The notes beneath the pieces are model-generated. The model was not told the origin of the DNA, made no database searches, and worked only from the letters and a program-made list of their open reading frames with translations. Source: Bradyrhizobium ottawaense (GTDB lineage Bacteria; Pseudomonadota; Alphaproteobacteria; Rhizobiales; Xanthobacteraceae). Taken from it: a DNA stretch of 64,000 bases. Shown piece after piece: positions 1-64,000 of the stretch (positions are counted from its first letter, which is position 1; each line of letters starts with the position of its first letter). The position numbers and the translations under genes were made by a program. The stretch is from positions 2,146,001-2,210,000 of the forward strand of contig NZ_CP029425.2 in NCBI RefSeq assembly GCF_002278135.3. The letters run 5' to 3'.

Positions 1-155
1 GAACAGCTCAAGGCGATGGCCGTGAGCTACGCGTTACTTGCGTCTCCGTGCTGGAAAAGCACGTCGACCGCCGCCTCGACCGCATCACCGCCGCGATCAA
101 GGAAGGCTACGCGCAGATTTACATGCCGGCGACGGCAAGGTCGGCGGCGAATTGA
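1..155 (+). CDS. 3' end of an unidentified gene, truncated by the window edge
   Basis: An open frame (codons in phase with base 3) runs into the window and stops with TGA at 153-155, 24 bases before the next gene. The visible tail is about 50 residues and contains a charged helix-like stretch (LEKHVDRRLDRITAAIKEG). That kind of tail resembles the C-terminal helix of FCD-type GntR regulators, but the fragment is too short to assign. The short gap suggests co-transcription with the dehydrogenase that follows. The frame was chosen because its composition looks more protein-like than the competing frame; this is a judgement, not proof. Confidence 0.45.
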   Translation, partial: TAQGDGRELRVTCVSVLEKHVDRRLDRITAAIKEGYAQIYMPATARSAAN

Positions 156-179
156 GGTTCTCTTGTCTGGAGTGAGACC

Positions 180-959
180 ATGAAGCTATCCGGTAAGGTC
201 GCCGCCATCACCGGCGCAGCGCGCGGCATCGGCAAGGCCTGCGCGAAGAGATTTTTGGATGACGGCGTCAAGGTCGTGATTTCGGATGTCGATGCCGAGG
301 GCCTCGCCAAGACGGCGGCCGAGTTCGGACATCCGGAGGCCTTGCGCACCGTCGTCGGCAACGTCGCCAAGCGCGCCGATGTCGACCAGCTCGTCGCCAC
401 CGCCGTGAAGGAGTTCGGCCGGCTCGACATCATGGTCAACAATGCCGGCGTCGCCCGCAACCGGGACATCCTGGAGATATCCGAAGAGGAATTCGATGAG
501 ATCATCGGCATCAATTTGAAGGGCGCGTTCTTCGGCGTCCAGGCGGCGGCGAAGCAGATGATCGCGCAAGGCGGCAGCGGGGTCATCATCAACATGTCCT
601 CGGTGAACGCGCTGCTGGCGATTCCGGCGCTGGCAACCTACGCGATGTCCAAGGGTGGCATGAAGCAGCTCACCTCGGTCGCCGCCGTCGCGCTCGCCCC
701 GCACAACATCCGCGTCGTCGCGGTCGGGCCGGGCACGATTTTGACCGACATGGTGGCATCGTCCATCTACACCTCCGAGGACGCCCGCAAGACCGTGATG
801 TCGCGCACCCCGGCTGGCCGCGGCGGTGAGCCGAGCGAGGTGGCCTCTGTCGTCGCGTTCCTGGCGAGCGACGATGCGTCCTACATCACCGGGCAGACGA
901 TCTATCCTGATGGCGGAAGGCTGATCCTGAACTATACGGTGCCGGTGAAGGAGAAGTAG
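180..959 (+). CDS. SDR-family NAD(P)-dependent oxidoreductase
   Basis: A 259-residue classical short-chain dehydrogenase/reductase, probably a cytoplasmic NAD(P)H-dependent alcohol/ketone oxidoreductase. The Rossmann cofactor motif TGAARGIG is at residues 11-18, NNAG at 87-90, the catalytic Ser near 141, and the YxxxK pair at Tyr154/Lys158. The length is normal for the family and the C-terminal TGQTIYPDGG matches the FabG-like subgroup. The ATG at 180 is preceded by a TGGAGTGA ribosome site. It lies 24 bases after the truncated upstream gene and converges on the IclR regulator. The substrate cannot be read from the sequence; the neighbours suggest a small catabolic locus. Confidence 0.93.
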   Translation: MKLSGKVAAITGAARGIGKACAKRFLDDGVKVVISDVDAEGLAKTAAEFGHPEALRTVVGNVAKRADVDQLVATAVKEFGRLDIMVNNAGVARNRDILEISEEEFDEIIGINLKGAFFGVQAAAKQMIAQGGSGVIINMSSVNALLAIPALATYAMSKGGMKQLTSVAAVALAPHNIRVVAVGPGTILTDMVASSIYTSEDARKTVMSRTPAGRGGEPSEVASVVAFLASDDASYITGQTIYPDGGRLILNYTVPVKEK

Positions 960-979
960 GAGCGCGAGTTCTCTCGGTC

Positions 980-1063
980 GTCATGCCCGGGCTTGTCCCG
1001 GGCATCCACGTCTCTCGGCAGTCGTCGCGCTACGTGGATGGCCGGGACAAGCCCGGCCATGAC
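980..1063. repeat. Large intergenic inverted repeat between convergent genes
   Basis: Arms at 980-1011 and 1032-1063 are near-perfect reverse complements (the GTCATGCCCGGGCTTG.. type), separated by about 20 bases. Such palindromes are common in Bradyrhizobium intergenic DNA. Lying between convergent SDR and IclR genes, it could fold in both transcripts and act as a bidirectional terminator, but there is no T-run. Confidence 0.8.
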
Positions 1064-1079
1064 GGCGCATCTGACAGCC

Positions 1080-1874
1080 TCACTCCGCCGCAACCGTCAT
1101 CCCGTAGCCCAGCCGCTTCGAGATAGCGCCGGCGCAGTCGCGCAAGGCATGCGCGATCGGGCTGTCCCAGCGCGCATCGAACGTGCCTTCCGGCCCCATC
1201 GCCGTGATGACCAGCGCGACATGGCCGGAATGATCGAACACGGGGGCCGAGAACGCATTGACGCCGGGCAGGGGATCGCCGAGCGCGCGGGCGAGGCCGT
1301 GCTTGCGGACCTCGGTCAGCATCTCGGCGACCTTCGGGCCCTTCACGGTGCGCTTCGGATTGTAGCCGACGCCGTGACGATCGAGCCCGCTCTCCAGCGC
1401 GGCGTTGATGGTCTTCTCCGGCAGGAACGCCGCAAAGGCGCGGCCGGTGGCCGTCTCCAGCAGCGCCATCACCGACCCCGCGCGCATCACGATGTGGACC
1501 GGCTGGGCCGGCTCTTCGAGCTGGACGACGGTCGGGCCGTACGTGCCCCAGACTGCCAGTGAGACCGCATGTCCGATCTGGCTCGCGAGCGCGGCGATCT
1601 TCGGCCTTGCGATGCGCACGCCGGAGAGGCGGCGCAGGCTGATCAGGCCGAGCTCCAGCGCCAGCGCGCCGATCTCGTAGCGGCCGGTGGTCTCGTCCTG
1701 CTCGATCAGCCCGATGCGGGAGAAGCTGGCGAGATAAGGATGCGCCTTGGCCGGCGACATGCCGGCCTCGCGCGCGAGATCGCGCAGCATCATCGGCTCG
1801 CCGCACCTTGCGAGCGCGCGGAGCAGCTCCCCGCCGACCTCGATGGACTGGATGCCGCGGCTTTCCCTCTTCAT
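1080..1874 (-). CDS. IclR-family transcriptional regulator
   Basis: A 264-residue regulator with the standard two-part IclR architecture. An N-terminal winged helix-turn-helix (about residues 8-65) begins GIQSIEVGGELLRAL and contains the recognition region LAREAGMSPAKAHPYL. A C-terminal effector-binding domain (about 80-260) carries the VMALLETATGRAFAAFLP segment typical of the family. IclR proteins usually control a neighbouring catabolic operon in response to a small aromatic or organic acid. Here the flavoprotein gene and binding-protein gene are immediately upstream on the same strand (18-base gap), so they are the likely targets or operon partners. The effector is unknown. Confidence 0.93.
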   Translation of the reverse strand: MKRESRGIQSIEVGGELLRALARCGEPMMLRDLAREAGMSPAKAHPYLASFSRIGLIEQDETTGRYEIGALALELGLISLRRLSGVRIARPKIAALASQIGHAVSLAVWGTYGPTVVQLEEPAQPVHIVMRAGSVMALLETATGRAFAAFLPEKTINAALESGLDRHGVGYNPKRTVKGPKVAEMLTEVRKHGLARALGDPLPGVNAFSAPVFDHSGHVALVITAMGPEGTFDARWDSPIAHALRDCAGAISKRLGYGMTVAAE

Positions 1875-1891
1875 GCGCCTCCTGGCGTGGC

Positions 1892-3625
1892 TTAGGCCGC
1901 GTCGCGCTTGGCGGCGCTGTCGGCGAGATGACGCCCGGCAATGTAGCCGAAGGTCAGCGCCGGCCCAAGCGTGATGCCGGCCCCCGGGTAATTGCCGCCC
2001 ATGATGCTCGCCATGTCGTTGCCGGCGGCATAGAGCCCGGGAATGACGCGGCCCTCGGCATCGAGCGCCCGCGCGCTCTCGTCGGTGACGATGCCGGCAT
2101 AGGTGCCGAGATCGCCGACCACCATCTTGATGGCATAGAACGGCCCGTTCTCGATCGGCGCGACGCAGGGGTTCGGGCCGTGCATCGCGTCGCCCTGGTA
2201 GCGGTTATAGGCCTTCGAGCCCTTGCCGAAGGCGGCATCATGGCCTTGCGGCGCGGTGGCATTGAACTGCCTGACGGTGTCGATGAACGCCGCCGCGTCG
2301 ATGCCGGCCTTCGCCGCGAGCGCCTCCAGCGTATCGCCGCACATGAGATAGCCGGTATCGAGGTGATGACCCAGCGGCATCGGGAAGGGCGGCACGCAGC
2401 CGAGGCCGTATTTGCGCAGCGTCTTGTGATCGCAGACGAGATAGGCCGCGATCTCCTCGCCGGGCTTGGCCGCCTTGACCATGGCCTGGACGAAGTCGTG
2501 ATAGGAATTGCCTTCGTTGGCAAAACGCCGGCCGTCGCGCATCACCGCGATCACGCCCGGCTTGGCGCGGTCGATGAAATGCGGCATCACGCCTTTCGAG
2601 CCGTCCTTACGCGTGGTCAGCGACACCGGCACCCAGGCCGCCGCGTTCGGCAGGCGATCCTCGATATGTCCGCCGGCGCGCTCCGCAAGACGCAGTCCAT
2701 CGCCGGTGTTGCCGGTCGGCCCCGGCGAGAAATGCTCGCTGCCGGTCGGCGCGTGCGGAAACATCTTCTTGCGCCGCTCCACATCATGCGGGAAGCCGCC
2801 GCAGGCCAGCACCACGCCTTGCCTTGCACGAACGCGCACGTTGCGTCCCTCACGCGAAACGATGGCACCCGTGACCGCGCCGTTCTCGACCGTCAGCTCG
2901 CGCACGGGCGCGGACAGCCACATCGGAATTTTCAGATCCTGCGCGGATTTCGCCAGCCGTCCGGCCAGCGCATTGCCGTTGGTCAGCGTCATGCCGCGGC
3001 CGTAGCGCAGCACGTCCATCAGGTGACGCGACAGGCGCTTGGCGACGTAGACCGCGGAAGTCAGCGACTTCGTCACCCGCATGAAGTGGATGATCTCCTT
3101 GCCGCTTCCCAGCATCATGCCGAACACGGTCAGCTCCGGCAGCGGCATGCCCAGCGTCTTGATGAGGTCGCCGAGCTCGCGGCCGTCGAACGGGCGCGTC
3201 ACCATGGAGCGCCCGCCTTGCGCGCCGCCGGGTGCTTCGGCGTGATAGTCGGGAAACACCAGCGGCATGTCGAAGCGGAGCGCGGTCTTGGTGGTGAAGA
3301 AATCGACGGCCTCGGGACCGGCCGAGAGAAATGCATCGACCCGTGCCGCGTCGTAATTGTTGCCGGCCTCGTGCCGCAAGTAGGTGCGGGCCTGTTCCGG
3401 CGTCTCGGCGATGCCGTAGGCCTTTGCCAGCGAGGTGCCGGGAATCCAGAGCCAGCCGCCGGAGCGGGCGGTGGTGCCGCCGAAGCGCGGCTCCTTCTCG
3501 ACGATCAGCACGTCGAGGCCGCGATGGCGCGCGGTGATCGCGGCCGACATGCCGGAGCAGCCTGATCCGGCCACGAGCACATCGCACTCGTAAGTTTCAG
3601 TTGCGCTATGCTCGCTGCCGGTCAT
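1892..3625 (-). CDS. FAD-dependent oxidoreductase, fumarate reductase/3-ketosteroid dehydrogenase-like flavoprotein
   Basis: A 577-residue flavoprotein of the FAD_binding_2 family, probably cytoplasmic. An N-terminal dinucleotide-binding fold has GSGCSG at residues 20-25 and the acidic end of strand two at VEKE (about 42-45), followed by GGTTARSGG. The C-terminal NYPGAGITLGPALTFGYIAG contacts FAD in this family. Members reduce or oxidise C=C bonds (fumarate reductase, ketosteroid-delta-1-dehydrogenase). No heme domain or lipoyl extension is visible. I chose the ATG at 3625 because a GAGG ribosome site sits seven bases upstream and it falls nine bases after the binding-protein stop; an earlier start at 3655 would overlap that gene. 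Substrate unknown. Confidence 0.88.
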   Translation of the reverse strand: MTGSEHSATETYECDVLVAGSGCSGMSAAITARHRGLDVLIVEKEPRFGGTTARSGGWLWIPGTSLAKAYGIAETPEQARTYLRHEAGNNYDAARVDAFLSAGPEAVDFFTTKTALRFDMPLVFPDYHAEAPGGAQGGRSMVTRPFDGRELGDLIKTLGMPLPELTVFGMMLGSGKEIIHFMRVTKSLTSAVYVAKRLSRHLMDVLRYGRGMTLTNGNALAGRLAKSAQDLKIPMWLSAPVRELTVENGAVTGAIVSREGRNVRVRARQGVVLACGGFPHDVERRKKMFPHAPTGSEHFSPGPTGNTGDGLRLAERAGGHIEDRLPNAAAWVPVSLTTRKDGSKGVMPHFIDRAKPGVIAVMRDGRRFANEGNSYHDFVQAMVKAAKPGEEIAAYLVCDHKTLRKYGLGCVPPFPMPLGHHLDTGYLMCGDTLEALAAKAGIDAAAFIDTVRQFNATAPQGHDAAFGKGSKAYNRYQGDAMHGPNPCVAPIENGPFYAIKMVVGDLGTYAGIVTDESARALDAEGRVIPGLYAAGNDMASIMGGNYPGAGITLGPALTFGYIAGRHLADSAAKRDAA

Positions 3626-3633
3626 GCTTGGCC

Positions 3634-4848
3634 TCACTTCTTCAGGAGCGGACATTTGGACTCGGAGACCGGGCGGAAGGCGTCCTCGCCCTTCACGGTC
3701 TTGACGATGTCCAGATAGTCCCACGGCTCCTTCGACTGTTCGGGCTTCTTCACCTTGGCGAGATACATGTCGCGGATGACGCGGCCGTCCTCGCGCAACT
3801 TGCCGCCGTGGACGAATGTATCCTCGATCGGCAGCTCGCGCATCCTGGCCATCACCTTGGTGGAATCGTCGGTGCCGGCCGCCTTGATGGCCTTGAGATA
3901 GTGCAGCACCGAGCCGTAGACGCCGGTCTGGATCATGGTCGGCATCACCTTGGTGCGCTCGTAGAACTTCTTCGACCAGGCGCGGGTTGCCTCGTCCATG
4001 GCCCAGTACGAGGCCGTGGTCATGTAGGTGCCCTGCGCGGCCTTGAGGCCGATCGCGTGCACGTCGGTGTCGAACATCAGGAGGCCGACGAGCTTCTGGC
4101 CGCCCTGGACGAGGCCGAACTCGCCGGACTGCTTGATCGCGTTGTCGGTGTCCTGGCCGGCATTGGCGAAGGCGACGACGTCGGATTTCGAGCTTTGCGC
4201 CTGGAGCGCGAAGGAGGAGAAGTCCGCGGTGTTGGTCGGATGCTTCACGCCGCCCAGCACCTTTCCGCCCATCTCATTGACGAAACGCGTGGCGTCCTTT
4301 TCGAGCTGCTGGCCGAAGGCGTAGTCCGCGGTGATGAAGTACCAGGACTTACCACCCTCCTTGATCACGGCGGAGGCCGTCACCTTCGACAGCGCATAGG
4401 TATCGTAGGTGAAGTGCACGGTGTTCGGGCTGCACAGCTCGTCGGTCAGCGAGCTTGCGCCGGGACCGGAGAGCAGCGCGACCTTGCCCCGCTCGCGCAC
4501 CATGTTGTGGACGGCGATCGCGATGCCGGAATTGGGGATGTCGACGACCGCGTCGACCTTGCCGTTGTCGAACCAGCCGCGAACGATCTGCACGCCGACG
4601 TCGGTCTTCATCTGGTGATCGGCGCTGATGATCTCGATGGGCTTGCCGAGCACGGTCGGCCCGAATTCTTCCACCGCCATTTTCGCGGCCTCGACCGAGC
4701 CCGGCCCCGAGTTGTCGCGGCCCCAGCTCGACAGATCCGTCAGCACGCCGATCCGCACCGCGTCGTCGGAGACTTGCGCGGTGGCGACTGTGGTCATGGC
4801 TGCCGAAGTCATGGCCCCGAGCATGGCGCAGGCCAGAAGCCCTCTCAT
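3634..4848 (-). CDS. ABC transporter substrate-binding protein, branched-chain amino acid type (Peripla_BP_6)
   Basis: A 404-residue periplasmic solute-binding protein. It begins with a Sec signal peptide (MRGLLACAMLGAMTSAAM, cut near ATA-QV) followed by VRIGVLTDLSSWGRDNSGPG, the typical opening of LivJ-like proteins. The body contains DYAFGQQLEKDA and the usual two-lobe layout. In Bradyrhizobium such proteins bind amino acids but also aromatic or other organic acids. No permease or ATPase genes are adjacent, so it must borrow a transporter or be an orphan receptor. It is the first gene of a likely operon with the flavoprotein. The ATG at 4848 follows GAGGAAACG and lies about 50 bases below a strong promoter. 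Confidence 0.92.
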   Translation of the reverse strand: MRGLLACAMLGAMTSAAMTTVATAQVSDDAVRIGVLTDLSSWGRDNSGPGSVEAAKMAVEEFGPTVLGKPIEIISADHQMKTDVGVQIVRGWFDNGKVDAVVDIPNSGIAIAVHNMVRERGKVALLSGPGASSLTDELCSPNTVHFTYDTYALSKVTASAVIKEGGKSWYFITADYAFGQQLEKDATRFVNEMGGKVLGGVKHPTNTADFSSFALQAQSSKSDVVAFANAGQDTDNAIKQSGEFGLVQGGQKLVGLLMFDTDVHAIGLKAAQGTYMTTASYWAMDEATRAWSKKFYERTKVMPTMIQTGVYGSVLHYLKAIKAAGTDDSTKVMARMRELPIEDTFVHGGKLREDGRVIRDMYLAKVKKPEQSKEPWDYLDIVKTVKGEDAFRPVSESKCPLLKK

Positions 4849-4903
4849 CGTCGTTTCCTCTCTTTTATTGGCCGCATGGCGCGGCAGGCTGTTCTCGAGA
4901 CAA

Positions 4904-4931
4904 ATTAGATATAAGCAAATAAGTTTGTCAA
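4904..4931 (-). promoter_or_regulatory. Sigma-70-type promoter of the binding-protein operon
   Basis: On the minus strand a perfect TTGACA (4926-4931) is followed after 16 bases by TCTAAT (4904-4909, five of six matches). It sits in a locally AT-rich patch that stands out from the GC-rich surroundings. Transcription would begin near 4897, giving a leader of about 50 bases before the ATG at 4848. The rest of 4932-5238 holds no gene that I can support. Confidence 0.7.
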
Positions 4932-5049
4932 TGGTGAATTCAGGTCTGGATGGGTTCCTCTCGGCGGGTGAGACGACAGGAGGCACCGCTGCTTCAGCAC
5001 CCGCGATTGCGAGGGCAGCGACTTGTCCGCCGAAGCCTTGGCGAAGGCG

Positions 5050-5093
5050 GAAGCAATCCAGACTGTCTCCACGGAGGCAGCCTGGATTGCTTC
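5050..5093. repeat. Short inverted repeat within a dispersed intergenic element
   Basis: The 12-base arms GAAGCAATCCAG (5050-5061) and CTGGATTGCTTC (5082-5093) are perfect complements. The surrounding sequence (about 5000-5125) reads like a dispersed Bradyrhizobium intergenic repeat and gives rise to spurious short open frames on both strands. Confidence 0.65.
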
Positions 5094-5238
5094 GTCGCAA
5101 GAGCTCCTCGCAATGAAGGATGTTGCGACACCTGCGCACAAAATCCCGCATTGTTATCCTGTGAGAGCCATCACCCCTGCAGGTTGCAACCCTCGGCGCG
5201 ATTGGCCATGATGCTCTCCGGAATCTCTGGGGCGGGGC

Positions 5239-6540
5239 ATGACGGCAGCAACGGGAGTCTCCGCGGCGGCGGCGAAATCTACGACGGCGCATGTGGTGTG
5301 GGCGAGCGCGCTCGGCACCGCGATCGAATGGTACGACTTCCTGATCTACGGCACGGCGGCGGCGCTGGTCTTCAACAAGCTGTTCTTCCCGAGCTTCGAT
5401 CCCTTCGTCGGAACGCTGGCGGCGTTCTCGACCTATGCGGTCGGTTTCGTGGCGCGGCCGATCGGCGGCGCCATCATCGGGCATTACGGCGACCGGCTCG
5501 GCCGCAAGACCATGCTGGTCGCGACCATGATCGCGATGGGGCTCGGCACCTTCCTGATCGGCTGCCTGCCGACCTACAGCCAGATCGGCGTGTGGGCGCC
5601 GATCCTGCTCATCGTGCTGCGCTTCGTCCAGGGCATCGGCCTGGGCGGCGAGTGGAGCGGCGCGGTCGTCATGGTGATCGAGCATGCCGGCAATCGCCGC
5701 GGCTTCTATGGCAGCCTCGTGCAGATCGGCTTTCCCGTCGGCGTTGCCGCATCGACCGGCATTTTCGGCCTGATGACCAAGCTGCCCGAAGCTGATTTCC
5801 TGAGCTGGGGCTGGCGCGTGCCCTTCCTGATCAGCATCCTGCTCGTCGGTGTCGGCTTCATCGTGCGGCTCAAGCTCGCGGAGACGCCGCACTTCAAGGA
5901 GGTGGTCGAGCGCAAGGAGGTGCTGGCGCAGCCGGTGCTGGAAGTGCTCCGCCGCGACTGGCGTAGCTTTCTGCTGGCGATCGGCATCACGGTGTCGGAG
6001 GTCGGGCTTGCTTATCTCCTCACCGTCTTCACCGTGGTCTATGCCACGACGAAGCTCGGGCTGTCGCGCCAGGTGATCCTGGATGCCGTGGTCTATGCTG
6101 CCCTCGTCGAATTCGCGACGCTGCCGCTCGCCGGCTGGCTGTCCGACATCTTCGGCCGCAAAGCGCTGTATCTCGCCGGCGGCGTGTTCTCGGTGGCGTT
6201 GGCGTTTCCGTTGTTCTGGTTCCTCGATACCAAGGAGCCGGCGCTGATCACGCTGGCGCTCGTCGTCACGATGACGCTGACCCATGCGCTGCTGTTCGGG
6301 CCGAAGGCCGCGTTCATGCCGGAGTTGTTCCGCACCCAGGTGCGCTACAGCGGAGCCTCGCTCGGCGCCAATGTCGCGGCGGCGCTGAGCGGCGGCTTCT
6401 CGCCGCTGATTGCGACTGCGCTGCTGGCGTGGGCCGGCTCGTACTGGGCCGTGTCCGTCTACATCATCGCCCTCTCGATCATCACGATCGTCGCGACGCT
6501 GATGGCGCCCGAGACGGCGCGGGAGGCGCTGAGATCCTGA
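5239..6540 (+). CDS. MFS transporter, metabolite:H+ symporter (MHS) family
   Basis: A 433-residue inner-membrane transporter with about twelve hydrophobic segments. The start AHVVWASALGTAIEWYDFLIYG is the hallmark opening of the MHS family (shikimate, alpha-ketoglutarate, proline/betaine symporters). GHYGDRLGRK is the cytoplasmic loop 2-3 motif and RFVQGIGLGGEWSGA is the conserved TM4-TM5 region. It would import an organic acid or similar metabolite with protons. Length is normal. It is divergent from the binding-protein gene and shares a 390-base intergenic region with it, which hints at a common substrate class, but the substrate is not readable. Confidence 0.92.
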   Translation: MTAATGVSAAAAKSTTAHVVWASALGTAIEWYDFLIYGTAAALVFNKLFFPSFDPFVGTLAAFSTYAVGFVARPIGGAIIGHYGDRLGRKTMLVATMIAMGLGTFLIGCLPTYSQIGVWAPILLIVLRFVQGIGLGGEWSGAVVMVIEHAGNRRGFYGSLVQIGFPVGVAASTGIFGLMTKLPEADFLSWGWRVPFLISILLVGVGFIVRLKLAETPHFKEVVERKEVLAQPVLEVLRRDWRSFLLAIGITVSEVGLAYLLTVFTVVYATTKLGLSRQVILDAVVYAALVEFATLPLAGWLSDIFGRKALYLAGGVFSVALAFPLFWFLDTKEPALITLALVVTMTLTHALLFGPKAAFMPELFRTQVRYSGASLGANVAAALSGGFSPLIATALLAWAGSYWAVSVYIIALSIITIVATLMAPETAREALRS

Positions 6541-6619
6541 GGGGCAGCGCCTGCCCGGCGGCCCAAAAAATTTTCGGGCTGGCCCCTTGAAACCGACTTG
6601 CGATTTTCTAAGTCGTGTC

Positions 6620-6749
6620 TCGCCGCGAGAGCGGTGTGCCGGATGCCAAAAACAGGGTCCGGCACGGGCGCCTGGCTGGTCTTTCGGACCCGTCTGAAAT
6701 CCCGCCTTGCGCTCCTTCGTATCCATCTTGCTCTTTGGAGGACTTGGTT
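6620..6749 (+). promoter_or_regulatory. ROSE-type RNA thermometer in the 5' leader of the first hsp20 gene
   Basis: Immediately before the ATG the leader reads CATCTTGCTCTTTGGAGGA. TTGCT at 6728-6732 faces the Shine-Dalgarno GGAGG at 6737-6741, which is the conserved anti-SD arrangement of rhizobial ROSE elements. Upstream there is a perfect 8-base-pair stem (6636-6643 with 6658-6665) and a small GGTC/GACC hairpin near 6680. In the known family, melting of the last hairpin at heat-shock temperature exposes the SD. A possible promoter with TTGAAA at 6587-6592 lies just upstream, but its -10 is unconvincing. Confidence 0.85.
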
Positions 6750-7211
6750 ATGAGGACCAGTTTTGACTTCGCGCCCCTATGGCGTTCCACCATCGGCTTC
6801 GACCACCTGGCCGACCTCGTCGACAGCACGCTGCGCCAGACGACTGAGGACAACTATCCCCCCTACAACATCGAGCGTTCCGGTGAAGACCATTATCGGA
6901 TCAGCCTTGCGGTGGCGGGGTTTGGTGCCAACGACATCACCGTGACCGCCGAACAGAACGCGCTCACCATCGAGGGCAAGAAGCCCGAGACGGCTGCGCG
7001 CGAATACCTGTACCAGGGCATCGCCGCGCGTCCGTTCCGGCGCGTGTTCAACCTGGCCGACTATGTCCAGGTGAAGCAGGCCTCGTTCCAGGACGGGCTT
7101 CTGATCATCGACCTCGTCCGTGAGATTCCGGAAGCGATGAAGCCGCGCCGGATTCCGATCGCGGGCGCCCCTCCTGCGGCATCGCAGATCGAGCAGAAGA
7201 AGGCAGCCTGA
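6750..7211 (+). CDS. Small heat-shock protein, Hsp20/alpha-crystallin family (IbpA-like)
   Basis: A 153-residue cytoplasmic holdase chaperone that binds unfolding proteins during heat stress. An N-terminal arm carries FDFAPLWRSTIGFDHL, typical of class A rhizobial small Hsps. The alpha-crystallin domain spans about residues 35-130 (YNIERSGEDHYRISLAVAGF, ending FQDGLLIIDLVREIPE), and the C-terminal IPI matches the I-x-I oligomerisation motif. The ATG at 6750 was chosen because the ROSE SD lies nine bases upstream; the longer open frame starting at 6615 runs through the thermometer and is not translated in my reading. A second Hsp20 gene follows 86 bases downstream. Confidence 0.95.
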   Translation: MRTSFDFAPLWRSTIGFDHLADLVDSTLRQTTEDNYPPYNIERSGEDHYRISLAVAGFGANDITVTAEQNALTIEGKKPETAAREYLYQGIAARPFRRVFNLADYVQVKQASFQDGLLIIDLVREIPEAMKPRRIPIAGAPPAASQIEQKKAA

Positions 7212-7297
7212 CGCTCGATCAACGCTGGATCAAGACAGTGACGGAACGCGGCGCGCCGATGCGCGTCCGCGCTCCCCGATGCATGGAGGAGATAATA

Positions 7298-7789
7298 ATG
7301 GGTTTTCGTGATCTCATTCCCTGGTCAGGGAAACAGGACCTCGCGCCTGCGCGCGACAATTTCGATCCCTTCCTGACGCTTCATCGCGAGATGAATCGTC
7401 TGTTCGACGACGTTTTCCGCGGCTTCGGCGGGACGAGCCTGTCGCGGCTGATTGAGGGCCGTTTCGACTGGCCGAAGGTCGAGCTCAGCGAGACCGATAA
7501 GACGCTGACCGTCTCGGCCGAACTTCCCGGCCTGACCGAGAAGGATGTTCAGGTCGAGATTGCGGGCGGCGTCCTGACCCTCCGCGGCGAGAAAAAAGCC
7601 GAGCGCAACGGCGAAGGCAGGTACTTCACCGAGCGCTACTACGGTGCGTTCGAGCGGCAGATTCCGCTGGAGGGTGTCGAGGAGGACAAGGCCGAGGCGT
7701 CGTTCAGTAATGGCGTGCTGACCGTGTCGCTGCCGAAGTCGGAGAAGGCACGCGAAGGCGTCAAGCGCATCGCGATCAACACGCACTGA
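7298..7789 (+). CDS. Small heat-shock protein, Hsp20/alpha-crystallin family (second copy)
   Basis: A 163-residue Hsp20 chaperone of a different class from its upstream neighbour. It starts MGFRDLIPW, then PFLTLHREMNRLFDDVFRGF. The alpha-crystallin domain is at about residues 55-150 (VELSETDKTLTVSAELPGL, ASFSNGVLTVSLPKS), and it ends in an IAI motif. It starts at the ATG at 7298 with a strong GGAGGAG site. The SD could pair with CTCC a few bases upstream, a weak hairpin that might add heat control; no TTGCT-type ROSE is seen here. It is probably co-transcribed with the first hsp20 under the upstream ROSE, the two proteins forming separate or mixed oligomers. Confidence 0.94.
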   Translation: MGFRDLIPWSGKQDLAPARDNFDPFLTLHREMNRLFDDVFRGFGGTSLSRLIEGRFDWPKVELSETDKTLTVSAELPGLTEKDVQVEIAGGVLTLRGEKKAERNGEGRYFTERYYGAFERQIPLEGVEEDKAEASFSNGVLTVSLPKSEKAREGVKRIAINTH

Positions 7790-7799
7790 CATCAAGCGG

Positions 7800-7824
7800 G
7801 ACGGCGGCGGTCGGCGCCGCCGTC
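7800..7824 (+). terminator. GC-rich hairpin after the hsp20 pair
   Basis: A perfect 10-base-pair stem GACGGCGGCG (7800-7809) with its complement at 7815-7824 around a 5-base loop, ten bases after the hsp20 stop. No U-tract follows, so it may be an attenuator or an RNA-stabilising hairpin rather than a full terminator. Confidence 0.45.
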
Positions 7825-7875
7825 CAACGTCCACAAACCGGTCCCTTGGAAAGGAGCATGAGGGAGGCACGACCG

Positions 7876-8211
7876 ATGACCAACGTGAACACCAATGCCG
7901 GCACGCTCAATCCGCTGTTTCACCCAGCTGCCCATTACGATTCGCCCGCTGACGTCCTGAAGGCCGAGGAACTCTCCGCGCCGGAGAAGCGGATCATCCT
8001 GTCGTCCTGGGCATCCGACATGTACGCGGTCGAATCATGTCCCGCGCTGCGCGAGATACCGGGCATGAGCCACATCATCCGGCTTGCCGATGTTCTGGCG
8101 GCGTTGCGTAAGCTCGACGGCGACAATGACAATGATGATCCGCCACGCGGGGGCGGCGTCCCGATGCGGCTGCGACGGCCCTGGGCCGCCGCAGAGAGGC
8201 GCGCCGCATGA
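7876..8211 (+). CDS. Small conserved hypothetical protein between hsp20 and deg protease
   Basis: An 111-residue soluble protein with no signal peptide or membrane segment. The core PLFHPAAHYDSPADVLKAE, then SAPEKRIILSSWASDMYAVES and a final ADVLAALRKLDG region look like a conserved small family found near stress genes in rhizobia; I do not know its function. The ATG at 7876 has a GGGAGG site nine bases upstream, better than ATGs at 7846 or 7858. It sits between Hsp20 and a Deg protease, so a role in heat or envelope stress is a guess from context. The tail after residue 90 is low-complexity and Arg-rich. Confidence 0.75.
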   Translation: MTNVNTNAGTLNPLFHPAAHYDSPADVLKAEELSAPEKRIILSSWASDMYAVESCPALREIPGMSHIIRLADVLAALRKLDGDNDNDDPPRGGGVPMRLRRPWAAAERRAA

Positions 8212-8318
8212 TCGTCACGCACACCGTTTTGACGCTCGTGCTGCTCGGCCAAGCCTCGGCGGCCTTCGCCGTGCCATTTCTCGCGGTACACGGCTTGGTC
8301 GCCGCACCGCGTGACTGA
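8208..8318 (+). CDS. Possible 36-residue membrane or secreted peptide
   Basis: The ATG overlaps the stop of the preceding gene (ATGA), and the product starts MIVTHTVLTLVLLGQASAA, a single hydrophobic helix or signal peptide, ending VAAPRD. Translational coupling makes it credible. No homologue is recognised and there is no independent ribosome site. Confidence 0.3.
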   Translation: MIVTHTVLTLVLLGQASAAFAVPFLAVHGLVAAPRD

Positions 8319-8348
8319 GGCCACCAGTTCTTCCATCCACATTGGACC

Positions 8349-9473
8349 ATGCGGCAGGTGACCAAGATGAATGTCATGCGTTTGCTTTGGCTTGCATTGC
8401 TGGTGCTCGCGCTCACGGCATCGCAGCCGGCCGCTGGCCAAATTCCAGACCTGAAGACGGGCGGCTCGGTGCCCACGCTGGCGCCGCTCGTGCGCCAGGT
8501 GACGCCGGCCGTCGTCAACATCTCCGTGCATGGCCGCGTTCGCGAGGACAATCCGCTCTATCGCGACCCGCTCTTCCGCGAGTTCTTCGACGTCCCCAGG
8601 CAGATCGAGAAGGAGGTCAACGCGACCGGCTCAGGGGTCATCGTCGATGCCCAGCGTGGCCATGTCCTGACCAACAATCACGTGGTCGAAGGCACTTCCG
8701 CCGTTCAGGTCACAACCAAGGACGGCCGGCAATTCTCCGCCAAGGTCATCGGCCGCGATCCGCCGACGGACATTGCCGTGCTCCAGATCCAGAACCCATC
8801 CGGGCTCCAGGCGCTGTCCTTCGGCGACAGCGATGCGCTTGACGTCGGCGACTTCGTGCTTGCGATCGGCAACCCTTTCGGCCTCGGCCAGACCGTGACG
8901 TCCGGCCTCGTTAGCGCGCTCGGCCGGACCGGACTCGGGAAGCAGGGCTATGAGGACTTCATACAGACCGATGCAGCGATCAATCCCGGCAATTCCGGCG
9001 GAGCGCTGGTCAGCCTGCGGGGTGAACTGGTCGGCATCAACTCGGCCATCATTTCGCCTGCCGGCGGCAATGTCGGCATCGGCTTTGCAATTCCCGTCAA
9101 CATGGCGCGGAAGGTGATGGAGCAGATCGTCGCCAAGGGCCGCGTCGAGCGCGGCCGGATCGGCGTTTCTCTGAAGGACCTGCACCCCTCGGTCAACAAG
9201 GGATTGAACCAGGGAGCCGTCGTCGCGGAGATCGCGGCGGATTCGCCGGCGCAACAGGCGGGCCTGCGCAAGGGCGATATCATCACGAAAGCCGACGACC
9301 GTCCGATTCGCACCGCAGCCCAACTCCGCAACACGATCGGCCTCGCGCGCGTCGGCGAGGAGGTGAAGCTCACGGTGTCGCGAAATGGCGCACCGGTTGC
9401 GATCGTCGTGAGAGTGGCGCCCGCGTCCGATACGAGTAGTGCTGTCGCAGGCGGCGATCGTTTCGTCCGCTAG
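8349..9473 (+). CDS. Trypsin-like periplasmic serine protease, Deg/HtrA family (single PDZ)
   Basis: A 374-residue envelope protease or chaperone. A signal peptide (RLLWLALLVLALTASQPAAG) leads into the protease domain with catalytic triad His111 (TNNHV), Asp141 (TDIAVL) and Ser216 (NPGNSGGA). One C-terminal PDZ domain (about 270-360, RIGVSLKDLHP..KGDIITKADDRPI) follows. One PDZ makes it shorter than two-PDZ DegP, closer to DegS-like proteins, but the signal peptide and FGLGQTVTSG loop suggest a soluble periplasmic enzyme. The start could also be the ATG at 8367, which has an AGGTGA site six bases upstream and is my slight preference biologically. Deg genes next to ROSE-controlled hsp20 genes fit a heat-shock operon. 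Confidence 0.93.
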   Translation: MRQVTKMNVMRLLWLALLVLALTASQPAAGQIPDLKTGGSVPTLAPLVRQVTPAVVNISVHGRVREDNPLYRDPLFREFFDVPRQIEKEVNATGSGVIVDAQRGHVLTNNHVVEGTSAVQVTTKDGRQFSAKVIGRDPPTDIAVLQIQNPSGLQALSFGDSDALDVGDFVLAIGNPFGLGQTVTSGLVSALGRTGLGKQGYEDFIQTDAAINPGNSGGALVSLRGELVGINSAIISPAGGNVGIGFAIPVNMARKVMEQIVAKGRVERGRIGVSLKDLHPSVNKGLNQGAVVAEIAADSPAQQAGLRKGDIITKADDRPIRTAAQLRNTIGLARVGEEVKLTVSRNGAPVAIVVRVAPASDTSSAVAGGDRFVR

Positions 9474-9599
9474 TGGATTTGTGCCGCGCGGCGATCAAGC
9501 TGCCGGCGCCGATCCATGTTGCTGGCATGCCAAATATCGACTATCAGCCGGATCGGCGCGCATGACGCTGCCCAAGCAAAGGCAAAGGGAGCACCCGAG

Positions 9600-10385
9600 A
9601 TGACCTCACCCACGCGACGTGATCTGCTCGCAACCGCTGCGGCGGCCGCCGCCGTTTCGATGGCCGAGGTCGCACCCGCCGCCGCGCAGGCCGGACCCAA
9701 GTTCCCGGTGCCGATGGTGACGATCCCGATCGTCGGCGAGAGCCAGGTGTTTCAGGTCCGCCGCATCTACTGCATCGGGCGCAACTACGCCGCGCACGCG
9801 ATCGAGCGCGGCTCGGACCCGAACCGCGAGCCGCCGTTCTTCTTCCAGAAGCCGACCGACGCGATCCAGAACGTCGCGGTCGGCGAGGTCGCCGATCATC
9901 CCTATCCGTCACTGACCAAGAACTATCATCACGAGGTCGAGCTGGTCGCCGCGCTGAAATCAGGCGGCACCAATATCCCGGTCGATAAGGCGCTCGACCA
10001 CGTCTATGGCTACGCGCTCGGCCTCGACATGACCCGGCGCGACCTCCAGAACGGCATGGCCGCGGAGAAGAAGCCCTGGGAGATCGGCAAGAGTTTTGAC
10101 CACGCCGCGGTGATCGGCCCGATTCATCCGGCCAGCAAGACCGGGCATTTCGACAAGGGCGCCATCTCGCTGGCGATCAACGGCACGGTGAAGCAGAACT
10201 CGGATCTCAGCAAGATGATCTGGAACGTGGCCGAGCAGATCGCAAAGCTGTCGGAAGCGTTCGAATTGAAAGCCGGCGACATCATCTATTCCGGCACGCC
10301 GGAGAATGTCGGTCCCGTCGTGAAGGGCGACGTGCTGCTGTGCAAGCTCGAGGGCTTGCCGGATATGTCGATCAGGATCGTGTAG
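9600..10385 (+). CDS. Fumarylacetoacetate hydrolase-family protein with a twin-arginine signal
   Basis: A 261-residue protein. Residues 1-30 form a Tat-type signal: TRRDLL followed by a run of alanines and AAAQA, a likely signal-peptidase site. The rest is an FAH fold: IYCIGRNYAAHAIERGS (substrate and entry loop), FFFQKPTDA, the metal ligands in HHEVELV (Glu pair), the Asp in YGYALGLDMT, and the final GDIIYSGTPENVGPV motif. FAH-family proteins are Mg-dependent C-C hydrolases or keto-acid isomerases and are normally cytoplasmic, so export is notable. The ATG at 9600 follows an AAAGGGAG site. It stands alone between the deg protease and a repeat; no pathway partner is adjacent. Confidence 0.9.
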   Translation: MTSPTRRDLLATAAAAAAVSMAEVAPAAAQAGPKFPVPMVTIPIVGESQVFQVRRIYCIGRNYAAHAIERGSDPNREPPFFFQKPTDAIQNVAVGEVADHPYPSLTKNYHHEVELVAALKSGGTNIPVDKALDHVYGYALGLDMTRRDLQNGMAAEKKPWEIGKSFDHAAVIGPIHPASKTGHFDKGAISLAINGTVKQNSDLSKMIWNVAEQIAKLSEAFELKAGDIIYSGTPENVGPVVKGDVLLCKLEGLPDMSIRIV

Positions 10386-10446
10386 TTGCTGCCGCCTCTC
10401 CCCGCTTGCGGCGGGGGCGATCGCGTTTGAGAGCTGTCCTGCGCCA

Positions 10447-10571
10447 TCCTTCGAGACGCCCGCTCTAGGCGGGCTCCTCAGGATGAGGACGGAATGCGTA
10501 GTGGCAGTTCAACGGGTACGATGCTGCTTAGCCTCGTCGTAAGGAGACCGCGAAGCGGTCGTCTCGAAGGA
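10447..10571. repeat. Dispersed intergenic repeat with terminal inverted arms
   Basis: TCCTTCGAGACG (10447-10458) and its perfect complement CGTCTCGAAGGA (10560-10571) flank about 100 bases containing CTCAGGATGAGG and a second palindrome (ACCGCGAAGCGGT). This is a familiar Bradyrhizobium intergenic element. The remaining part of 10386-10746 shows no supportable gene. Confidence 0.7.
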
Positions 10572-10746
10572 CGAGGCGCGCCGTGAGGTGTTGCCAAAGT
10601 CAAATACGACGACCGCGCTCTCCAGGAACAGAGGCCATTGTCGCCCCACAGCCGGGTTCCCCGCCGATTGCCTTTTGTTGGCCGGCAAGCGAACCTCGTG
10701 CGGCCATATTTGAGCAGGAGTGATTTCCCGTGAGGGAGGCGCTCCG

Positions 10747-11130
10747 ATGACCAAGGCTTTGATCACTGCTGTCGCAATGCTGGCTTGTGTGCCGGTGAGT
10801 GCGGTTGCGCAGGAGCGCGCCGGCGATGCAGCACTCGGTGCCGTCTCCGGCGCGGTCGTGTTGGGGCCAGTCGGTGCGGTTGCCGGAGCCTTGATCGGCT
10901 ACACTGCCGGACCTTCGATCGCCCGTTCCTGGGGCATGAGAGGTTCGCAGTCGGCAGGACATCGGCCGCCGCCGCGCCGCGCGGCCGCGACCAGGAGCCC
11001 GACGCGCACCCGCGAGGCGATGGCAGCCAACGGTCAGATGCGAGCTGCCGGCAATCCGGCTCCGCCGGTTCAGGCCGCGCCCGCCGTGCCGGCGCAGAGC
11101 TCGACGCCGCCGGTTCAGGGATTCGACTGA
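10747..11130 (+). CDS. Exported glycine-zipper protein of unknown function
   Basis: A 127-residue protein with a clear Sec signal peptide (MTKALITAVAMLACVPVSAVA). A glycine/alanine-rich zipper (GAVSGAVVLGPVGAVAGALIG, split here at about residues 33-53) can pack against or insert into membranes. A basic, proline/alanine-rich, probably disordered tail follows. Similar small exported proteins are common in Bradyrhizobium and are annotated as hypothetical. The ATG at 10747 has a GGGAGGCG ribosome site; the frame could be extended to 10720 but would lose the signal peptide position. It stands alone. Possible roles in outer-membrane stability are speculative. Confidence 0.72.
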   Translation: MTKALITAVAMLACVPVSAVAQERAGDAALGAVSGAVVLGPVGAVAGALIGYTAGPSIARSWGMRGSQSAGHRPPPRRAAATRSPTRTREAMAANGQMRAAGNPAPPVQAAPAVPAQSSTPPVQGFD

Positions 11131-11191
11131 GGCCGTCGCATGACGGGATGAGGGTCGATCGATGCTACGACGAACCTAAAGACATTCCACG

Positions 11192-12043
11192 CTAGGGCTG
11201 GCCGAGGATCTTCTTCGCGGCGCGAAGATGCGGCTTGTCGATCATCTGGCCGTCGAGCCGCAGCGTGCCTGAATTGGGATTGCTGGCGAACGCGGCGATC
11301 ACTTTTTCCGCCCAGGTGCGTTCGGCCTCGGTCGGTTCGAATGCCGCGTTGACGACGTCGACGTGCTTGGGATGGATCAGCGCCTTGGCGGAAAACCCGT
11401 CGCGGCGCGCCGCGCGTGTTTCCTGCTCGAGACCGGCGAGGTTGTCGATGTCGGTATAGACCGTATCGATCGGCGCGACCTCGGCCGCGGCCGCCGCCAT
11501 CAGGCAGAGATCGCGCGCGAGGCGATAGGGGCTGTGGAACACGCCGCCGGACGCCTTTTCGGTGGCGCCGAGCGAGGCCGAGAGATCCTCGGCGCCCCAC
11601 ATCAGGCCGGCGAGGCGAGGGGAGCAGCCCTTGTAACTGCCGAGCCCGAAGATCGAAGCCGCGGTTTCCGTCGCCACGCAGACGATGCGGGTGGTGCCGA
11701 TCGCGATGCCGGCCGCTGCTTCCAAGGCTTCGAGCCAGGTTGCGACCTGCCTTACGTCGTCGCCGCCTTGCGATTTCGGCAGCACGATGCCGTCGGGCCT
11801 GCCGGGCAACACCGCGGCGAGATCGGCCAGCGTCATGCCGGTGTCGAGCGCGTTGACGCGGACATAGAGCTGGTGCGGGCCGCGTCGGCCCTTGAGCATC
11901 GTCAGCGTCAGCCCGCGCGCCTCCGCCTTCTTCTCGGTGACGACGGAATCCTCGAGATCGATGATCAGCGCGTCGGCCTTGCCTTCGCTCGCCTTCTCGA
12001 ATTTGCGCGGGGAATCGCCCGGCACGAACAGCATCGAACGCAT
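11192..12043 (-). CDS. CoA ester lyase, HpcH/HpaI (CitE-like) family
   Basis: A 283-residue TIM-barrel lyase that cleaves beta-hydroxyacyl-CoA thioesters (malyl-, methylmalyl- or citramalyl-CoA) into acetyl-CoA plus an oxo acid. It opens MRSMLFVPGDSPRKFEKA with IIDLEDSV (Mg-binding acidic strand); the Arg in YVRVNALDTG, ETAASIFGLG (metal Glu) and GLMWGAEDLSASLG follow. The C-terminal HPKHVDVVNAAF region is typical of CitE-like lyases. The start codon overlaps the MaoC stop (ATGA), so the two are translationally coupled: the hydratase would supply the hydroxyacyl-CoA. The pairing resembles C5-dicarboxylate (mesaconate or itaconate) catabolism, but the exact substrate is an inference. Confidence 0.9.
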   Translation of the reverse strand: MRSMLFVPGDSPRKFEKASEGKADALIIDLEDSVVTEKKAEARGLTLTMLKGRRGPHQLYVRVNALDTGMTLADLAAVLPGRPDGIVLPKSQGGDDVRQVATWLEALEAAAGIAIGTTRIVCVATETAASIFGLGSYKGCSPRLAGLMWGAEDLSASLGATEKASGGVFHSPYRLARDLCLMAAAAAEVAPIDTVYTDIDNLAGLEQETRAARRDGFSAKALIHPKHVDVVNAAFEPTEAERTWAEKVIAAFASNPNSGTLRLDGQMIDKPHLRAAKKILGQP

Positions 12044-12495
12044 CAAACCGGCCTCTTGTGCATCATCGCCATGCGGCGGCATTTGCCGACGATCTCGTCG
12101 TTCTGGTTCAGGGCATGGTGCTCGAATTCGACGATGCCGGCCTTGGGCCGCGATTTGGATTCCCTCAACGAAAGCACCTTCGTCGTCGCCCGCAACGTGT
12201 CGCCATGGAAGACCGGCTTTGGAAAGGTGACGTCGGTCATGCCGAGATTGGCAACGGTGGTCCCCATGGTCGTATCATAGACCGTCATGCCGATCATGAT
12301 GCCGAGGGTGTAAAGGCTGTTGAAAATGCGCTGGCCGAACTCGGTCTTTTCGGCGAAATGCGCATCGATGTGCAGCGGCTGCGGATTGAGCGTCAGCAGG
12401 CTGAACATGGTGTTGTCCATCTCCGTGACGGTGCGGGTCAGCGGATGCCTGAACTCCTGGCCTACGGAAAAGTCTTCGAAATACAGTCCGGCCAT
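12043..12495 (-). CDS. MaoC-family (hot-dog fold) enoyl-CoA hydratase/dehydratase
   Basis: A 150-residue single hot-dog domain enzyme adding or removing water from an acyl-CoA. The opening YFEDFSVGQEFRHPLTRTVTE is characteristic, and NPQPLHIDAHFA contains the catalytic Asp/His of the MaoC hydratase signature. VVFEHHALNQNDE-type strands complete the fold. The ATG at 12495 follows a strong GGGAGGAAACC site; an upstream extension to 12567 has no such site. It is first in a two-gene operon with the CoA ester lyase and divergent from an acyl-CoA dehydrogenase, so the three may form one acyl-CoA degradation route. Confidence 0.9.
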   Translation of the reverse strand: MAGLYFEDFSVGQEFRHPLTRTVTEMDNTMFSLLTLNPQPLHIDAHFAEKTEFGQRIFNSLYTLGIMIGMTVYDTTMGTTVANLGMTDVTFPKPVFHGDTLRATTKVLSLRESKSRPKAGIVEFEHHALNQNDEIVGKCRRMAMMHKRPV

Positions 12496-12727
12496 CGCGG
12501 TTTCCTCCCTGCGAAATAACGGCGCGCTCATAGCTTTACGTCGCATGACCCTATGCATGGTAGACACAGTTGATAGACAAATTCACGTATCTGTACGCGG
12601 TTTTTCGAGCTAAGAACCCAGCCAAGGGCACGTCAGGGCGCGAAGCAAGCGGCCGCGGCCTTCGAGCGGGGAACGCGAAGAGACGGGAGATGGCGCGGTC
12701 GCGGCTCCCGACAAGGAGATCAAGACC

Positions 12728-13894
12728 ATGGATTTCGCGCTCACCGATCAGCAGGAAGCCATTCGCGATGCCATCGCCAAGATCTGCGAAGGCTTTCCGG
12801 ATGCCTATTGGCTGAAGAAGGACCATGACGGCGGCTTCCCGCACGATTTTCATAAAGCACTTGCCGACACCGGCTGGCTCGGCATCTGCGTGCCGGAGGA
12901 ATATGGCGGCTCGGGGCTCGGCATCACCGAAGCTGCGATCATGATGCGCACCATCGCCGAATCCGGCGCCGGCATGTCCGGCGCATCCGCCGTGCACATC
13001 AACGTGTTCGGCCTCAATCCCGTCGTCGTGTTCGGCACCGAAGAGCAGCGCAGGCGCATGCTGCCGCCGATGGTGGAGGGCCGTGAAAAGGCCTGCTTCG
13101 CCGTCACCGAGCCCAACACCGGCCTCAACACCACGCAGCTCAAGACCCGCGCGGTCGCCAAGAACGACCGTTACATCGTCAACGGCCAGAAGGTGTGGAT
13201 CTCGACCGCGCAGGTCGCGCACAAGATCCTGCTGCTGGCCCGCACCACGCCGCTGGAGGAGGTGCGCTCGCCGACCCATGGCCTCAGCCTGTTCTACACC
13301 GATTTCGACCGCAACAGAATCAAGGTCCACGAGATCGAGAAGATGGGCCGCAAGATCGTCGATTCCAACGAGCTGTTCTTCGAGGACTTTGAAATTCCGA
13401 TCGAGGATCGCATCGGCGAGGAAGGCAAAGGCTTCCAGTACATCCTCGAAGGCATGAACCCCGAGCGTATCCTGATCGCGGCGGAGGCGGTCGGCCTTGG
13501 CAAGCTGGCGCTGGCGCGGGCCACGGAATATGCCAAGACGCGCGTGGTGTTCAACCGTCCGATCGGCAAGAACCAGGGCATTCAGCATCCGCTCGCGGTG
13601 AACTGGGTCGAGCTCGAGGCGGCCTGGCTGATGGTGATGTCGGCGGCGTGGCAATACGACAAGGGCATGCCGTGCGGCGCTGCGGCCAATGCCGCAAAAT
13701 ACCTTGCGGGCGAAGCGGGCTTCTCGGCCTGCGAGCAGGCGGTGATGACCCATGGCGGCTTCGGCTATGCCAAGGAATTCCACGTCGAGCGCTACTTGCG
13801 TGAAGTGCTGATCCCGCGCATCGCGCCCGTCAGCCCGCAGCTGGCGCTCAGCTTCATCGCGGAGAAGGTGCTGGGGCTCGCGAAGTCGTACTGA
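12728..13894 (+). CDS. Acyl-CoA dehydrogenase
   Basis: A 388-residue FAD flavoenzyme for alpha,beta-dehydrogenation of an acyl-CoA, passing electrons to ETF. The N-terminal helical domain begins MDFALTDQQEAIRDAI. The middle beta domain has CFAVTEPNTGLNTTQLKTRA (FAD/substrate motif) and YIVNGQKVWIST. The C-terminal domain has HGGFGYAKEFHVERYLRE. The usual C-terminal catalytic Glu (YEGT motif of short/medium-chain enzymes) is absent. Glu246 in GMNPERILIA is at the place used by isovaleryl- and long-chain enzymes, so it is the likely base. Divergent from maoC; the 232-base gap (12496-12727) holds an AT-richer stretch near 12555-12600 but no confident promoter. Substrate unknown. Confidence 0.93.
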   Translation: MDFALTDQQEAIRDAIAKICEGFPDAYWLKKDHDGGFPHDFHKALADTGWLGICVPEEYGGSGLGITEAAIMMRTIAESGAGMSGASAVHINVFGLNPVVVFGTEEQRRRMLPPMVEGREKACFAVTEPNTGLNTTQLKTRAVAKNDRYIVNGQKVWISTAQVAHKILLLARTTPLEEVRSPTHGLSLFYTDFDRNRIKVHEIEKMGRKIVDSNELFFEDFEIPIEDRIGEEGKGFQYILEGMNPERILIAAEAVGLGKLALARATEYAKTRVVFNRPIGKNQGIQHPLAVNWVELEAAWLMVMSAAWQYDKGMPCGAAANAAKYLAGEAGFSACEQAVMTHGGFGYAKEFHVERYLREVLIPRIAPVSPQLALSFIAEKVLGLAKSY

Positions 13895-13926
13895 ACGAGC
13901 CTTGTGCCCAAACCAAATGGGCCGGC

Positions 13927-15501
13927 CTATTCGGCGGCGATCCGCTCCATCGCCATGGCGCGAAGCCTGGCGCGCTGGATCTTGACGCCGTTGGCGCTGT
14001 CGGTGACGGGGAAGGCCTCCACCACATAGATCCGGGCCGGGATCTTGTAGCCGGCGAGCCGCTCGCGCAGGCGCGCGACCAGCGTCTCCTGCATTGGCGG
14101 CTCCTTCGCCGGGATCACGAAGGCGACGCAGCGCGCCTGACCCTTGAGGTCGACTGCAACCACCTGGGCATCAGCCACGCCGGCACATGATTTGAGCTCG
14201 TCCTCGATCTCGCCGGGCGCGACGAGGAAGCCGCCGAGCCGCATGGCGTCGCCCGCGCGGGTCTCGTAGACGAAGGAACCGTCGCCGCGCAGCCGGCCGA
14301 TGTCGCCGGTGCGGAAGAACCCGTCCGCGGTGATCGCATCGCGCGTCGCATCCGGATTGTTGAAATAGCCGAGGAAACGTGACGGCGCGCTGATCTCGAT
14401 CTCGCCGGAAACGCCTTCGGCCGCAAGTTCGCCGGTCTCGGTGTCGCGCACGCGCACGCTTGCCTCGGGTGACATCGGCCAGCCGCCGCCCTCGATGCGA
14501 TCGGCGAAGGCGTCGCTGGCGCGGGCGATCGAGAATAGGGCCTGAACCTCGCTCGACCCGTAGAGGCCGAACAGCGGCAGGCCGCGCGCCTCGGCCTCCG
14601 CGGCAAGCTCGCGCCAGCCAGGCTGGAACGCGGCGAAGCCGCAGACGTCGAGATGCGGGAATGGGCGTGGCGTACCGCTGAGGGCGACAATGCGCCGGAA
14701 CATCTCGTCGGAGCCGAAGGCGTGCGTGATCCCCTGCGTGCTGAGGATCTCCAGTGCCGGTGCCGCCTCGAAGGCGTCGAGCACATGGACGGTCGCGCCC
14801 GCCGCGACGAAGCCGAGCAGGCTCGTCATGCCGAACGTGCCGCAGAACGGAAGCATGGCCAGCAGCGAATGACACTGCGGATCAAGCCGAAGCGCCTTGG
14901 TGACAGAGACGGCGTGGCCCGCCAGCGTCCGCTGCGAATGCGCGACGAGCTTCGGGCCCTTGGTGGTGCCCGATGTCGTGTAGAGCAGCACCGGCAGATC
15001 GACGTCGTCCCGTGTCGGAGAGGCGGCCGGATAGGGCTTTTCGAAAGCGTCGAAGCGGACACAGGGCCAATTGGCCTTGATCGCATCCGCGCCGACCACC
15101 GCAAGCCGCTGCAGCGCCGGCACTTCGTCCTTGGCGATGTCGGCGAGGATCGCGGCAAAATCCACCGAGCGGAATGCGGCCTCGACCACCATCAGCCTGG
15201 CGCCGGACAAACGAAGCAGATGCGCGACTTCCGCGCTGCGATAGCGGGTATTGACGGCCGCGACGATCGCGCCAAGGCGGGCGGCGGCGAACAGCAGCGC
15301 GATCCATTCGATCCGGTTGACCAGCCAGACCGCGATCACGTCGCCCTTGCCGATGCCTTGCTCCGCAAGCCAGGCCGCGGTCTGCTCTATCCTTTCGGAG
15401 AACTCAGCGCGCGAGACCCGCGTGCCGTCGAATACGAAGGCGGTATCGGCGGCGGCCTCGGTCCGGATCAGCGATTGCAGTGAAAACGCGTTGGCACTCA
15501 T
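13927..15501 (-). CDS. AMP-binding acyl-CoA synthetase/ligase (ANL superfamily)
   Basis: A 524-residue adenylate-forming enzyme that activates a carboxylic acid with ATP and loads it on CoA. The phosphate loop is LLYTTSGTTKGPKLV, the adenine motif GLYGSSE, and the ribose Asp FFRTGDIGRL. The hinge region is GGFLVAPGEIEDEL. The catalytic Lys sits in DSANGVKIQRARLR near the end, a slight variant of the usual TxSGK motif. Its convergent position, 32 bases from the acyl-CoA dehydrogenase end, suggests a shared fatty or aromatic acid pathway, but the acid cannot be deduced. Length and domain order are normal. Confidence 0.92.
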   Translation of the reverse strand: MSANAFSLQSLIRTEAAADTAFVFDGTRVSRAEFSERIEQTAAWLAEQGIGKGDVIAVWLVNRIEWIALLFAAARLGAIVAAVNTRYRSAEVAHLLRLSGARLMVVEAAFRSVDFAAILADIAKDEVPALQRLAVVGADAIKANWPCVRFDAFEKPYPAASPTRDDVDLPVLLYTTSGTTKGPKLVAHSQRTLAGHAVSVTKALRLDPQCHSLLAMLPFCGTFGMTSLLGFVAAGATVHVLDAFEAAPALEILSTQGITHAFGSDEMFRRIVALSGTPRPFPHLDVCGFAAFQPGWRELAAEAEARGLPLFGLYGSSEVQALFSIARASDAFADRIEGGGWPMSPEASVRVRDTETGELAAEGVSGEIEISAPSRFLGYFNNPDATRDAITADGFFRTGDIGRLRGDGSFVYETRAGDAMRLGGFLVAPGEIEDELKSCAGVADAQVVAVDLKGQARCVAFVIPAKEPPMQETLVARLRERLAGYKIPARIYVVEAFPVTDSANGVKIQRARLRAMAMERIAAE

Positions 15502-15534
15502 GGCAAGGGGAGTAACCCGATCGCGCCAACCTGT

Positions 15535-16170
15535 CTACTTGGTGCCGAACATCCGGTCGCCGGCATCGCCCAGGCCCGGCACGATGTAGCCGTGGTCGTT
15601 GAGCCGCTCGTCGATCGCGGCGGTCCAGATCGGCACGTCAGGATGCTCGCCCTGGAATTGCGCGATGCCCTCGGGCGCGGCCAGGAGGCACACGAAGCGG
15701 ATGTCGCGGGCGCCGCGGGCCTTGAGCAGAGAGGCGCCGGCGCAGGCCGAGTTGCCGGTCGCCAGCATCGGATCCATCAGGATCACGGTGCGATCCGACA
15801 GGTCCTGCGGCGCCTTGAAGTAATATTCCACGGCTTGCAACGTCTCGGGGTCGCGGTAGAGCCCGATATGGGCGATGCGCGCCGATGGCATCAGCGCCAG
15901 CATGCCGTCGAGGAAGCCGACGCCGGCGCGCAGGATCGGCGCCAGCGTGAGCTTCTTGCCGGCGATCTTGGGCGCCCGCATCGGCGCGATCGGCGTCTCG
16001 ATCTCGACCAGCTCCAGCGGCAAATCCCGGGTCACCTCATAGCCAAGCAGCATCCCGATCTCGTTCAGGATCTCGCGAAAGCTCTTGGTCGAGCGATCCT
16101 TCTCCCGCATCAGCGAGAGCTTGTGCTGGACCAGGGGGTGGGCGACGATGTTGACATTGCCAGTGCTCAT
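15535..16170 (-). CDS. upp: Uracil phosphoribosyltransferase
   Basis: A 211-residue cytoplasmic salvage enzyme converting uracil and PRPP into [21 protein letters not shown] is the flexible-loop region. The PRPP-binding signature is [14 protein letters not shown]. The uracil-binding C-terminus is [17 protein letters not shown], highly specific for UPRT. The length matches the family. It lies 33 bases upstream of the ligase gene on the same strand but is functionally unrelated. The 250 bases upstream (16171-16420) show no gene, only a weak open frame without protein character. Confidence 0.97.
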
Positions 16171-16420
16171 GAAACCGCTCTACACGTTTCCCTAGAATTG
16201 CGCCAGATCGGCCCGGCTTTTTCCGCCGGACAGGCGGCGTCAACCGGGCATCGCCACCGCGCTGCGGGCCGGGTTGCTCGCGGCATAGGCAGCCATGGTC
16301 AGTTCGCGGTTGGAGCGGAGGAGCTAGACGCCGAGCCTGCGTGCGACAAGGATGAGTGCAGCGGTTGTTCAAAGCCATCTGTCAGCACCGGCATTTTCCA
16401 GGATCCTTCCGTCAGGCTGC

Positions 16421-16888
16421 CTAGCCGCAATTGTCGCAAGCGAGCGGCTCGTAAAGCGGATCCAGCACAGGACGAACGGAAGGAACGCTCGGCCGCGGCA
16501 CGTCCGCGGCCAATGCCCGGACCTCGACGAGGGCCGACAGCAGAGCCAGCGCGAGGTCGGAATGGCGCGCCTCGACCGCGGCGTCCAGCCAGTCCGGCAG
16601 CTCACGGGCGCGCGACAGTGCGCAATGCCACTCGCCCTCGTCATAGGCGATGCGGCGGACCTGCCACATCGGCAGCTCGAGCTCGATCAGCGCCAGCACC
16701 GCATCGGCCCAGGCCTCGACGTCGATCAGGCGCATGATGCGTGCGGGGCGTTCGCCTTGGCCGAGCGTGGGGACACGCCGGCAGGCGTGCGCGATGATGT
16801 CGAGCATCAGCGGCCGGGTCATCGCCGGTGCCGCGCGAAGCTGCTGGCTGAGGAAAGGTGGGTCGAGGCGTCGGAGAGCGGCGGTCAT
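16421..16888 (-). CDS. Conserved hypothetical protein with a C-terminal Cys pair
   Basis: A 155-residue soluble protein I cannot place in a named family. It is helical and leucine-rich, with RIAYDEGEWHCALSRARELPDWLD followed by repeated Glu/Ala helices, and ends CDNCG, a possible metal-binding or redox CxxC tail. There is no signal peptide or membrane segment. The ATG at 16888 has an excellent AGGAGG site, strongly supporting translation. The N-terminal extension to 17035 would run into the adjacent repeat and is rejected. Function unknown. Confidence 0.75.
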   Translation of the reverse strand: MTAALRRLDPPFLSQQLRAAPAMTRPLMLDIIAHACRRVPTLGQGERPARIMRLIDVEAWADAVLALIELELPMWQVRRIAYDEGEWHCALSRARELPDWLDAAVEARHSDLALALLSALVEVRALAADVPRPSVPSVRPVLDPLYEPLACDNCG

Positions 16889-16979
16889 GTCAGGCCTCCT
16901 GGAATTGGCGTCGGTCAGTCGGCCGGCCTTGCCAGGATGGCGGGCAGTGCATTTGAAAACGAGATGGGGAAGAGGGGGG

Positions 16980-17230
16980 AGATATAGGGATTTCATAAGT
17001 GGCGCGTGGGTGGGCGAGGGGCGCAATCGCCCCATTCTCCGCTGTCATCCCCGCGCACGCGGGGATCCATAACCACAGGCAGTAGCTGAGGCGCAAATCA
17101 GGTCACTCCGAGTCCTCGCCCAACCTCTCCCTGTGGCTATGGATCCCGGATCTGCGCTGCGCTTGTCCGGGACGACGGGGGTTGTCTTCCGATCTCGGCC
17201 CGCGCCGGCCTTTATGAGATTCCTATATCT
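16980..17230. repeat. Nested inverted repeat, possibly a MITE-like element
   Basis: Outer arms at 16980-16997 and 17213-17230 match in reverse complement at 16 of 18 bases (AGATATAGG...TCATA type). Inside lies a second inverted repeat: 17061-17079 (GGGGATCCATA-ACCACAGG) against 17130-17147. The whole 250-base unit has no coding capacity. Terminal inverted repeats around a noncoding core fit a miniature inverted-repeat element, but no target-site duplication is obvious. The rest of 16889-17393 shows nothing more. Confidence 0.55.
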
Positions 17231-17393
17231 TCGCCATAGCCCTCATCTCGAAAACCTATGTCCGGGGTGGCACTTCAGCACGGTCGAGAATCCCGGCTGT
17301 CGCCCGTGGAAATGCATTCCATTTCCGGCGCGAGCCGCCGGGTCACCGTGAGAAAGTTGCGCCGGATCTGACGGCGCAACGAGGAGTATCGCC

Positions 17394-17477
17394 ATGATGG
17401 ACATCCTGATGCTGGTGCTGGGCTTCGTCTTCTTCGCCCTCGCGATCGGCTACACCTACGCCTGCGAACGGCTGTGA
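17394..17477 (+). CDS. 27-residue membrane peptide at the head of the kdp operon
   Basis: An ATG with an AACGAGGAG ribosome site begins MMDILMLVLGFVFFALAIGY, a single transmembrane helix, ending TYACERL. It ends 11 bases before kdpF and resembles KdpF in size and topology without its sequence. It may be an accessory stabilising peptide of the Kdp complex. The good ribosome site and spacing support it; function is inferred only from position. Confidence 0.65.
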   Translation: MMDILMLVLGFVFFALAIGYTYACERL

Positions 17478-17488
17478 CGGAGCAAACC

Positions 17489-17578
17489 ATGATCTTCGAT
17501 TATGCGCTCGCCGGTGCCGTCTCGTTCGGTCTGCTGGTCTACCTCACCTATGCGCTGCTGCGGCCCGAGCGGTTCTGA
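17489..17578 (+). CDS. kdpF: K+-transporting ATPase subunit F
   Basis: A 29-residue single-helix membrane peptide MIFDYALAGAVSFGLLVYL with the characteristic ending ALLRPERF, a near-universal KdpF signature. KdpF stabilises the KdpABC complex as a lipid-like subunit. A GGAGC site precedes the ATG at 17489. Its length is standard. It is easily missed because it falls below usual gene-calling limits. Followed by a possible GTG-started ORF and then kdpA. Confidence 0.92.
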   Translation: MIFDYALAGAVSFGLLVYLTYALLRPERF

Positions 17579-17581
17579 CCC

Positions 17582-17706
17582 GTGCTGCTGCTCGTCGAAT
17601 TGCTGCTGGCGGACGCGGTGCTCGTCGCCTGCCTGCTGACGGTGCTCCTGCCGCTGTTGCGGGCAAAAAGTCTGAAGGATTGCACCAAGCCTGAAGGGTT
17701 GATTCC

Positions 17707-17710
<4 letters not shown>
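17582..17710 (+). CDS. Possible 42-residue hydrophobic peptide between kdpF and kdpA
   Basis: A GTG four bases after the kdpF stop opens a frame [20 protein letters not shown] with a second hydrophobic run and a polar tail, ending with TGA that overlaps the kdpA ATG (ATGA). The packing suggests translational coupling, but there is no clear ribosome site and the composition could be chance in Leu/Val-rich DNA. Confidence 0.35.
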
Positions 17711-19410
<1,700 letters not shown>

Positions 19411-19428
19411 TTGTCTGGAGTGACCTCC

Positions 19429-21543
<2,115 letters not shown>

Positions 21544-21599
21544 CCGTCCCCGCGCGGTGCAAGGCGCCGCGCGCCATGACGAAGACTTAGGAGACCAAC

Positions 21600-22205
21600 A
21601 TGCTCAGAGAAATCCGCCCCGCCATCGTCCTCTTGCTGGTGCTCACCGCCATCACCGGCCTTGCCTATCCGCTGGCGATGACGGCCATCGCCGGCGCGCT
21701 CTTCCCGGCGCAGGCTCAAGGCAGCCTGATCGAGAAGGACGGCAAGGTGATCGGCTCCGCCCTGATCGGGCAGGAGTTCAGGGACAACAGATACTTCCAC
21801 GGCCGTCTCTCGGCGACGGTGGCGCCCGACCCGAACGATCCGACCAAGACGGTGCCGGCGCCGTACAACGCCGCCAATTCCGGTGGCTCCAACCTCGGCC
21901 CGACCAGCAAGGCGCTGGCCGACCGGCTCAGGGAAGATGTAGACAAGCTCAAGGCTGAGAATCCGAACGCTGCCGTGCCGGTCGACCTGGTGACAACCTC
22001 CGCCAGCGGCCTCGATCCTGATATCTCGCCGGAAGCGGCGCAATTCCAGGTGCCGCGCGTGGCCAGGGCGCGGAATATGCCGGAGGATCAGGTCAAGCAG
22101 ATCGTGACCGCCAATACCGAAGGCCGCTTGTTCGGTCTGATTGGCGAACCCAGGGTTAACGTTCTGGCACTGAATCTCTCGCTGGATCGCGCCGCCGCCA
22201 GGTAG
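21600..22205 (+). CDS. kdpC: K+-transporting ATPase subunit C
   Basis: A 201-residue subunit with one N-terminal membrane anchor ([20 protein letters not shown]) and a periplasmic domain. Hallmarks are [18 protein letters not shown], the [14 protein letters not shown] motif and the C-terminal [15 protein letters not shown]. KdpC contacts KdpB and increases ATP affinity of the pump. The ATG at 21600 follows TAGGAGACC. The gap to kdpB is 56 bases. The full length is conserved. Confidence 0.97.
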
Positions 22206-22245
22206 CGGTCTAGGCTCGCGTCACGCAGATGATTATATTGGCAAA

Positions 22246-24969
22246 ATGGTCCGAGAGCGCCGCGATCCCGAACAACGTCCGTCGCCCGAGGCGCTGCTGG
22301 AAGCGGCGCGGCGGGAAGGGAGCGCGAGCGGCAAGCTGAAGGTTTTCGTCGGCGCCGCCCCCGGCGTCGGCAAAACCTACGAGATGCTGCAAAGCGCCCA
22401 CGCCAAGCGCAAGGCCGGCATCGACGTCGTGGTCGGCTTCGTCGAGACCCACGGCCGTGCCGAGACCGAGGCGCTGGTGCGCGGGCTCGAAGTGGTCCCG
22501 CGCAAGCGGCTCGACTATCGCGGGCAGATCGTCGAGGAGATGGATCTCGATGCGGTGATCGCGCGCCGGCCGCAGATCGCGTTGGTCGACGAGCTCGCCC
22601 ACACCAATGCGCCCCTTTGCCGCCATCCCAAGCGCTATCTCGACGTCGAGGAATTGCTGTCCCACGGCATCGACGTCTACACCGCCGTCAACATCCAGCA
22701 CATCGAGAGCCTGAACGACGTCGTCGCCCAGATCACCCATGTCAGGGTACGCGAGACCGTGCCGGACTCGGTGTTCGATCGCGCCGACGCGATCGAGCTG
22801 ATCGACCTCACGCCCGACGATTTGATCCAGCGCCTGAAGGAGGGCAAGGTCTATGTGCCCAAGCAGGCCGAGCGTGCGCTGGAGCACTATTTCTCGCCGG
22901 GGAACCTGACGGCGTTGCGCGAGCTCGCTTTGCGCCGCACGGCGGAGCGGGTCGACGAGCAGCTCCTCAATCACATGCAGGCCAATGCGATTCCCGGGCC
23001 CTGGGCCGTCGGCGAGCGCATTCTCGTCTGCGTCAGCGAGGATCCGCGCGCCGCCGGTCTCGTCCGCTACACCAAGCGCCTGGCGGACCGGCTGCATGCC
23101 CCTTTCACCGCGGTTTCGATCGAGACGCGGCGATCGCTGCAATTGTCCGATGAGCAGCGCGACCGGCTGGCCGATACGCTGCGGCTCGCGGAATCGCTCG
23201 GCGGCGAGGCGTTGACCATTCCGGCGGTCGGTCGCCGCATCGCCGACGACGTCGTCAATTTCGCGCAAGGCAACAACGTCACCCAGATCGTGATCGGCAA
23301 GTCGACCCGCTCGCGCTGGTTCGAGATGACACGCGGCTCGGTCGTCCATGATCTGGTTCGCCGCGCGGGCAACATCACGGTTCATGTCATCGCCGGCGAC
23401 GAGCTGCCGGGCGAGGGGGCGCCCAAGACGGCGGTGCAGACCGCCGTGCGGTCCGAGCCGTTCAATCCGTTGCCTTATCTGAAGGCGCTCGGCATCGTGC
23501 TGATCGGCCTTGGCGCCGCCGAGCTGATTCAGCCGCGGTTCGGCATCGAGAACGTCGACCTCGTGCTGCTGACGGCGGTGGTGGCGGTCGCGGTCCGCTA
23601 CGGACTATGGCCGTCGCTGCTGGCGACTGTCGCGGCCTCGCTCTGTTACAATTTCTTCTTCCTGCCGCCGATCCACACCTTCACGATCACCGACCCGACC
23701 AACGTCGCCGCCTTCGTGCTGTTCATGGTCGTGGCCATACTCGTCTCCAACGTTGCGGCGCGCGTGCGCACCCAGGCCGATGCCGCCATCGGCCGGATCA
23801 GGATGAGCGAGCAGCTCTACGCCTTCAGCCGCAAGCTCGCCGGCACCGCAACGCTCGACGACGTGCTGTGGGCGACGGCCTACCAGATCGCGTTGATGCT
23901 GAAAGTCCGGGTGGTTTTGCTGCTGCCGGAAGCAGGTCTGCTCACGGTGAAATCCGGCTATCCGCCCGAGGACGAGCTCGATCAGGCTGATCTCGCCGCC
24001 GCCAACTGGGCCTGGAGCAACGACCGCCCCGCCGGCCGCGGCTCGGACACGCTGCCGGGTGCAAAACGGCTGTTCCTGCCGATGCGCACCGGGCGCGGCC
24101 CGATCGGGGTGATCGGCATTGACGACGACCGCACCGGTCCGCTGCTGACGCCGGACCAGCGCCGCCTGCTCGATGCGCTGGTCGACCAGGGCGCGCTCGC
24201 GATCGAGCGCGTGCTGCTGGTCGAGGACATGGACCGCGTCAAGCGCACCGTCGAATCCGAGCGGCTGCGCTCGGCGCTCCTGACCTCGATCTCGCACGAT
24301 TTAAAGACGCCGCTCGCCTCGGTGCTGGGGGCGGCCTCCACCATGCGCGATCTCGCCGGCGCGCTTTCCGACACCGAGAAGCGCGACCTGCTCGCGACCG
24401 TGATCGACGAATCCGAGCGGCTGAACCGCTTCATCGCCAATCTGCTCGACATGACCAAGCTCGAGTCGGGTGCCGTCGTGCCCAACGCGGCGCTGCACGA
24501 TCTCGGTGAGATCGTGGGCAGCGCGCTGCGGCGTGCAGCCAAGATTCTCACCGCACACGAGGTCGAGCTGGTGCTGGCCGCCGATCTGCCGATGCTGCAG
24601 CTCGATGCGGTGCTGTTCGAGCAGGTGCTGTTCAACCTGCTCGACAACGCTGCGAGATATTCGCCACCCGAGACCACAATCTCGATCCGCAGCCGGCGTG
24701 ACAGCGATCATGTCGTGCTCGAGATCGCGGACGAGGGGGCCGGCATCCCGCCTGATGAGCTCGAGAGCGTGTTCGACAAGTTCTACCGCGTTCAGAAAGG
24801 CGATCACGTCCGTCCCGGCACGGGGCTCGGGCTCGCCATCTCGCGCGGCTTCGTCGAGGCGATGCGGGGCACGATCTCGGCCGCCAACCGCAGCGACCGC
24901 AGTGGCGCTGTCCTCACCATCCGTCTTCCCGTTCCGGCAGAGAGCCGCGCATTGGATACCGCCGCATGA
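22246..24969 (+). CDS. kdpD: Sensor histidine kinase for K+/osmotic stress
   Basis: A 907-residue membrane sensor kinase controlling kdp expression. Domains in order: KdpD N-terminal ATP-binding domain with Walker A GAAPGVGKT (about 36-44) and DELAHTNAP; a universal-stress-like domain (about 255-385); four membrane helices of the DUF4118 type (about 410-500); a GAF-like region (about 540-660); HisKA with phosphorylated His684 (SISHDLKTP); and HATPase (DNAARYSPP, GTGLGLAIS). The usual APGSRHPKRY stretch reads APLCRHPKRY, a minor variant near the N-terminal signature. It overlaps kdpE by four bases, so the two are translated together. Confidence 0.97.
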   Translation: MVRERRDPEQRPSPEALLEAARREGSASGKLKVFVGAAPGVGKTYEMLQSAHAKRKAGIDVVVGFVETHGRAETEALVRGLEVVPRKRLDYRGQIVEEMDLDAVIARRPQIALVDELAHTNAPLCRHPKRYLDVEELLSHGIDVYTAVNIQHIESLNDVVAQITHVRVRETVPDSVFDRADAIELIDLTPDDLIQRLKEGKVYVPKQAERALEHYFSPGNLTALRELALRRTAERVDEQLLNHMQANAIPGPWAVGERILVCVSEDPRAAGLVRYTKRLADRLHAPFTAVSIETRRSLQLSDEQRDRLADTLRLAESLGGEALTIPAVGRRIADDVVNFAQGNNVTQIVIGKSTRSRWFEMTRGSVVHDLVRRAGNITVHVIAGDELPGEGAPKTAVQTAVRSEPFNPLPYLKALGIVLIGLGAAELIQPRFGIENVDLVLLTAVVAVAVRYGLWPSLLATVAASLCYNFFFLPPIHTFTITDPTNVAAFVLFMVVAILVSNVAARVRTQADAAIGRIRMSEQLYAFSRKLAGTATLDDVLWATAYQIALMLKVRVVLLLPEAGLLTVKSGYPPEDELDQADLAAANWAWSNDRPAGRGSDTLPGAKRLFLPMRTGRGPIGVIGIDDDRTGPLLTPDQRRLLDALVDQGALAIERVLLVEDMDRVKRTVESERLRSALLTSISHDLKTPLASVLGAASTMRDLAGALSDTEKRDLLATVIDESERLNRFIANLLDMTKLESGAVVPNAALHDLGEIVGSALRRAAKILTAHEVELVLAADLPMLQLDAVLFEQVLFNLLDNAARYSPPETTISIRSRRDSDHVVLEIADEGAGIPPDELESVFDKFYRVQKGDHVRPGTGLGLAISRGFVEAMRGTISAANRSDRSGAVLTIRLPVPAESRALDTAA

Positions 24970-25655
24970 GCGCTGCCCCGATCAAGGTCCTGGTCATCGA
25001 CGACGAGCCGCCGATCCGCAAATTGCTGCGGATGGGGCTGACGACGCAAGGCTATGAGATCCTGGAAGCGTCGAACGGCAAGATCGCACTGGAGAAGCTC
25101 GTCGAGGAGCCGGCGCTGATCATCCTCGATCTCGGTCTGCCCGACGTGCAGGGACACGAGCTGCTGCGCACCATCCGCGCACGCAACGAAGGCGTGCCGA
25201 TCGTGGTGTTGTCGAGCCGTGGCGACGAAGCCGGCAAGGTACAGGCGCTCGATCTCGGCGCCGACGATTATCTGACCAAGCCGTTCGGCATGGACGAGCT
25301 GCTGGCCCGCCTGCGCGCGGCGCTGCGGCACCAGCTCCAGGTCCAGGGCGAACGCCCGGTGTTTCGCAGCGGTGATCTCTCGGTCGATCTCGTGCGCCGC
25401 ATCGTCAAGGTCGGCGAGCGCGAGGTGAAGCTGTCGCCGAAGGAATACGACCTCCTGCGCGTGCTGGTGCAGCACGCCGGCAAGGTGCTCACCCACCGCT
25501 TCCTGCTGAGGGAGCTCTGGGACGAATTGACCGACGCGCAATACTTACGCGTCTATGTCCGCCAGCTCCGCCAGAAGATCGAAGCCGACCCGGAGCGGCC
25601 GCAATTTGTGCTGACCGAGACGGGGATCGGGTACCGGTTGAAGGCGGGGGATTAG
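24966..25655 (+). CDS. kdpE: Two-component response regulator, OmpR family
   Basis: A 229-residue cytoplasmic DNA-binding regulator activating kdpFABC. The receiver domain begins IKVLVIDDEPPIRKLLRMGL and carries the phosphoacceptor Asp55 in LIILDLGLPD, with Lys of the LTKPFGMDEL segment. The C-terminal winged helix ends YLRVYVRQLRQKIEADPERP and GIGYRLKAGD, diagnostic of KdpE. The ATG overlaps the kdpD stop (ATGA). It closes the operon; a repeat follows that may help end transcription. Confidence 0.97.
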   Translation: MSAAPIKVLVIDDEPPIRKLLRMGLTTQGYEILEASNGKIALEKLVEEPALIILDLGLPDVQGHELLRTIRARNEGVPIVVLSSRGDEAGKVQALDLGADDYLTKPFGMDELLARLRAALRHQLQVQGERPVFRSGDLSVDLVRRIVKVGEREVKLSPKEYDLLRVLVQHAGKVLTHRFLLRELWDELTDAQYLRVYVRQLRQKIEADPERPQFVLTETGIGYRLKAGD

Positions 25656-25673
25656 GCTCCGACTTCGACAGCC

Positions 25674-25763
25674 CGTAGGGTGGGCAAGGGGCAAAGCGCC
25701 GTGCCCACCATTCTCGCGATTTTGATAAAGGTGGTGGGCACGCTCCGCTTTGCCCACCCTACG
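25674..25763. repeat. Intergenic inverted repeat (GTAGGGTGGGCAAAG family), copy 1
   Basis: The sequence starts CGTAGGGTGGGCAA and ends TTTGCCCACCCTACG, with inner arms GTGCCCACC and GGTGGTGGGCAC, so the whole 90 bases can fold back. A second related copy lies at 29523-29614 on the other side of ku/ligD, giving a matched pair flanking the repair locus. Lies between convergent kdpE and ku. Confidence 0.8.
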
Positions 25764-25790
25764 ATATCGAGTGTCGGGCGAGCGATCCCC

Positions 25791-26675
25791 TCAACCCGCC
25801 TTCCGATGTCGCGCCGTGGACCGATGCGTCTTCTTCGCGGCCCGCTGCCGTCCAGTTGCCCGCCGCGCATGCGACTTCGCGGCCGTCTTCTTGCCGCCAC
25901 GTCCTTTCAGGCTCTGCTTCAGCGCATCCATCAGGCTGACGACGTTGCTGGGGCGCTCCTCGGGCTCCGGCAGCTCGATCTTCTTGCCGCTGGCCTTGCG
26001 TTTCACCAGCGCCTTCAGCGCGTTCTCGTACTCGTCCTTGAACTTGCCGGGGTCGAAATGGGCGGCCTTGGTCTGGAGAATGTGGCCCGCGAGCTCGACC
26101 ATGTCCTTGGTGATCTTCGGGCTCTTGATGTCTTCGAAGAACTGGTCCTCGTCGCGCAGTTCGTAAGGAAAGCGCAGCGTGGTGCCGAGCAGGCCCTTGC
26201 CGAGCGGCTCGATCGCCATGATGTGCTCGCGGTTGGTGAGCACGATCTTGGCGAGCGCCACGCGCTCCTGGTCCTTCATGGCGTCGCGGATCACCGCAAA
26301 GGCATCGACCGCGGCCTTGCCGTCGGGTGCAAGGTAATAGGGATGGTTGAGGTAACGCTGGTCGATCTCCTCGCTCGGCACGAAGCTCTCGATGTCGATG
26401 GTGTGGTTGCTCTCGATCTGGACCGCCTCGAGCTCTTCCGGCTCGATCTCGACGTATTTGCCCTTGCGCAGCTCATAGCCGCGGCCCTTCTGGTCGCTCT
26501 CGACGACATCGCCGGTCTCGGCATCGATCATCTGCTGCTTGAGCCGGTTGCCGGTCTCGCGGTTGATCAGATGAAACCGCGTCTTCTCGGCCGCCGTGGT
26601 CGCCGGATAAAGCACGACCGGGCAGCTGACCAGCGAGAGCTTCAACGTTCCCTTCCAATAGGCGCGCGGGGCCAT
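25791..26675 (-). CDS. ku: Ku-family DNA end-binding protein (non-homologous end joining)
   Basis: A 294-residue bacterial Ku. It opens MAPRAYWKGTLKLSLVSCPV, the classic Ku-core start, continues with RFHLINRETGNRLKQQMID and ends in a long Lys/Arg/Ala-rich tail (about 255-294) that in bacterial Ku proteins helps DNA threading and ligase recruitment. Ku dimers encircle broken ends and load LigD. The ATG at 26675 was chosen for its GGAGAATGG site and match to the family; the frame extends to 26813 without a ribosome site. Divergent from ligD, sharing an intergenic region with overlapping stress-promoter-like boxes. Confidence 0.96.
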   Translation of the reverse strand: MAPRAYWKGTLKLSLVSCPVVLYPATTAAEKTRFHLINRETGNRLKQQMIDAETGDVVESDQKGRGYELRKGKYVEIEPEELEAVQIESNHTIDIESFVPSEEIDQRYLNHPYYLAPDGKAAVDAFAVIRDAMKDQERVALAKIVLTNREHIMAIEPLGKGLLGTTLRFPYELRDEDQFFEDIKSPKITKDMVELAGHILQTKAAHFDPGKFKDEYENALKALVKRKASGKKIELPEPEERPSNVVSLMDALKQSLKGRGGKKTAAKSHARRATGRQRAAKKTHRSTARHRKAG

Positions 26676-26704
26676 TCCATTCTCCAGCGTTTTCAAGGCG
26701 TTTT

Positions 26705-26737
26705 GGAACCCCAACCGCCCCGCGGGGTTTTGGTTCC
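26705..26737. promoter_or_regulatory. Overlapping divergent EcfG-type promoters of ku and ligD
   Basis: Plus strand: GGAAC (26705-26709), 16 bases, GGTT (26726-26729), leading to ligD. Minus strand: GGAAC (26733-26737 read in reverse), 16 bases, GGTT (26713-26716 in reverse), leading to ku. Both match the alphaproteobacterial general-stress consensus GGAAC-N16/17-CGTT except at the first base of the -10. Leaders would be about 55 and 30 bases. The region is a near-palindrome. Confidence 0.65.
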
Positions 26738-26793
26738 GGATGGGACTTTGGCCGTGATAGGCTTGAATCCCCGAAAGAGAAGCGGGACCGGTC

Positions 26794-29481
26794 GTGCTGC
26801 AAAAACTCTCCACTTACCGACAGAAGCGTGATTTCGAGAAGACACCGGAGCCGTCGGGCAAGACGGCGGTGACGCCGTCGAAGCAGCGGCGCTTCGTGAT
26901 CCAGAAGCACGATGCGAGCCGGCTGCATTATGATCTCAGGCTCGAATTCGACGGCGTGTTCAAGTCCTGGGCGGTGACCAAGGGTCCCTCGCTCGATCCG
27001 CACGACAAGCGGCTGGCGGTCGAGGTCGAGGACCATCCGCTCGACTATGGCGATTTCGAAGGCACGATTCCGGAAGGGCAATACGGCGGCGGCACGGTGA
27101 TGCTGTGGGATCGCGGCACCTGGGAGTCGGAAGATCCCGAACGCGGCTTCAAGAAGGGCGATCTGAAGTTCACACTGCATGGGGACAAGCTGCAGGGAAG
27201 CTGGGTCCTGGTCCGCATGCGCAACGACCGTACCGGCGGCAAGCGCACCAACTGGCTCTTGATCAAGCACCGCGACGAATTCGTCCGCGAAGGGGCCAAG
27301 AACGACATTCTCGACGAGGACAAATCGGTCGCCTCCGGCCGTGCGATGGAGCAGATCGCCGAGGGCAAGGGGCGCGCGCCAAAGCCGTTCATGCTGGCCA
27401 AGGGTGCCAAGACCAAGGCCGACGCGGTCTGGCAATCCAACCGGGCCGAGGAAGCGAAAGGGCAAACGGTCAAGCCGGCGCCACGTACGGCGTTGAAGGG
27501 CGGCAAGATCTCTAAGAGCGGGGCGGCGAAGAAGAAGGCCACAACTGCCACCAGTGGCAAGAAGGTCACCGAGATGCCGGACTTCGTGCCGCCGCAGCTC
27601 TGCACCTCGGTCGAGCGGCCGCCGGGCGGCGAGGGCTGGTGCCACGAGATCAAATTCGACGGCTACCGCGTGCAGCTCCGGGTCGAGGACGGCAAGGCGA
27701 CGCTGAAGACGCGCAAGGGCCTCGACTGGACCGACAAGTTCGCCTCGATCGCGAACGAGGCGGCTGCGCTGCCGGACGTGATGATCGACGGGGAGATCGT
27801 GGCGCTCGATCACGACGGTGCGCCGAATTTCTCCTCGCTCCAGGCCGCGCTGTCGGACGGCAAGACTGAAGAGCTGATCTTCTTTGCCTTTGACCTCCTG
27901 TTCGCGGAGGATCTCGATTTTCGGCGTCTGCCGCTCGGCGAGCGCAAGGCGCGGCTGAAGCAGCTGCTGGGAGCGCGCAGGCGGAAATCGGCTCAGATCC
28001 GCTATGTCGAGCATTTCGAGAGCGGCGGCGATGCGGTGCTGCAATCGGCCTGCAAGCTCGAGCTGGAGGGCGTGGTGTCAAAGAAGCTGGAGGCGCCCTA
28101 TCGCTCCGGCCGCACCGAGAGTTGGACCAAGGCAAAGTGCCGTGCTGGCCATGAGGTCGTGATCGGCGGCTACAAGACCACCAACGGCAAATTCCGTTCG
28201 CTGATGGCCGGCGTGCATCGCGGCGATCATCTTGTTTTCGTCGGCATGGTCGGCACCGGCTTCGGCGCGGACAAGGTCAAGCGCATCATGCCGTCCCTGA
28301 AGGCCATGGAGGCCAAGGAGAGCCCCTTCGGCGGCAAGAACGCGCCGAAGAAGAGCCGCGAGGTGCACTGGCTGAAGCCGGAACTCGTCGCCGAGATCGA
28401 GTTCGCCGGCTTCACCGCCGACGGCAATATCCGCCAGGCCGCGTTCAAGGGCCTGCGGCAGGACAAGCCCGCCGAGGAAGTCGAGGCGGAGACGCCTGTC
28501 GACACCGAGCTCGCCGAGCCCACGCCCCGCAAGCGCGCGGCGAAGACAGCCAAGCGATCGAAGGACACCGGCACCGCCGAGGTGATGGGCGTCGTCATCT
28601 CCAAGCCGGACAAGGAGCTGTGGCCCGACGGCGGTGACGGCGAGGGCGTGACGAAGCTGGATCTCGCGCGCTATTTCGAGGCGGTCGGGACCTGGATGAT
28701 CGAACATCTGAAAGGGCGCCCGTGCTCGATCGTGCGTGCGCCCGACGGCATCGGCGGCGAGACGTTCTTCCAGCGTCATGCCATGCAGGGCACCTCGAAT
28801 TTGCTCGAGCTGGCCAAGGTCTCGGGCGATCGCAAGCCGTATTTGCAGATCGATCGCGTCGAAGGGCTGGCCGCCGTCGCGCAGATCGGCGGCGTCGAGC
28901 TGCATCCCTGGAACTGCGCGCCTGATGCCTACGATACGCCGGGCCGGCTGGTGTTCGATCTCGATCCGGCGCCGGATGTGGAGTTCGCCGATGTCGTCGA
29001 GGCCGCCAAGGACATGCGTCAGCGGCTCACGGACCTCGGCATGGAGAGCTTCTGCAAGACCACGGGCGGCAAGGGCCTGCACGTGGTGGTGCCGCTGCTC
29101 CACGGCGCGCGCGACAAGGTGAGCTGGAAGGAAGCCAAGGCCTTCGCGCAGGGCGTCTGCCAGTGGATGGCCGACGACGATCCAGAGCGCTATCTGCTCA
29201 ACATGTCGAAGAAGCTACGCAAGGGGAAGATCTTCCTCGACTATCTCCGTAACGACCGGATGTCGACGGCGGTGGCCCCGCTGTCGCCGCGTGCGCGGGC
29301 CGGAGCCACGGTTTCGATGCCCGTCACGTGGGCGCAGGTCAAGAGCGATCTCGATCCGAAGCGCTATACGCTGCGGACCGTGCCGGGCCTGCTGCCGCGG
29401 TCGAAGGCGTGGGAGGGCTATGACGATGCGGCCGCGTCGATCAAGGCGACGATCAAGAAGCTTGCGGAGAAGATGAAGTAG
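26794..29481 (+). CDS. ligD: Multifunctional ATP-dependent DNA ligase D
   Basis: An 895-residue NHEJ enzyme with the order phosphoesterase-ligase-polymerase. The 3'-phosphoesterase domain (about 30-190) has [15 protein letters not shown] with the metal/catalytic His39, Asp47 and Arg49, plus [13 protein letters not shown] Lys/Ala-rich linker follows (about 195-250). The ligase domain has nucleotidyl Lys287 in EIKFDGYR and an OB fold to about 560. The primase-polymerase domain (about 600-895) contains [13 protein letters not shown] and [13 protein letters not shown]. Translation probably starts at GTG 26794. It repairs double-strand breaks with the divergent Ku. The linker [17 protein letters not shown] is typical of rhizobial LigD. 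Confidence 0.96.
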
Positions 29482-29522
29482 GGTGGATTAGACGGCGCAG
29501 CCCCTGCTCCAGCCGCGACACT

Positions 29523-29614
29523 CGTAGCGTGGGCAAAGCGAAGCGTGCCCACCACCTTCTTGTTGCGGCGAGGGAAGGTGGGCACGGCGCAAGAGCGCCT
29601 TTGCCCACCCTACG
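29523..29614. repeat. Intergenic inverted repeat (GTAGGGTGGGCAAAG family), copy 2
   Basis: Starts CGTAGCGTGGGCAAAGCG and ends TTTGCCCACCCTACG, with inner GTGCCCACC and GGTGGGCAC arms; the same family as 25674-25763. It lies 42 bases after ligD, between convergent genes, where it could serve as a bidirectional stop for transcription. Confidence 0.8.
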
Positions 29615-29631
29615 AAATCCTCGCTGGGTCG

Positions 29632-29796
29632 CTAGATCCGTCCCATCAGCAGCAGGATCAGCAGAATGACGATGACCAGTCCGAGGCCGCCGCCGCCGTA
29701 ATAGCCGGTGCCGTAGAACGGGCCGCCGCCGATGCCGCTGAAGCCGCCAAGCAGGGCGATGACCAGAATGATCAGAATGATCGTACCGATTGACAT
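29632..29796 (-). CDS. DUF3309-family small membrane protein
   Basis: A 54-residue peptide, MSIGTIILIILVIALLGGF, a glycine/tyrosine-rich middle and a second helix ending LLILLLMGRI: two short transmembrane segments with a Gly-rich turn, the pattern of DUF3309 proteins found in many rhizobia. The ATG at 29796 has a GAGGAGATT site. Function is unknown; such peptides are often stress-induced, and a stress-type promoter sits 60 bases upstream here. Confidence 0.88.
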   Translation of the reverse strand: MSIGTIILIILVIALLGGFSGIGGGPFYGTGYYGGGGLGLVIVILLILLLMGRI

Positions 29797-29856
29797 GCGA
29801 ATCTCCTCAGCCCTTTGTTGCAAGGGTCGTTTGCACCTGTCCCCTCGTGCGAGGGC

Positions 29857-29881
29857 AACTTGCCGCAGGGTTTTAGGTTCC
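29857..29881 (-). promoter_or_regulatory. EcfG-type promoter of the DUF3309 gene
   Basis: Minus strand GGAAC (29877-29881), a 16-base spacer, then AGTT (29857-29860): a match to GGAAC-N16/17-CGTT with one mismatch. Transcription would start near 29850, leaving a leader of about 50 bases to the ATG at 29796, a normal distance. Confidence 0.6.
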
Positions 29882-29976
29882 GTTTTTGAAACAGGGCCAC
29901 AGGTCCAAGTTGCATGGAACCTTTGCCGCGTCGTCCGGCATGACTATGTGAGGATCGATCATCACGGGGCAGGGCC

Positions 29977-30294
29977 ATGTCAGCACCGCTTGTCGTTTCA
30001 ATTCCGCATCATCTCGGCCGCGAGGAGGCGGTCCGCCGGCTCAAGACCGGGCTCGGCCGGGCGGCAGCCAGCATTCCGGTGATGCAGGTCGAGGAGGAAC
30101 GCTGGACCGGCGACAGCATGGCCTTTCGCATTCGCGCGCTCGGGCAGATCGCGACGGGTCAGGTCGACGTCGCCGAAGACCATGTCAAGGTCCAGGTGGT
30201 GCTGCCCTGGCTGTTGCAGCGCTTTGCCGAGATGGCGCAGGCCACGATCAGGAAGCGCGGGCAGTTGCTGCTGACCAAGGACGACGGAAAGTAG
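29977..30294 (+). CDS. Polyhydroxyalkanoic acid system family protein
   Basis: A 105-residue soluble protein of the PHA granule-associated/regulatory small family. It begins VVSIPHHLGREEAVRRLKTGL, continues with a strand-rich region WTGDSMAFRIRALGQIATGQVDV and ends VQVVLPWLLQRFAEMA, the family hallmark. These proteins are linked to carbon-storage granules, though their molecular role is poorly defined. It converges on treY with only two bases between stops. No own promoter was recognised. Its place next to a glycogen/trehalose locus fits a carbon-storage theme. Confidence 0.82.
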   Translation: MSAPLVVSIPHHLGREEAVRRLKTGLGRAAASIPVMQVEEERWTGDSMAFRIRALGQIATGQVDVAEDHVKVQVVLPWLLQRFAEMAQATIRKRGQLLLTKDDGK

Positions 30295-30296
30295 CT

Positions 30297-33083
30297 TCAG
30301 GCGCGCACGCGCGGGCGCGCGGGCCTGATGGCGCTTGCCGTGCGGGCCTCGATGACAGCGGCGGGAAAATCACGGAAAGCCTGCGTGACCGGCAGTTCGT
30401 GGCCCTCATGGCCTGTCGCGGCATAGCCCGTGATATCGACGGTCGCGTCAATTCCCTCCACCGCGGGCCATTCCCGGCCCGCTTGGGTAAACGGCGCGAA
30501 CTGGCGCCCGACCACGACGATCGCCGCAGCGCGGCCATGGCGCCGGGCGTAGGCAATGACATGGTCGGCATGGGCGCCGCGCACCGCCAGCGGCTGATAG
30601 TCGCCTTGAGCGAAGACGTCGGCGAGTTCATTGCGCAGCTTGAGAAGACGCCGTGTCCAGGCCAGCTTGATCAGGCCGTCGGGCCAGCTCTTGGTCAGGC
30701 CACGCCAATCCGGATCGTCCAGTGAACTCAGCGCCGCGTGCCGCGCGCCAAAATCGACCGGGCGACGGTTGTCGGGGTCGACCAGTGACAGGTCCCAGAA
30801 CTCGGTGCCCTGGTAGAAGTCGGGCACGCCGGGCAAGGTGGCCTTGAGGGTGAGCTGGCTCAGAGAATTCAAGGCGCCGAGCAGCGCCAGGCGCCGGGCC
30901 AGCGTTTGCAGTGAATCCAGGAATTCACCGGATAGTGCGGGATCGAGAATCTTGTCGATGAAGCTCTTGGCGCCGTTCTCATAGGCTTCATGCGGGTTGA
31001 GCCAGCTCGTCTCTTCCTTGCCCTCGCGCGCGGCCTTCAGCGCATAGGCCTGGATGCGCTCGACGAAGCCGGCATCGACCGGTCCCTGCAGCGGCCAGGC
31101 TCCGAGCAGGGTCTGGTAGAGCATGTATTCGAACGTCGCCGACGGCGCGCGGTAATTGCCATGGAGCGTGAGGTGTGGCGCGTTCAGCACCTTCCATCGC
31201 GCCACCGCGCTGGTCCATTCGCCGGGAATCTCGCTGATCGCCGCGATGCGCGCGCGGGCGTCCTCGCCGCGCTTGGTGTCGTGGGTGGCGGTCGCCGTCA
31301 TTCCCAATGGCCATTCCTTGGCGCGGGCCTGCATGGTCTCGTGGAAGGTGGAAATCGTGAGCCCGGTGCTGGCGGGATCGCCGCCGACCTCGTTCAGCGC
31401 GAGCAGCCGGTGGAATTGATAGAACGCGGTGTCCTCCAGCGACTTCGCCATCATCGGCCCGGTGAATTGCTGCACCTTCAGCGCGAAACGACGCACGCGC
31501 GGGGCGCTGTGCGGGGGGCGGCCGGGCTTGAGCAGGTCCATGGTCAGCGCGTCGCGCAGGAAGTCGAAGATGCCTTCGTCCGCGGCGAACCATTCCGCGC
31601 GGGCGCGCGCGATGGTGTCATCGATCAGCTTGCGGTCGGGCGCGGTCGGGCCGCTGTTGGTCAGATAGGTGCGGTACACCGGGAAATGCAGCACATAGAG
31701 CTCCAGCGCCTGCCGCAAACTGTCGGCGGAGAAATCGCGCGTCGAGTAATGCCCGTTGGCGATGCGCGCGAGCAGGCGGGTCAGCACGGTGAATTCGCTG
31801 GTGAGCAGCGTCTCCAGCACGCGCCGCTTGGCGTCCTTGACGTAAGGCGCAAGCCGCGGCGGCCGGTTGCTGACCTGCCGCCAGGTCTCGTCCAGCGCCC
31901 CCAGGCCCCCGGCCTCGACCAGCGCATGGGTGATGACGTTCATCCATTCATAGCCGGTGGTGCCCTGAACGCCGGCGAGGTGCGGCAGGCGTTCGTGCTC
32001 GCACAGGATCTTCTCGATCACGGTGTAGAACGGCTTTGTATTTCCTTGCGCGTCGCGCACCAGCCGGCGCAGCCGCTGGCAATATTGCGCGGGGTCGCGC
32101 AGGCCGTCGATGTGATCGAGCCGGATGCCCTGCAGCTTGCCGCTGGCGATGAGCTGCTTCACCAGCCGGTGCGTGGCGGCGAAGGTGCTCGCGTCCTCGA
32201 CGCGCAGACCTGCGAGCCCGTTGACGTCGAAGAAGCGGCGATAGTTAATATCGCTGGAGGCAAGCCGCCAGTGCCCGAGCTTGTAGTGCTGGCGCTCCAG
32301 CAGATGGTGCAGCGCCAGCGTCTGCGCGGGACGATCCTTGGCGGCACGATAGGCGGCAAGGCCGCGTGCGATCACCTCGGCAGCACCAGGGATCTCCCTG
32401 AGCTCGGTCTTGAACGCCGGTGCCTCCTTGCGATTGGGACGACGCAATCCCGTATAGCGCGCCGCAAGCGACAGCAGAAGTTCGCCGGCCTCCGTCTCGG
32501 CGGCATCCGCTTCCTTCACGATCATGCGCAGCATCTCGCCATAGCGCTCCGGCGCGACGGGCAGGCGATGCTCGAAATACCAGGCAGAGAAGCTTCCCTG
32601 GTCCGGATCGTAGCGTAGCTCGATGTCGCCGCGCTCGAGCGCCTCGCCATAGGACGCGCCGAGGATGGGCAGCAGCACACCGCCGCGGGCGCGATAGGCG
32701 AGCTGATCCCAGTCGATGTCGAAGGAGACCGCGTGGGGCGAGGCCTGGCCCCATTCCAGCACGTCGAGCCACCAGGGATTGTCGGCAAAATGCACGCCGA
32801 CATGGTTGGGTACGAAGTCGATGATGAGGCCGAGGTCGTGCTTGGTCAGCGCCTCGCTCAGCCGGGCGAAGCCGGCCTCGCCGCCAAGCTCCGGATTGAA
32901 CTGGCTGTGATCGACGGTGTCGTAGCCATGGGTCGAGCCCTTGCGCGCCTTCATCACCGGCGAGGCATAGAGATGCGTGATCCCCAGCGCCTTCAGATAG
33001 GGGACCACCGCGGCCGCCTTGTCGAAGTCGAAATTCGCGGTGAGCTGAAGCCGATAGGTCGCGAGCGGAATGGCGGGAGGCAT
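30297..33083 (-). CDS. treY: Malto-oligosyltrehalose synthase
   Basis: A 928-residue GH13 enzyme that isomerises the reducing-end alpha-1,4 bond of maltodextrins to alpha-1,1, giving maltooligosyl trehalose. It starts IPLATYRLQLTANFDFDKA; the conserved regions are FVPNHVGV, the nucleophile Asp in GIRLDHIDGLRDP, the acid Glu in YTVIEKILCEHERL, and TATHDTKRGEDARAR. The C-terminal PGVPDFYQGTE matches TreY. The ATG at 33083 follows the treZ stop by one base, so the two are coupled. It is the last gene of the glgE-treY operon and works with TreZ to release trehalose from glycogen. Length is slightly above average. Confidence 0.96.
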   Translation of the reverse strand: MPPAIPLATYRLQLTANFDFDKAAAVVPYLKALGITHLYASPVMKARKGSTHGYDTVDHSQFNPELGGEAGFARLSEALTKHDLGLIIDFVPNHVGVHFADNPWWLDVLEWGQASPHAVSFDIDWDQLAYRARGGVLLPILGASYGEALERGDIELRYDPDQGSFSAWYFEHRLPVAPERYGEMLRMIVKEADAAETEAGELLLSLAARYTGLRRPNRKEAPAFKTELREIPGAAEVIARGLAAYRAAKDRPAQTLALHHLLERQHYKLGHWRLASSDINYRRFFDVNGLAGLRVEDASTFAATHRLVKQLIASGKLQGIRLDHIDGLRDPAQYCQRLRRLVRDAQGNTKPFYTVIEKILCEHERLPHLAGVQGTTGYEWMNVITHALVEAGGLGALDETWRQVSNRPPRLAPYVKDAKRRVLETLLTSEFTVLTRLLARIANGHYSTRDFSADSLRQALELYVLHFPVYRTYLTNSGPTAPDRKLIDDTIARARAEWFAADEGIFDFLRDALTMDLLKPGRPPHSAPRVRRFALKVQQFTGPMMAKSLEDTAFYQFHRLLALNEVGGDPASTGLTISTFHETMQARAKEWPLGMTATATHDTKRGEDARARIAAISEIPGEWTSAVARWKVLNAPHLTLHGNYRAPSATFEYMLYQTLLGAWPLQGPVDAGFVERIQAYALKAAREGKEETSWLNPHEAYENGAKSFIDKILDPALSGEFLDSLQTLARRLALLGALNSLSQLTLKATLPGVPDFYQGTEFWDLSLVDPDNRRPVDFGARHAALSSLDDPDWRGLTKSWPDGLIKLAWTRRLLKLRNELADVFAQGDYQPLAVRGAHADHVIAYARRHGRAAAIVVVGRQFAPFTQAGREWPAVEGIDATVDITGYAATGHEGHELPVTQAFRDFPAAVIEARTASAIRPARPRVRA

Positions 33084-33084
33084 C

Positions 33085-34836
33085 CTAACCTCCGAGGCGC
33101 CAGACCACCGACCAGGGCGGAAGCCGGTCGCCGGTCTCGCCGCCCCAGATCGGCGTACCCGCGCTGACATTGGAGACGATCTCGTGGTCCGACAGGTTGG
33201 CGATCAGGCGCAGCACCGTGCCGTCGCCCATGCGCCAATGCGCGGTGAGCAGGCCGCTATCGGCCGCCTCGGCTTCGCCGAAACTCGCGCCCCTCAGCCG
33301 CGGCATGATCTCCTTGCGGCGAAGCGCAAGCAGCTCCCGGACCAGCGCGAGCCGCGCGTCCTGCTGCGGCGTGCGGCCGGTCCAGTCGAGCACGGCCGAT
33401 TGCAGCGTTGCCGGATCGAGCGGGTTGGGCACCTCGTCGCCGTACTTCTCGTAAGCCCAGGCATATTCCTGCTTACGCCCCTTGCGGACGGCATCGGCGA
33501 GTTCGCCGTGGAAATCGCAGAAGAACGGAAAAGGCGCCGTGGAGCCCCATTCCTCGCCCTGAAACAGCATCGGCACCATCGGCGCGAGCAGTGTCACTGC
33601 AAGCGCCGCTTCGATCTGCTGCGATGATGCCAGGCTCTCGAGCCGGTCGCCGAGCGGACGATTGCCGATCTGGTCGTGGTTTTGCAGGAAATTGACGAAG
33701 GTCGCCGGCGGCAGCTTGCCGCTCGGCTCGCCGCGCGGCTTCTTGCCCCAGAACTCCGAAACCTCGCCCTGGTAGACGAAGCCGGAGGCCAGCGCGCGGG
33801 CGAGATCGAGCCGTGGCGTTTGATAATCCGCGTAGTATCCGGCGAGCTCGCCGGTCAGCATCACGTGCCAGACGTGGTGATAATCGTCGTTCCACTGTCC
33901 CCGATATTTGCCGTTCGGCGGCTCCTGCGCCGCGTCGAGCAGGCTGGCGCGATTGTCGCCGTTCTCCAGCACGAGGTGGATGCGCCGCCCCGTGGCCTTG
34001 GCAAGCTCGCCGGCGGCGACGCTGAGGTCCTGCAGCATCGACTGCTCGCCGGGGATTGCCATGATGTGATTGGCGGCATCCAGCCTCAGGCCGTCGAAAC
34101 GGTAGTCGCTGAGCCAGGACAGCGCGTTCTCGACCGCGAATGCGCGCACCTGCGGCACGCGATAGTCGATCGCACTGCCCCAGGGCGTGTGAGCATCGGT
34201 GAAGAAGGTCGGCGCATAGCGGCCGAGATAATTCCCCTCGGGCCCGAAATGATTGTAGACGACGTCGAGGAATACCATCAGCCCGCGCAGATGCGCTTCG
34301 TCGATCAGCGTCTTCAGGTCTTCGGGCCGGCCATAGGCGCTGTCGGGCGCGTACCACAGCACGCCGTCATAGCCCCAGCCGCGGCGCCCGGCGAAATCGG
34401 CCAGCGGCATCAATTCCAGCGCGGTGATGCCCGTTGCGACAAGATGATCGAGCTTGTCGATCATGGCGCGGTAAGTGCCTTGGGAGGTGAAGGTGCCGAC
34501 ATGAGTCTCGATCAGCACCGTCTCTTCCCAGGGCCGGCCGCGCCAATCGCGCGCACGCCACGAAAAGGCGTCGTGATCGATCACCTCGCTCGGGCCGAAC
34601 ACATCCTCGGGCTGAAAGGCCGAGGCGGGATCGGGTACCTCGATCTCGTCGTCGATCCTGAACTTGTAGGGACTGCCGGCGGTGAGGCCGGAAATATCCG
34701 CCACGTACCAGCCATCCTGCCGGCGCTGCATCGCGTGTCTTCGGTCGAGCAGGAGGTCGACACGGCGAGCGCCAGGCGCCCACAGGCGGAACGACACGCC
34801 GTCCTTTGTCGGCCTCGCCCCGAAGGATGGCCTCAT
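33085..34836 (-). CDS. treZ: Malto-oligosyltrehalose trehalohydrolase
   Basis: A 583-residue GH13 enzyme cleaving trehalose off maltooligosyl trehalose. An N-terminal E-set/CBM48 domain (about 1-95: VSFRLWAPGARRVDLLL) precedes the barrel. Key elements are LIETHVGTFTSQGTY, VVYNHFGPEGNYL, nucleophile Asp in FDGLRLDAANHI, the Glu of IHLVLENGDN and FLQNHDQIGNR, all typical of TreZ. It ends ETGDRLPPWSVVWRL. Its ATG overlaps the glgX stop by four bases. Together with TreY it forms the TreYZ route from glycogen to trehalose. Confidence 0.96.
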   Translation of the reverse strand: MRPSFGARPTKDGVSFRLWAPGARRVDLLLDRRHAMQRRQDGWYVADISGLTAGSPYKFRIDDEIEVPDPASAFQPEDVFGPSEVIDHDAFSWRARDWRGRPWEETVLIETHVGTFTSQGTYRAMIDKLDHLVATGITALELMPLADFAGRRGWGYDGVLWYAPDSAYGRPEDLKTLIDEAHLRGLMVFLDVVYNHFGPEGNYLGRYAPTFFTDAHTPWGSAIDYRVPQVRAFAVENALSWLSDYRFDGLRLDAANHIMAIPGEQSMLQDLSVAAGELAKATGRRIHLVLENGDNRASLLDAAQEPPNGKYRGQWNDDYHHVWHVMLTGELAGYYADYQTPRLDLARALASGFVYQGEVSEFWGKKPRGEPSGKLPPATFVNFLQNHDQIGNRPLGDRLESLASSQQIEAALAVTLLAPMVPMLFQGEEWGSTAPFPFFCDFHGELADAVRKGRKQEYAWAYEKYGDEVPNPLDPATLQSAVLDWTGRTPQQDARLALVRELLALRRKEIMPRLRGASFGEAEAADSGLLTAHWRMGDGTVLRLIANLSDHEIVSNVSAGTPIWGGETGDRLPPWSVVWRLGG

Positions 34837-36911
34837 AGCGCCCCCGCGAAGGCGAGCACGGAGCGCGGCGGCGCCTTGCTATCGCTCCCGGGCGGGAACT
34901 CGACCGTATTCAGCTTGGCATCGGTCGTGTTCAAGATCTGTTGCCAGCTCTTGTATTCGGGCATTTTGGGCAATTTGAATGCGATCTCTTCGGGGGCGGC
35001 GTTCAGTACGATAAAGATCGCGGCCCCACCCGGTTCCATCGGGCCCATCACATAGGAGAGGAATCTTCCCTCCGGGAATTTCCAGTCGTTCTCCGTCATC
35101 TCGTCACCCGCAGGTGTCAGCCACAATGTGCCGTACGACACGCCGTCTGCGGGGCGGCCGTCGAGCCAGCGATGGCTGCGAAGTTGCGAGAACCGGCGGC
35201 GGATGTCGGCGAGATGGCCGACGAAATCGACCATGTCGTCGCCCTCTTTGCCGAGATTGTCCCAGCCGACCCAGCCGATCTCGTTGTCCTGGCAATAGGC
35301 GTTGTTGTTGCCGGATTGCGAGTTGCCGACCTCGTCGCCGGCGAGGATCAGCGGAACACCCTGCGCCAGCATCAGACAGGCCAGCACGTTCTTGCGAAGC
35401 TGGCGGCGCAGGGCGATGATATCAGGATCGTCGGTCGGACCCTCGACACCGCAATTGTTGCTGTGGTTGTCGTTGGAGCCGTCGCGGTTGTCCTCGCCGT
35501 TGGCCTCGTTGTGCTTCTCGTTGTAGCTGAAGAGGTCGGCGAGCGTGAAGCCGTCGTGGACGGTGATGTGATTGATGCTGGCGCGCGGCCGCCGTCCGTC
35601 ATGGTTGAACAGGTCGGAGGATGCCGTCATCCGACTGGAGATGTCGCCGATTAGGCTGCCTTCGCCGCTCCAGTAGCGGCGCATGGCGCTGCGATAGCGA
35701 TCATTCCATTCCGACCATTGCGAGGGGAATGCGCCGACCTGGTAACCGCCGAGGCCAAGGTCCCAGGGTTCGGCGACGAGCTTGACCGTCGCGAGCACCG
35801 GATCCTGCCGGATCGCGGTCAAGAACGAGATGCCGCGATCATAACCGTTCGGTCCGCGCGCGAGCGTGGTGGCGAGGTCGAAGCGGAAGCCGTCGACGTG
35901 GCAGACCTCGACCCAGTAGCGCAAGGAATCCATCACCATCTGCAGCACGCGCGGATGGGTGAGATTGACCGACGAGCCGCAACCGGTGAAGTCGTCGTAA
36001 TAGCGCGGGTTCTCGCGGTTGAGCCAGTAATAGGAGGCGTTGTCGATGCCGCGGTAGCACAGCGTCGGACCAAGATGGTTGCCTTCGGCGGTGTGGTTGT
36101 AGACGACGTCGAGCATCACCTCGATGCCGGCATCGTGCAGGCGCGCCACCGTGGTGCGGAAGGAGTCGAGCGCGTTGTCCTGGGCGTAGCGCAGCTCCGG
36201 CGCGAAGAACGAGAGCGAGTTGTAGCCCCAGTAATTGGCGAGCTTCTTCTCCACCAGGATGCGGTCGTCGACGAAGCTGTGCACCGGCAGCAGCTCGACC
36301 GTGGTGACGCCGAGCTTCTTCAGGTGCTCGATCATCGCCGGCGAAGACAGCCCGCCATAGGTGCCCCGCAGGTTCGGTGGCACGTCGTCGCGCTTCTGGG
36401 TCAAACCCTTGACGTGAGCCTCGTAGATGACGGTGTCTTCCCATGGGATGTTGGGACGGATCTCGCGGCGGCCCCAGTTGAAGGTCTCGTCGACCACGAC
36501 GGCCTTGGGCATGCCGCGGGCATTGTCGCGCCGGTCGAAGGAGAGATCCTCGCGCGCGCTTCCGGTGCGGTAGGCAAAATGCGCATCGCTCCAGACCAGG
36601 CGTCCCGCGAGCCGCTTGGCATAGGGATCGAGCAGCAGCTTGTTCGCGTTGAAGCGGTGGCCGTGCTCAGGCTCGTAGGGGCCGTGCACGCGATAGCCGT
36701 AGAGCTGGCCGGGCGAGACGTCGTTGAGATAGCCGTGCCAGACATCCTCGGTTCTTTCAGGCAGCTCGATGCGTTCGAGCTCGCGGCGGCCTTGCGCGTC
36801 GAACAGGCAGAGTTCCACCTTCTGTGCGTTCGCGGAGAACAGCGCGAAATTGGTGCCGCGTCCGTCCCAGCTTGCGCCGAGGCGTGCAGGCGATCCAGCA
36901 GTCAGGCGCAT
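34833..36911 (-). CDS. glgX: Glycogen debranching enzyme (isoamylase type)
   Basis: A 692-residue GH13 debrancher that hydrolyses alpha-1,6 branches of limit dextrins. An N-terminal CBM48 (about 5-100, LGASWDGRGTNFALFSANA) is followed by the barrel: YEAHVKGLTQ, DVVYNHTAEGNHLGPTL, nucleophile in VDGFRFDLATTLAR, acid Glu in LVAEPWDLG, and NHITVHDGFTLADL. The NEANGEDNRDGSNDNHS loop is characteristic of GlgX/TreX. It provides linear dextrins for TreY/TreZ and MalQ. Three bases separate it from glgB and it overlaps treZ by four. Normal length. Confidence 0.96.
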   Translation of the reverse strand: MRLTAGSPARLGASWDGRGTNFALFSANAQKVELCLFDAQGRRELERIELPERTEDVWHGYLNDVSPGQLYGYRVHGPYEPEHGHRFNANKLLLDPYAKRLAGRLVWSDAHFAYRTGSAREDLSFDRRDNARGMPKAVVVDETFNWGRREIRPNIPWEDTVIYEAHVKGLTQKRDDVPPNLRGTYGGLSSPAMIEHLKKLGVTTVELLPVHSFVDDRILVEKKLANYWGYNSLSFFAPELRYAQDNALDSFRTTVARLHDAGIEVMLDVVYNHTAEGNHLGPTLCYRGIDNASYYWLNRENPRYYDDFTGCGSSVNLTHPRVLQMVMDSLRYWVEVCHVDGFRFDLATTLARGPNGYDRGISFLTAIRQDPVLATVKLVAEPWDLGLGGYQVGAFPSQWSEWNDRYRSAMRRYWSGEGSLIGDISSRMTASSDLFNHDGRRPRASINHITVHDGFTLADLFSYNEKHNEANGEDNRDGSNDNHSNNCGVEGPTDDPDIIALRRQLRKNVLACLMLAQGVPLILAGDEVGNSQSGNNNAYCQDNEIGWVGWDNLGKEGDDMVDFVGHLADIRRRFSQLRSHRWLDGRPADGVSYGTLWLTPAGDEMTENDWKFPEGRFLSYVMGPMEPGGAAIFIVLNAAPEEIAFKLPKMPEYKSWQQILNTTDAKLNTVEFPPGSDSKAPPRSVLAFAGAL

Positions 36912-36914
36912 GTG

Positions 36915-39062
36915 TCAGCTTTCCGGAACGAGGAAGATCGCGGCGAGCGGCGGAATGGTGAGGCGGAGCTCGGGCGCCTTGCCTTCAACGGCATGAACCT
37001 CGCCGATGTTCCCGACATTGCTGCCGCCATAATGGGCGGAGTCCGAATTGAACACTTCCTTCCATTTGCCGGCAAAGGGCACGCGAACGCGATAGTTGCG
37101 ATAGACATTGGGAGAGAAGTTGATGATGACGAGACACCGCGCCTGCTCGTCGAATCCCTTGCGCAGCCAGGCGAACACGTTGCGGTTGGCATCATCCGTG
37201 ATCAGCCATTCGAAGCCGGCCTGGTCGCAGTCCATCTGGTGCAGCGCCGGCACCGCGCGGTAGAGCCGGTTGAGGTCGCGGATCAGTGACTGGATGCCGG
37301 AATGATACTTGTATTCGAGCAGGTGCCAGTCGAGCGACTGGTCGTGATTCCATTCGCGGCTCTGGGCGATTTCCGCGCCCATGAACAACAGCTTCTTGCC
37401 GGGATGGCCGAACATGAAACTGTAATAGGCGCGCAAATTCGCAAAGCGCTGCCACTCGTCGCCGGGCATGCGGCCGAGGATCGAGCGCTTGCCGTGCACG
37501 ACCTCGTCATGCGAGAGCGGCAGGATGAAGTTTTCCGAGAAGGCGTAGTGCAGGCCGAACAGGATGTCGCCGTGATGGTGCTTGCGATGGATCGGATCCT
37601 TGCTGATGTAGTTCAGCGTGTCGTGCATCCAGCCCATGTTCCACTTGTAGCCGAAGCCGAGCCCGCCGAATTCGACCGGGCGTGAGACCTGCGGCCAGGC
37701 CGTGGATTCCTCGGCCGCCGTGGTCGCCTGCGGGAAGCGCGCGAATACTTCCGTGTTGAAGCGGCGCAGGAAGTTGATCGCCTCGATGTTTTCGCGGCCG
37801 CCATATTGGTTCGGGATCCAGGCGCCGGGCGGCCGGCTGTAGTCGAGATAGAGCATGGACGCGACGGCATCGACGCGTAAGCCGTCAATGGCATAACGCT
37901 CCATCCAGAACAGCGCGTTCGACACCAGGAAGTTCGTCACTTCGGTGCGGCCGTAATTATAGATCAAGGTGCCCCAGTCGAGATGGCGGCCCTGGAGCGG
38001 GTTGGCGTGCTCGTAGAGCGCGGTGCCGTCGAAGCTGCCGAGCCCGTGGGGATCGTCGGGGAAGTGACCGGGCACCCAATCGAGCAGCACGCCGACGCCT
38101 TCGCGGTGGCAGGCATCGACGAGGGCGGCAAAATGCTCCGGCGTGCCGAAGCGGCTGGTCGGCGCATAGAGGCCGGTCGGCTGATAGCCCCAGGAGCCAT
38201 CGAAGGGATGCTCGCTCACGGGCAGGAATTCGAGATGGGTGAAGCCCATGTCGCGGGCATAGGCCGGCAACTGTTCGGCCAGCTCGCGATAGGTCAGCCA
38301 TTCATCGCCGTTCTTGCGACGCCACGAGCCGAGATGGACCTCGTAGATCGACATCGGCGCCGACAGCGCGTTGATGCCGTCAGGCGCCGGGCGCGGACGC
38401 GCCAGATCCGCCTCGTCGAACACGATGGAGGCCGTCTTCGGCCGGACTTCGCTGGCAAAGGCCATCGGGTCTGATTTCAGCGGAAGCAGATGGCCGTGCG
38501 GCCCGATGATCTCGAACTTGTAGTGATCGCCGGCTTTGGCATGCGGAATGAACAATTCCCAATACCCGGCGCCGCGCACCCGCATCGGATGGCGACGTCC
38601 GTCCCAGAAATTGAAATCGCCGACCACGGAAACGCGGCGTGCGTTCGGCGCCAGCACCACGAAGCCGATGCCGTCGATGCCCTCGAGCCGCATCGGATGC
38701 GCCCCGAGCTTGTCGTAAAGGCGCTGATCGGTGCCTTCGCCCAGCAAATAGAGGTCGAAATCGGTCAGGATCGGCGGAAAGCGGTAGGCGTCCTCGAACT
38801 CGACGACGTTGCCGCCGAATTTTGCGCGCAGCTGATAGTGCTTCGAGCCATTGGGCAGGGCCCCGATGAACAGGCCGGAATCGTGCACGCGGTCGAGCGG
38901 AGCGACTTCGCCACGCTCGCCGACTGCCTCGACATTTGAGGCCTCGGGGAGAAAGGCGCGCACCACGCTTTTACCGCCCTCGGGATGCAGCCCGAGATAG
39001 TGGAAGGGGTCGGAGTGGCGGCCCTCGATGATCGCATAGGCCTCGGCAGGCAGTTTAGGCAT
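36915..39062 (-). CDS. glgB: 1,4-alpha-glucan branching enzyme
   Basis: A 715-residue GH13 branching enzyme forming alpha-1,6 bonds in glycogen. An N-terminal N1/CBM48 pair ([18 protein letters not shown], then [20 protein letters not shown]) precedes the catalytic barrel: [17 protein letters not shown], nucleophile Asp in [17 protein letters not shown], acid Glu in [10 protein letters not shown] and [12 protein letters not shown]. The end has [18 protein letters not shown] and AIFLVP. I chose ATG 39062 (GGGAG site, overlap of eight bases with treS) over a GTG at 39080. It supplies the branching step of the GlgE-type or classical glycogen pathway. Confidence 0.97.
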
Positions 39063-42000
39063 GGGCTTCGCTCCCGGCACTGGACAGAATGCGAAGCAGT
39101 CCGGTCAGCGGCGCATGGAGCCCCTCAGGCCGGTTGGACAGCTCGTACTCTACTTCATCGAAGGCGTGATCAAGCAGGAAAAACCTTAACAGGCCTTCTG
39201 CGGATTGCCGATCCTCCGGCCACAGCCGTCGATCGGTCACGGCCTCGCGATAGGCGGACAGGAAGGTTGCGGCGGTTCGCTCGCGCCATTCGTCAAGCGC
39301 TGCGGTGATCCGGCCCTGCTCGTCGGAGGCACCCGTGAGTGCGCGGCTCAGCGCCGCGTTAACCGAAAGATCGATCGAGCGGATCAGGCCGGCGACGTCG
39401 CGCGCGGCAGGCAGCTTGCGCCGCTTGTCGGCCAGCGGCACACGGGGATTGCCGTCAAAGTCGATGATGAAGATATCGTCCTTCACGATCAGAGTCTGCC
39501 CGAGGCGGAAGTCGCCATGATGACGGATGTTCAGCCCGCCGATCCCGGAAGGCAATAGCGCATTCAGGGTGGCGGGCAGGGACGCGCGCACGGCGGCGAG
39601 CTGGTCGATCAGCGGCCGGTCCGCCTCCCGCATGCCGTCGCGGCTGTCGGCCAGCCGTTCGAAAATCCGCTCGGCCCGCGCCTTGAGGTCGGACACGAGG
39701 CGTTTGACGTACGCAGAGCCGATCGGCTCCGGGGCGAGATCGTCCGGCTTTGCCGCCGCCAGGGCAACATGCAACTCGCCGAGCCGCCGGCCGATCTGCG
39801 CGATGAAGTGCAGATAAGGCGCTTGCTCCTGGGTCTCGCGCGGCGCTTCGCCTGCCGACAACACGCGTTGCTCGTCGATATAGCGATCGAGATAACCCGT
39901 GGTCACGGTCCAGCCGTCACCCTGGTTCTCGACATAGGCATGGAGCACGCCGAGCGTGCTGCGCTGATCGCCTTCGACCAGCTCGACGCTGCCGAGCAAC
40001 GCCGGCGTATTGGCAAAGCGCGCGACCTCGGTGAGATAATGGCCGATCTCGATCTCGGGGTTGATGCCGCTTTCGAGCTGGCGATAGAGCTTGGCGACGT
40101 ACTGGTTGTCGACCAGCGCGGTGCTGTTCGATTGCTCGATCGCGCGGATGCGTTCGGGCTCCTTGATGGTGTAATCGGCGAAGCGGCTGGTCGCCTTGAA
40201 CTCCAGCCGCAGATTGTTCTCTTCCACCACCAGGTTCTGCGACAGGTTGCGCAGGAACAGGCCGATGAAGATCTGATCGGTCGCCACGTCGAGCAGCGTG
40301 CCCTCGCGCGCGCCCTGGCGCACGGCGGCGAGCGCCTTCGGGTTGAACCGCTCGCGGTCGAAGCGCACCCACTCGATCTGCATCGGAAGCACGTAACGCG
40401 GCGCAGCGTCCTGGTCCGGCCTCTCAAAGAACGCGATCCAGGGCCTGTTGTCGCCGATGTCGCAGAACGGCACCGCCGAGGTCAGCGCGGTCTTGATGTG
40501 CTTGGGATTGTGCTCGGGATACCACCGCGTCCGCGACAAGAATCCCGGCAGCACGTCGCGCTCGAACACGCCGCGCTCGCGGGCGAGCGACACCCAGTTC
40601 GAGTTCACCGGCACCACCAGCGTCTCGAACTCCGGCACCGCGCGCGGCGTCACCGGCTCGGACTTGTCGCGCTCCTGGAGCTGGAACCAGTAGAAGCCGT
40701 AGGGCCCCAGCGTGATCATGTAGGGCAGTTCGCCGATCGCGGGGAAGCGCGTCCGTCCCAGCATCTCCTGCGGGATGCGGTCCTTCCACGGCGACAGGTC
40801 GAGCTCGGTCGCTTGCGCTGCGCGCGACAAATTGGCGACGCAGAGGATCACCTCGTCGCGGTATTGGCGGACATAGGCGAGCACGGCGCGATTGGCCGGG
40901 CGGATGAAGGTCATGGTGCCGCGGCCGAAAGCGAGCGTCGACTTGCGCACCGAGATCAGCCGCTTGGTGGCGCTGAGCAACGACGACAGGCTGCGCGACT
41001 GCGCCTCCACATTCACCGATTCGTAGCCGTAGACGGGATCCATGATCAGCGGCGCGTAGAGGCGGGCCGGGTCGCAGCGTGAGAAGCCGCCGTTGCGGTC
41101 AGGGCTCCACTGCATCGGCGTGCGGACGCCGTTGCGGTCGCCGAGATAGATGTTGTCGCCCATCCCGATCTCGTCGCCGTAATAGATGATCGGCGTGCCG
41201 GGGAAGGACAGCAGCAGCGAGTTCATCAGCTCGATCTTGCGCCGGTCATTGTCCATCAGCGGCGCAAGGCGCCTGCGGATGCCGACATTGATGCGGGCAC
41301 GGGGATCGTTGGCGTAGGTGGTCCAGAGATAATCGCGCTCGACGTCGGTGACCATCTCCAGCGTCAGCTCGTCATGGTTGCGCAGGAACAGCGCCCATTG
41401 GCAGCTTGCCGGAATGTCCGGCGTCTGGCGCAGAATGTCGGTGATCGGAAAGCGGTCCTCCTGCGCGATCGCCATGTAGATGCGCGGCATCAGCGGGAAG
41501 TGGTAGGCCATGTGGCACTCGTCGCCGCGGCCGAAATATTCCTGCACGTCCTCCGGCCATTGATTGGCCTCGGCGAGCAGCAGCTTGCCCTTGGAGTAGG
41601 AATCCAGCTCGTGGCGCAGGCGCTTGATGATCGCATGCGTCTCGGGGAGGTTTTCGTTGTTGGTGCCGTCGCGTTCGCACAGATAGGGAATGGCGTCGAG
41701 CCGGAAGCCGTCGACGCCGGCGTCCAGCCAGCGCTTCATCACCTGGATGAGCGCGCTGACCACGCGCGGATTGTCGAAATTGAGATCGGGCTGGTGCGAG
41801 AAGAAGCGGTGCCAGTAGAACGCGCCGGCCTCGTGATCCCAGGTCCAGTTCGACTTTTCGGTGTCGGTGAAGATGATGCGCGTGCCCTGGTATTTCTGGT
41901 CGGTATCGCTCCAGACATACCAGTTGCGGGCGCTGGAGCCGGGATGGCTGCGGCGCGCGCGCTTGAACCATTTGTGCTGGTCCGAGGTGTGGTTGACGAC

Positions 42001-42348
42001 GAGTTCGGTGATGACGCGCAGGCCGCGCTTCTGCGCTTCCTGGATGAAGCGCTTGAAGTCCTTCATCGTCCCGAAATCGGGATTGACCGAGCCGTAGTCG
42101 GCGATGTCGTAGCCGTCGTCGCGGCCGGGCGAAGGGTAGAACGGCAAAAGCCACAGCGCGGTGACGCCGAGCTCCTGGAGATAGGGCAGCTTCTCGGTCA
42201 GCCCGGCGAAATCGCCGATCCCGTCATTGTTGCTGTCGGCGAAGGCCTTGACGTGGAGCTGATAGATAATGGCGTCCTTGTACCAGAGCTCATCCACGAT
42301 CTCAGCAGCCTCAAGCTTCTTGGTGTCGACGGAAGACAGAACATTCAT
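39055..42348 (-). CDS. treS: Fused trehalose synthase-maltokinase
   Basis: A 1097-residue fusion. The TreS part (about 1-560) is a GH13 trehalose/maltose isomerase: [14 protein letters not shown], nucleophile in [16 protein letters not shown], Glu in [26 protein letters not shown], all intact. The C-terminal maltokinase (about 610-1097) phosphorylates maltose to maltose-1-phosphate, the GlgE substrate. Its catalytic loop HGDFRLGQ (Asp946) and metal region IDFDGNP (Asp963/Asp965) keep the core Asp residues but differ from the common HGDxHLGQ and DFEGEP forms. The ATG at 42348 lies 11 bases after glgE. The fusion is common in proteobacteria. Confidence 0.95.
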
Positions 42349-42359
42349 GGCGTGGCCCC

Positions 42360-44306
42360 TTACGCCAGGCAGCGGAACAAGAGCGCCGGATCGCGGTCGG
42401 GATCGATACGCAACCTGATCCCGCCCCATTCGATGCGGGACTGTTCGCCGGTGAGAAGGTTTTCGAGTGTCGTCACATGGTGCCGCTGCCCGCCGGCGTC
42501 AACGGTGACGTCGCCGAGCGGCAGCCAGCACTCGCGCAAATGGCCCGAAAGCGCGATCACGATGAGGACGGTGTTGGCCGGCTCGGCCGCCTCCTTGACG
42601 AAGGCGATCGTCTCGCCGTCCTCAATGCCGAGAAACCGCAAATTTGCCGTTTGCTGGAGCGCGGCATTGTCGTTGCGGATGCGGTTGAGACCGGCAATGT
42701 AGGACTTGATGTTGCCGGGCCGGTCCCAGTCGCGTTGCCGGATCTGGTATTTCTCGGAATCCAGATATTCCTCGCGACCGGGCATCGCCTCGTGTTCCAG
42801 CAGCTCGAAGCCGCTGTAAACGCCGTAGCTGCCCGACAATGTCGCCGCCAGCGCAACGCGCGACTTGAACGCCCAGGCCTCTCCGCCCTGGAGATGATAG
42901 GGCAGCAGGTCGGGCGTGTTGACGAACAGGTTCGGGCGATAGAAGTCGCGCTCGGGATAGCGCGTCAGCTCGCCGAGATATTGCTCCAGCTCCCACTTTG
43001 TCGTGCGCCAGGGGAAATAGGTGAAGGACTGCGCAAAGCCGAGCTTGGCGAGGCCCTTCATCAGCTTCGGCCGGGCAAACGTCTTGGAGAACAGGATCAC
43101 CTCGGGATGCCGGCGGCGGATGTCGCGGATCAGCCAGTCCCAGAATGCAAGCGGCGCGGTGTCGTGGTTGTCGATGGCGAAGATGGTGACGCCTTGGTCG
43201 ATCCAGAACAGCATGGCATCGCGAAACCCGTTCCACAGCCCGGCCCTGTCGACGGAGTCGAAATCGGGGATCACGATGTCCGAATAGGGTCCATCCGCGG
43301 TCCGCACCGAGCGGTCCGGCCGCCATTTGAACCATTCCGGATGCAGCGTCAGCCAGGGATGGTCGGGCGAGCATTGCACGGCGAAATCGAGCGCGAGCTC
43401 GAGACCGTATTCCAGGCAGGTCGCAACCAGCGCGCGGAAATCCTCGATGGTGCCGAGATCGGGATGCAGCGCATCGTGGCCGCCCTCGGCGGCTCCGATC
43501 GCGTAGGGCGAGCCGGGCTCGCCCTCGGTTGCCACCGGCGCATTGTTGCGGCCCTTGCGACGGCTGCGGCCGATCGGCTGGATCGGCGTCAAATAGAGCA
43601 CGTCAAAACCCATCGCGGCGATATCGGGCACGCGGGCGATGCAGTCGCGCAGCGTGCCGTGCTGGCCGGCGACCTGGCTCTGGCTGCGCGGCATCATCTG
43701 ATACCAGGCGCCGAAGCGCGCCTTGTCGCGGTCGACGGTCAGCGGGAAAGGCTGCGAGCGGGTCAGGTCTGGCCGGGACTGGCTCTCTGCCATGGCATTG
43801 CCGAGCTCGGCCGCAAGCAGCGAGGCGACGTCGCCGGTCTGAAGATAATCCTCGCACTGTCTGACGATGACCGCCGCCGCGTCCTGTCGCGCGCCATGCG
43901 CCTTGGTCAGGAGCCCGGCCCCCTCGATCGCATCGAGGCTGACATCGGCACCCATTCGCTGCTTGCGCGCGACTCCGTGCGACCAGGTGGCGAACTCGTC
44001 GGTCCAGGCCTCGATCGCGTAGACATGTTGGCCGGGCTCAACGGGTGTGAATCCGCCGGACCAGCGGTCATTGCCCCGATGGTCCATCGGCTCGCGCTTC
44101 CAGTCGCGGTCCTGCTCGCGGCGCCAGATCAGCGCGGCCCCGACCACGGCATCGCCATCGCGGTAGACATCGGCCCACACCTCCATGCGCTCACCCGCGA
44201 TCCGCTTCACCGCGAAGCGGCCGGCGTCGATTGCGGGATAGACGTCCTCGATCAGGAAAGCGCTGCCGGCTGCGGCACTTTCGACAGTTTGAATTGTCTT
44301 GTTCAC
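42360..44306 (-). CDS. glgE: GlgE-like maltosyltransferase with altered catalytic residues
   Basis: A 648-residue protein of the GlgE family (alpha-1,4-glucan:maltose-1-phosphate maltosyltransferase). Family marks remain: [59 protein letters not shown] and [15 protein letters not shown]. The nucleophile region reads [10 protein letters not shown] instead of FRVDNPHTKP: the Asp stays (codon 43170-43172), but the usual Arg is Ala (43176-43178). The acid/base Glu, 29 residues later, is Lys (AAG, 43083-43085) in FSKTFARP instead of (L/F)xEAFTRP. It may be inactive or altered. The start is uncertain; GTG 44306 fits the family length but lacks a clear ribosome site. Confidence 0.85.
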
Positions 44307-44337
44307 GGTGATGCCATTGACAAGAAAGCAGGAGCCC

Positions 44338-44432
44338 GTTTCCCTTGTCGGGAACCTACGCTTGGTACCTATATAGAAAGCCGGTTGTGTGTCATTAGTT
44401 CCCTCGGGAACGGGTGGCGCGGTCTGCGAGTT
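44338..44432. promoter_or_regulatory. Divergent glgE/malQ control region with palindromic GGAAC boxes
   Basis: GTTCCCTCGGGAAC (44398-44411) is a perfect palindrome made of two back-to-back GGAAC boxes. On the plus strand GGAAC (44407-44411), 17 bases, AGTT (44429-44432) points to malQ. On the minus strand GGAAC (44398-44402), 17 bases, CTTT (44377-44380) points to glgE and is a weaker match. A second, imperfect copy GTTTCCC-N5-GGGAAC lies at about 44338-44355. These could be EcfG promoters or a repressor operator. Confidence 0.45.
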
Positions 44433-44510
44433 AGGGCTGACTAACGTCTTCCACCGTCTCGTTAAAATCGATGCCCCCGGCAAAAGGGTGGCCTGCAAGC
44501 TGCGTGCCGA

Positions 44511-46472
44511 ATGGATCTTTTAGCTCAAGCCCGGATCAAGGGCGTTCAATCCGAATTCATCGACGCCCTCGGAAAGCTGCGGGTCACCGATCCCGTGGCC
44601 CTCAAATCCATTCTCGATGCCCTGCCGGAGAAGCGGGTTTACCGCTTCGTCAGCGGGCCGGTCGTGGTCCGCGCCTTGGGGCATCCGCGCACCGAATTGG
44701 CGACGATCGGCGCGCCGCCGCTGAAGTGGAAATTGGCCGCAAAGGGGGAGGTGATCGCCGAGGGCGAGACGCGCGAGCCCGTGATCCCCTGGCCTGCCGG
44801 CCTGCCGCTCGGCTATCACCGGTTGACACTGACCGATGCCGAAGGTGTGACGGAAGAGGTGCCGATGATCGTGGCGCCCGAGCGCGCCTTCGGCGGCGAT
44901 TTCGATCGCGGCTGGCTGCTTGCCGTGCAGCTCTACAGCGTCCGTTCGGACCGCAATTGGGGCATCGGCGATTTCACCGATCTCGCCGATCTCGTCCGGC
45001 TCGCAAAGCAGCTGGGGGCTGACGGTGTCGGACTCAATCCGCTGCATGTCCTGTTCGACGACCACCCGGCCGATTGCAGTCCCTACTCGCCGAATAGCCG
45101 GCTGTTCCTCAATCCGCTCTATATCGACGTCGAAGCCATTCCCGAATTCTCCGCAGACCTCGTGCCCGACGCGGCCGCGACCGCGGCCCGTCTGCGCCAA
45201 GGCGATCGCGTCCCCTATGCCGACATGGCGGCGTTGAAATGGCTGGGCCTGCGCGCCGCCTTTGACAGCTTCGTGACGACGGCAAGCGCGGCGCGCCGCA
45301 AGGCGTTCGACGCCTTCCGCGCCGCCCGCGCGCCGCTATTGTCCCGCTTCGCCTGCTTCGAGGTGCTGCGCCATCGTTTCACCGCGCCATGGTGGGAATG
45401 GCCGGTTGAATGGCAGCAACCGGACGAGGCGAAATGCGCCAGCTTGCGCAATGGGGCTGACAAGCGCGAGGTCGAGTTCGTCGAATTCGTGCAATGGACC
45501 GCAGATAGCCAGCTGCATGCTGCCAAGGAGCTTGCCAGCCAGCTCGGCATGCGCGTCGGGCTCTATCTCGACGTCGCCGTCGGCGTGCAGTCCAACGGCT
45601 TCGATGCCTGGAACGAGCAGATGGCGATCTCCCGTCATCTCGCCGTCGGCGCGCCGCCCGACGTGCTCAACACCATCGGCCAGGACTGGGGCCTTGCCGG
45701 CTTCAACGCCGGCGGCCTGGAAGCGCAATCCTTCGTGCCGTTCGCCGACATGCTGGCGGCCTCGATGCGCCATGCCGGCGCGATCAGGCTTGATCACGTG
45801 CTGGGCCTGAAGCGGCTTTATCTCGTGCCCCGCGGCTTCAAGCCGGATAACGGCGCCTATGTGCAGATGCCGTTCGAGGCGCTGCTTGGCGCCGTGGCGC
45901 GCGAGAGCGCGGCCCACAAATGCATCGTGATCGGCGAGGACCTCGGCACCGTGCCGGAAGGTTTTCGCGAGACCATGCAGGATTTCGGCATCTGGTCCTA
46001 TCTCGTCATGATGTTCGAGCGCGACGATGCCGGCCATTTCCGCAATGTCGACCATTACCGGCCCAACGCGCTGGTCACGCTGAACACGCATGACCTGTCG
46101 ACCTATGCCGGCTGGCGCTCATTCGGCGACCTGAAGATGAAGCGCTCGCTCGGGCTCGATCCCGGCGAGAACGACCAGGCGCGCTGGGATGCGCTCGGCA
46201 GGCTCGACGAGATCCTGCGCCAGAACGGCATTCGTGCCAACGACCTCTATTCGGTGCTCGCCTTCCTGTCGCGCACGCCGTCGCGGCTGCTCGCGGTCTC
46301 CATGGAGGATCTGCTCGGCGTGATCGACCAGCCCAACATTCCCGGCACGATCGACGAACATCCGAACTGGCGCCAGCGCCTGCCTGTTGCGCTCGACAAG
46401 ATCGCCGCGAAGGTCGATCTCACGGCCTTGCGAGCAGCGACGCGGGAACGTTCGTTGAATGGCGGGAGTTGA
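44511..46472 (+). CDS. malQ: 4-alpha-glucanotransferase (amylomaltase)
   Basis: A 653-residue GH77 enzyme transferring maltosyl units between 1,4-glucans and releasing glucose. An N-terminal accessory domain (about 1-135) precedes the barrel starting WLLAVQLYSVRSDRNWGIGDF. The substrate-binding DCSPYSPNSRLFLNPLYID, nucleophile Asp in GAIRLDHVLGLKRLY, acid Glu in VIGEDLGTVPEGF and NTHDLSTYAG are all present. Extended MalQ forms of about 650-700 residues are usual in proteobacteria. The ribosome site is poor. Divergent from the glycogen operon, followed after 45 bases by a GH15 gene; it would process dextrins from GlgX. Confidence 0.95.
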   Translation: MDLLAQARIKGVQSEFIDALGKLRVTDPVALKSILDALPEKRVYRFVSGPVVVRALGHPRTELATIGAPPLKWKLAAKGEVIAEGETREPVIPWPAGLPLGYHRLTLTDAEGVTEEVPMIVAPERAFGGDFDRGWLLAVQLYSVRSDRNWGIGDFTDLADLVRLAKQLGADGVGLNPLHVLFDDHPADCSPYSPNSRLFLNPLYIDVEAIPEFSADLVPDAAATAARLRQGDRVPYADMAALKWLGLRAAFDSFVTTASAARRKAFDAFRAARAPLLSRFACFEVLRHRFTAPWWEWPVEWQQPDEAKCASLRNGADKREVEFVEFVQWTADSQLHAAKELASQLGMRVGLYLDVAVGVQSNGFDAWNEQMAISRHLAVGAPPDVLNTIGQDWGLAGFNAGGLEAQSFVPFADMLAASMRHAGAIRLDHVLGLKRLYLVPRGFKPDNGAYVQMPFEALLGAVARESAAHKCIVIGEDLGTVPEGFRETMQDFGIWSYLVMMFERDDAGHFRNVDHYRPNALVTLNTHDLSTYAGWRSFGDLKMKRSLGLDPGENDQARWDALGRLDEILRQNGIRANDLYSVLAFLSRTPSRLLAVSMEDLLGVIDQPNIPGTIDEHPNWRQRLPVALDKIAAKVDLTALRAATRERSLNGGS

Positions 46473-46517
46473 CGGCGTAAAGGGCTTCCAGGGGCTGTTT
46501 TCAAGGCTCGCACCACA

Positions 46518-48320
46518 TTGTCTCAGAGGATCGAGGACTATGCGCTGATCGGTGATTGCGAGACCGCGGCGCTGGTCGGGCGCAACGGCTCGATCGACTG
46601 GCTGTGCTGGCCCGCCTTCGATTCCGATGCCTGCTTTGCCGCCATCCTCGGCAGCGATAAGAACGGCCGCTGGCTGGTTACGCCGGCCGAGGACGTCACC
46701 AGCATCTCACGCCGCTATCTCGGCAACACTCTCATCCTCGAAACGCGTTTCGAGACGAAGAGCGGCACCGTCGCGCTGATCGATTTCATGCCGCCGCGCG
46801 GCAAGGCGTCCGACATCGTGCGGCTGGTCCGCGGCGTCAGCGGCGCGGTGAAGATGCGGATGGAGCTCGTCATCCGCTTCGGCTTCGGCATCGATATCCC
46901 CTGGGTGCGGCGGATCGACCATTCGCTGATGGCCATCGCCAGCCAGGATATGACCGTGCTGCGCACGCCTGTCGAGATTCGCGGCGAGGATCTGACCACG
47001 GTTGCCGATTTCGAGGTGAAGGCCGGCGAGACGGTACCCTTCGTGCTGACCTACGGCCCCTCGCATCTGGAGCCGCCCGCGCCGATCGATCCGGAGATCG
47101 CGCTTCAGGACACCGAAAAGTTTTGGCAGGATTGGTGCGGCCATTGCACCCGCGACGGCGACTATCAAGACCTCGTCATGCGCTCGCTGATCACGCTGAA
47201 GGCGCTGACCTTCGCGCCGACCGGCGGCATCGTCGCGGCACCCACCACCTCGCTGCCGGAAAAGCTCGGGGGCAGCAGGAACTGGGACTATCGCTTCTGC
47301 TGGCTGCGCGATGCCACCTTCACGCTGCTGGCGCTGATGAACTCGGGATACACCGAGGAAGCCCTGGCTTGGCACAATTGGCTGCTGCGCGCGGCGGCCG
47401 GCTCGCCGGCGAACATGCAGATCATGTACGGCATCTGGGGCCAGCGGAGGCTCTTGGAATGGGAGGCGGGCTGGCTCGAGGGCTATGAGGGCGCCAAGCC
47501 GGTGCGCGTCGGCAATGCCGCACATGCGCAGCTCCAGCTCGACGTCTATGGCGAATTGATCGACGCCTTCCACCAGTCGCGCATGGCCAAGCTCAAGCTG
47601 GACGACGAAACGACATGGGCGCTGGAATGTGCCGTGCTCAATCATCTGGCCGAAGTCTGGGACCGGCCCGATCACGGCATCTGGGAGCGGCGCGGCCAGC
47701 CCAGGCACTACGTCTTCTCCAAGGTGATGACCTGGGTCGCCTTCGACCGCGGCATCAAGAGCGCCGAGACCTTCGGCTTCAAGGCGCCGCTGCTGCACTG
47801 GCGTACGTTGCGCGAGGCCATTCATCGCGACGTCTGCAACCGGGGGTTCGACGTGGAGGAAAATGCCTTCGTCGAATCCTACGGCTCGAAATTGCTCGAT
47901 GCCAGCGTGCTGCTGCTGCCGGCCGTGGGCTTTTTGCCGCCGTCGGACCCGCGCATCCGTGGCACCATCGCCGCGGTCGAGACATGTCTGGTGCGCGACG
48001 GCTTCGTGCTGCGGCACGATCCGCGCGAGCTGCCTGCAGGGCAGCCGCCGCTCGAAGGCGCGTTCCTGGCCTGCAGCCTGTGGCTCGCCGATGCCCATGT
48101 GCTCGCCGGCGATCTCGACAAGGCGCAGATCTTGCTCGATCGCGTGGCCGGCATCGCGAACGACGTCGGGCTGCTGGCCGAGGAATACGATTCAGTCGCC
48201 CGGCGCCAGACCGGCAATTTCCCGCAGGCGCTGACCCACATCGCGCTGATCAACACCGCGCACAATCTGTCGGCGGCAAGGCAACAGTGCGACAAGCCGG
48301 CGGTGCAGCGGTCGAAGTAG
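46518..48320 (+). CDS. GH15-family glucoamylase/trehalase-like hydrolase
   Basis: A 600-residue cytoplasmic GH15 protein, starting at TTG with RIEDYALIGDCETAALVGRNGSIDWLCWP (two short pieces of a family hallmark N-terminal beta-domain). The (alpha/alpha)6 catalytic domain has NWDYRFCWLRDATFTLLAL, an acid Glu in HGIWERRGQPRHYVFSK, and a later Glu in EENAFVESYGSKLLDAS. No signal peptide is visible. Members hydrolyse terminal alpha-glucosidic bonds; related actinobacterial proteins are trehalases, so the in-vivo substrate here could be trehalose or dextrin. The 45-base gap to malQ suggests one operon, giving the locus a disposal arm. Confidence 0.9.
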   Translation: MSQRIEDYALIGDCETAALVGRNGSIDWLCWPAFDSDACFAAILGSDKNGRWLVTPAEDVTSISRRYLGNTLILETRFETKSGTVALIDFMPPRGKASDIVRLVRGVSGAVKMRMELVIRFGFGIDIPWVRRIDHSLMAIASQDMTVLRTPVEIRGEDLTTVADFEVKAGETVPFVLTYGPSHLEPPAPIDPEIALQDTEKFWQDWCGHCTRDGDYQDLVMRSLITLKALTFAPTGGIVAAPTTSLPEKLGGSRNWDYRFCWLRDATFTLLALMNSGYTEEALAWHNWLLRAAAGSPANMQIMYGIWGQRRLLEWEAGWLEGYEGAKPVRVGNAAHAQLQLDVYGELIDAFHQSRMAKLKLDDETTWALECAVLNHLAEVWDRPDHGIWERRGQPRHYVFSKVMTWVAFDRGIKSAETFGFKAPLLHWRTLREAIHRDVCNRGFDVEENAFVESYGSKLLDASVLLLPAVGFLPPSDPRIRGTIAAVETCLVRDGFVLRHDPRELPAGQPPLEGAFLACSLWLADAHVLAGDLDKAQILLDRVAGIANDVGLLAEEYDSVARRQTGNFPQALTHIALINTAHNLSAARQQCDKPAVQRSK

Positions 48321-48330
48321 TAGCGCTCTC

Positions 48331-48367
48331 TCCGTTCTCTCCCCCACAAGAGGGGAGGGAACGCACC
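48331..48367. repeat. REP-like palindrome (CTCCCCCACAAG...GGGGAG)
   Basis: A short palindromic element between convergent GH15 and HAD genes, TCTCCCCCACAAGAGGGGAG. Related copies occur at 62024-62049, 62149-62174 and in 63781-63910. It may end transcription from both sides. Confidence 0.6.
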
Positions 48368-48404
48368 GCAGTGGAGGAGCCTGTCGAGGCTCTTCACATC
48401 AAGC

Positions 48405-49217
48405 TCAGCCCACCCCATTCCACTTCAAGATCATCTCCATCGCCTCGGCAAAGCCATCCTGCTCGTTGCTCGCAGTGACGTGCGTCGCTTGGTCCTTGAC
48501 GTAGTCGGTGGCGTTGCCCATGGCGATCGAGATGCCGCTGACGGCGAACATCGCAAGGTCGTTCTGCATGTCGCCGATGGTGGCGACGGCGCCGGTCGCA
48601 ATGCCCAGGCGCCTGGCCATCGCCTCCACGAATGTGCCCTTGTTGAAGCCCGGCGGGGTGATGTCGAGATAATAGGTCTGCGAGCGCACCGCGGTGGCCT
48701 CGCTGCCGAGCGCCTCCTGCATCGCCTTCTCGCAAGCCTCGAGGCCGGCGGCGTCGGCGCTGGCGCCGACGATCTTGCAGGCGCTCGACAGGTAAGGCGA
48801 AAAGTCCGTCACGATGGTGGGATCGGAGCGGATCGTATGCTGCTCGTGCGCGACGTATTTACCGCTGGGGTTGTCGATCAGCCACTTGTCGGTGGTGAAC
48901 AGCCAGATGTCGGCGCCGAATTCGCGGAGGATCTGCAAGGACCGCTCGGCCGCACTGGCCGGGATCAGGTGCTGTTCGACCGGCCGCATCTCGGGATCGA
49001 CGATCGAGGAGCCGTTGAAGGGGCCGACCGGCAGCCAGAGCGCCAGCGGCTCGATCAGGACTCGCATGCCGATGGCGGGACGGCTGGAGGTGATGGTGAA
49101 GCCGATGCCGGCCTTGTGCAGCCGCTGCACCGCACCCCTCGCGCGTTCCGTCAGCGTCTTGTCCTTGGTCAGCAGCGTGCCGTCGACGTCGGAGACCACG
49201 AGGGAGATTTGCGTCAT
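48405..49217 (-). CDS. HAD-family (Cof-type, IIB) sugar-phosphatase
   Basis: A 270-residue HAD hydrolase. The motif I nucleophile is VVSDVDGTLLTKD, motif II is FTITSSRP, motif III/IV is ATIGDMQNDLAMF with the metal-binding Asp pair, and a C2B cap lies in between, defining the Cof-like subgroup that dephosphorylates sugar phosphates. The ATG at 49217 has GAAGG upstream. It is the last gene of the tal-pgi/zwf operon, 25 bases after gluconokinase, so a sugar-phosphate or gluconate-related substrate is likely, but specificity is not visible. Confidence 0.92.
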   Translation of the reverse strand: MTQISLVVSDVDGTLLTKDKTLTERARGAVQRLHKAGIGFTITSSRPAIGMRVLIEPLALWLPVGPFNGSSIVDPEMRPVEQHLIPASAAERSLQILREFGADIWLFTTDKWLIDNPSGKYVAHEQHTIRSDPTIVTDFSPYLSSACKIVGASADAAGLEACEKAMQEALGSEATAVRSQTYYLDITPPGFNKGTFVEAMARRLGIATGAVATIGDMQNDLAMFAVSGISIAMGNATDYVKDQATHVTASNEQDGFAEAMEMILKWNGVG

Positions 49218-49242
49218 GACAGAACCTTCAGGTTTCCAAATC

Positions 49243-49773
49243 TCAGCGCTTCGCCCCGCCCAGCTTCAGCTGCCGTACGATCCCGTCCACGATCGCTTCG
49301 ACGGTTTCGTCGATCGAGACGGTGATGACGTGCTCGCCCGCCTCCGGCGGCTCCAGCGTGTCGAACTGGCTCGTCAGTAGCCCAGGCGGCATGAAATGAC
49401 CCCTGCGCTGCGCGAGCCGTTCGGCGATCAGCTCCTTGGTGCCCTTCAGGAACACGAAGCGGACGTCGTCGCGTCCACGCAGCAGCACGTCACGATAGGT
49501 GTGCTTCAGCGCCGAGCAGGCGATGATGATATGCCCGCCCTCGTCGCACACCCGTGCGATCTCGTCTGCGATGGCGTTGAGCCAGGGCCAGCGGTCCTCG
49601 TCGGTGAGGGGATGGCCGGCCCGCATCTTCTCGACGTTGCTGGCGGGATGAAAGCTGTCACCGTCCTCGAAGCGCCAGCCGAGCCGCTCGCCGAGCGCTT
49701 CCGCAACCGTGCTCTTGCCCGAACCCGACACGCCCATCACGATCAATGCACAAGGTGCTTCAACGCCCGCCAC
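49243..49773 (-). CDS. gntK: Gluconokinase
   Basis: A 176-residue GntK-type kinase phosphorylating gluconate to 6-phosphogluconate. Walker A is VMGVSGSGKSTVA, followed by FEDGDSFHPASNVEKM and DEDRWPWLNAI, the diagnostic gluconokinase segments, and ACSALKHTYRDVL. The GTG at 49773 has a GGAGGAC site and overlaps pgl by 14 bases; a longer in-frame extension to 49860 lies inside pgl and is rejected. It feeds gluconate into the pentose phosphate and Entner-Doudoroff routes beside Zwf/Pgl/Gnd. Confidence 0.95.
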   Translation of the reverse strand: MAGVEAPCALIVMGVSGSGKSTVAEALGERLGWRFEDGDSFHPASNVEKMRAGHPLTDEDRWPWLNAIADEIARVCDEGGHIIIACSALKHTYRDVLLRGRDDVRFVFLKGTKELIAERLAQRRGHFMPPGLLTSQFDTLEPPEAGEHVITVSIDETVEAIVDGIVRQLKLGGAKR

Positions 49774-50509
49774 GAATGTCCTCCGGAAGCGCGGCCCTGT
49801 CGACCAGCCAGACGGTCTCACCATTCGAGCGCGCGCGTAAGGCCGGCAGAGTCTCGCCATTGACGATGCGCGTCAAGATCGGCTGCTTGTCATGCCCGGC
49901 AATCTCGAACAGCATTTCGCGGCAGGACGCCAAAGCGGGCAAAGTGAGCGAGACCCGCGGCACGAAAGGCGCGACATTGGCCTTGGGCACCCCGACGACC
50001 CAGCGTTCGGTCTCCTCGATTTCGGGGAAGCCCGGGAAGAGCGAGGCGGTGTGGCCGTCGGGGCCGGCGCCCATCAGCACCAGGTCGAACAGCGGCCGCG
50101 CCGGATCGAGACTTTCAGAACCGTAGAAGGCCTGCAGCTCGCGCGCATAGGCCTCAGCGCTTCGGTCTGGATTGTCGGCCGTGGTCGGGATCGGGTGGAT
50201 ATGGCCGGAAGGCGCATTGCGGTCGAGAAAGGTCGCGCGCGCGACCGCCATGTTGTTGAGCGGATCGCTGTCGGGCACGAAGCGTTCGTCGCCGATGAAC
50301 CAGTGCACGCGGTCCCACGGGATCTTGCCCCGCCAGGGGTCGCTGCCGAGCAATTGATAGAGCTTCTTCGGGCTGGAGCCGCCGGTGAGGCAGATCGCGA
50401 TGCGGGAGGGGTTGGCCGTGATCCGCGCAATCACCCGTTCGGCCGCGGCCTGCGCCAGCGCCCCGGCGTCGGCCGCGACGATCAGCTCCGGCGGTCCGGC
50501 CGCCGCCAT
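49760..50509 (-). CDS. pgl: 6-phosphogluconolactonase
   Basis: A 249-residue enzyme hydrolysing 6-phosphoglucono-lactone after Zwf. Motifs are CLTGGSSPKKLYQLL (phosphate loop), WFIGDERFVPDSDPLNN, and the GAGPDGHTASLFPG signature with the catalytic His. The ATG at 50509 overlaps the zwf stop (TGATG), making translation coupled. Length and features are standard for the SOL/DevB family. Confidence 0.96.
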   Translation of the reverse strand: MAAAGPPELIVAADAGALAQAAAERVIARITANPSRIAICLTGGSSPKKLYQLLGSDPWRGKIPWDRVHWFIGDERFVPDSDPLNNMAVARATFLDRNAPSGHIHPIPTTADNPDRSAEAYARELQAFYGSESLDPARPLFDLVLMGAGPDGHTASLFPGFPEIEETERWVVGVPKANVAPFVPRVSLTLPALASCREMLFEIAGHDKQPILTRIVNGETLPALRARSNGETVWLVDRAALPEDIRGGR

Positions 50510-52020
50510 CACGAAAATTTCCGCCAGCTTCGTCCGTCGCGCCGCAGCAGCTCGTCGGCGCAGGCCGGGCCGTCGCTGCCGGCTTCGTAGGTCTCGATGC
50601 CGTTGGTGCCCGCGCTTTTCCAGGCGTCCAGGAACGGCTGCACCGCCTGCCATCCGGCCTCGATGCCGTCGGCGCGCTGGAACAGGATGTTGTCGCCGAT
50701 CATGCAGTCGTAGATCAGCGTCTCGTAGCCGGTCGAGGGATCGGCCCGAAAATAATCGCCATAGCGGAATTTCATCTCGACGCCGTCGATGGTGACGCTC
50801 GGTCCGGGGATCTTGGCGTTGAACTGCAGCTCGATGGTCTCGGTCGGTGCGATGCCGATGGTGAGAAAATTCTGCGACAGGCGATCGACTGTCGTGCCTG
50901 AGAACATCGACAGCGGCGCCTGCTTGAACTTGATCGCGACCTCGGTGCGCTTGTGGCCCAGCGCCTTGCCGGTGCGTAAATAGAAGGGCACGCCGGCCCA
51001 GCGCCAATTGTCGATCATAAGCTTCAGCGCAACGAAGGTTTCGGTGCTGCTCCCGGGCTTGACGTCCTGGGTCTTGCGGTAGTCCGGGATCTCGTCATCG
51101 CCGACGCGGCCTGCGAGATATTGCGCGCGGACCGAGTTCTTCAGCGCATCCTCCCGGCTCGGCTGCTGGATCGACGTGAGCACCTCGGCCTTCTCGGAGC
51201 GCACGGAATGGGCGTCGAAGCGCGCCGGCGGCTCCATCGCCACCAGCGACATCAGCTGGAACAGATGGTTCGGCACCATGTCGCGCAGCGCCCCGGTGGC
51301 ATCGTAGAAGCCGCCGCGGTGGCCGACGCCGAGCTTCTCCTCCACCGTGATCTGGATGTGGTCGATGTGGTTGCGATTCCAGATCGGCTCGAACATGCCG
51401 TTGGCAAAGCGCAGCACCAGGATGTTCTGCACGGTCTCCTTGCCGAGATAATGATCGATCCGGTAGATCTGGTGCTCGTCCATGATCTTCAGCAACTCGG
51501 CGTTCAGCGCCTTGGCCGAGGCGAGGTCGGTCCCGAACGGCTTTTCGATCACCAGCCGCCGCCAGGCGCCGTTCTCCTTCGTCATGCCGGTGCGGCCGAG
51601 CTCGCGCGCCGTCGGTGCGAACGCAGTGGGCGGCGTCGCCAGATAGAACAGTCGGTTGCCGCCGGTTTCCTGCGCGCATTCCAGCGAATCCAGGTGCTCG
51701 CGCAGGCGATCGAACGACGGCGGGTCCTTCGGATCGGCCTCGACGAAGGTCACGCATTCCAGCAGCTTCTTTGCGATGTCGTCGTCCACGGGACGGGTCG
51801 CGAACTGGCGCAGTCCCTTCAACAGGCTGTTGCGCAGTTCGTCATCCGACTGCCCCCTGCGGGCCACGCCGACGACGCAGAACTTTTCCGGCAACAGATG
51901 CTCGGCCGCCAGATTGTAGAGCGACGGCATCACCAGCCGATGAGTGAGGTCGCCGGTCACGCCAAAGATGACGAAGGCGCAATTTTCCGGCTTGCGCTTT
52001 ACTTGCGGGTCTTTTGTCAC
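50509..52020 (-). CDS. zwf: Glucose-6-phosphate dehydrogenase
   Basis: A 503-residue NADP-dependent dehydrogenase, first step of the oxidative pentose phosphate pathway. The NADP fold is AFVIFGVTGDLTHRLVMP, the substrate-binding active site is YRIDHYLGKETVQN, and EKPFGTDLASA precedes it. GTG 52020 is taken as the start (GAAGG ribosome site ten bases upstream); an earlier start at 52107 would overlap gnd. NADPH made here supports stress defence. It sits 37 bases after gnd and overlaps pgl. Confidence 0.96.
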   Translation of the reverse strand: MTKDPQVKRKPENCAFVIFGVTGDLTHRLVMPSLYNLAAEHLLPEKFCVVGVARRGQSDDELRNSLLKGLRQFATRPVDDDIAKKLLECVTFVEADPKDPPSFDRLREHLDSLECAQETGGNRLFYLATPPTAFAPTARELGRTGMTKENGAWRRLVIEKPFGTDLASAKALNAELLKIMDEHQIYRIDHYLGKETVQNILVLRFANGMFEPIWNRNHIDHIQITVEEKLGVGHRGGFYDATGALRDMVPNHLFQLMSLVAMEPPARFDAHSVRSEKAEVLTSIQQPSREDALKNSVRAQYLAGRVGDDEIPDYRKTQDVKPGSSTETFVALKLMIDNWRWAGVPFYLRTGKALGHKRTEVAIKFKQAPLSMFSGTTVDRLSQNFLTIGIAPTETIELQFNAKIPGPSVTIDGVEMKFRYGDYFRADPSTGYETLIYDCMIGDNILFQRADGIEAGWQAVQPFLDAWKSAGTNGIETYEAGSDGPACADELLRRDGRSWRKFS

Positions 52021-52057
52021 GAATTGTCGGCCTTCGCTTGGTACGCTTACTGAGCTC

Positions 52058-53062
52058 TTATTTGGACTTCGCGGCGCCCGGCTGCTTCGGCTCCTTGTGG
52101 CCGCCAAAACCTGCGCGCATCGCGGAGAGAATTTTTTCGGCGAAGGTGTGTTCCTGGCGGGAACGGAAACGTGTGTAGAGCGCCGCGGTCAAAACTTCGG
52201 CCGGCACGGCCTCGTCGATCGCCGCGTTCACGGTCCAGCGTCCTTCGCCGGAATCTTCCACGAAGCCGGAATATTCCGTCAGCTGCGGACTGTCGGCGAG
52301 GGCCGTCGAGGTGAGGTCGAGCAGCCAGGACGGGATTACGCTGCCGCGCCGCCACACTTCGGCGATGTCGGCGAGATCGAAATCGTAGCGGTGATCCGCC
52401 GGGAGAGCCTCGATATTGGCGTTCTTGAGGATGTCGAAACCTTCGGCATAGGCCTGCATCAGGCCGTATTCGATGCCGTTGTGGATCATCTTGACGAAAT
52501 GGCCGGCGCCGACCGGGCCGGCATGGATGTAGCCCTGCTCGATGCGGGGATCGCGGCCCTCGCGTCCTTCCGTGCGTGGAATGTCGCCGGCGCCGGGCGC
52601 CAGCGCGGCGAAGATCGGATCGAGCCGGTCGACCACCTGCTTCTCGCCGCCGATCATCATGCAATAGCCGCGGTCGAGGCCCCAGACGCCGCCCGACGTG
52701 CCGACGTCGACATAGTGGATGCCGCGTTCCTTCAGCGCCTTGCCGCGGCGGACATCGTCCTGCCAGAAGGTGTTGCCGCCATCGATGATGACGTCGCCCG
52801 CCTGCATCACGCCCGCGATGGTCTCGATCGTGGTCTGGGTGATGTGCCCCGCAGGCAGCATCACCCAGGCCGTGCGCGGCCGCTCGAGCTTCGAGATGAA
52901 GTCTTCGAGCGTCGAGGAGCCGACCGCACCGTCCGCGGCAAGGCCCGCGACGGCCTTGGCGTCCTTGTCATAGACCACGGTCGAATGTCCCTGGCGCATC
53001 AGGCGGCGAACGATGTTGCCGCCCATCCGGCCGAGGCCGATCATGCCGAGTTGCATCTGCAA
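52058..53062 (-). CDS. gnd: 6-phosphogluconate dehydrogenase, decarboxylating (short form)
   Basis: A 334-residue member of the short GndA-like group (about 300-335 residues rather than 470). The cofactor fold is [20 protein letters not shown], with [10 protein letters not shown], the substrate-binding [21 protein letters not shown] and the Lys/Asn in [16 protein letters not shown]. The short form is usually NAD-preferring in bacteria. It converts 6-phosphogluconate into ribulose-5-phosphate. Eight bases... the gap to tal-pgi is seven bases, so the genes are co-transcribed. Confidence 0.94.
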
Positions 53063-53069
53063 TATTCCC

Positions 53070-55919
53070 TTAGTTCAGCGCGTCGTTGAGCGCCGCATTG
53101 AGTGCCGCGAGGCCCTTCTTGAGCCCGCCCTTGAGGTGGACGCGCAGCGCGCGCCGGCCGCGTTCGGTGAGCACGTCGAAATCGCCGCGTGCCTGCGCCG
53201 CCTTGATCACGCCGAAGCTCGCCTTCTGGCCGGGTACCGCCAGGTCCTTGGCATCATCAGCGGTGATCTGGAGGAACACGCCGCTGTCGGGTCCGCCCTT
53301 GTAGGCCTGCCCCGTGGAGTGCAGGAAGCGCGGTCCGAACTCGGCACAGGTTGCGACCTGCCGCTTCTCACGGACTTCGAGCCGCATGGCCTGGAGCGCG
53401 TCGATGGTCAGCTTGTCCCGCGCGACATAGCCGAGCAGGGCGACGTAATCGCCGTCGCCGGAGCGCGACAGATGCGCCTTCAGCCACGAGGTGAGGTCGC
53501 CGTTGGCGCCGGCGGCGCGCAGCGCGGTGGCGTTGGCCTCGTCGGTGTAGAGATCGGCCTCATCGGTGCTGACCACCGGCTGCTCTTCCGGCAACGCGCC
53601 GGTCTTCTCGAACGACGCGGTAAGCTCGCGGGTCTTGATCTTGGCGGCTTCCACGTCCGGCTGGTCGAACGGGTTGATGCCGAGGACCGAGCCCGCCACA
53701 GCGGTCGCCATCTCGAAGCGGAAGAACTCCTGGCCGAGATGGTCGATCGACTTCATCACGATGCGCACCACGGGATGGCCGGCCGCCTCGATCGCGGCAA
53801 GCTTGGAGTCGTGGGCGGCGTCCGCTTCGCCTTCGACGCGGATGTCGATGAAGAACCGGTCGTTGCCGTAGACGGAAGGGTCGCCCAGCGGCTCGCCCTC
53901 GATCGGGATCAGGCCCTTGCCCTCCTTGCCGGTCGATTCCGCGATGAGCTGCTCGGCCCAAGCTCCGAAATCGGCGATCTTCTTCGACGACAGGATCGTC
54001 ACCTTGTCGCGGCCTTCGAGGCCGGCGAGGCCGATGGCAAGGCCAAGCTGCACGCCCGGGTTTTCGCTCGGCGGCACGTCCGGTCCGCAGGAGCGCGCCA
54101 TGGCGAGCGCGTGCTTGACGAAGGTCTTGACGTCGATGCCGGCGGTCGCCGCCGGCACGAGGCCGAACGGCGACAGCACGGAATAGCGTCCGCCGATCGA
54201 GGGCTCGCCATGGAAGATGCGGGCGTAGTTCAGCTTCTTGGCGGCCTTCTCCAGCGATGAGCCGGGATCGGTCACCGCGATGAAGCGGAAGCCCGTCTTC
54301 GCCTTCGGGCCGAGCGCTTGCGCAACGCGCTCATGGAAATAGTCCTTCATCGCGTTCGGCTCGGTGGTGCCGCCCGACTTGCTGGAGACGATGAACACGG
54401 TGTTGGCGATGTCGATCCGGGCCTCCATCGCCCGCACCTGCGCCGGATCGGTGGAATCCAGCACGTGCAATTTTGGGAAGCCGGGCTTTTTCCCGAAAGT
54501 CTCGGCCAGCACCTCCGGCCCGAGGCTCGATCCGCCCATGCCGAGCACGACGGCGTCGGAGAACTTTTGCCCCTTCACGCGGCCGGCATAGTCCTCGTAA
54601 TCGGCGACGTCGGCCTTGGCGGCGCTGTCGAGCCAGCCGAGCCATTTGTCCTCGTCCGTGCCGGTCCAGACCGACTTGTCGCGCTGCCACAGCCTGCGGA
54701 TCTTGGCCGATGCACGCCATTCCTCCGTGCTCTTGGCCATCGCCTTGCCGAGCCCGTCGCCGAGCGAGAGAGACTGGCGGTCGAGCGCGGGCCCAAGCAC
54801 CGTGGCGCGCTTGTGGGCGACGGCGCCGTAGAGCTTGTCGGCGGCGTCCGCGAACAGCTTGACGCCGTCCTTGACGAGCTCTTCGGTGATGGCGTCGAGC
54901 GAGACGCCGGAGCGCTCCAGCTCTTCCAGCACTCGGTAGGCGTCCTCGACGTTCTCTTCCAGGCTGTCGCGCGGCTTGCCATGGTCGCGGAACGCATCCA
55001 GCGTTGCCGGCGGCACGGTGTTGATGGTGTCGGGGCCGATCAATTCTTCGACATAGAGGACGTCGCTGTAATCCTTGTTCTTGGTGCCGGTGGAGGCCCA
55101 CAGCATCCGCTGCGGTTTGGCGCCCTTGGCGGCGAGCTTGTCCCAGCGGGGACCCGAGAACAGGCGCTTGTAGTCCCGGTAGGCGACCTTGGCGTTGGCG
55201 ATCGCGACCTTGCCCTTGAGCGCGGCGAGCCGCTCCTTCTCGGACGGATCGTTGGCGCGGGCGATCTTGTCGTCGAGCTGCTTGTCGACCACGGAGTCGA
55301 TACGGCTGACGAAGAAGCTGGCCACGCTCGCGACATGCGAGGGATCGCCGCCGCCTGCGACGTATTTTTCGAGGCCGGCGATGTAGGCTTCGGCCACCTG
55401 GAGGTAGACCGCCTTGGAGAACAGCAGCGTGATGTTGATGCTGATGCCGTCGCCGATCAGCTGCTCGATCGCCGGCAGGCCCTCCGGCGTCGCCGGCACC
55501 TTCACCATCAGGTTCTTGCGGCCAACGTCCTTCCAGAGCCGGCGCGCCTCAGTGACCGTGCCTGATGTGTCCATGGCGAGATAGGGCGAGACCTCCAGGC
55601 TGACATAGCCGTCACCGCCCTTGAGGCGGTCATAGACCGGGCGCAGCACGTCGGCCGCGTTCTGGATGTCTTCGATCGCGACGGCCTCGAACAGGTCGGC
55701 CACGGTCCGGTCGCCGCGCTTCAGCGCTTTGCCGATCGGGGCGTCATATTCGTCCGAGCTGCCGATCGCCTTCTCGAAGATCGAGGGGTTGGAGGTGACG
55801 CCCTTGACGCCGTCGGTCTCGATCAGCCGCTTCAGGTCGCCCTTGGCGATGAAGCCGCGGGCCAGGAAGTCCAGCCAGACGGCTTGTCCGTGCTTTTCCA
55901 GTTCTTTGACGGGATTCAT
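53070..55919 (-). CDS. tal-pgi: Bifunctional transaldolase/phosphoglucose isomerase
   Basis: A 949-residue fusion. The N-terminal transaldolase (about 1-360) has [13 protein letters not shown] and the Schiff-base Lys in [14 protein letters not shown]. The C-terminal glucose-6-phosphate isomerase (about 380-949) has [35 protein letters not shown] and a SIS fold. The fused protein links the non-oxidative pentose phosphate branch with fructose-6-phosphate/glucose-6-phosphate exchange and is known in rhizobia. First gene of a minus-strand operon (tal-pgi, gnd, zwf, pgl, gntK, HAD). A GGAGAT site lies 13 bases upstream of the ATG. Confidence 0.96.
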
Positions 55920-56005
55920 GATGCTTATTTATCTCCAAGCCTGCGGGCGAGGGGTTTCCGCGCCGGTCCTGACGCGCTATCCTCTAGCTTACATGCTCCC
56001 GGGAG

Positions 56006-56030
56006 GGAACCAATCAAGGGTACAGGCGTC
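56006..56030 (+). promoter_or_regulatory. Possible EcfG-type promoter upstream of the membrane protein gene
   Basis: GGAAC (56006-56010), a 16-base spacer, then CGTC (56027-56030): three of four bases of the -10. The leader to the chosen start at 56245 would be long (about 200 bases). The rest of 55920-56244 carries only the tal-pgi leader and no gene. Confidence 0.3.
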
Positions 56031-56244
56031 ATACCCTCCAGTGTAACTCCGTCGCGATCATGGCGATCCGGGCGGCAGTAGCGGTTGTTGCGTAAAAAGT
56101 CGTTGGCCGAAGGTTCGGCCGGGTCTCCTTGCGTAACGCCGGCCGCTTCGTCGTCAGCCAGTGGCTGCGTGGAGTGCCATCAGCGGATTCCGGTCCGTCT
56201 GGTGCATCGTGGTTCGGCCGCGAATGGCCATGCTGGGGAAGAGC

Positions 56245-56889
56245 ATGCACGCCCATCCTGAAGGTCTGGCGTTTGCTGTCGCCGACAGCCAGCAATCTGC
56301 CATGACCATCGACGCATCCCGCGATCTCGAAATCAGGCGATGCGCGACGCAGTTGCGGCTGCTGGTTGCAGCGGGGTTTGCGATGACCCTGCTCAGCGCG
56401 AGCCTCGCTTTCGACTTGTGGGACGGTTTGGGCGACTACGACACGACGCTCGGCTATGCCGGCGTCGTGCTGTTCGGCCTGGTGACCTGCCGGCTGATCT
56501 GGATGCTGCCCGCCGAACGGGGGGCGGTCGTGGTCGTCACCCCCTACGGCATCCGCGATCTGCGCATCGGCAATGAATTTCTGCCGTGGGATTCGATTGC
56601 AGAGATTTCGGCTGAGGAAAGCCGCGGCCACAAGATGATCGTGCTGACGCCGACGCCGGCTTTGCAGCAGCAGCTCTGCGGCATCCGCGATCTGGCCCGT
56701 TGCGCGCGAAACGATCGCATCGTCATCCTGTCGGACGGCCTGGCGACCGATTTTGATACATTGCTGCGCGCTTGCCGCGACTGTCACGCTGCCAGCACTC
56801 CGCGCGCCGCATTGCAGCAGGAAGATGAACGCGGCACCCAAGGTGGTAACCAAGGCGGCGCTCAAGGCTTCGCCGTACAAGCGTCATAA
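56245..56889 (+). CDS. Hypothetical membrane protein with a PH-like domain
   Basis: A 214-residue protein. After a short N-terminus come two hydrophobic segments (LRLLVAAGFAMTLLSASLAF and GYAGVVLFGLVTCRLIWML) and then a strand-rich region VVVVTPYGIRDLRIGNEFL / WDSIAEISAEESRG that resembles bacterial PH-like (STM3941-type) domains placed after a hairpin membrane anchor. A Gln/Gly-rich tail ends it. The start at 56245 has a GGGGAAG site; 56161, 56224 and 56302 are alternatives. Function unknown. It is transcribed toward prkA with a 297-base gap. Confidence 0.7.
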   Translation: MHAHPEGLAFAVADSQQSAMTIDASRDLEIRRCATQLRLLVAAGFAMTLLSASLAFDLWDGLGDYDTTLGYAGVVLFGLVTCRLIWMLPAERGAVVVVTPYGIRDLRIGNEFLPWDSIAEISAEESRGHKMIVLTPTPALQQQLCGIRDLARCARNDRIVILSDGLATDFDTLLRACRDCHAASTPRAALQQEDERGTQGGNQGGAQGFAVQAS

Positions 56890-57126
56890 GATCGCCGCTC
56901 GCCGATCGCTATGCTGCAACGCCGGATGGTCTCATCCCCGGTAACGCCCGGATGTTGCGACCGAGTGACATTTTGTGGAAATGAGCCAATATAGACAGAG
57001 ATTCGCACAAAATACGGGCAGGTGCCTGTTCGTAACTCAACGAGTGCCTACGTTGTGCGTTGCGTCGTGTCTGCACCCGGGTGTCCAATGATCGTCATGT
57101 GCTCACGCTGATTCGAAACGGCCTGA

Positions 57127-57152
57127 GGAACGGTCCGGCAACTGCTTTCGTT
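57127..57152 (+). promoter_or_regulatory. EcfG-type general stress promoter of the prkA operon
   Basis: A perfect GGAAC (57127-57131), a 17-base spacer, and CGTT (57149-57152), exactly the alphaproteobacterial EcfG consensus. Start of transcription would be near 57160, with a leader of about 27 bases to the ATG at 57187. The rest of 56890-57126 is AT-richer than average but shows no gene. Confidence 0.8.
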
Positions 57153-57186
57153 TCAGCTTGTAGCGGAACTCACGCGGAGAGGGATC

Positions 57187-59130
57187 ATGTACAACGATTC
57201 TCTATTCAACGCTTTCGCTAAGTCGTTCGAGGCGAGAAGCCAACACGACATGTCGATGGCGGAATATCTGGAATCGTGTCGAAGCGATCCCATGAAATAC
57301 GCGAACGCGGCCGAGCGACTGCTAGCGGCGATCGGTGACCCCCAGACGATTGACACGGCCAAGGATACCCGCCTTGGCCGTATTTTTTTGAACCGTACGA
57401 TCCGTACCTATCCGGCCTTCGCCGGCTTCTACGGCATGGAAGAAACCATCGAGCGCATCGTCGGTTTCTTCCGCCATGCGGCGCAAGGTCTCGAAGAGCG
57501 CAAGCAGATCCTCTATCTGCTCGGCCCGGTCGGCGGCGGCAAATCCTCGCTCGCCGAGCGCCTGAAGTCGCTGATGGAAGTGCATCCGATCTACGTGCTC
57601 AAGGCCGGCGATGAACTCTCGCCCGTGTTCGAGAGCCCCCTCAGCCTGTTCGATCCCGATCAGCTCGGCCCGATGCTGGAAGAGAAATACGGCATTCCGC
57701 GCCGTCGTCTCACCGGCCTGATGAGCCCGTGGTGCTACAAGAGGCTGGAAGCCTTCGGCGGCGATATCTCCCAGTTTCGTGTCGCAAAAATCCAGCCGTC
57801 GCGGCTGCGCCAGATTGCGATCTCCAAGACCGAGCCCGGTGACGAGAACAACCAGGACATCTCCTCGCTGGTCGGCAAGGTCGATATCCGCAAGCTCGAG
57901 ACCTACGCGCAGAACGACCCCGACGCCTACAGCTATTCCGGCGGCCTCAATCGCGCCAACCAGGGCGTGCTCGAGTTCGTCGAGATGTTCAAGGCGCCGA
58001 TCAAGATGCTGCACCCGCTGCTGACCGCGACGCAGGAAGGCAACTATATCGGCACCGAAAACATCGGCGCGATCCCGTTCACCGGCGTCATCCTCGCGCA
58101 TTCCAACGAGGCCGAGTGGTCGAGCTTCAAGGCCAACAAGAACAACGAGGCCTTCATCGACCGCATCTGCGTCATCAAGGTGCCGTACTGCCTGCGCGTC
58201 ACCGAGGAGCAGAAGATCTACGAGAAGCTGATCCAGGGCTCCGAGCTCGCGTCGGCGCCTTGCGCGCCTTCGACGCTGGAGACGCTGGCGCGGTTCTCGG
58301 TGATGTCGCGCCTTCGCAAGCACGAGAACTCCACCCTGTTCGGCAAGATGCGGGTCTATGACGGCGAGAGCCTGAAGGAATCCGATCCGAAGGCGCGCAG
58401 CGTCCAGGAATACCGCGACGCCGCCGGCGTCGACGAGGGCATGGACGGCGTCTCCACCCGCTTTGCCTTCAAGATCCTGGCCGCGACCTTCAACCACGAT
58501 CCGCAGGAGGTCGCCGCCGACGCCGTGCATCTGATGTACGCGCTGGAGCAGTCGATCCGCCGCGAGCAGCTGCCGGAGGAGGTCGAGAAGCGTTATCTCG
58601 AATTCATCAAGGCGGATCTGGCGCCGCGCTACGCCGAGTTCATCGGCAACGAGATCCAGAAGGCCTACCTGGAATCCTACTCGGATTACGGCCAGAATCT
58701 GTTCGACCGCTACGTCGACTATGCCGACGCCTGGATCGAGGACCAGGACTTCAAGGATCCCGACACCGGCCAGCTGCTCGATCGCGAGCTTTTGAACCAG
58801 GAGCTGACCAAAATCGAGAAGCCGGCGGGCATCGCCAACCCCAAGGACTTCCGCAACGAGGTCGTCAAATTCTCGTTACGGTCGCGAGCCCAGCACGGTG
58901 GCAAAAATCCGACCTGGACCTCCTACGAGAAGATTCGCGACGTGATCGAAAAGAGGATATTCTCGCAAGTCGAGGACCTGCTTCCGGTCATCTCTTTCGG
59001 ATCGAAGAAGGACGGCGAGACGGAGAAGAAGCACGGCGAGTTCGTCGCACGCATGGTGGAGCGTGGCTACACCGAGCGTCAGGTTCGCCGGCTCGTCGAA
59101 TGGTACATGCGTGTGAAGCAGGCCGGTTGA
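57187..59130 (+). CDS. prkA: PrkA-family AAA+ serine protein kinase
   Basis: A 647-residue protein of the PrkA/YeaG family, a cytoplasmic AAA+ ATPase annotated as a Ser kinase; in related bacteria it is linked to starvation, nitrogen or sporulation stress. The AAA part has Walker A LGPVGGGKSSLA (about 115-125) and a sensor region FTGVILAHSNEAEW. The C-terminal half is helical with the PrkA domain ending RQVRRLVEWYMRVKQAG. The ATG at 57187 has a GAGAGGG site. It starts the conserved operon prkA-yeaH-spoVR (14 bases to yeaH), here under an EcfG-type promoter. Confidence 0.96.
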   Translation: MYNDSLFNAFAKSFEARSQHDMSMAEYLESCRSDPMKYANAAERLLAAIGDPQTIDTAKDTRLGRIFLNRTIRTYPAFAGFYGMEETIERIVGFFRHAAQGLEERKQILYLLGPVGGGKSSLAERLKSLMEVHPIYVLKAGDELSPVFESPLSLFDPDQLGPMLEEKYGIPRRRLTGLMSPWCYKRLEAFGGDISQFRVAKIQPSRLRQIAISKTEPGDENNQDISSLVGKVDIRKLETYAQNDPDAYSYSGGLNRANQGVLEFVEMFKAPIKMLHPLLTATQEGNYIGTENIGAIPFTGVILAHSNEAEWSSFKANKNNEAFIDRICVIKVPYCLRVTEEQKIYEKLIQGSELASAPCAPSTLETLARFSVMSRLRKHENSTLFGKMRVYDGESLKESDPKARSVQEYRDAAGVDEGMDGVSTRFAFKILAATFNHDPQEVAADAVHLMYALEQSIRREQLPEEVEKRYLEFIKADLAPRYAEFIGNEIQKAYLESYSDYGQNLFDRYVDYADAWIEDQDFKDPDTGQLLDRELLNQELTKIEKPAGIANPKDFRNEVVKFSLRSRAQHGGKNPTWTSYEKIRDVIEKRIFSQVEDLLPVISFGSKKDGETEKKHGEFVARMVERGYTERQVRRLVEWYMRVKQAG

Positions 59131-59143
59131 GGCGGATGGTAAA

Positions 59144-60427
59144 GTGCCCATTCACATTATTGACAGGCGCCTGAATCCAGGCGGCAAGAGTCTTGAGAAC
59201 CGCCAGCGGTTCTTGCGTCGGGCCAAATCCCTGGTGCAGGGCGCCGTCAAGAAGACCTCGCAGGAACGCGACATCAAGGACGTCCTGGAGGGTGGTGAGG
59301 TCACGATCCCGCTCGACGGCATGCACGAGCCGCGCTTCCGCCGCGAAGGCGGAACGCGCGACATGGTGCTGCCCGGGAACAAGAAGTTCATCGAGGGCGA
59401 CTATCTGCAGCGCTCCGGCCAGGGCAGCGCCAAGAATTCCGGCCCGGGCGAAGGCGACAGCGAGGACGCCTTCCGCTTCGTGCTCTCCCGCGACGAGTTC
59501 GTCGATCTCTTCCTCGACGATCTCGAACTGCCGGATCTCGCCAAGCGCAAGATCGCGCAGACCGAGAGCGAGGGCATCCAGCGCGCCGGCTACACCACGT
59601 CGGGCTCGCCCGCCAACATCTCGGTGAGCCGGACGGTGAAGCTGGCGCTCGCCCGCCGCATCGCGCTCAAGCGTCCCCGCAAGGAGGAGATCGAGGAACT
59701 GGAAGCCGCGCTCGCCGCGTGTACGGACGAGGACGAGCGCGTGGAGCTTCTCGCCCAGCTCGAAAAGCTGAAGGCGAAGTCCAAGCGGATTCCCTTCATC
59801 GATCCGCTCGACATCCGCTACCGCCGCTTCGAGACGGTGCCGAAGCCGGTGGCGCAGGCGGTGATGTTCTGCCTGATGGACGTGTCGGGCTCGATGTCCG
59901 AGCACATGAAGGATCTCGCCAAGCGCTTCTACATGCTGCTCTACGTGTTCCTGAAGCGCCGCTACAAGCACGTCGAGATCGTCTTCATCCGCCACACCGA
60001 CCGCGCCGAGGAGGTGGACGAGCAGACCTTCTTCTATGGCCCGGCCTCGGGCGGCACGCTGGTCTCGAGCGCGCTGCAGGCGATGCACGAGATCGTGCGC
60101 GAGCGCTTCAACCCGTCGGACTGGAACATCTACGCCGCGCAGGCCTCCGACGGCGACAATTCCTATTCCGACGGCGAGCTCACAGGGCTCCTGCTGACCG
60201 ACAAGATCCTGCCGGTCTGTCAGTTCTTCGCCTATCTCGAGGTCGGGGAATCCGGCGGCAGCGCCTTCGATCTCTCCGACTCCTCGCTCTGGACCCTTTA
60301 CGAGCGCCTGCGCAACGGCGGCGCACCGCTCTCGATGCGCAAGGTCAGCGAGCGCAGCGAGATCTTTCCGGTGTTCCACGATCTGTTCCAGCGCCGCGAA
60401 ACTGCCCAGGAGAAAGCCGCTCCATGA
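59144..60427 (+). CDS. yeaH: DUF444/YeaH-family protein (VWA-like)
   Basis: A 427-residue cytoplasmic protein of the YeaH/YhbH family. It begins at GTG with HIIDRRLNPGGKSLENRQRF, typical of the group. The C-terminal half resembles a von Willebrand A domain with a MIDAS-like motif MDVSGSMSEHMK. A Lys/Glu coiled-coil-like stretch lies at about 180-215. VWA proteins often pair with AAA+ partners, which fits its conserved position after prkA. Its stop overlaps the spoVR start (ATGA). Molecular role unknown. Confidence 0.94.
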   Translation: MPIHIIDRRLNPGGKSLENRQRFLRRAKSLVQGAVKKTSQERDIKDVLEGGEVTIPLDGMHEPRFRREGGTRDMVLPGNKKFIEGDYLQRSGQGSAKNSGPGEGDSEDAFRFVLSRDEFVDLFLDDLELPDLAKRKIAQTESEGIQRAGYTTSGSPANISVSRTVKLALARRIALKRPRKEEIEELEAALAACTDEDERVELLAQLEKLKAKSKRIPFIDPLDIRYRRFETVPKPVAQAVMFCLMDVSGSMSEHMKDLAKRFYMLLYVFLKRRYKHVEIVFIRHTDRAEEVDEQTFFYGPASGGTLVSSALQAMHEIVRERFNPSDWNIYAAQASDGDNSYSDGELTGLLLTDKILPVCQFFAYLEVGESGGSAFDLSDSSLWTLYERLRNGGAPLSMRKVSERSEIFPVFHDLFQRRETAQEKAAP

Positions 60428-61962
60428 CGGAACGATTGTTCGAAGGCGCGGATTGGGATTTCCACACCTTGCAGCGCATCACCGATGCCTGCGAGATGGT
60501 GGCGACGAAAGATCTCGGGCTCGACGTCTACCCGAACCAGATCGAGGTCATCACCGCCGAGCAGATGCTGGATGCCTACTCCTCCGTCGGCATGCCGCTG
60601 TTCTACAAGCACTGGTCGTTCGGCAAGCAATTCGCTTTCCATGAGGCATCCTATCGCAAGGGCCTGATGGGGCTCGCCTATGAGATCGTGATCAACTCCT
60701 CGCCCTGCATCTCCTATCTGATGGAGGAGAACACGGCGACGATGCAGACCCTCGTGATCGCGCACGCCGCTTTCGGCCACAACCACTTCTTCAAGAACAA
60801 CTACCTGTTCAAACAGTGGACCGACGCCGACGGCATCCTGGATTATCTCGACTTCGCCAAGACGTATGTCATGCAATGCGAGGAGCGCTACGGCCGCGTC
60901 GAGGTCGAGCGCACGCTCGATGCCGCGCATGCGCTGATGTCGCACGGCATCGACCGCTATCCCGGCAAGAAGAAGCTGGACTTGCGCGCCGAGGAGAAGC
61001 GGGCAGGGCGGCGCCGCCAGCACGAGGAGGAGGTCTTCAACGACCTCTGGCGCACCGTCCCCAAGGGCGCGGCCAAGAGCCGGTCAGCGCTCAGCATCGA
61101 GCGCCGCCGCAAGCTGCTCGGCCTGCCGCAGGAAAACCTGCTCTACTTCCTGGAGAAGAGTGCGCCGCGGCTGGCGCCGTGGCAACGCGAGCTGCTGCGC
61201 ATCGTCCGCCACATCGCGCAATATTTCTATCCGCAGAGCCAGACCAAGGTGATGAACGAGGGGACGGCCACCTACGTCCACTATCGCATCATGACCAAGC
61301 TGCACGAGCAGGGCCGCATCACCGACGGCAATTTCCTGGAATTCCTGGGATCCCACACCAACGTGGTGTTCCAGCCCGAATTCGACGACCCGCGCTTCTC
61401 CGGATTCAACCCCTATGCGCTCGGCTTTGCCGTGATGCAGGACATCGAGCGCATCGTCACCAAACCGGAGGACGAGGACCGCGAATGGTTCCCCGACATC
61501 GCCGGCAAGGGCGACGTGATGGGCGTGCTGCGCGACGTCTGGGCCAACTACCGCGATGAAAGCTTCATCGCCCAGTTCCTGAGCCCGAAGCTGATGCGGC
61601 ACTTCCGCATGTTCCATCTGCACGACGATCCCGAGGAGCGTGCCGGCATCCGGGTCGATGCCATCCACGACGAGCGCGGCTTCCGCCGTGTCCGCCGCGA
61701 GCTGGCGCGGCAGCACGATGTCGGCTTCATCGACGCCAATATCGAGGTCGTCGACGTCGATCTCTCCGGCGACCGCCGGCTGATCCTGCACCACCACGTC
61801 ATCAAGGGCTCGCAGCTCAACGAGACCGATGCCAAGCGGGTGCTGCAGCACCTGGCCGATCTCTGGACCTACGACGTCGCGCTGATCGAGGTCGATGCCA
61901 ACGACAAGGTCATGCGCGAATACGTCGTCAGCCCGCGCCCGATCCCGGCGGCGGTGGCTTGA
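60424..61962 (+). CDS. SpoVR-family protein (YcgB-like)
   Basis: A 512-residue protein of the SpoVR family, named for a spore-cortex gene in Bacillus but widespread in non-spore-formers. Marks are LDVYPNQIEVITAEQMLDAY, PLFYKHWSFGKQFAFHE and the AFGHNHFFKNNYLF segment with conserved His residues, plus GTATYVHYRIMTKLHEQG. No signal or membrane segment. It is the third gene of the stress operon and overlaps yeaH. Function is not established outside sporulation. Confidence 0.95.
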   Translation: MTERLFEGADWDFHTLQRITDACEMVATKDLGLDVYPNQIEVITAEQMLDAYSSVGMPLFYKHWSFGKQFAFHEASYRKGLMGLAYEIVINSSPCISYLMEENTATMQTLVIAHAAFGHNHFFKNNYLFKQWTDADGILDYLDFAKTYVMQCEERYGRVEVERTLDAAHALMSHGIDRYPGKKKLDLRAEEKRAGRRRQHEEEVFNDLWRTVPKGAAKSRSALSIERRRKLLGLPQENLLYFLEKSAPRLAPWQRELLRIVRHIAQYFYPQSQTKVMNEGTATYVHYRIMTKLHEQGRITDGNFLEFLGSHTNVVFQPEFDDPRFSGFNPYALGFAVMQDIERIVTKPEDEDREWFPDIAGKGDVMGVLRDVWANYRDESFIAQFLSPKLMRHFRMFHLHDDPEERAGIRVDAIHDERGFRRVRRELARQHDVGFIDANIEVVDVDLSGDRRLILHHHVIKGSQLNETDAKRVLQHLADLWTYDVALIEVDANDKVMREYVVSPRPIPAAVA

Positions 61963-62023
61963 GGCGGCTGACTGTGCCGGACGTCTGATGGGTTACCCTC
62001 AACTAGCGCACCGGCGGAGGTGC

Positions 62024-62174
62024 GTTCCCTCCCCCCTTGTGGGGGAGGGTTAGGGAGAGGGTACCTAGCAAAAGGTGCTGGTTGTTGATGATGCACCGAG
62101 TGTGATCGCGCGACGGAAAGAATCCCCGTGTCGCACCCCCCTCCCTGCCCCTCCCCCACAAGGGGGGAGGGAAC
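62024..62174. repeat. Intergenic element with perfect 26-base inverted arms
   Basis: Arms at 62024-62049 and 62149-62174 are perfect reverse complements of the GTTCCCTCCCCCC type, separated by about 100 bases. Each arm is itself palindromic, a dimer of the REP-like element seen at 48331. It lies between convergent spoVR and DUF1801 genes. Confidence 0.75.
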
Positions 62175-62212
62175 GGAGAGAGGCTCCGAACTCGCTTTGA
62201 ACTCGCTACCCC

Positions 62213-62647
62213 TTAGCGCTTCGCCGGCTTCTTCACCTTGCTCATATTCAACTCCACCGCCGCGCGGATCAGCGCCTTCAACGCCTTTTCGTTGATCTTC
62301 TCGCCCTCGCGAATGTCGATCGCGCGCCGGACATTGCCCTCGAGGCTGGAATTGAACAGGCCGGCCGGGTCGTCCAGCGCGGCGCCCTTGGCAAAGGTCA
62401 TCTTCACCACTTCCTTGTAGGTCTCGCCGGTGCAGATGATGCCGTCGTGCTCCCAGACGGGAACGCCGCGCCATTTCCATTCCTCGACGACCTCGGGATC
62501 CGCCTGCTTGATCAGGCCGCGGACCCGCGTCAGCATTTCGCCGCGCCAGTCGCCGAGCTCCTTGATCCTGCCGTCGATCAGCTTGGAGGGCGACGGCCCA
62601 GTCGCGTCTTTCGTGCTGGTCTTCTTCGCCGCTACTGCCTTCTTCAT
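62213..62647 (-). CDS. DUF1801-family protein
   Basis: A 144-residue small soluble protein. After a Lys/Ala-rich N-terminal tail (about 1-28), the DUF1801 core begins LIDGRIKELGDWRGEMLTRVRGLI and continues EEWKWRGVPVWEHDGIICTGETYKEVVKMTFAKGAAL, ending with KALKALIRAAVELN and a basic tail. The family (YdhG/YdeI-like) is common but of unknown biochemical role. The ATG at 62647 has a GAGGCGAG site. Likely one operon with the membrane protein gene upstream (14-base gap). Confidence 0.87.
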   Translation of the reverse strand: MKKAVAAKKTSTKDATGPSPSKLIDGRIKELGDWRGEMLTRVRGLIKQADPEVVEEWKWRGVPVWEHDGIICTGETYKEVVKMTFAKGAALDDPAGLFNSSLEGNVRRAIDIREGEKINEKALKALIRAAVELNMSKVKKPAKR

Positions 62648-62661
62648 CGTCTCGCCTCGTG

Positions 62662-62868
62662 TCACGCGTTGCCGCGGCGGCCGAGATAGGGCAGCGCGAA
62701 CAGATAGAGCCCGGTCGCCAGCAGCGGGATCAGCGGGACCAGCGCGAGGAAGCCGATCCAGACGGCCTGGAGCTGCATGGTCATGGCGACGATGTTGGCG
62801 ATGACGGCAAGCGTGAAAGCCATCGACAGCCAGCGATGGATCTGACGAATCCGCATGTCTGTGCTCAC
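62662..62868 (-). CDS. Small two-helix membrane protein
   Basis: A 68-residue protein starting at GTG 62868 with an AAGGAGACC site. After RIRQIHRWLSMAF it has two hydrophobic helices (TLAVIANIVAMTMQL and WIGFLALVPLIPLLATGLYL) and ends GRRGNA. It resembles small inner-membrane proteins annotated as hypothetical in rhizobia. It may be cotranscribed with the AHSA1 gene upstream (47-base gap). Function unknown. Confidence 0.75.
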   Translation of the reverse strand: MSTDMRIRQIHRWLSMAFTLAVIANIVAMTMQLQAVWIGFLALVPLIPLLATGLYLFALPYLGRRGNA

Positions 62869-62915
62869 TGGGGTCTCCTTCTAGAGATGATTGGAATGGA
62901 TATGGCCGGCCGGAG

Positions 62916-63347
62916 CTATTCTCCCCGCGCCAGCACCTCGTCCAGCTTGGCAAGGAACTGCTTCCAGCCGGCATGCGCGCCGCCGTAAGCCTGCTTCTGC
63001 GTCGGGCTGAAGCCCGCCTGCTCGACGCGTAAGTGCGTGCCCGCGCCGGTCGGAGTCAGCGTGAAGGTGACGACGCTCTTGAGGTCGAACGCGGCGTCCT
63101 CATGCGAGAAATTCCAGGTGTAGGCGAGCGTCTTCTGCGGCTCGATGGTGAGCACCTCGCAGTCCAGCACGCCGCCCCATTCGCCGCGAAGATTGAAGCG
63201 ATGACCGACTGACGGCTTGAAGTCGTTCTTCATCAGCCATTCCTCGATCAGATGCGGCTGCGTCAGCGCGCGCCAGAGCCGCTCGGCCGGGAAGGCGAAT
63301 TCGCGCTCGATCACGACGGAGCGCGTTTCGCTTGAGGCTTCGGTCAT
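62916..63347 (-). CDS. SRPBCC/AHSA1-family protein
   Basis: A 143-residue START-like (SRPBCC) protein with VVIEREFAFPAERLWRALTQPHLIEEWLM, then LRGEWGGVLDCEVLTIEPQ and YTWNFSHEDAAFDL, finishing GWKQFLAKLDEVL, typical of AHSA1 proteins. These bind hydrophobic ligands or aid stress responses. The start overlaps the ArsR stop (ATGA), a very common gene pair in proteobacteria where the regulator controls the ligand-binding protein. The ligand is unknown. Confidence 0.92.
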   Translation of the reverse strand: MTEASSETRSVVIEREFAFPAERLWRALTQPHLIEEWLMKNDFKPSVGHRFNLRGEWGGVLDCEVLTIEPQKTLAYTWNFSHEDAAFDLKSVVTFTLTPTGAGTHLRVEQAGFSPTQKQAYGGAHAGWKQFLAKLDEVLARGE

Positions 63348-63667
63348 TGGTCCATCCTCTTCAGGAGATCGTCGAGTGCGTCGAGCCGCCTCTGCCAGAA
63401 TCCGGTCATCTGGCTGGTCCAGTCGAGCAGCGGATCGAGTGCGCCGGGCTGCGCGCTGTAATGGGTCTGCCGTCCCTCATGGCGGTCGCGCACCAGGCCG
63501 GCCAGCTTCAACGCGCCGAGATGTTTTGAGACTGCCGGCTGGGAAACGCCGGATCTCACGGTCAGGGCCCCGACCGTCTGCTCCCCCTCGCGGCACAGCC
63601 GCTCGAAGATCGCTCGCCTTGTGGGGTCGGCGAGCGTCCGGAACAGGAGGTCGGGGGCGAGGGACAT
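63344..63667 (-). CDS. ArsR-family transcriptional regulator
   Basis: A 107-residue winged-helix repressor: LLFRTLADPTRRAIFERL, recognition region SGVSQPAVSKHLGALKLAGL and the wing RDRHEGRQTHYSA. The metal-binding Cys set of ArsR/SmtB (ELCVCDL) is absent, so it senses something other than metals or none. It is first in an operon with the AHSA1 gene. A pair of 20-base operator-like palindromes lies directly before its start, so autoregulation is likely. Confidence 0.94.
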   Translation of the reverse strand: MSLAPDLLFRTLADPTRRAIFERLCREGEQTVGALTVRSGVSQPAVSKHLGALKLAGLVRDRHEGRQTHYSAQPGALDPLLDWTSQMTGFWQRRLDALDDLLKRMDQ

Positions 63668-63674
63668 GGAAATC

Positions 63675-63720
63675 CATAACCGGGAAGTTATGGGTTAACT
63701 CATAACCGTGGAGTTATGGG
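63675..63720. promoter_or_regulatory. Tandem palindromic operator upstream of the ArsR gene
   Basis: Two 20-base units, 63675-63694 and 63701-63720, of form CATAACC-GNGGAGTTATGGG (17 to 19 of 20 bases alike), spaced 26 bases apart so they lie on a similar face of the helix. Each is a CATAAC/GTTATG dyad. They end eight bases from the ArsR start, matching a typical ArsR autoregulatory site. Confidence 0.65.
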
Positions 63721-63780
63721 TAAGTCAAGCTTGATGGCGGCGGCGGGAGCTTTGCAGCGGAAGGCATCCGCGGGCGCGAC

Positions 63781-63910
63781 TTACCTCTCTCGCTTGCGGG
63801 AGAGGTCGACGCGAAGCGTCGGGTGAGGGTTCTCTCCTCTGGGGGTTCTTCATTGCGGAGACACCCTCTCCCCAACCCTCCCCCGCAAGTGGGGGAAGGG
63901 GCGCACCTTT
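63781..63910. repeat. REP-like intergenic element
   Basis: Includes CTCTCGCTTGCGGGAGAG, GACGCGAAGCGTC and, further on, CCCTCCCCCGCAAGTGGGGG palindromes. It belongs to the same broad class as the copies at 48331 and 62024. No gene is seen in 63721-63930. Confidence 0.55.
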
Positions 63911-63930
63911 CTCGTGGCAACCGCAATGCC

Positions 63931-64000
63931 CTACGGCCGCAGATACAGATACCCCTGCGACTGCAGCTCAGCCAAACGAACCACGCCGCCTTTTTCCGCG
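63931..64000 (-). CDS. 3' end of a minus-strand gene cut by the window edge
   Basis: The frame ending in TAG at 63931-63933 gives a C-terminal AEKGGVVRLAELQSQGYLY plus LRP, a plausible protein tail. The product is not identifiable from 22 residues. Confidence 0.5.
   Translation of the reverse strand, partial: AEKGGVVRLAELQSQGYLYLRP

Follow-up and report, generated by a model that had tools for sequence, protein, structure and literature searches.

Many Bradyrhizobium genomes carry a form of the maltosyltransferase GlgE in which the catalytic acid/base and the grip on phosphate have been lost in step with key residues of the kinase that makes its substrate; this is what seems to be new here, and the protein probably has a new job. 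We describe it from the window, a 64,000-nucleotide stretch of the Bradyrhizobium ottawaense contig NZ_CP029425.2, and from related loci and genomes. This K-type GlgE, defined by lysine at residue 408, is a real, conserved variant: its residue losses are linked to those of the maltokinase, its fold and the promoter-like element upstream are conserved, and the gene bears the mark of purifying selection. Loss of the known GlgE function is well supported by these sequence comparisons. No description of a K-type GlgE was found among the open-access literature matches listed.

Source records often name the K-type proteins maltosyltransferase or starch synthase (maltosyl-transferring), and many Bradyrhizobium genomes, including those of soybean symbionts, are probably credited with a glycogen route that they cannot run. 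Genus-wide, the near-perfect coupling between maltokinase residues and GlgE state is in keeping with the known toxicity of maltose 1-phosphate, and it provides a natural experiment in the dismantling of a two-step branch. With a K-type protein retained behind a stress-type promoter, the role of GlgE without maltose 1-phosphate becomes directly testable in a genetically tractable symbiont.

The GlgE homologue and its operon

The glgE reading frame starts with GTG at position 44306 and ends with TAA at 42360–42362, encoding 648 residues (Table 1). The product has the N/S domain, the GH13 barrel and the whole-length fold of GlgE, and its best PDB folds are all GlgE. In the predicted model, pLDDT falls below 50 at residues 1–14, 464–475 and 499–523, and therefore no side-chain geometry is claimed. 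In the HMMER alignment, Asp379 (codon GAC, 43170–43172), Ala377 (GCC, 43176–43178) and Lys408 correspond to Asp394, Arg392 and Glu423 of Streptomyces coelicolor GlgE, and Asp379 and Lys408 are 29 residues apart. The reading frame and this alignment bear out all the residues, codons, spacing and equivalences given in a first-pass annotation made from the letters alone. Thus, the nucleophile is present, the acid/base Glu423 is replaced, and Arg392 is gone together with one phosphate contact, N352, with Y357 and N395 retained. These three phosphate contacts appear with the conserved maltose contacts in PMC4663749; their S. coelicolor numbers were derived by offset from the M. thermoresistibile ones. 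Mutation of Glu423 abolishes the activity of S. coelicolor GlgE (PMC5076824).

Table 1. Features of the glgE operon and its surroundings in the window
Feature	Coordinates	Strand	Basis or remark
MalQ 4-alpha-glucanotransferase, divergent neighbour	44511..46472	+	
Sigma-EcfG-like promoter GGAAC-N17-CTTT, 96 bp upstream of GTG	44375..44402	-	comparable elements upstream of K-, H- and E-type genes
K-type GlgE homologue, acid/base Glu replaced by Lys	42360..44306	-	648 aa; ORF, alignment, fold
Donor lid shortened to ADGPY (residues 337-341; canonical AENPPKKY), without its phosphate-side loop	43284..43298	-	alignment
Nucleophile segment, residues 377-384 AIDNHDTA (canonical RVDNPHTK)	43155..43178	-	Asp379 kept; Arg, Pro, His, Lys replaced
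Codon AAG for Lys408, which aligns with acid/base Glu423 of S. coelicolor	43083..43085	-	HMMER alignment
Fused TreS-maltokinase; TreS motifs intact, maltokinase altered	39055..42348	-	motif reading
Arg948 in HGDFRLGQ, at invariant maltose-pocket His307	39505..39507	-	alignment
Maltokinase residues 1061-1064 HAFD (canonical KAFY), Lys413/Tyr416 equivalents lost	39157..39168	-	alignment; PMC4306142
GlgB branching enzyme, catalytic motifs intact	36915..39080	-	motif reading
GlgX debranching enzyme	34833..36911	-	
TreZ	33085..34836	-	
TreY	30297..33170	-	

In 115 of 119 K-type loci the donor lid has lost three residues (canonical AENPPKKYEDI against ADGPYSDI, the gap falling between Pro and Tyr) and N352 is also replaced. 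The earlier statement that the rest of the fold is kept thus stands for the fold, which matches GlgE, but not for the donor site with its deleted lid. Compared with canonical GlgE, the K-type proteins have changed or lost R392, N352, H397, K399, E423 and the lid loop, whereas the maltose contacts apart from Arg392 and Glu423 (K264, S279, Q324, D359, D480, K534 and Y535) and the acceptor-site residues W448 and R449 are retained in all or most of them. To judge by residues, the sugar contacts are retained, and phosphate handling and acid/base catalysis appear to be lost.

A broader comparison (119 K-type and 57 E-type loci) yielded 17 positions that are at least 95% fixed in the E-type and below 5% in the K-type. 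They include R377A, P381H, H382D, K384A, F405L, L406F, A409T and, by definition of the K-type, E408K. None of the 17 turned into a fixed Glu, which rules out another Glu at the acid/base place. At the active-site motifs only one new carboxylate is nearly fixed, Asp382, three residues past the nucleophile. Its S. coelicolor equivalent, His397, touches the +1 sugar, and W448/R449 form the acceptor site (PMC5076824). Among 109 distinct K-type locus proteins, N380, H381, D382 and Asp466 are each invariant, and Asp379 is kept in 107, the two exceptions having open frames. The 118 K-type database proteins have Asp382 in 116 cases, and Asp379 likewise in 116. A lower conservation of the nucleophile than of the new pocket is therefore seen in the loci but not in the database proteins. 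The new pocket is not universal, since P0117, the most divergent K-type protein seen (72% identity), has the Lys but reads DSQQGV from the nucleophile onward. Asp382 is thus Gln in P0117, and it is Glu in P0100.

TreS, GlgB and MalQ retain their motifs where these were read, and 216 of 219 loci gave a treS match. Among distinct upstream regions, those of the K-type carry an element GGAAC-N15-18-[CT][GT]TT within 260 bp upstream in 105 of 109 cases, those of the H-type in 12 of 13 and those of the E-type in 36 of 42. Its distance from the start is mostly about 96 bp, and the base-shuffled rate is 0.010; the upstream region of the one decayed locus (G082) gave no match. The element resembles the sigma-EcfG consensus GGAAC-N16-CGTT (PMC7083833), but its -10 part is imperfect. 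In B. diazoefficiens, treS (blr6767) belongs to the sigma-EcfG regulon, and a treS mutant is reported to have more trehalose and less maltose (PMC8092242); we infer that blr6767 is the treS copy of this operon. A second TreS (L222; 43% identity), without a maltokinase half, is encoded elsewhere in the window's genome. Read by eye, the window also contains, at 25791–29481 and 53070–59130, Ku and LigD-like end-joining genes, a transaldolase/glucose-6-phosphate isomerase fusion and a PrkA-like kinase.

Distribution and origin of the K-type

Lys408 is found in all 160 loci that are at least 75.2% identical to the query, and Glu in all 59 loci at or below 70.2% identity (219 loci in total). A protein search gave the same picture: 118 of 120 proteins have Lys, and the two with Glu are 71% identical. 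The Ala/Lys state is thus shared by other Bradyrhizobium, as the first-pass annotation had proposed to check, and its doubt about a recent knock-out proved justified. With Lys clade-wide in both loci and proteins, a sequencing error is ruled out as well. A further 84 loci were read from the family and order (82 from other genera, two from Bradyrhizobium); all 84 have the Arg/Asp/Glu/Asp residues and the canonical lid, and none of them shows a convergent acid/base loss.

Within the genus, 146 genomes were compared. An intact K-type gene is present in 76 and a broken one in one (L217, G077), interrupted near residue 185. The E-type with canonical lid occurs in 22 genomes (once split over contigs, three times at a separate stand-alone locus), and one further E-type copy is broken. 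The H-type, with a retained Glu423 and the lid AEHPPQRW or near it, occurs in 14 genomes; there is one decayed copy, and 31 genomes have no detected glgE. An otherwise E-type protein, L135, has VKDPHT as its nucleophile segment (Asp to Lys, Asn to Asp). The window's genome has one GlgE and one maltokinase; a second glgE was looked for there and not found, which answers a further question of the first-pass annotation and rules out a compensating canonical copy in this genome. Among the matches listed for the 146-genome sample, no K-type genome has a second long glgE match.

In an 83-row tree built with the trait columns excluded, the K-type, represented by 25 of the 96 distinct rows then in hand, forms one clade (SH-aLRT 100) with a single state change. 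This clade is nested inside Bradyrhizobium and is sister to the H-type, the fork joining the two having a support of 94. Horizontal replacement is not favoured, given this position within the genus and the nearly constant neighbour malQ, for which 172 of the first 176 loci gave a match. Since the K clade represents a single evolutionary event, its associations have no independent replicates inside the clade.

The maltokinase and the GlgC-GlgA route

The maltokinase Mak needs Ser136 and Asn137, its maltose pocket is lined by His307, and changing Lys413, Tyr416 or Tyr420 practically abolishes activity (PMC4306142). In the window maltokinase, the residues at His307, Lys413, Tyr416 and Tyr420 are Arg, His, Asp and Tyr, respectively, so that three of these four maltose-pocket residues differ from those of Mak. 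All 95 distinct K-type fusions have Arg at His307, Asp at Glu324 and a replacement at Tyr416; Lys413 is retained in five and Tyr420 in 91. The ATP/Mg residues K149, D305 and D322 are retained. The operon, described earlier as intact, is therefore so as DNA but not in function, its maltokinase half having lost key residues in step with GlgE.

This linkage extends over the genus. We scored ten functional residues (S136, N137, K149, D305, H307, D322, E324, K413, Y416, Y420) after dropping rows shorter than 460 aa and duplicates. All ten are present in 23 of 23 maltokinases beside canonical GlgE, comprising 20 of 20 fusions and three of three stand-alone proteins beside the second stand-alone GlgE type, and in one of 144 otherwise. 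The latter include 0/95 of the K-type, 0/14 of the H-type, 0/1 of the decayed copy, 0/29 from genomes without detected glgE and 0/4 fusions in genomes with glgE elsewhere. The single exception (G109, L218) is an intact stand-alone maltokinase adjoining a canonical glgE with a frame break, which may have arisen recently or reflect a sequencing slip. No full maltokinase was recovered from two of the 31 glgE-less genomes (none in G034, a split one in G089). The groups lost different residues (PR, PD, CS, AD, PH, or His307/Lys413/Tyr416), and so the maltokinase losses probably happened more than once.

The other 29 glgE-less Bradyrhizobium (L311–L334, L340–L344) keep TreS-maltokinase, in 28 cases fused into a protein of about 1,100 aa, with three to six of the ten functional residues changed per genome in several ways. 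The second, basal stand-alone glgE type (L173–L175, L336) lies at another locus, next to an intact stand-alone maltokinase of its own, in genomes with an altered TreS-maltokinase fusion.

In M. tuberculosis, maltose 1-phosphate is toxic if GlgE cannot use it (PMC4526890, PMC4663749), which is the simplest reason for a coupled loss of the kinase and GlgE. The maltose-1-phosphate branch as a whole looks dismantled. GlgC passes its family threshold in 75 of the 76 K-type genomes (in the exception, G054, it is in two pieces), 14 of 14 H-type, four of 22 canonical and seven of 31 glgE-less genomes; GlgA is present in 143 of 146. The GlgE-made glucan may have been replaced by the classical GlgC-GlgA route, a suggestion that rests on few evolutionary changes: GlgC changed only four times on 44 tips, so its Fisher p-value is no independent test.

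Retention and possible roles of the K-type protein

Median pairwise dN/dS (Nei-Gojobori, dS of 0.15–1.2; 93 K-type, 19 E-type and 13 H-type sequences, the pairs not being independent) is low in the K-type, which answers another check proposed in the first-pass annotation. The ratio is 0.153 for the whole K-type glgE versus 0.122 for the canonical gene, 0.113 versus 0.095 for the GH13 part, 0.215 versus 0.168 for the maltokinase, and 0.038 versus 0.057 for TreS. The old maltokinase sites 413 and 416 each vary among seven residues and GlgE residues 380–382 are near-fixed, so the kinase site looks released, whereas the GlgE pocket looks constrained. With an open frame in 76 of 77 K-type copies of the genus sample, the protein combines loss of a catalytic residue with purifying selection, as expected of a pseudoenzyme under selection. 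To judge from these ratios, selection still keeps it, and the early opinion that this is not simple decay agrees with them, with the open frames and with the conserved promoter element.

We lean towards the reading that the K-type is a pseudo-maltosyltransferase, most likely non-catalytic, kept as a maltose- or alpha-glucan-binding partner or sensor, its inactivity, ligand and scaffold or sensor role being inferred. In one Bradyrhizobium lineage with the GlgC-GlgA route, the maltokinase and GlgE steps would both have been dismantled and TreS, GlgB, GlgX, TreZ, TreY and MalQ retained. GlgE would no longer bind phosphate or carry out acid/base catalysis, but would retain its fold, most maltose/glucan contacts and its place in the operon, downstream of a general-stress-type promoter. 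It may bind maltose or the non-reducing ends of alpha-1,4-glucans without turnover, in a changed pocket with His381, Asp382 and Lys408, and would tether or tune TreS, GlgB, GlgX and TreYZ, or sense TreS-made maltose, in trehalose-glycogen turnover. A scaffold or sensor was already among the early suggestions and is plausible.

Canonical GlgE also disproportionates maltooligosaccharides without maltose 1-phosphate, as a side activity (PMC11046441). The ancestor could have lived on this activity before the K-type change, and the H-type may still do so. A tentative possibility is that the pocket was re-founded around the nearly invariant His381-Asp382/Lys408 for a new ligand or for a phosphate-free maltose or maltooligosaccharide reaction, linking TreS trehalose breakdown with the pool of GlgC-GlgA glycogen under the control of the general stress response. 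The main rival of the partner-or-sensor reading is a rebuilt active site with Asp379 as nucleophile, Asp382 as a relocated acid/base tuned by Lys408, and an unphosphorylated maltosyl donor. The conservation of Asp379, His381, Asp382 and Asp466 in the locus proteins, the +1 sugar contact of the residue equivalent to Asp382 and the phosphate-free side activity are in its favour, and with the three Asp residues in place some chemistry may still be possible. We nevertheless find a rebuilt site rather unlikely: the nucleophile is lost in two locus and two database proteins, Asp382 is replaced in P0117 and P0100, and the K-type also lacks the conserved Arg two residues ahead of the nucleophile. We also know of no retaining GH13 enzyme with Lys as acid/base, which counts against it.

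It is improbable that GlgE is a purely structural partner that only stabilises TreS-maltokinase or GlgB around a ligand-free pocket. The near-constant presence of treS and the retention of a fused maltokinase without its maltose residues would suit such a role, but the sugar-contact residues of the pocket stay conserved, and TreS needs no GlgE in general, since the 29 glgE-less genomes above keep their altered maltokinase. Slow decay of an unneeded gene, to which the broken copy in G077 and the 31 genomes without glgE could point, is very unlikely in view of the low dN/dS and the open frames; the truly decayed copy in G082 sits on a branch of 0.5, whereas the median end branch is 0.043, and it lacks the promoter match. 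Hardly credible is a still working maltose-1-phosphate maltosyltransferase with Lys as an unusual acid/base, its retained maltosyl site and nucleophile, and a conceivable GlgM-type synthase as a source of maltose 1-phosphate besides the maltokinase surveyed, being set against the deleted phosphate lid, the lost maltokinase residues and the need for Glu423 in S. coelicolor. A phosphate-dependent enzyme is the least likely of the options first proposed, because the phosphate site and the maltokinase that would provide maltose 1-phosphate have both lost key residues.

Among known systems, GlgE itself (S. coelicolor 3zss, M. thermoresistibile 5cgm) shares with the K-type the full-length fold at about 40% identity, the maltose subsites, the Trp448/Arg449 acceptor platform, the nucleophile Asp and the third Asp; the K-type differs in the acid/base (Glu to Lys), Arg392 to Ala, His397 to Asp and the deleted phosphate-side lid. 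Similarly, the maltokinases Mak/Pep2 (4o7o, 4u94) match the fused domain in sequence, in the HGD and DF motifs and in the ATP Lys, but the K-type domain differs at His307, Glu324 and Tyr416 throughout (each 95/95) and keeps Lys413 in 5/95. The sister H-type (L159–L172) resembles the K-type in having GlgC, a changed phosphate-side lid (with Tyr357 to Trp) and a maltokinase altered at other residues, its P-loop Ser-Asn being Pro-His (Pro-Asn in one). Unlike the K-type, it retains Glu423, Arg392 and Asp394, and it is possibly a phosphate-free disproportionating enzyme. The plant isoamylase ISA2 is a pseudoenzyme partner that retains the GH13 fold, has lost catalytic residues and acts beside active glucan enzymes. 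ISA2-like partners are paralogues, whereas the K-type GlgE, as a putative partner, replaces the only copy.
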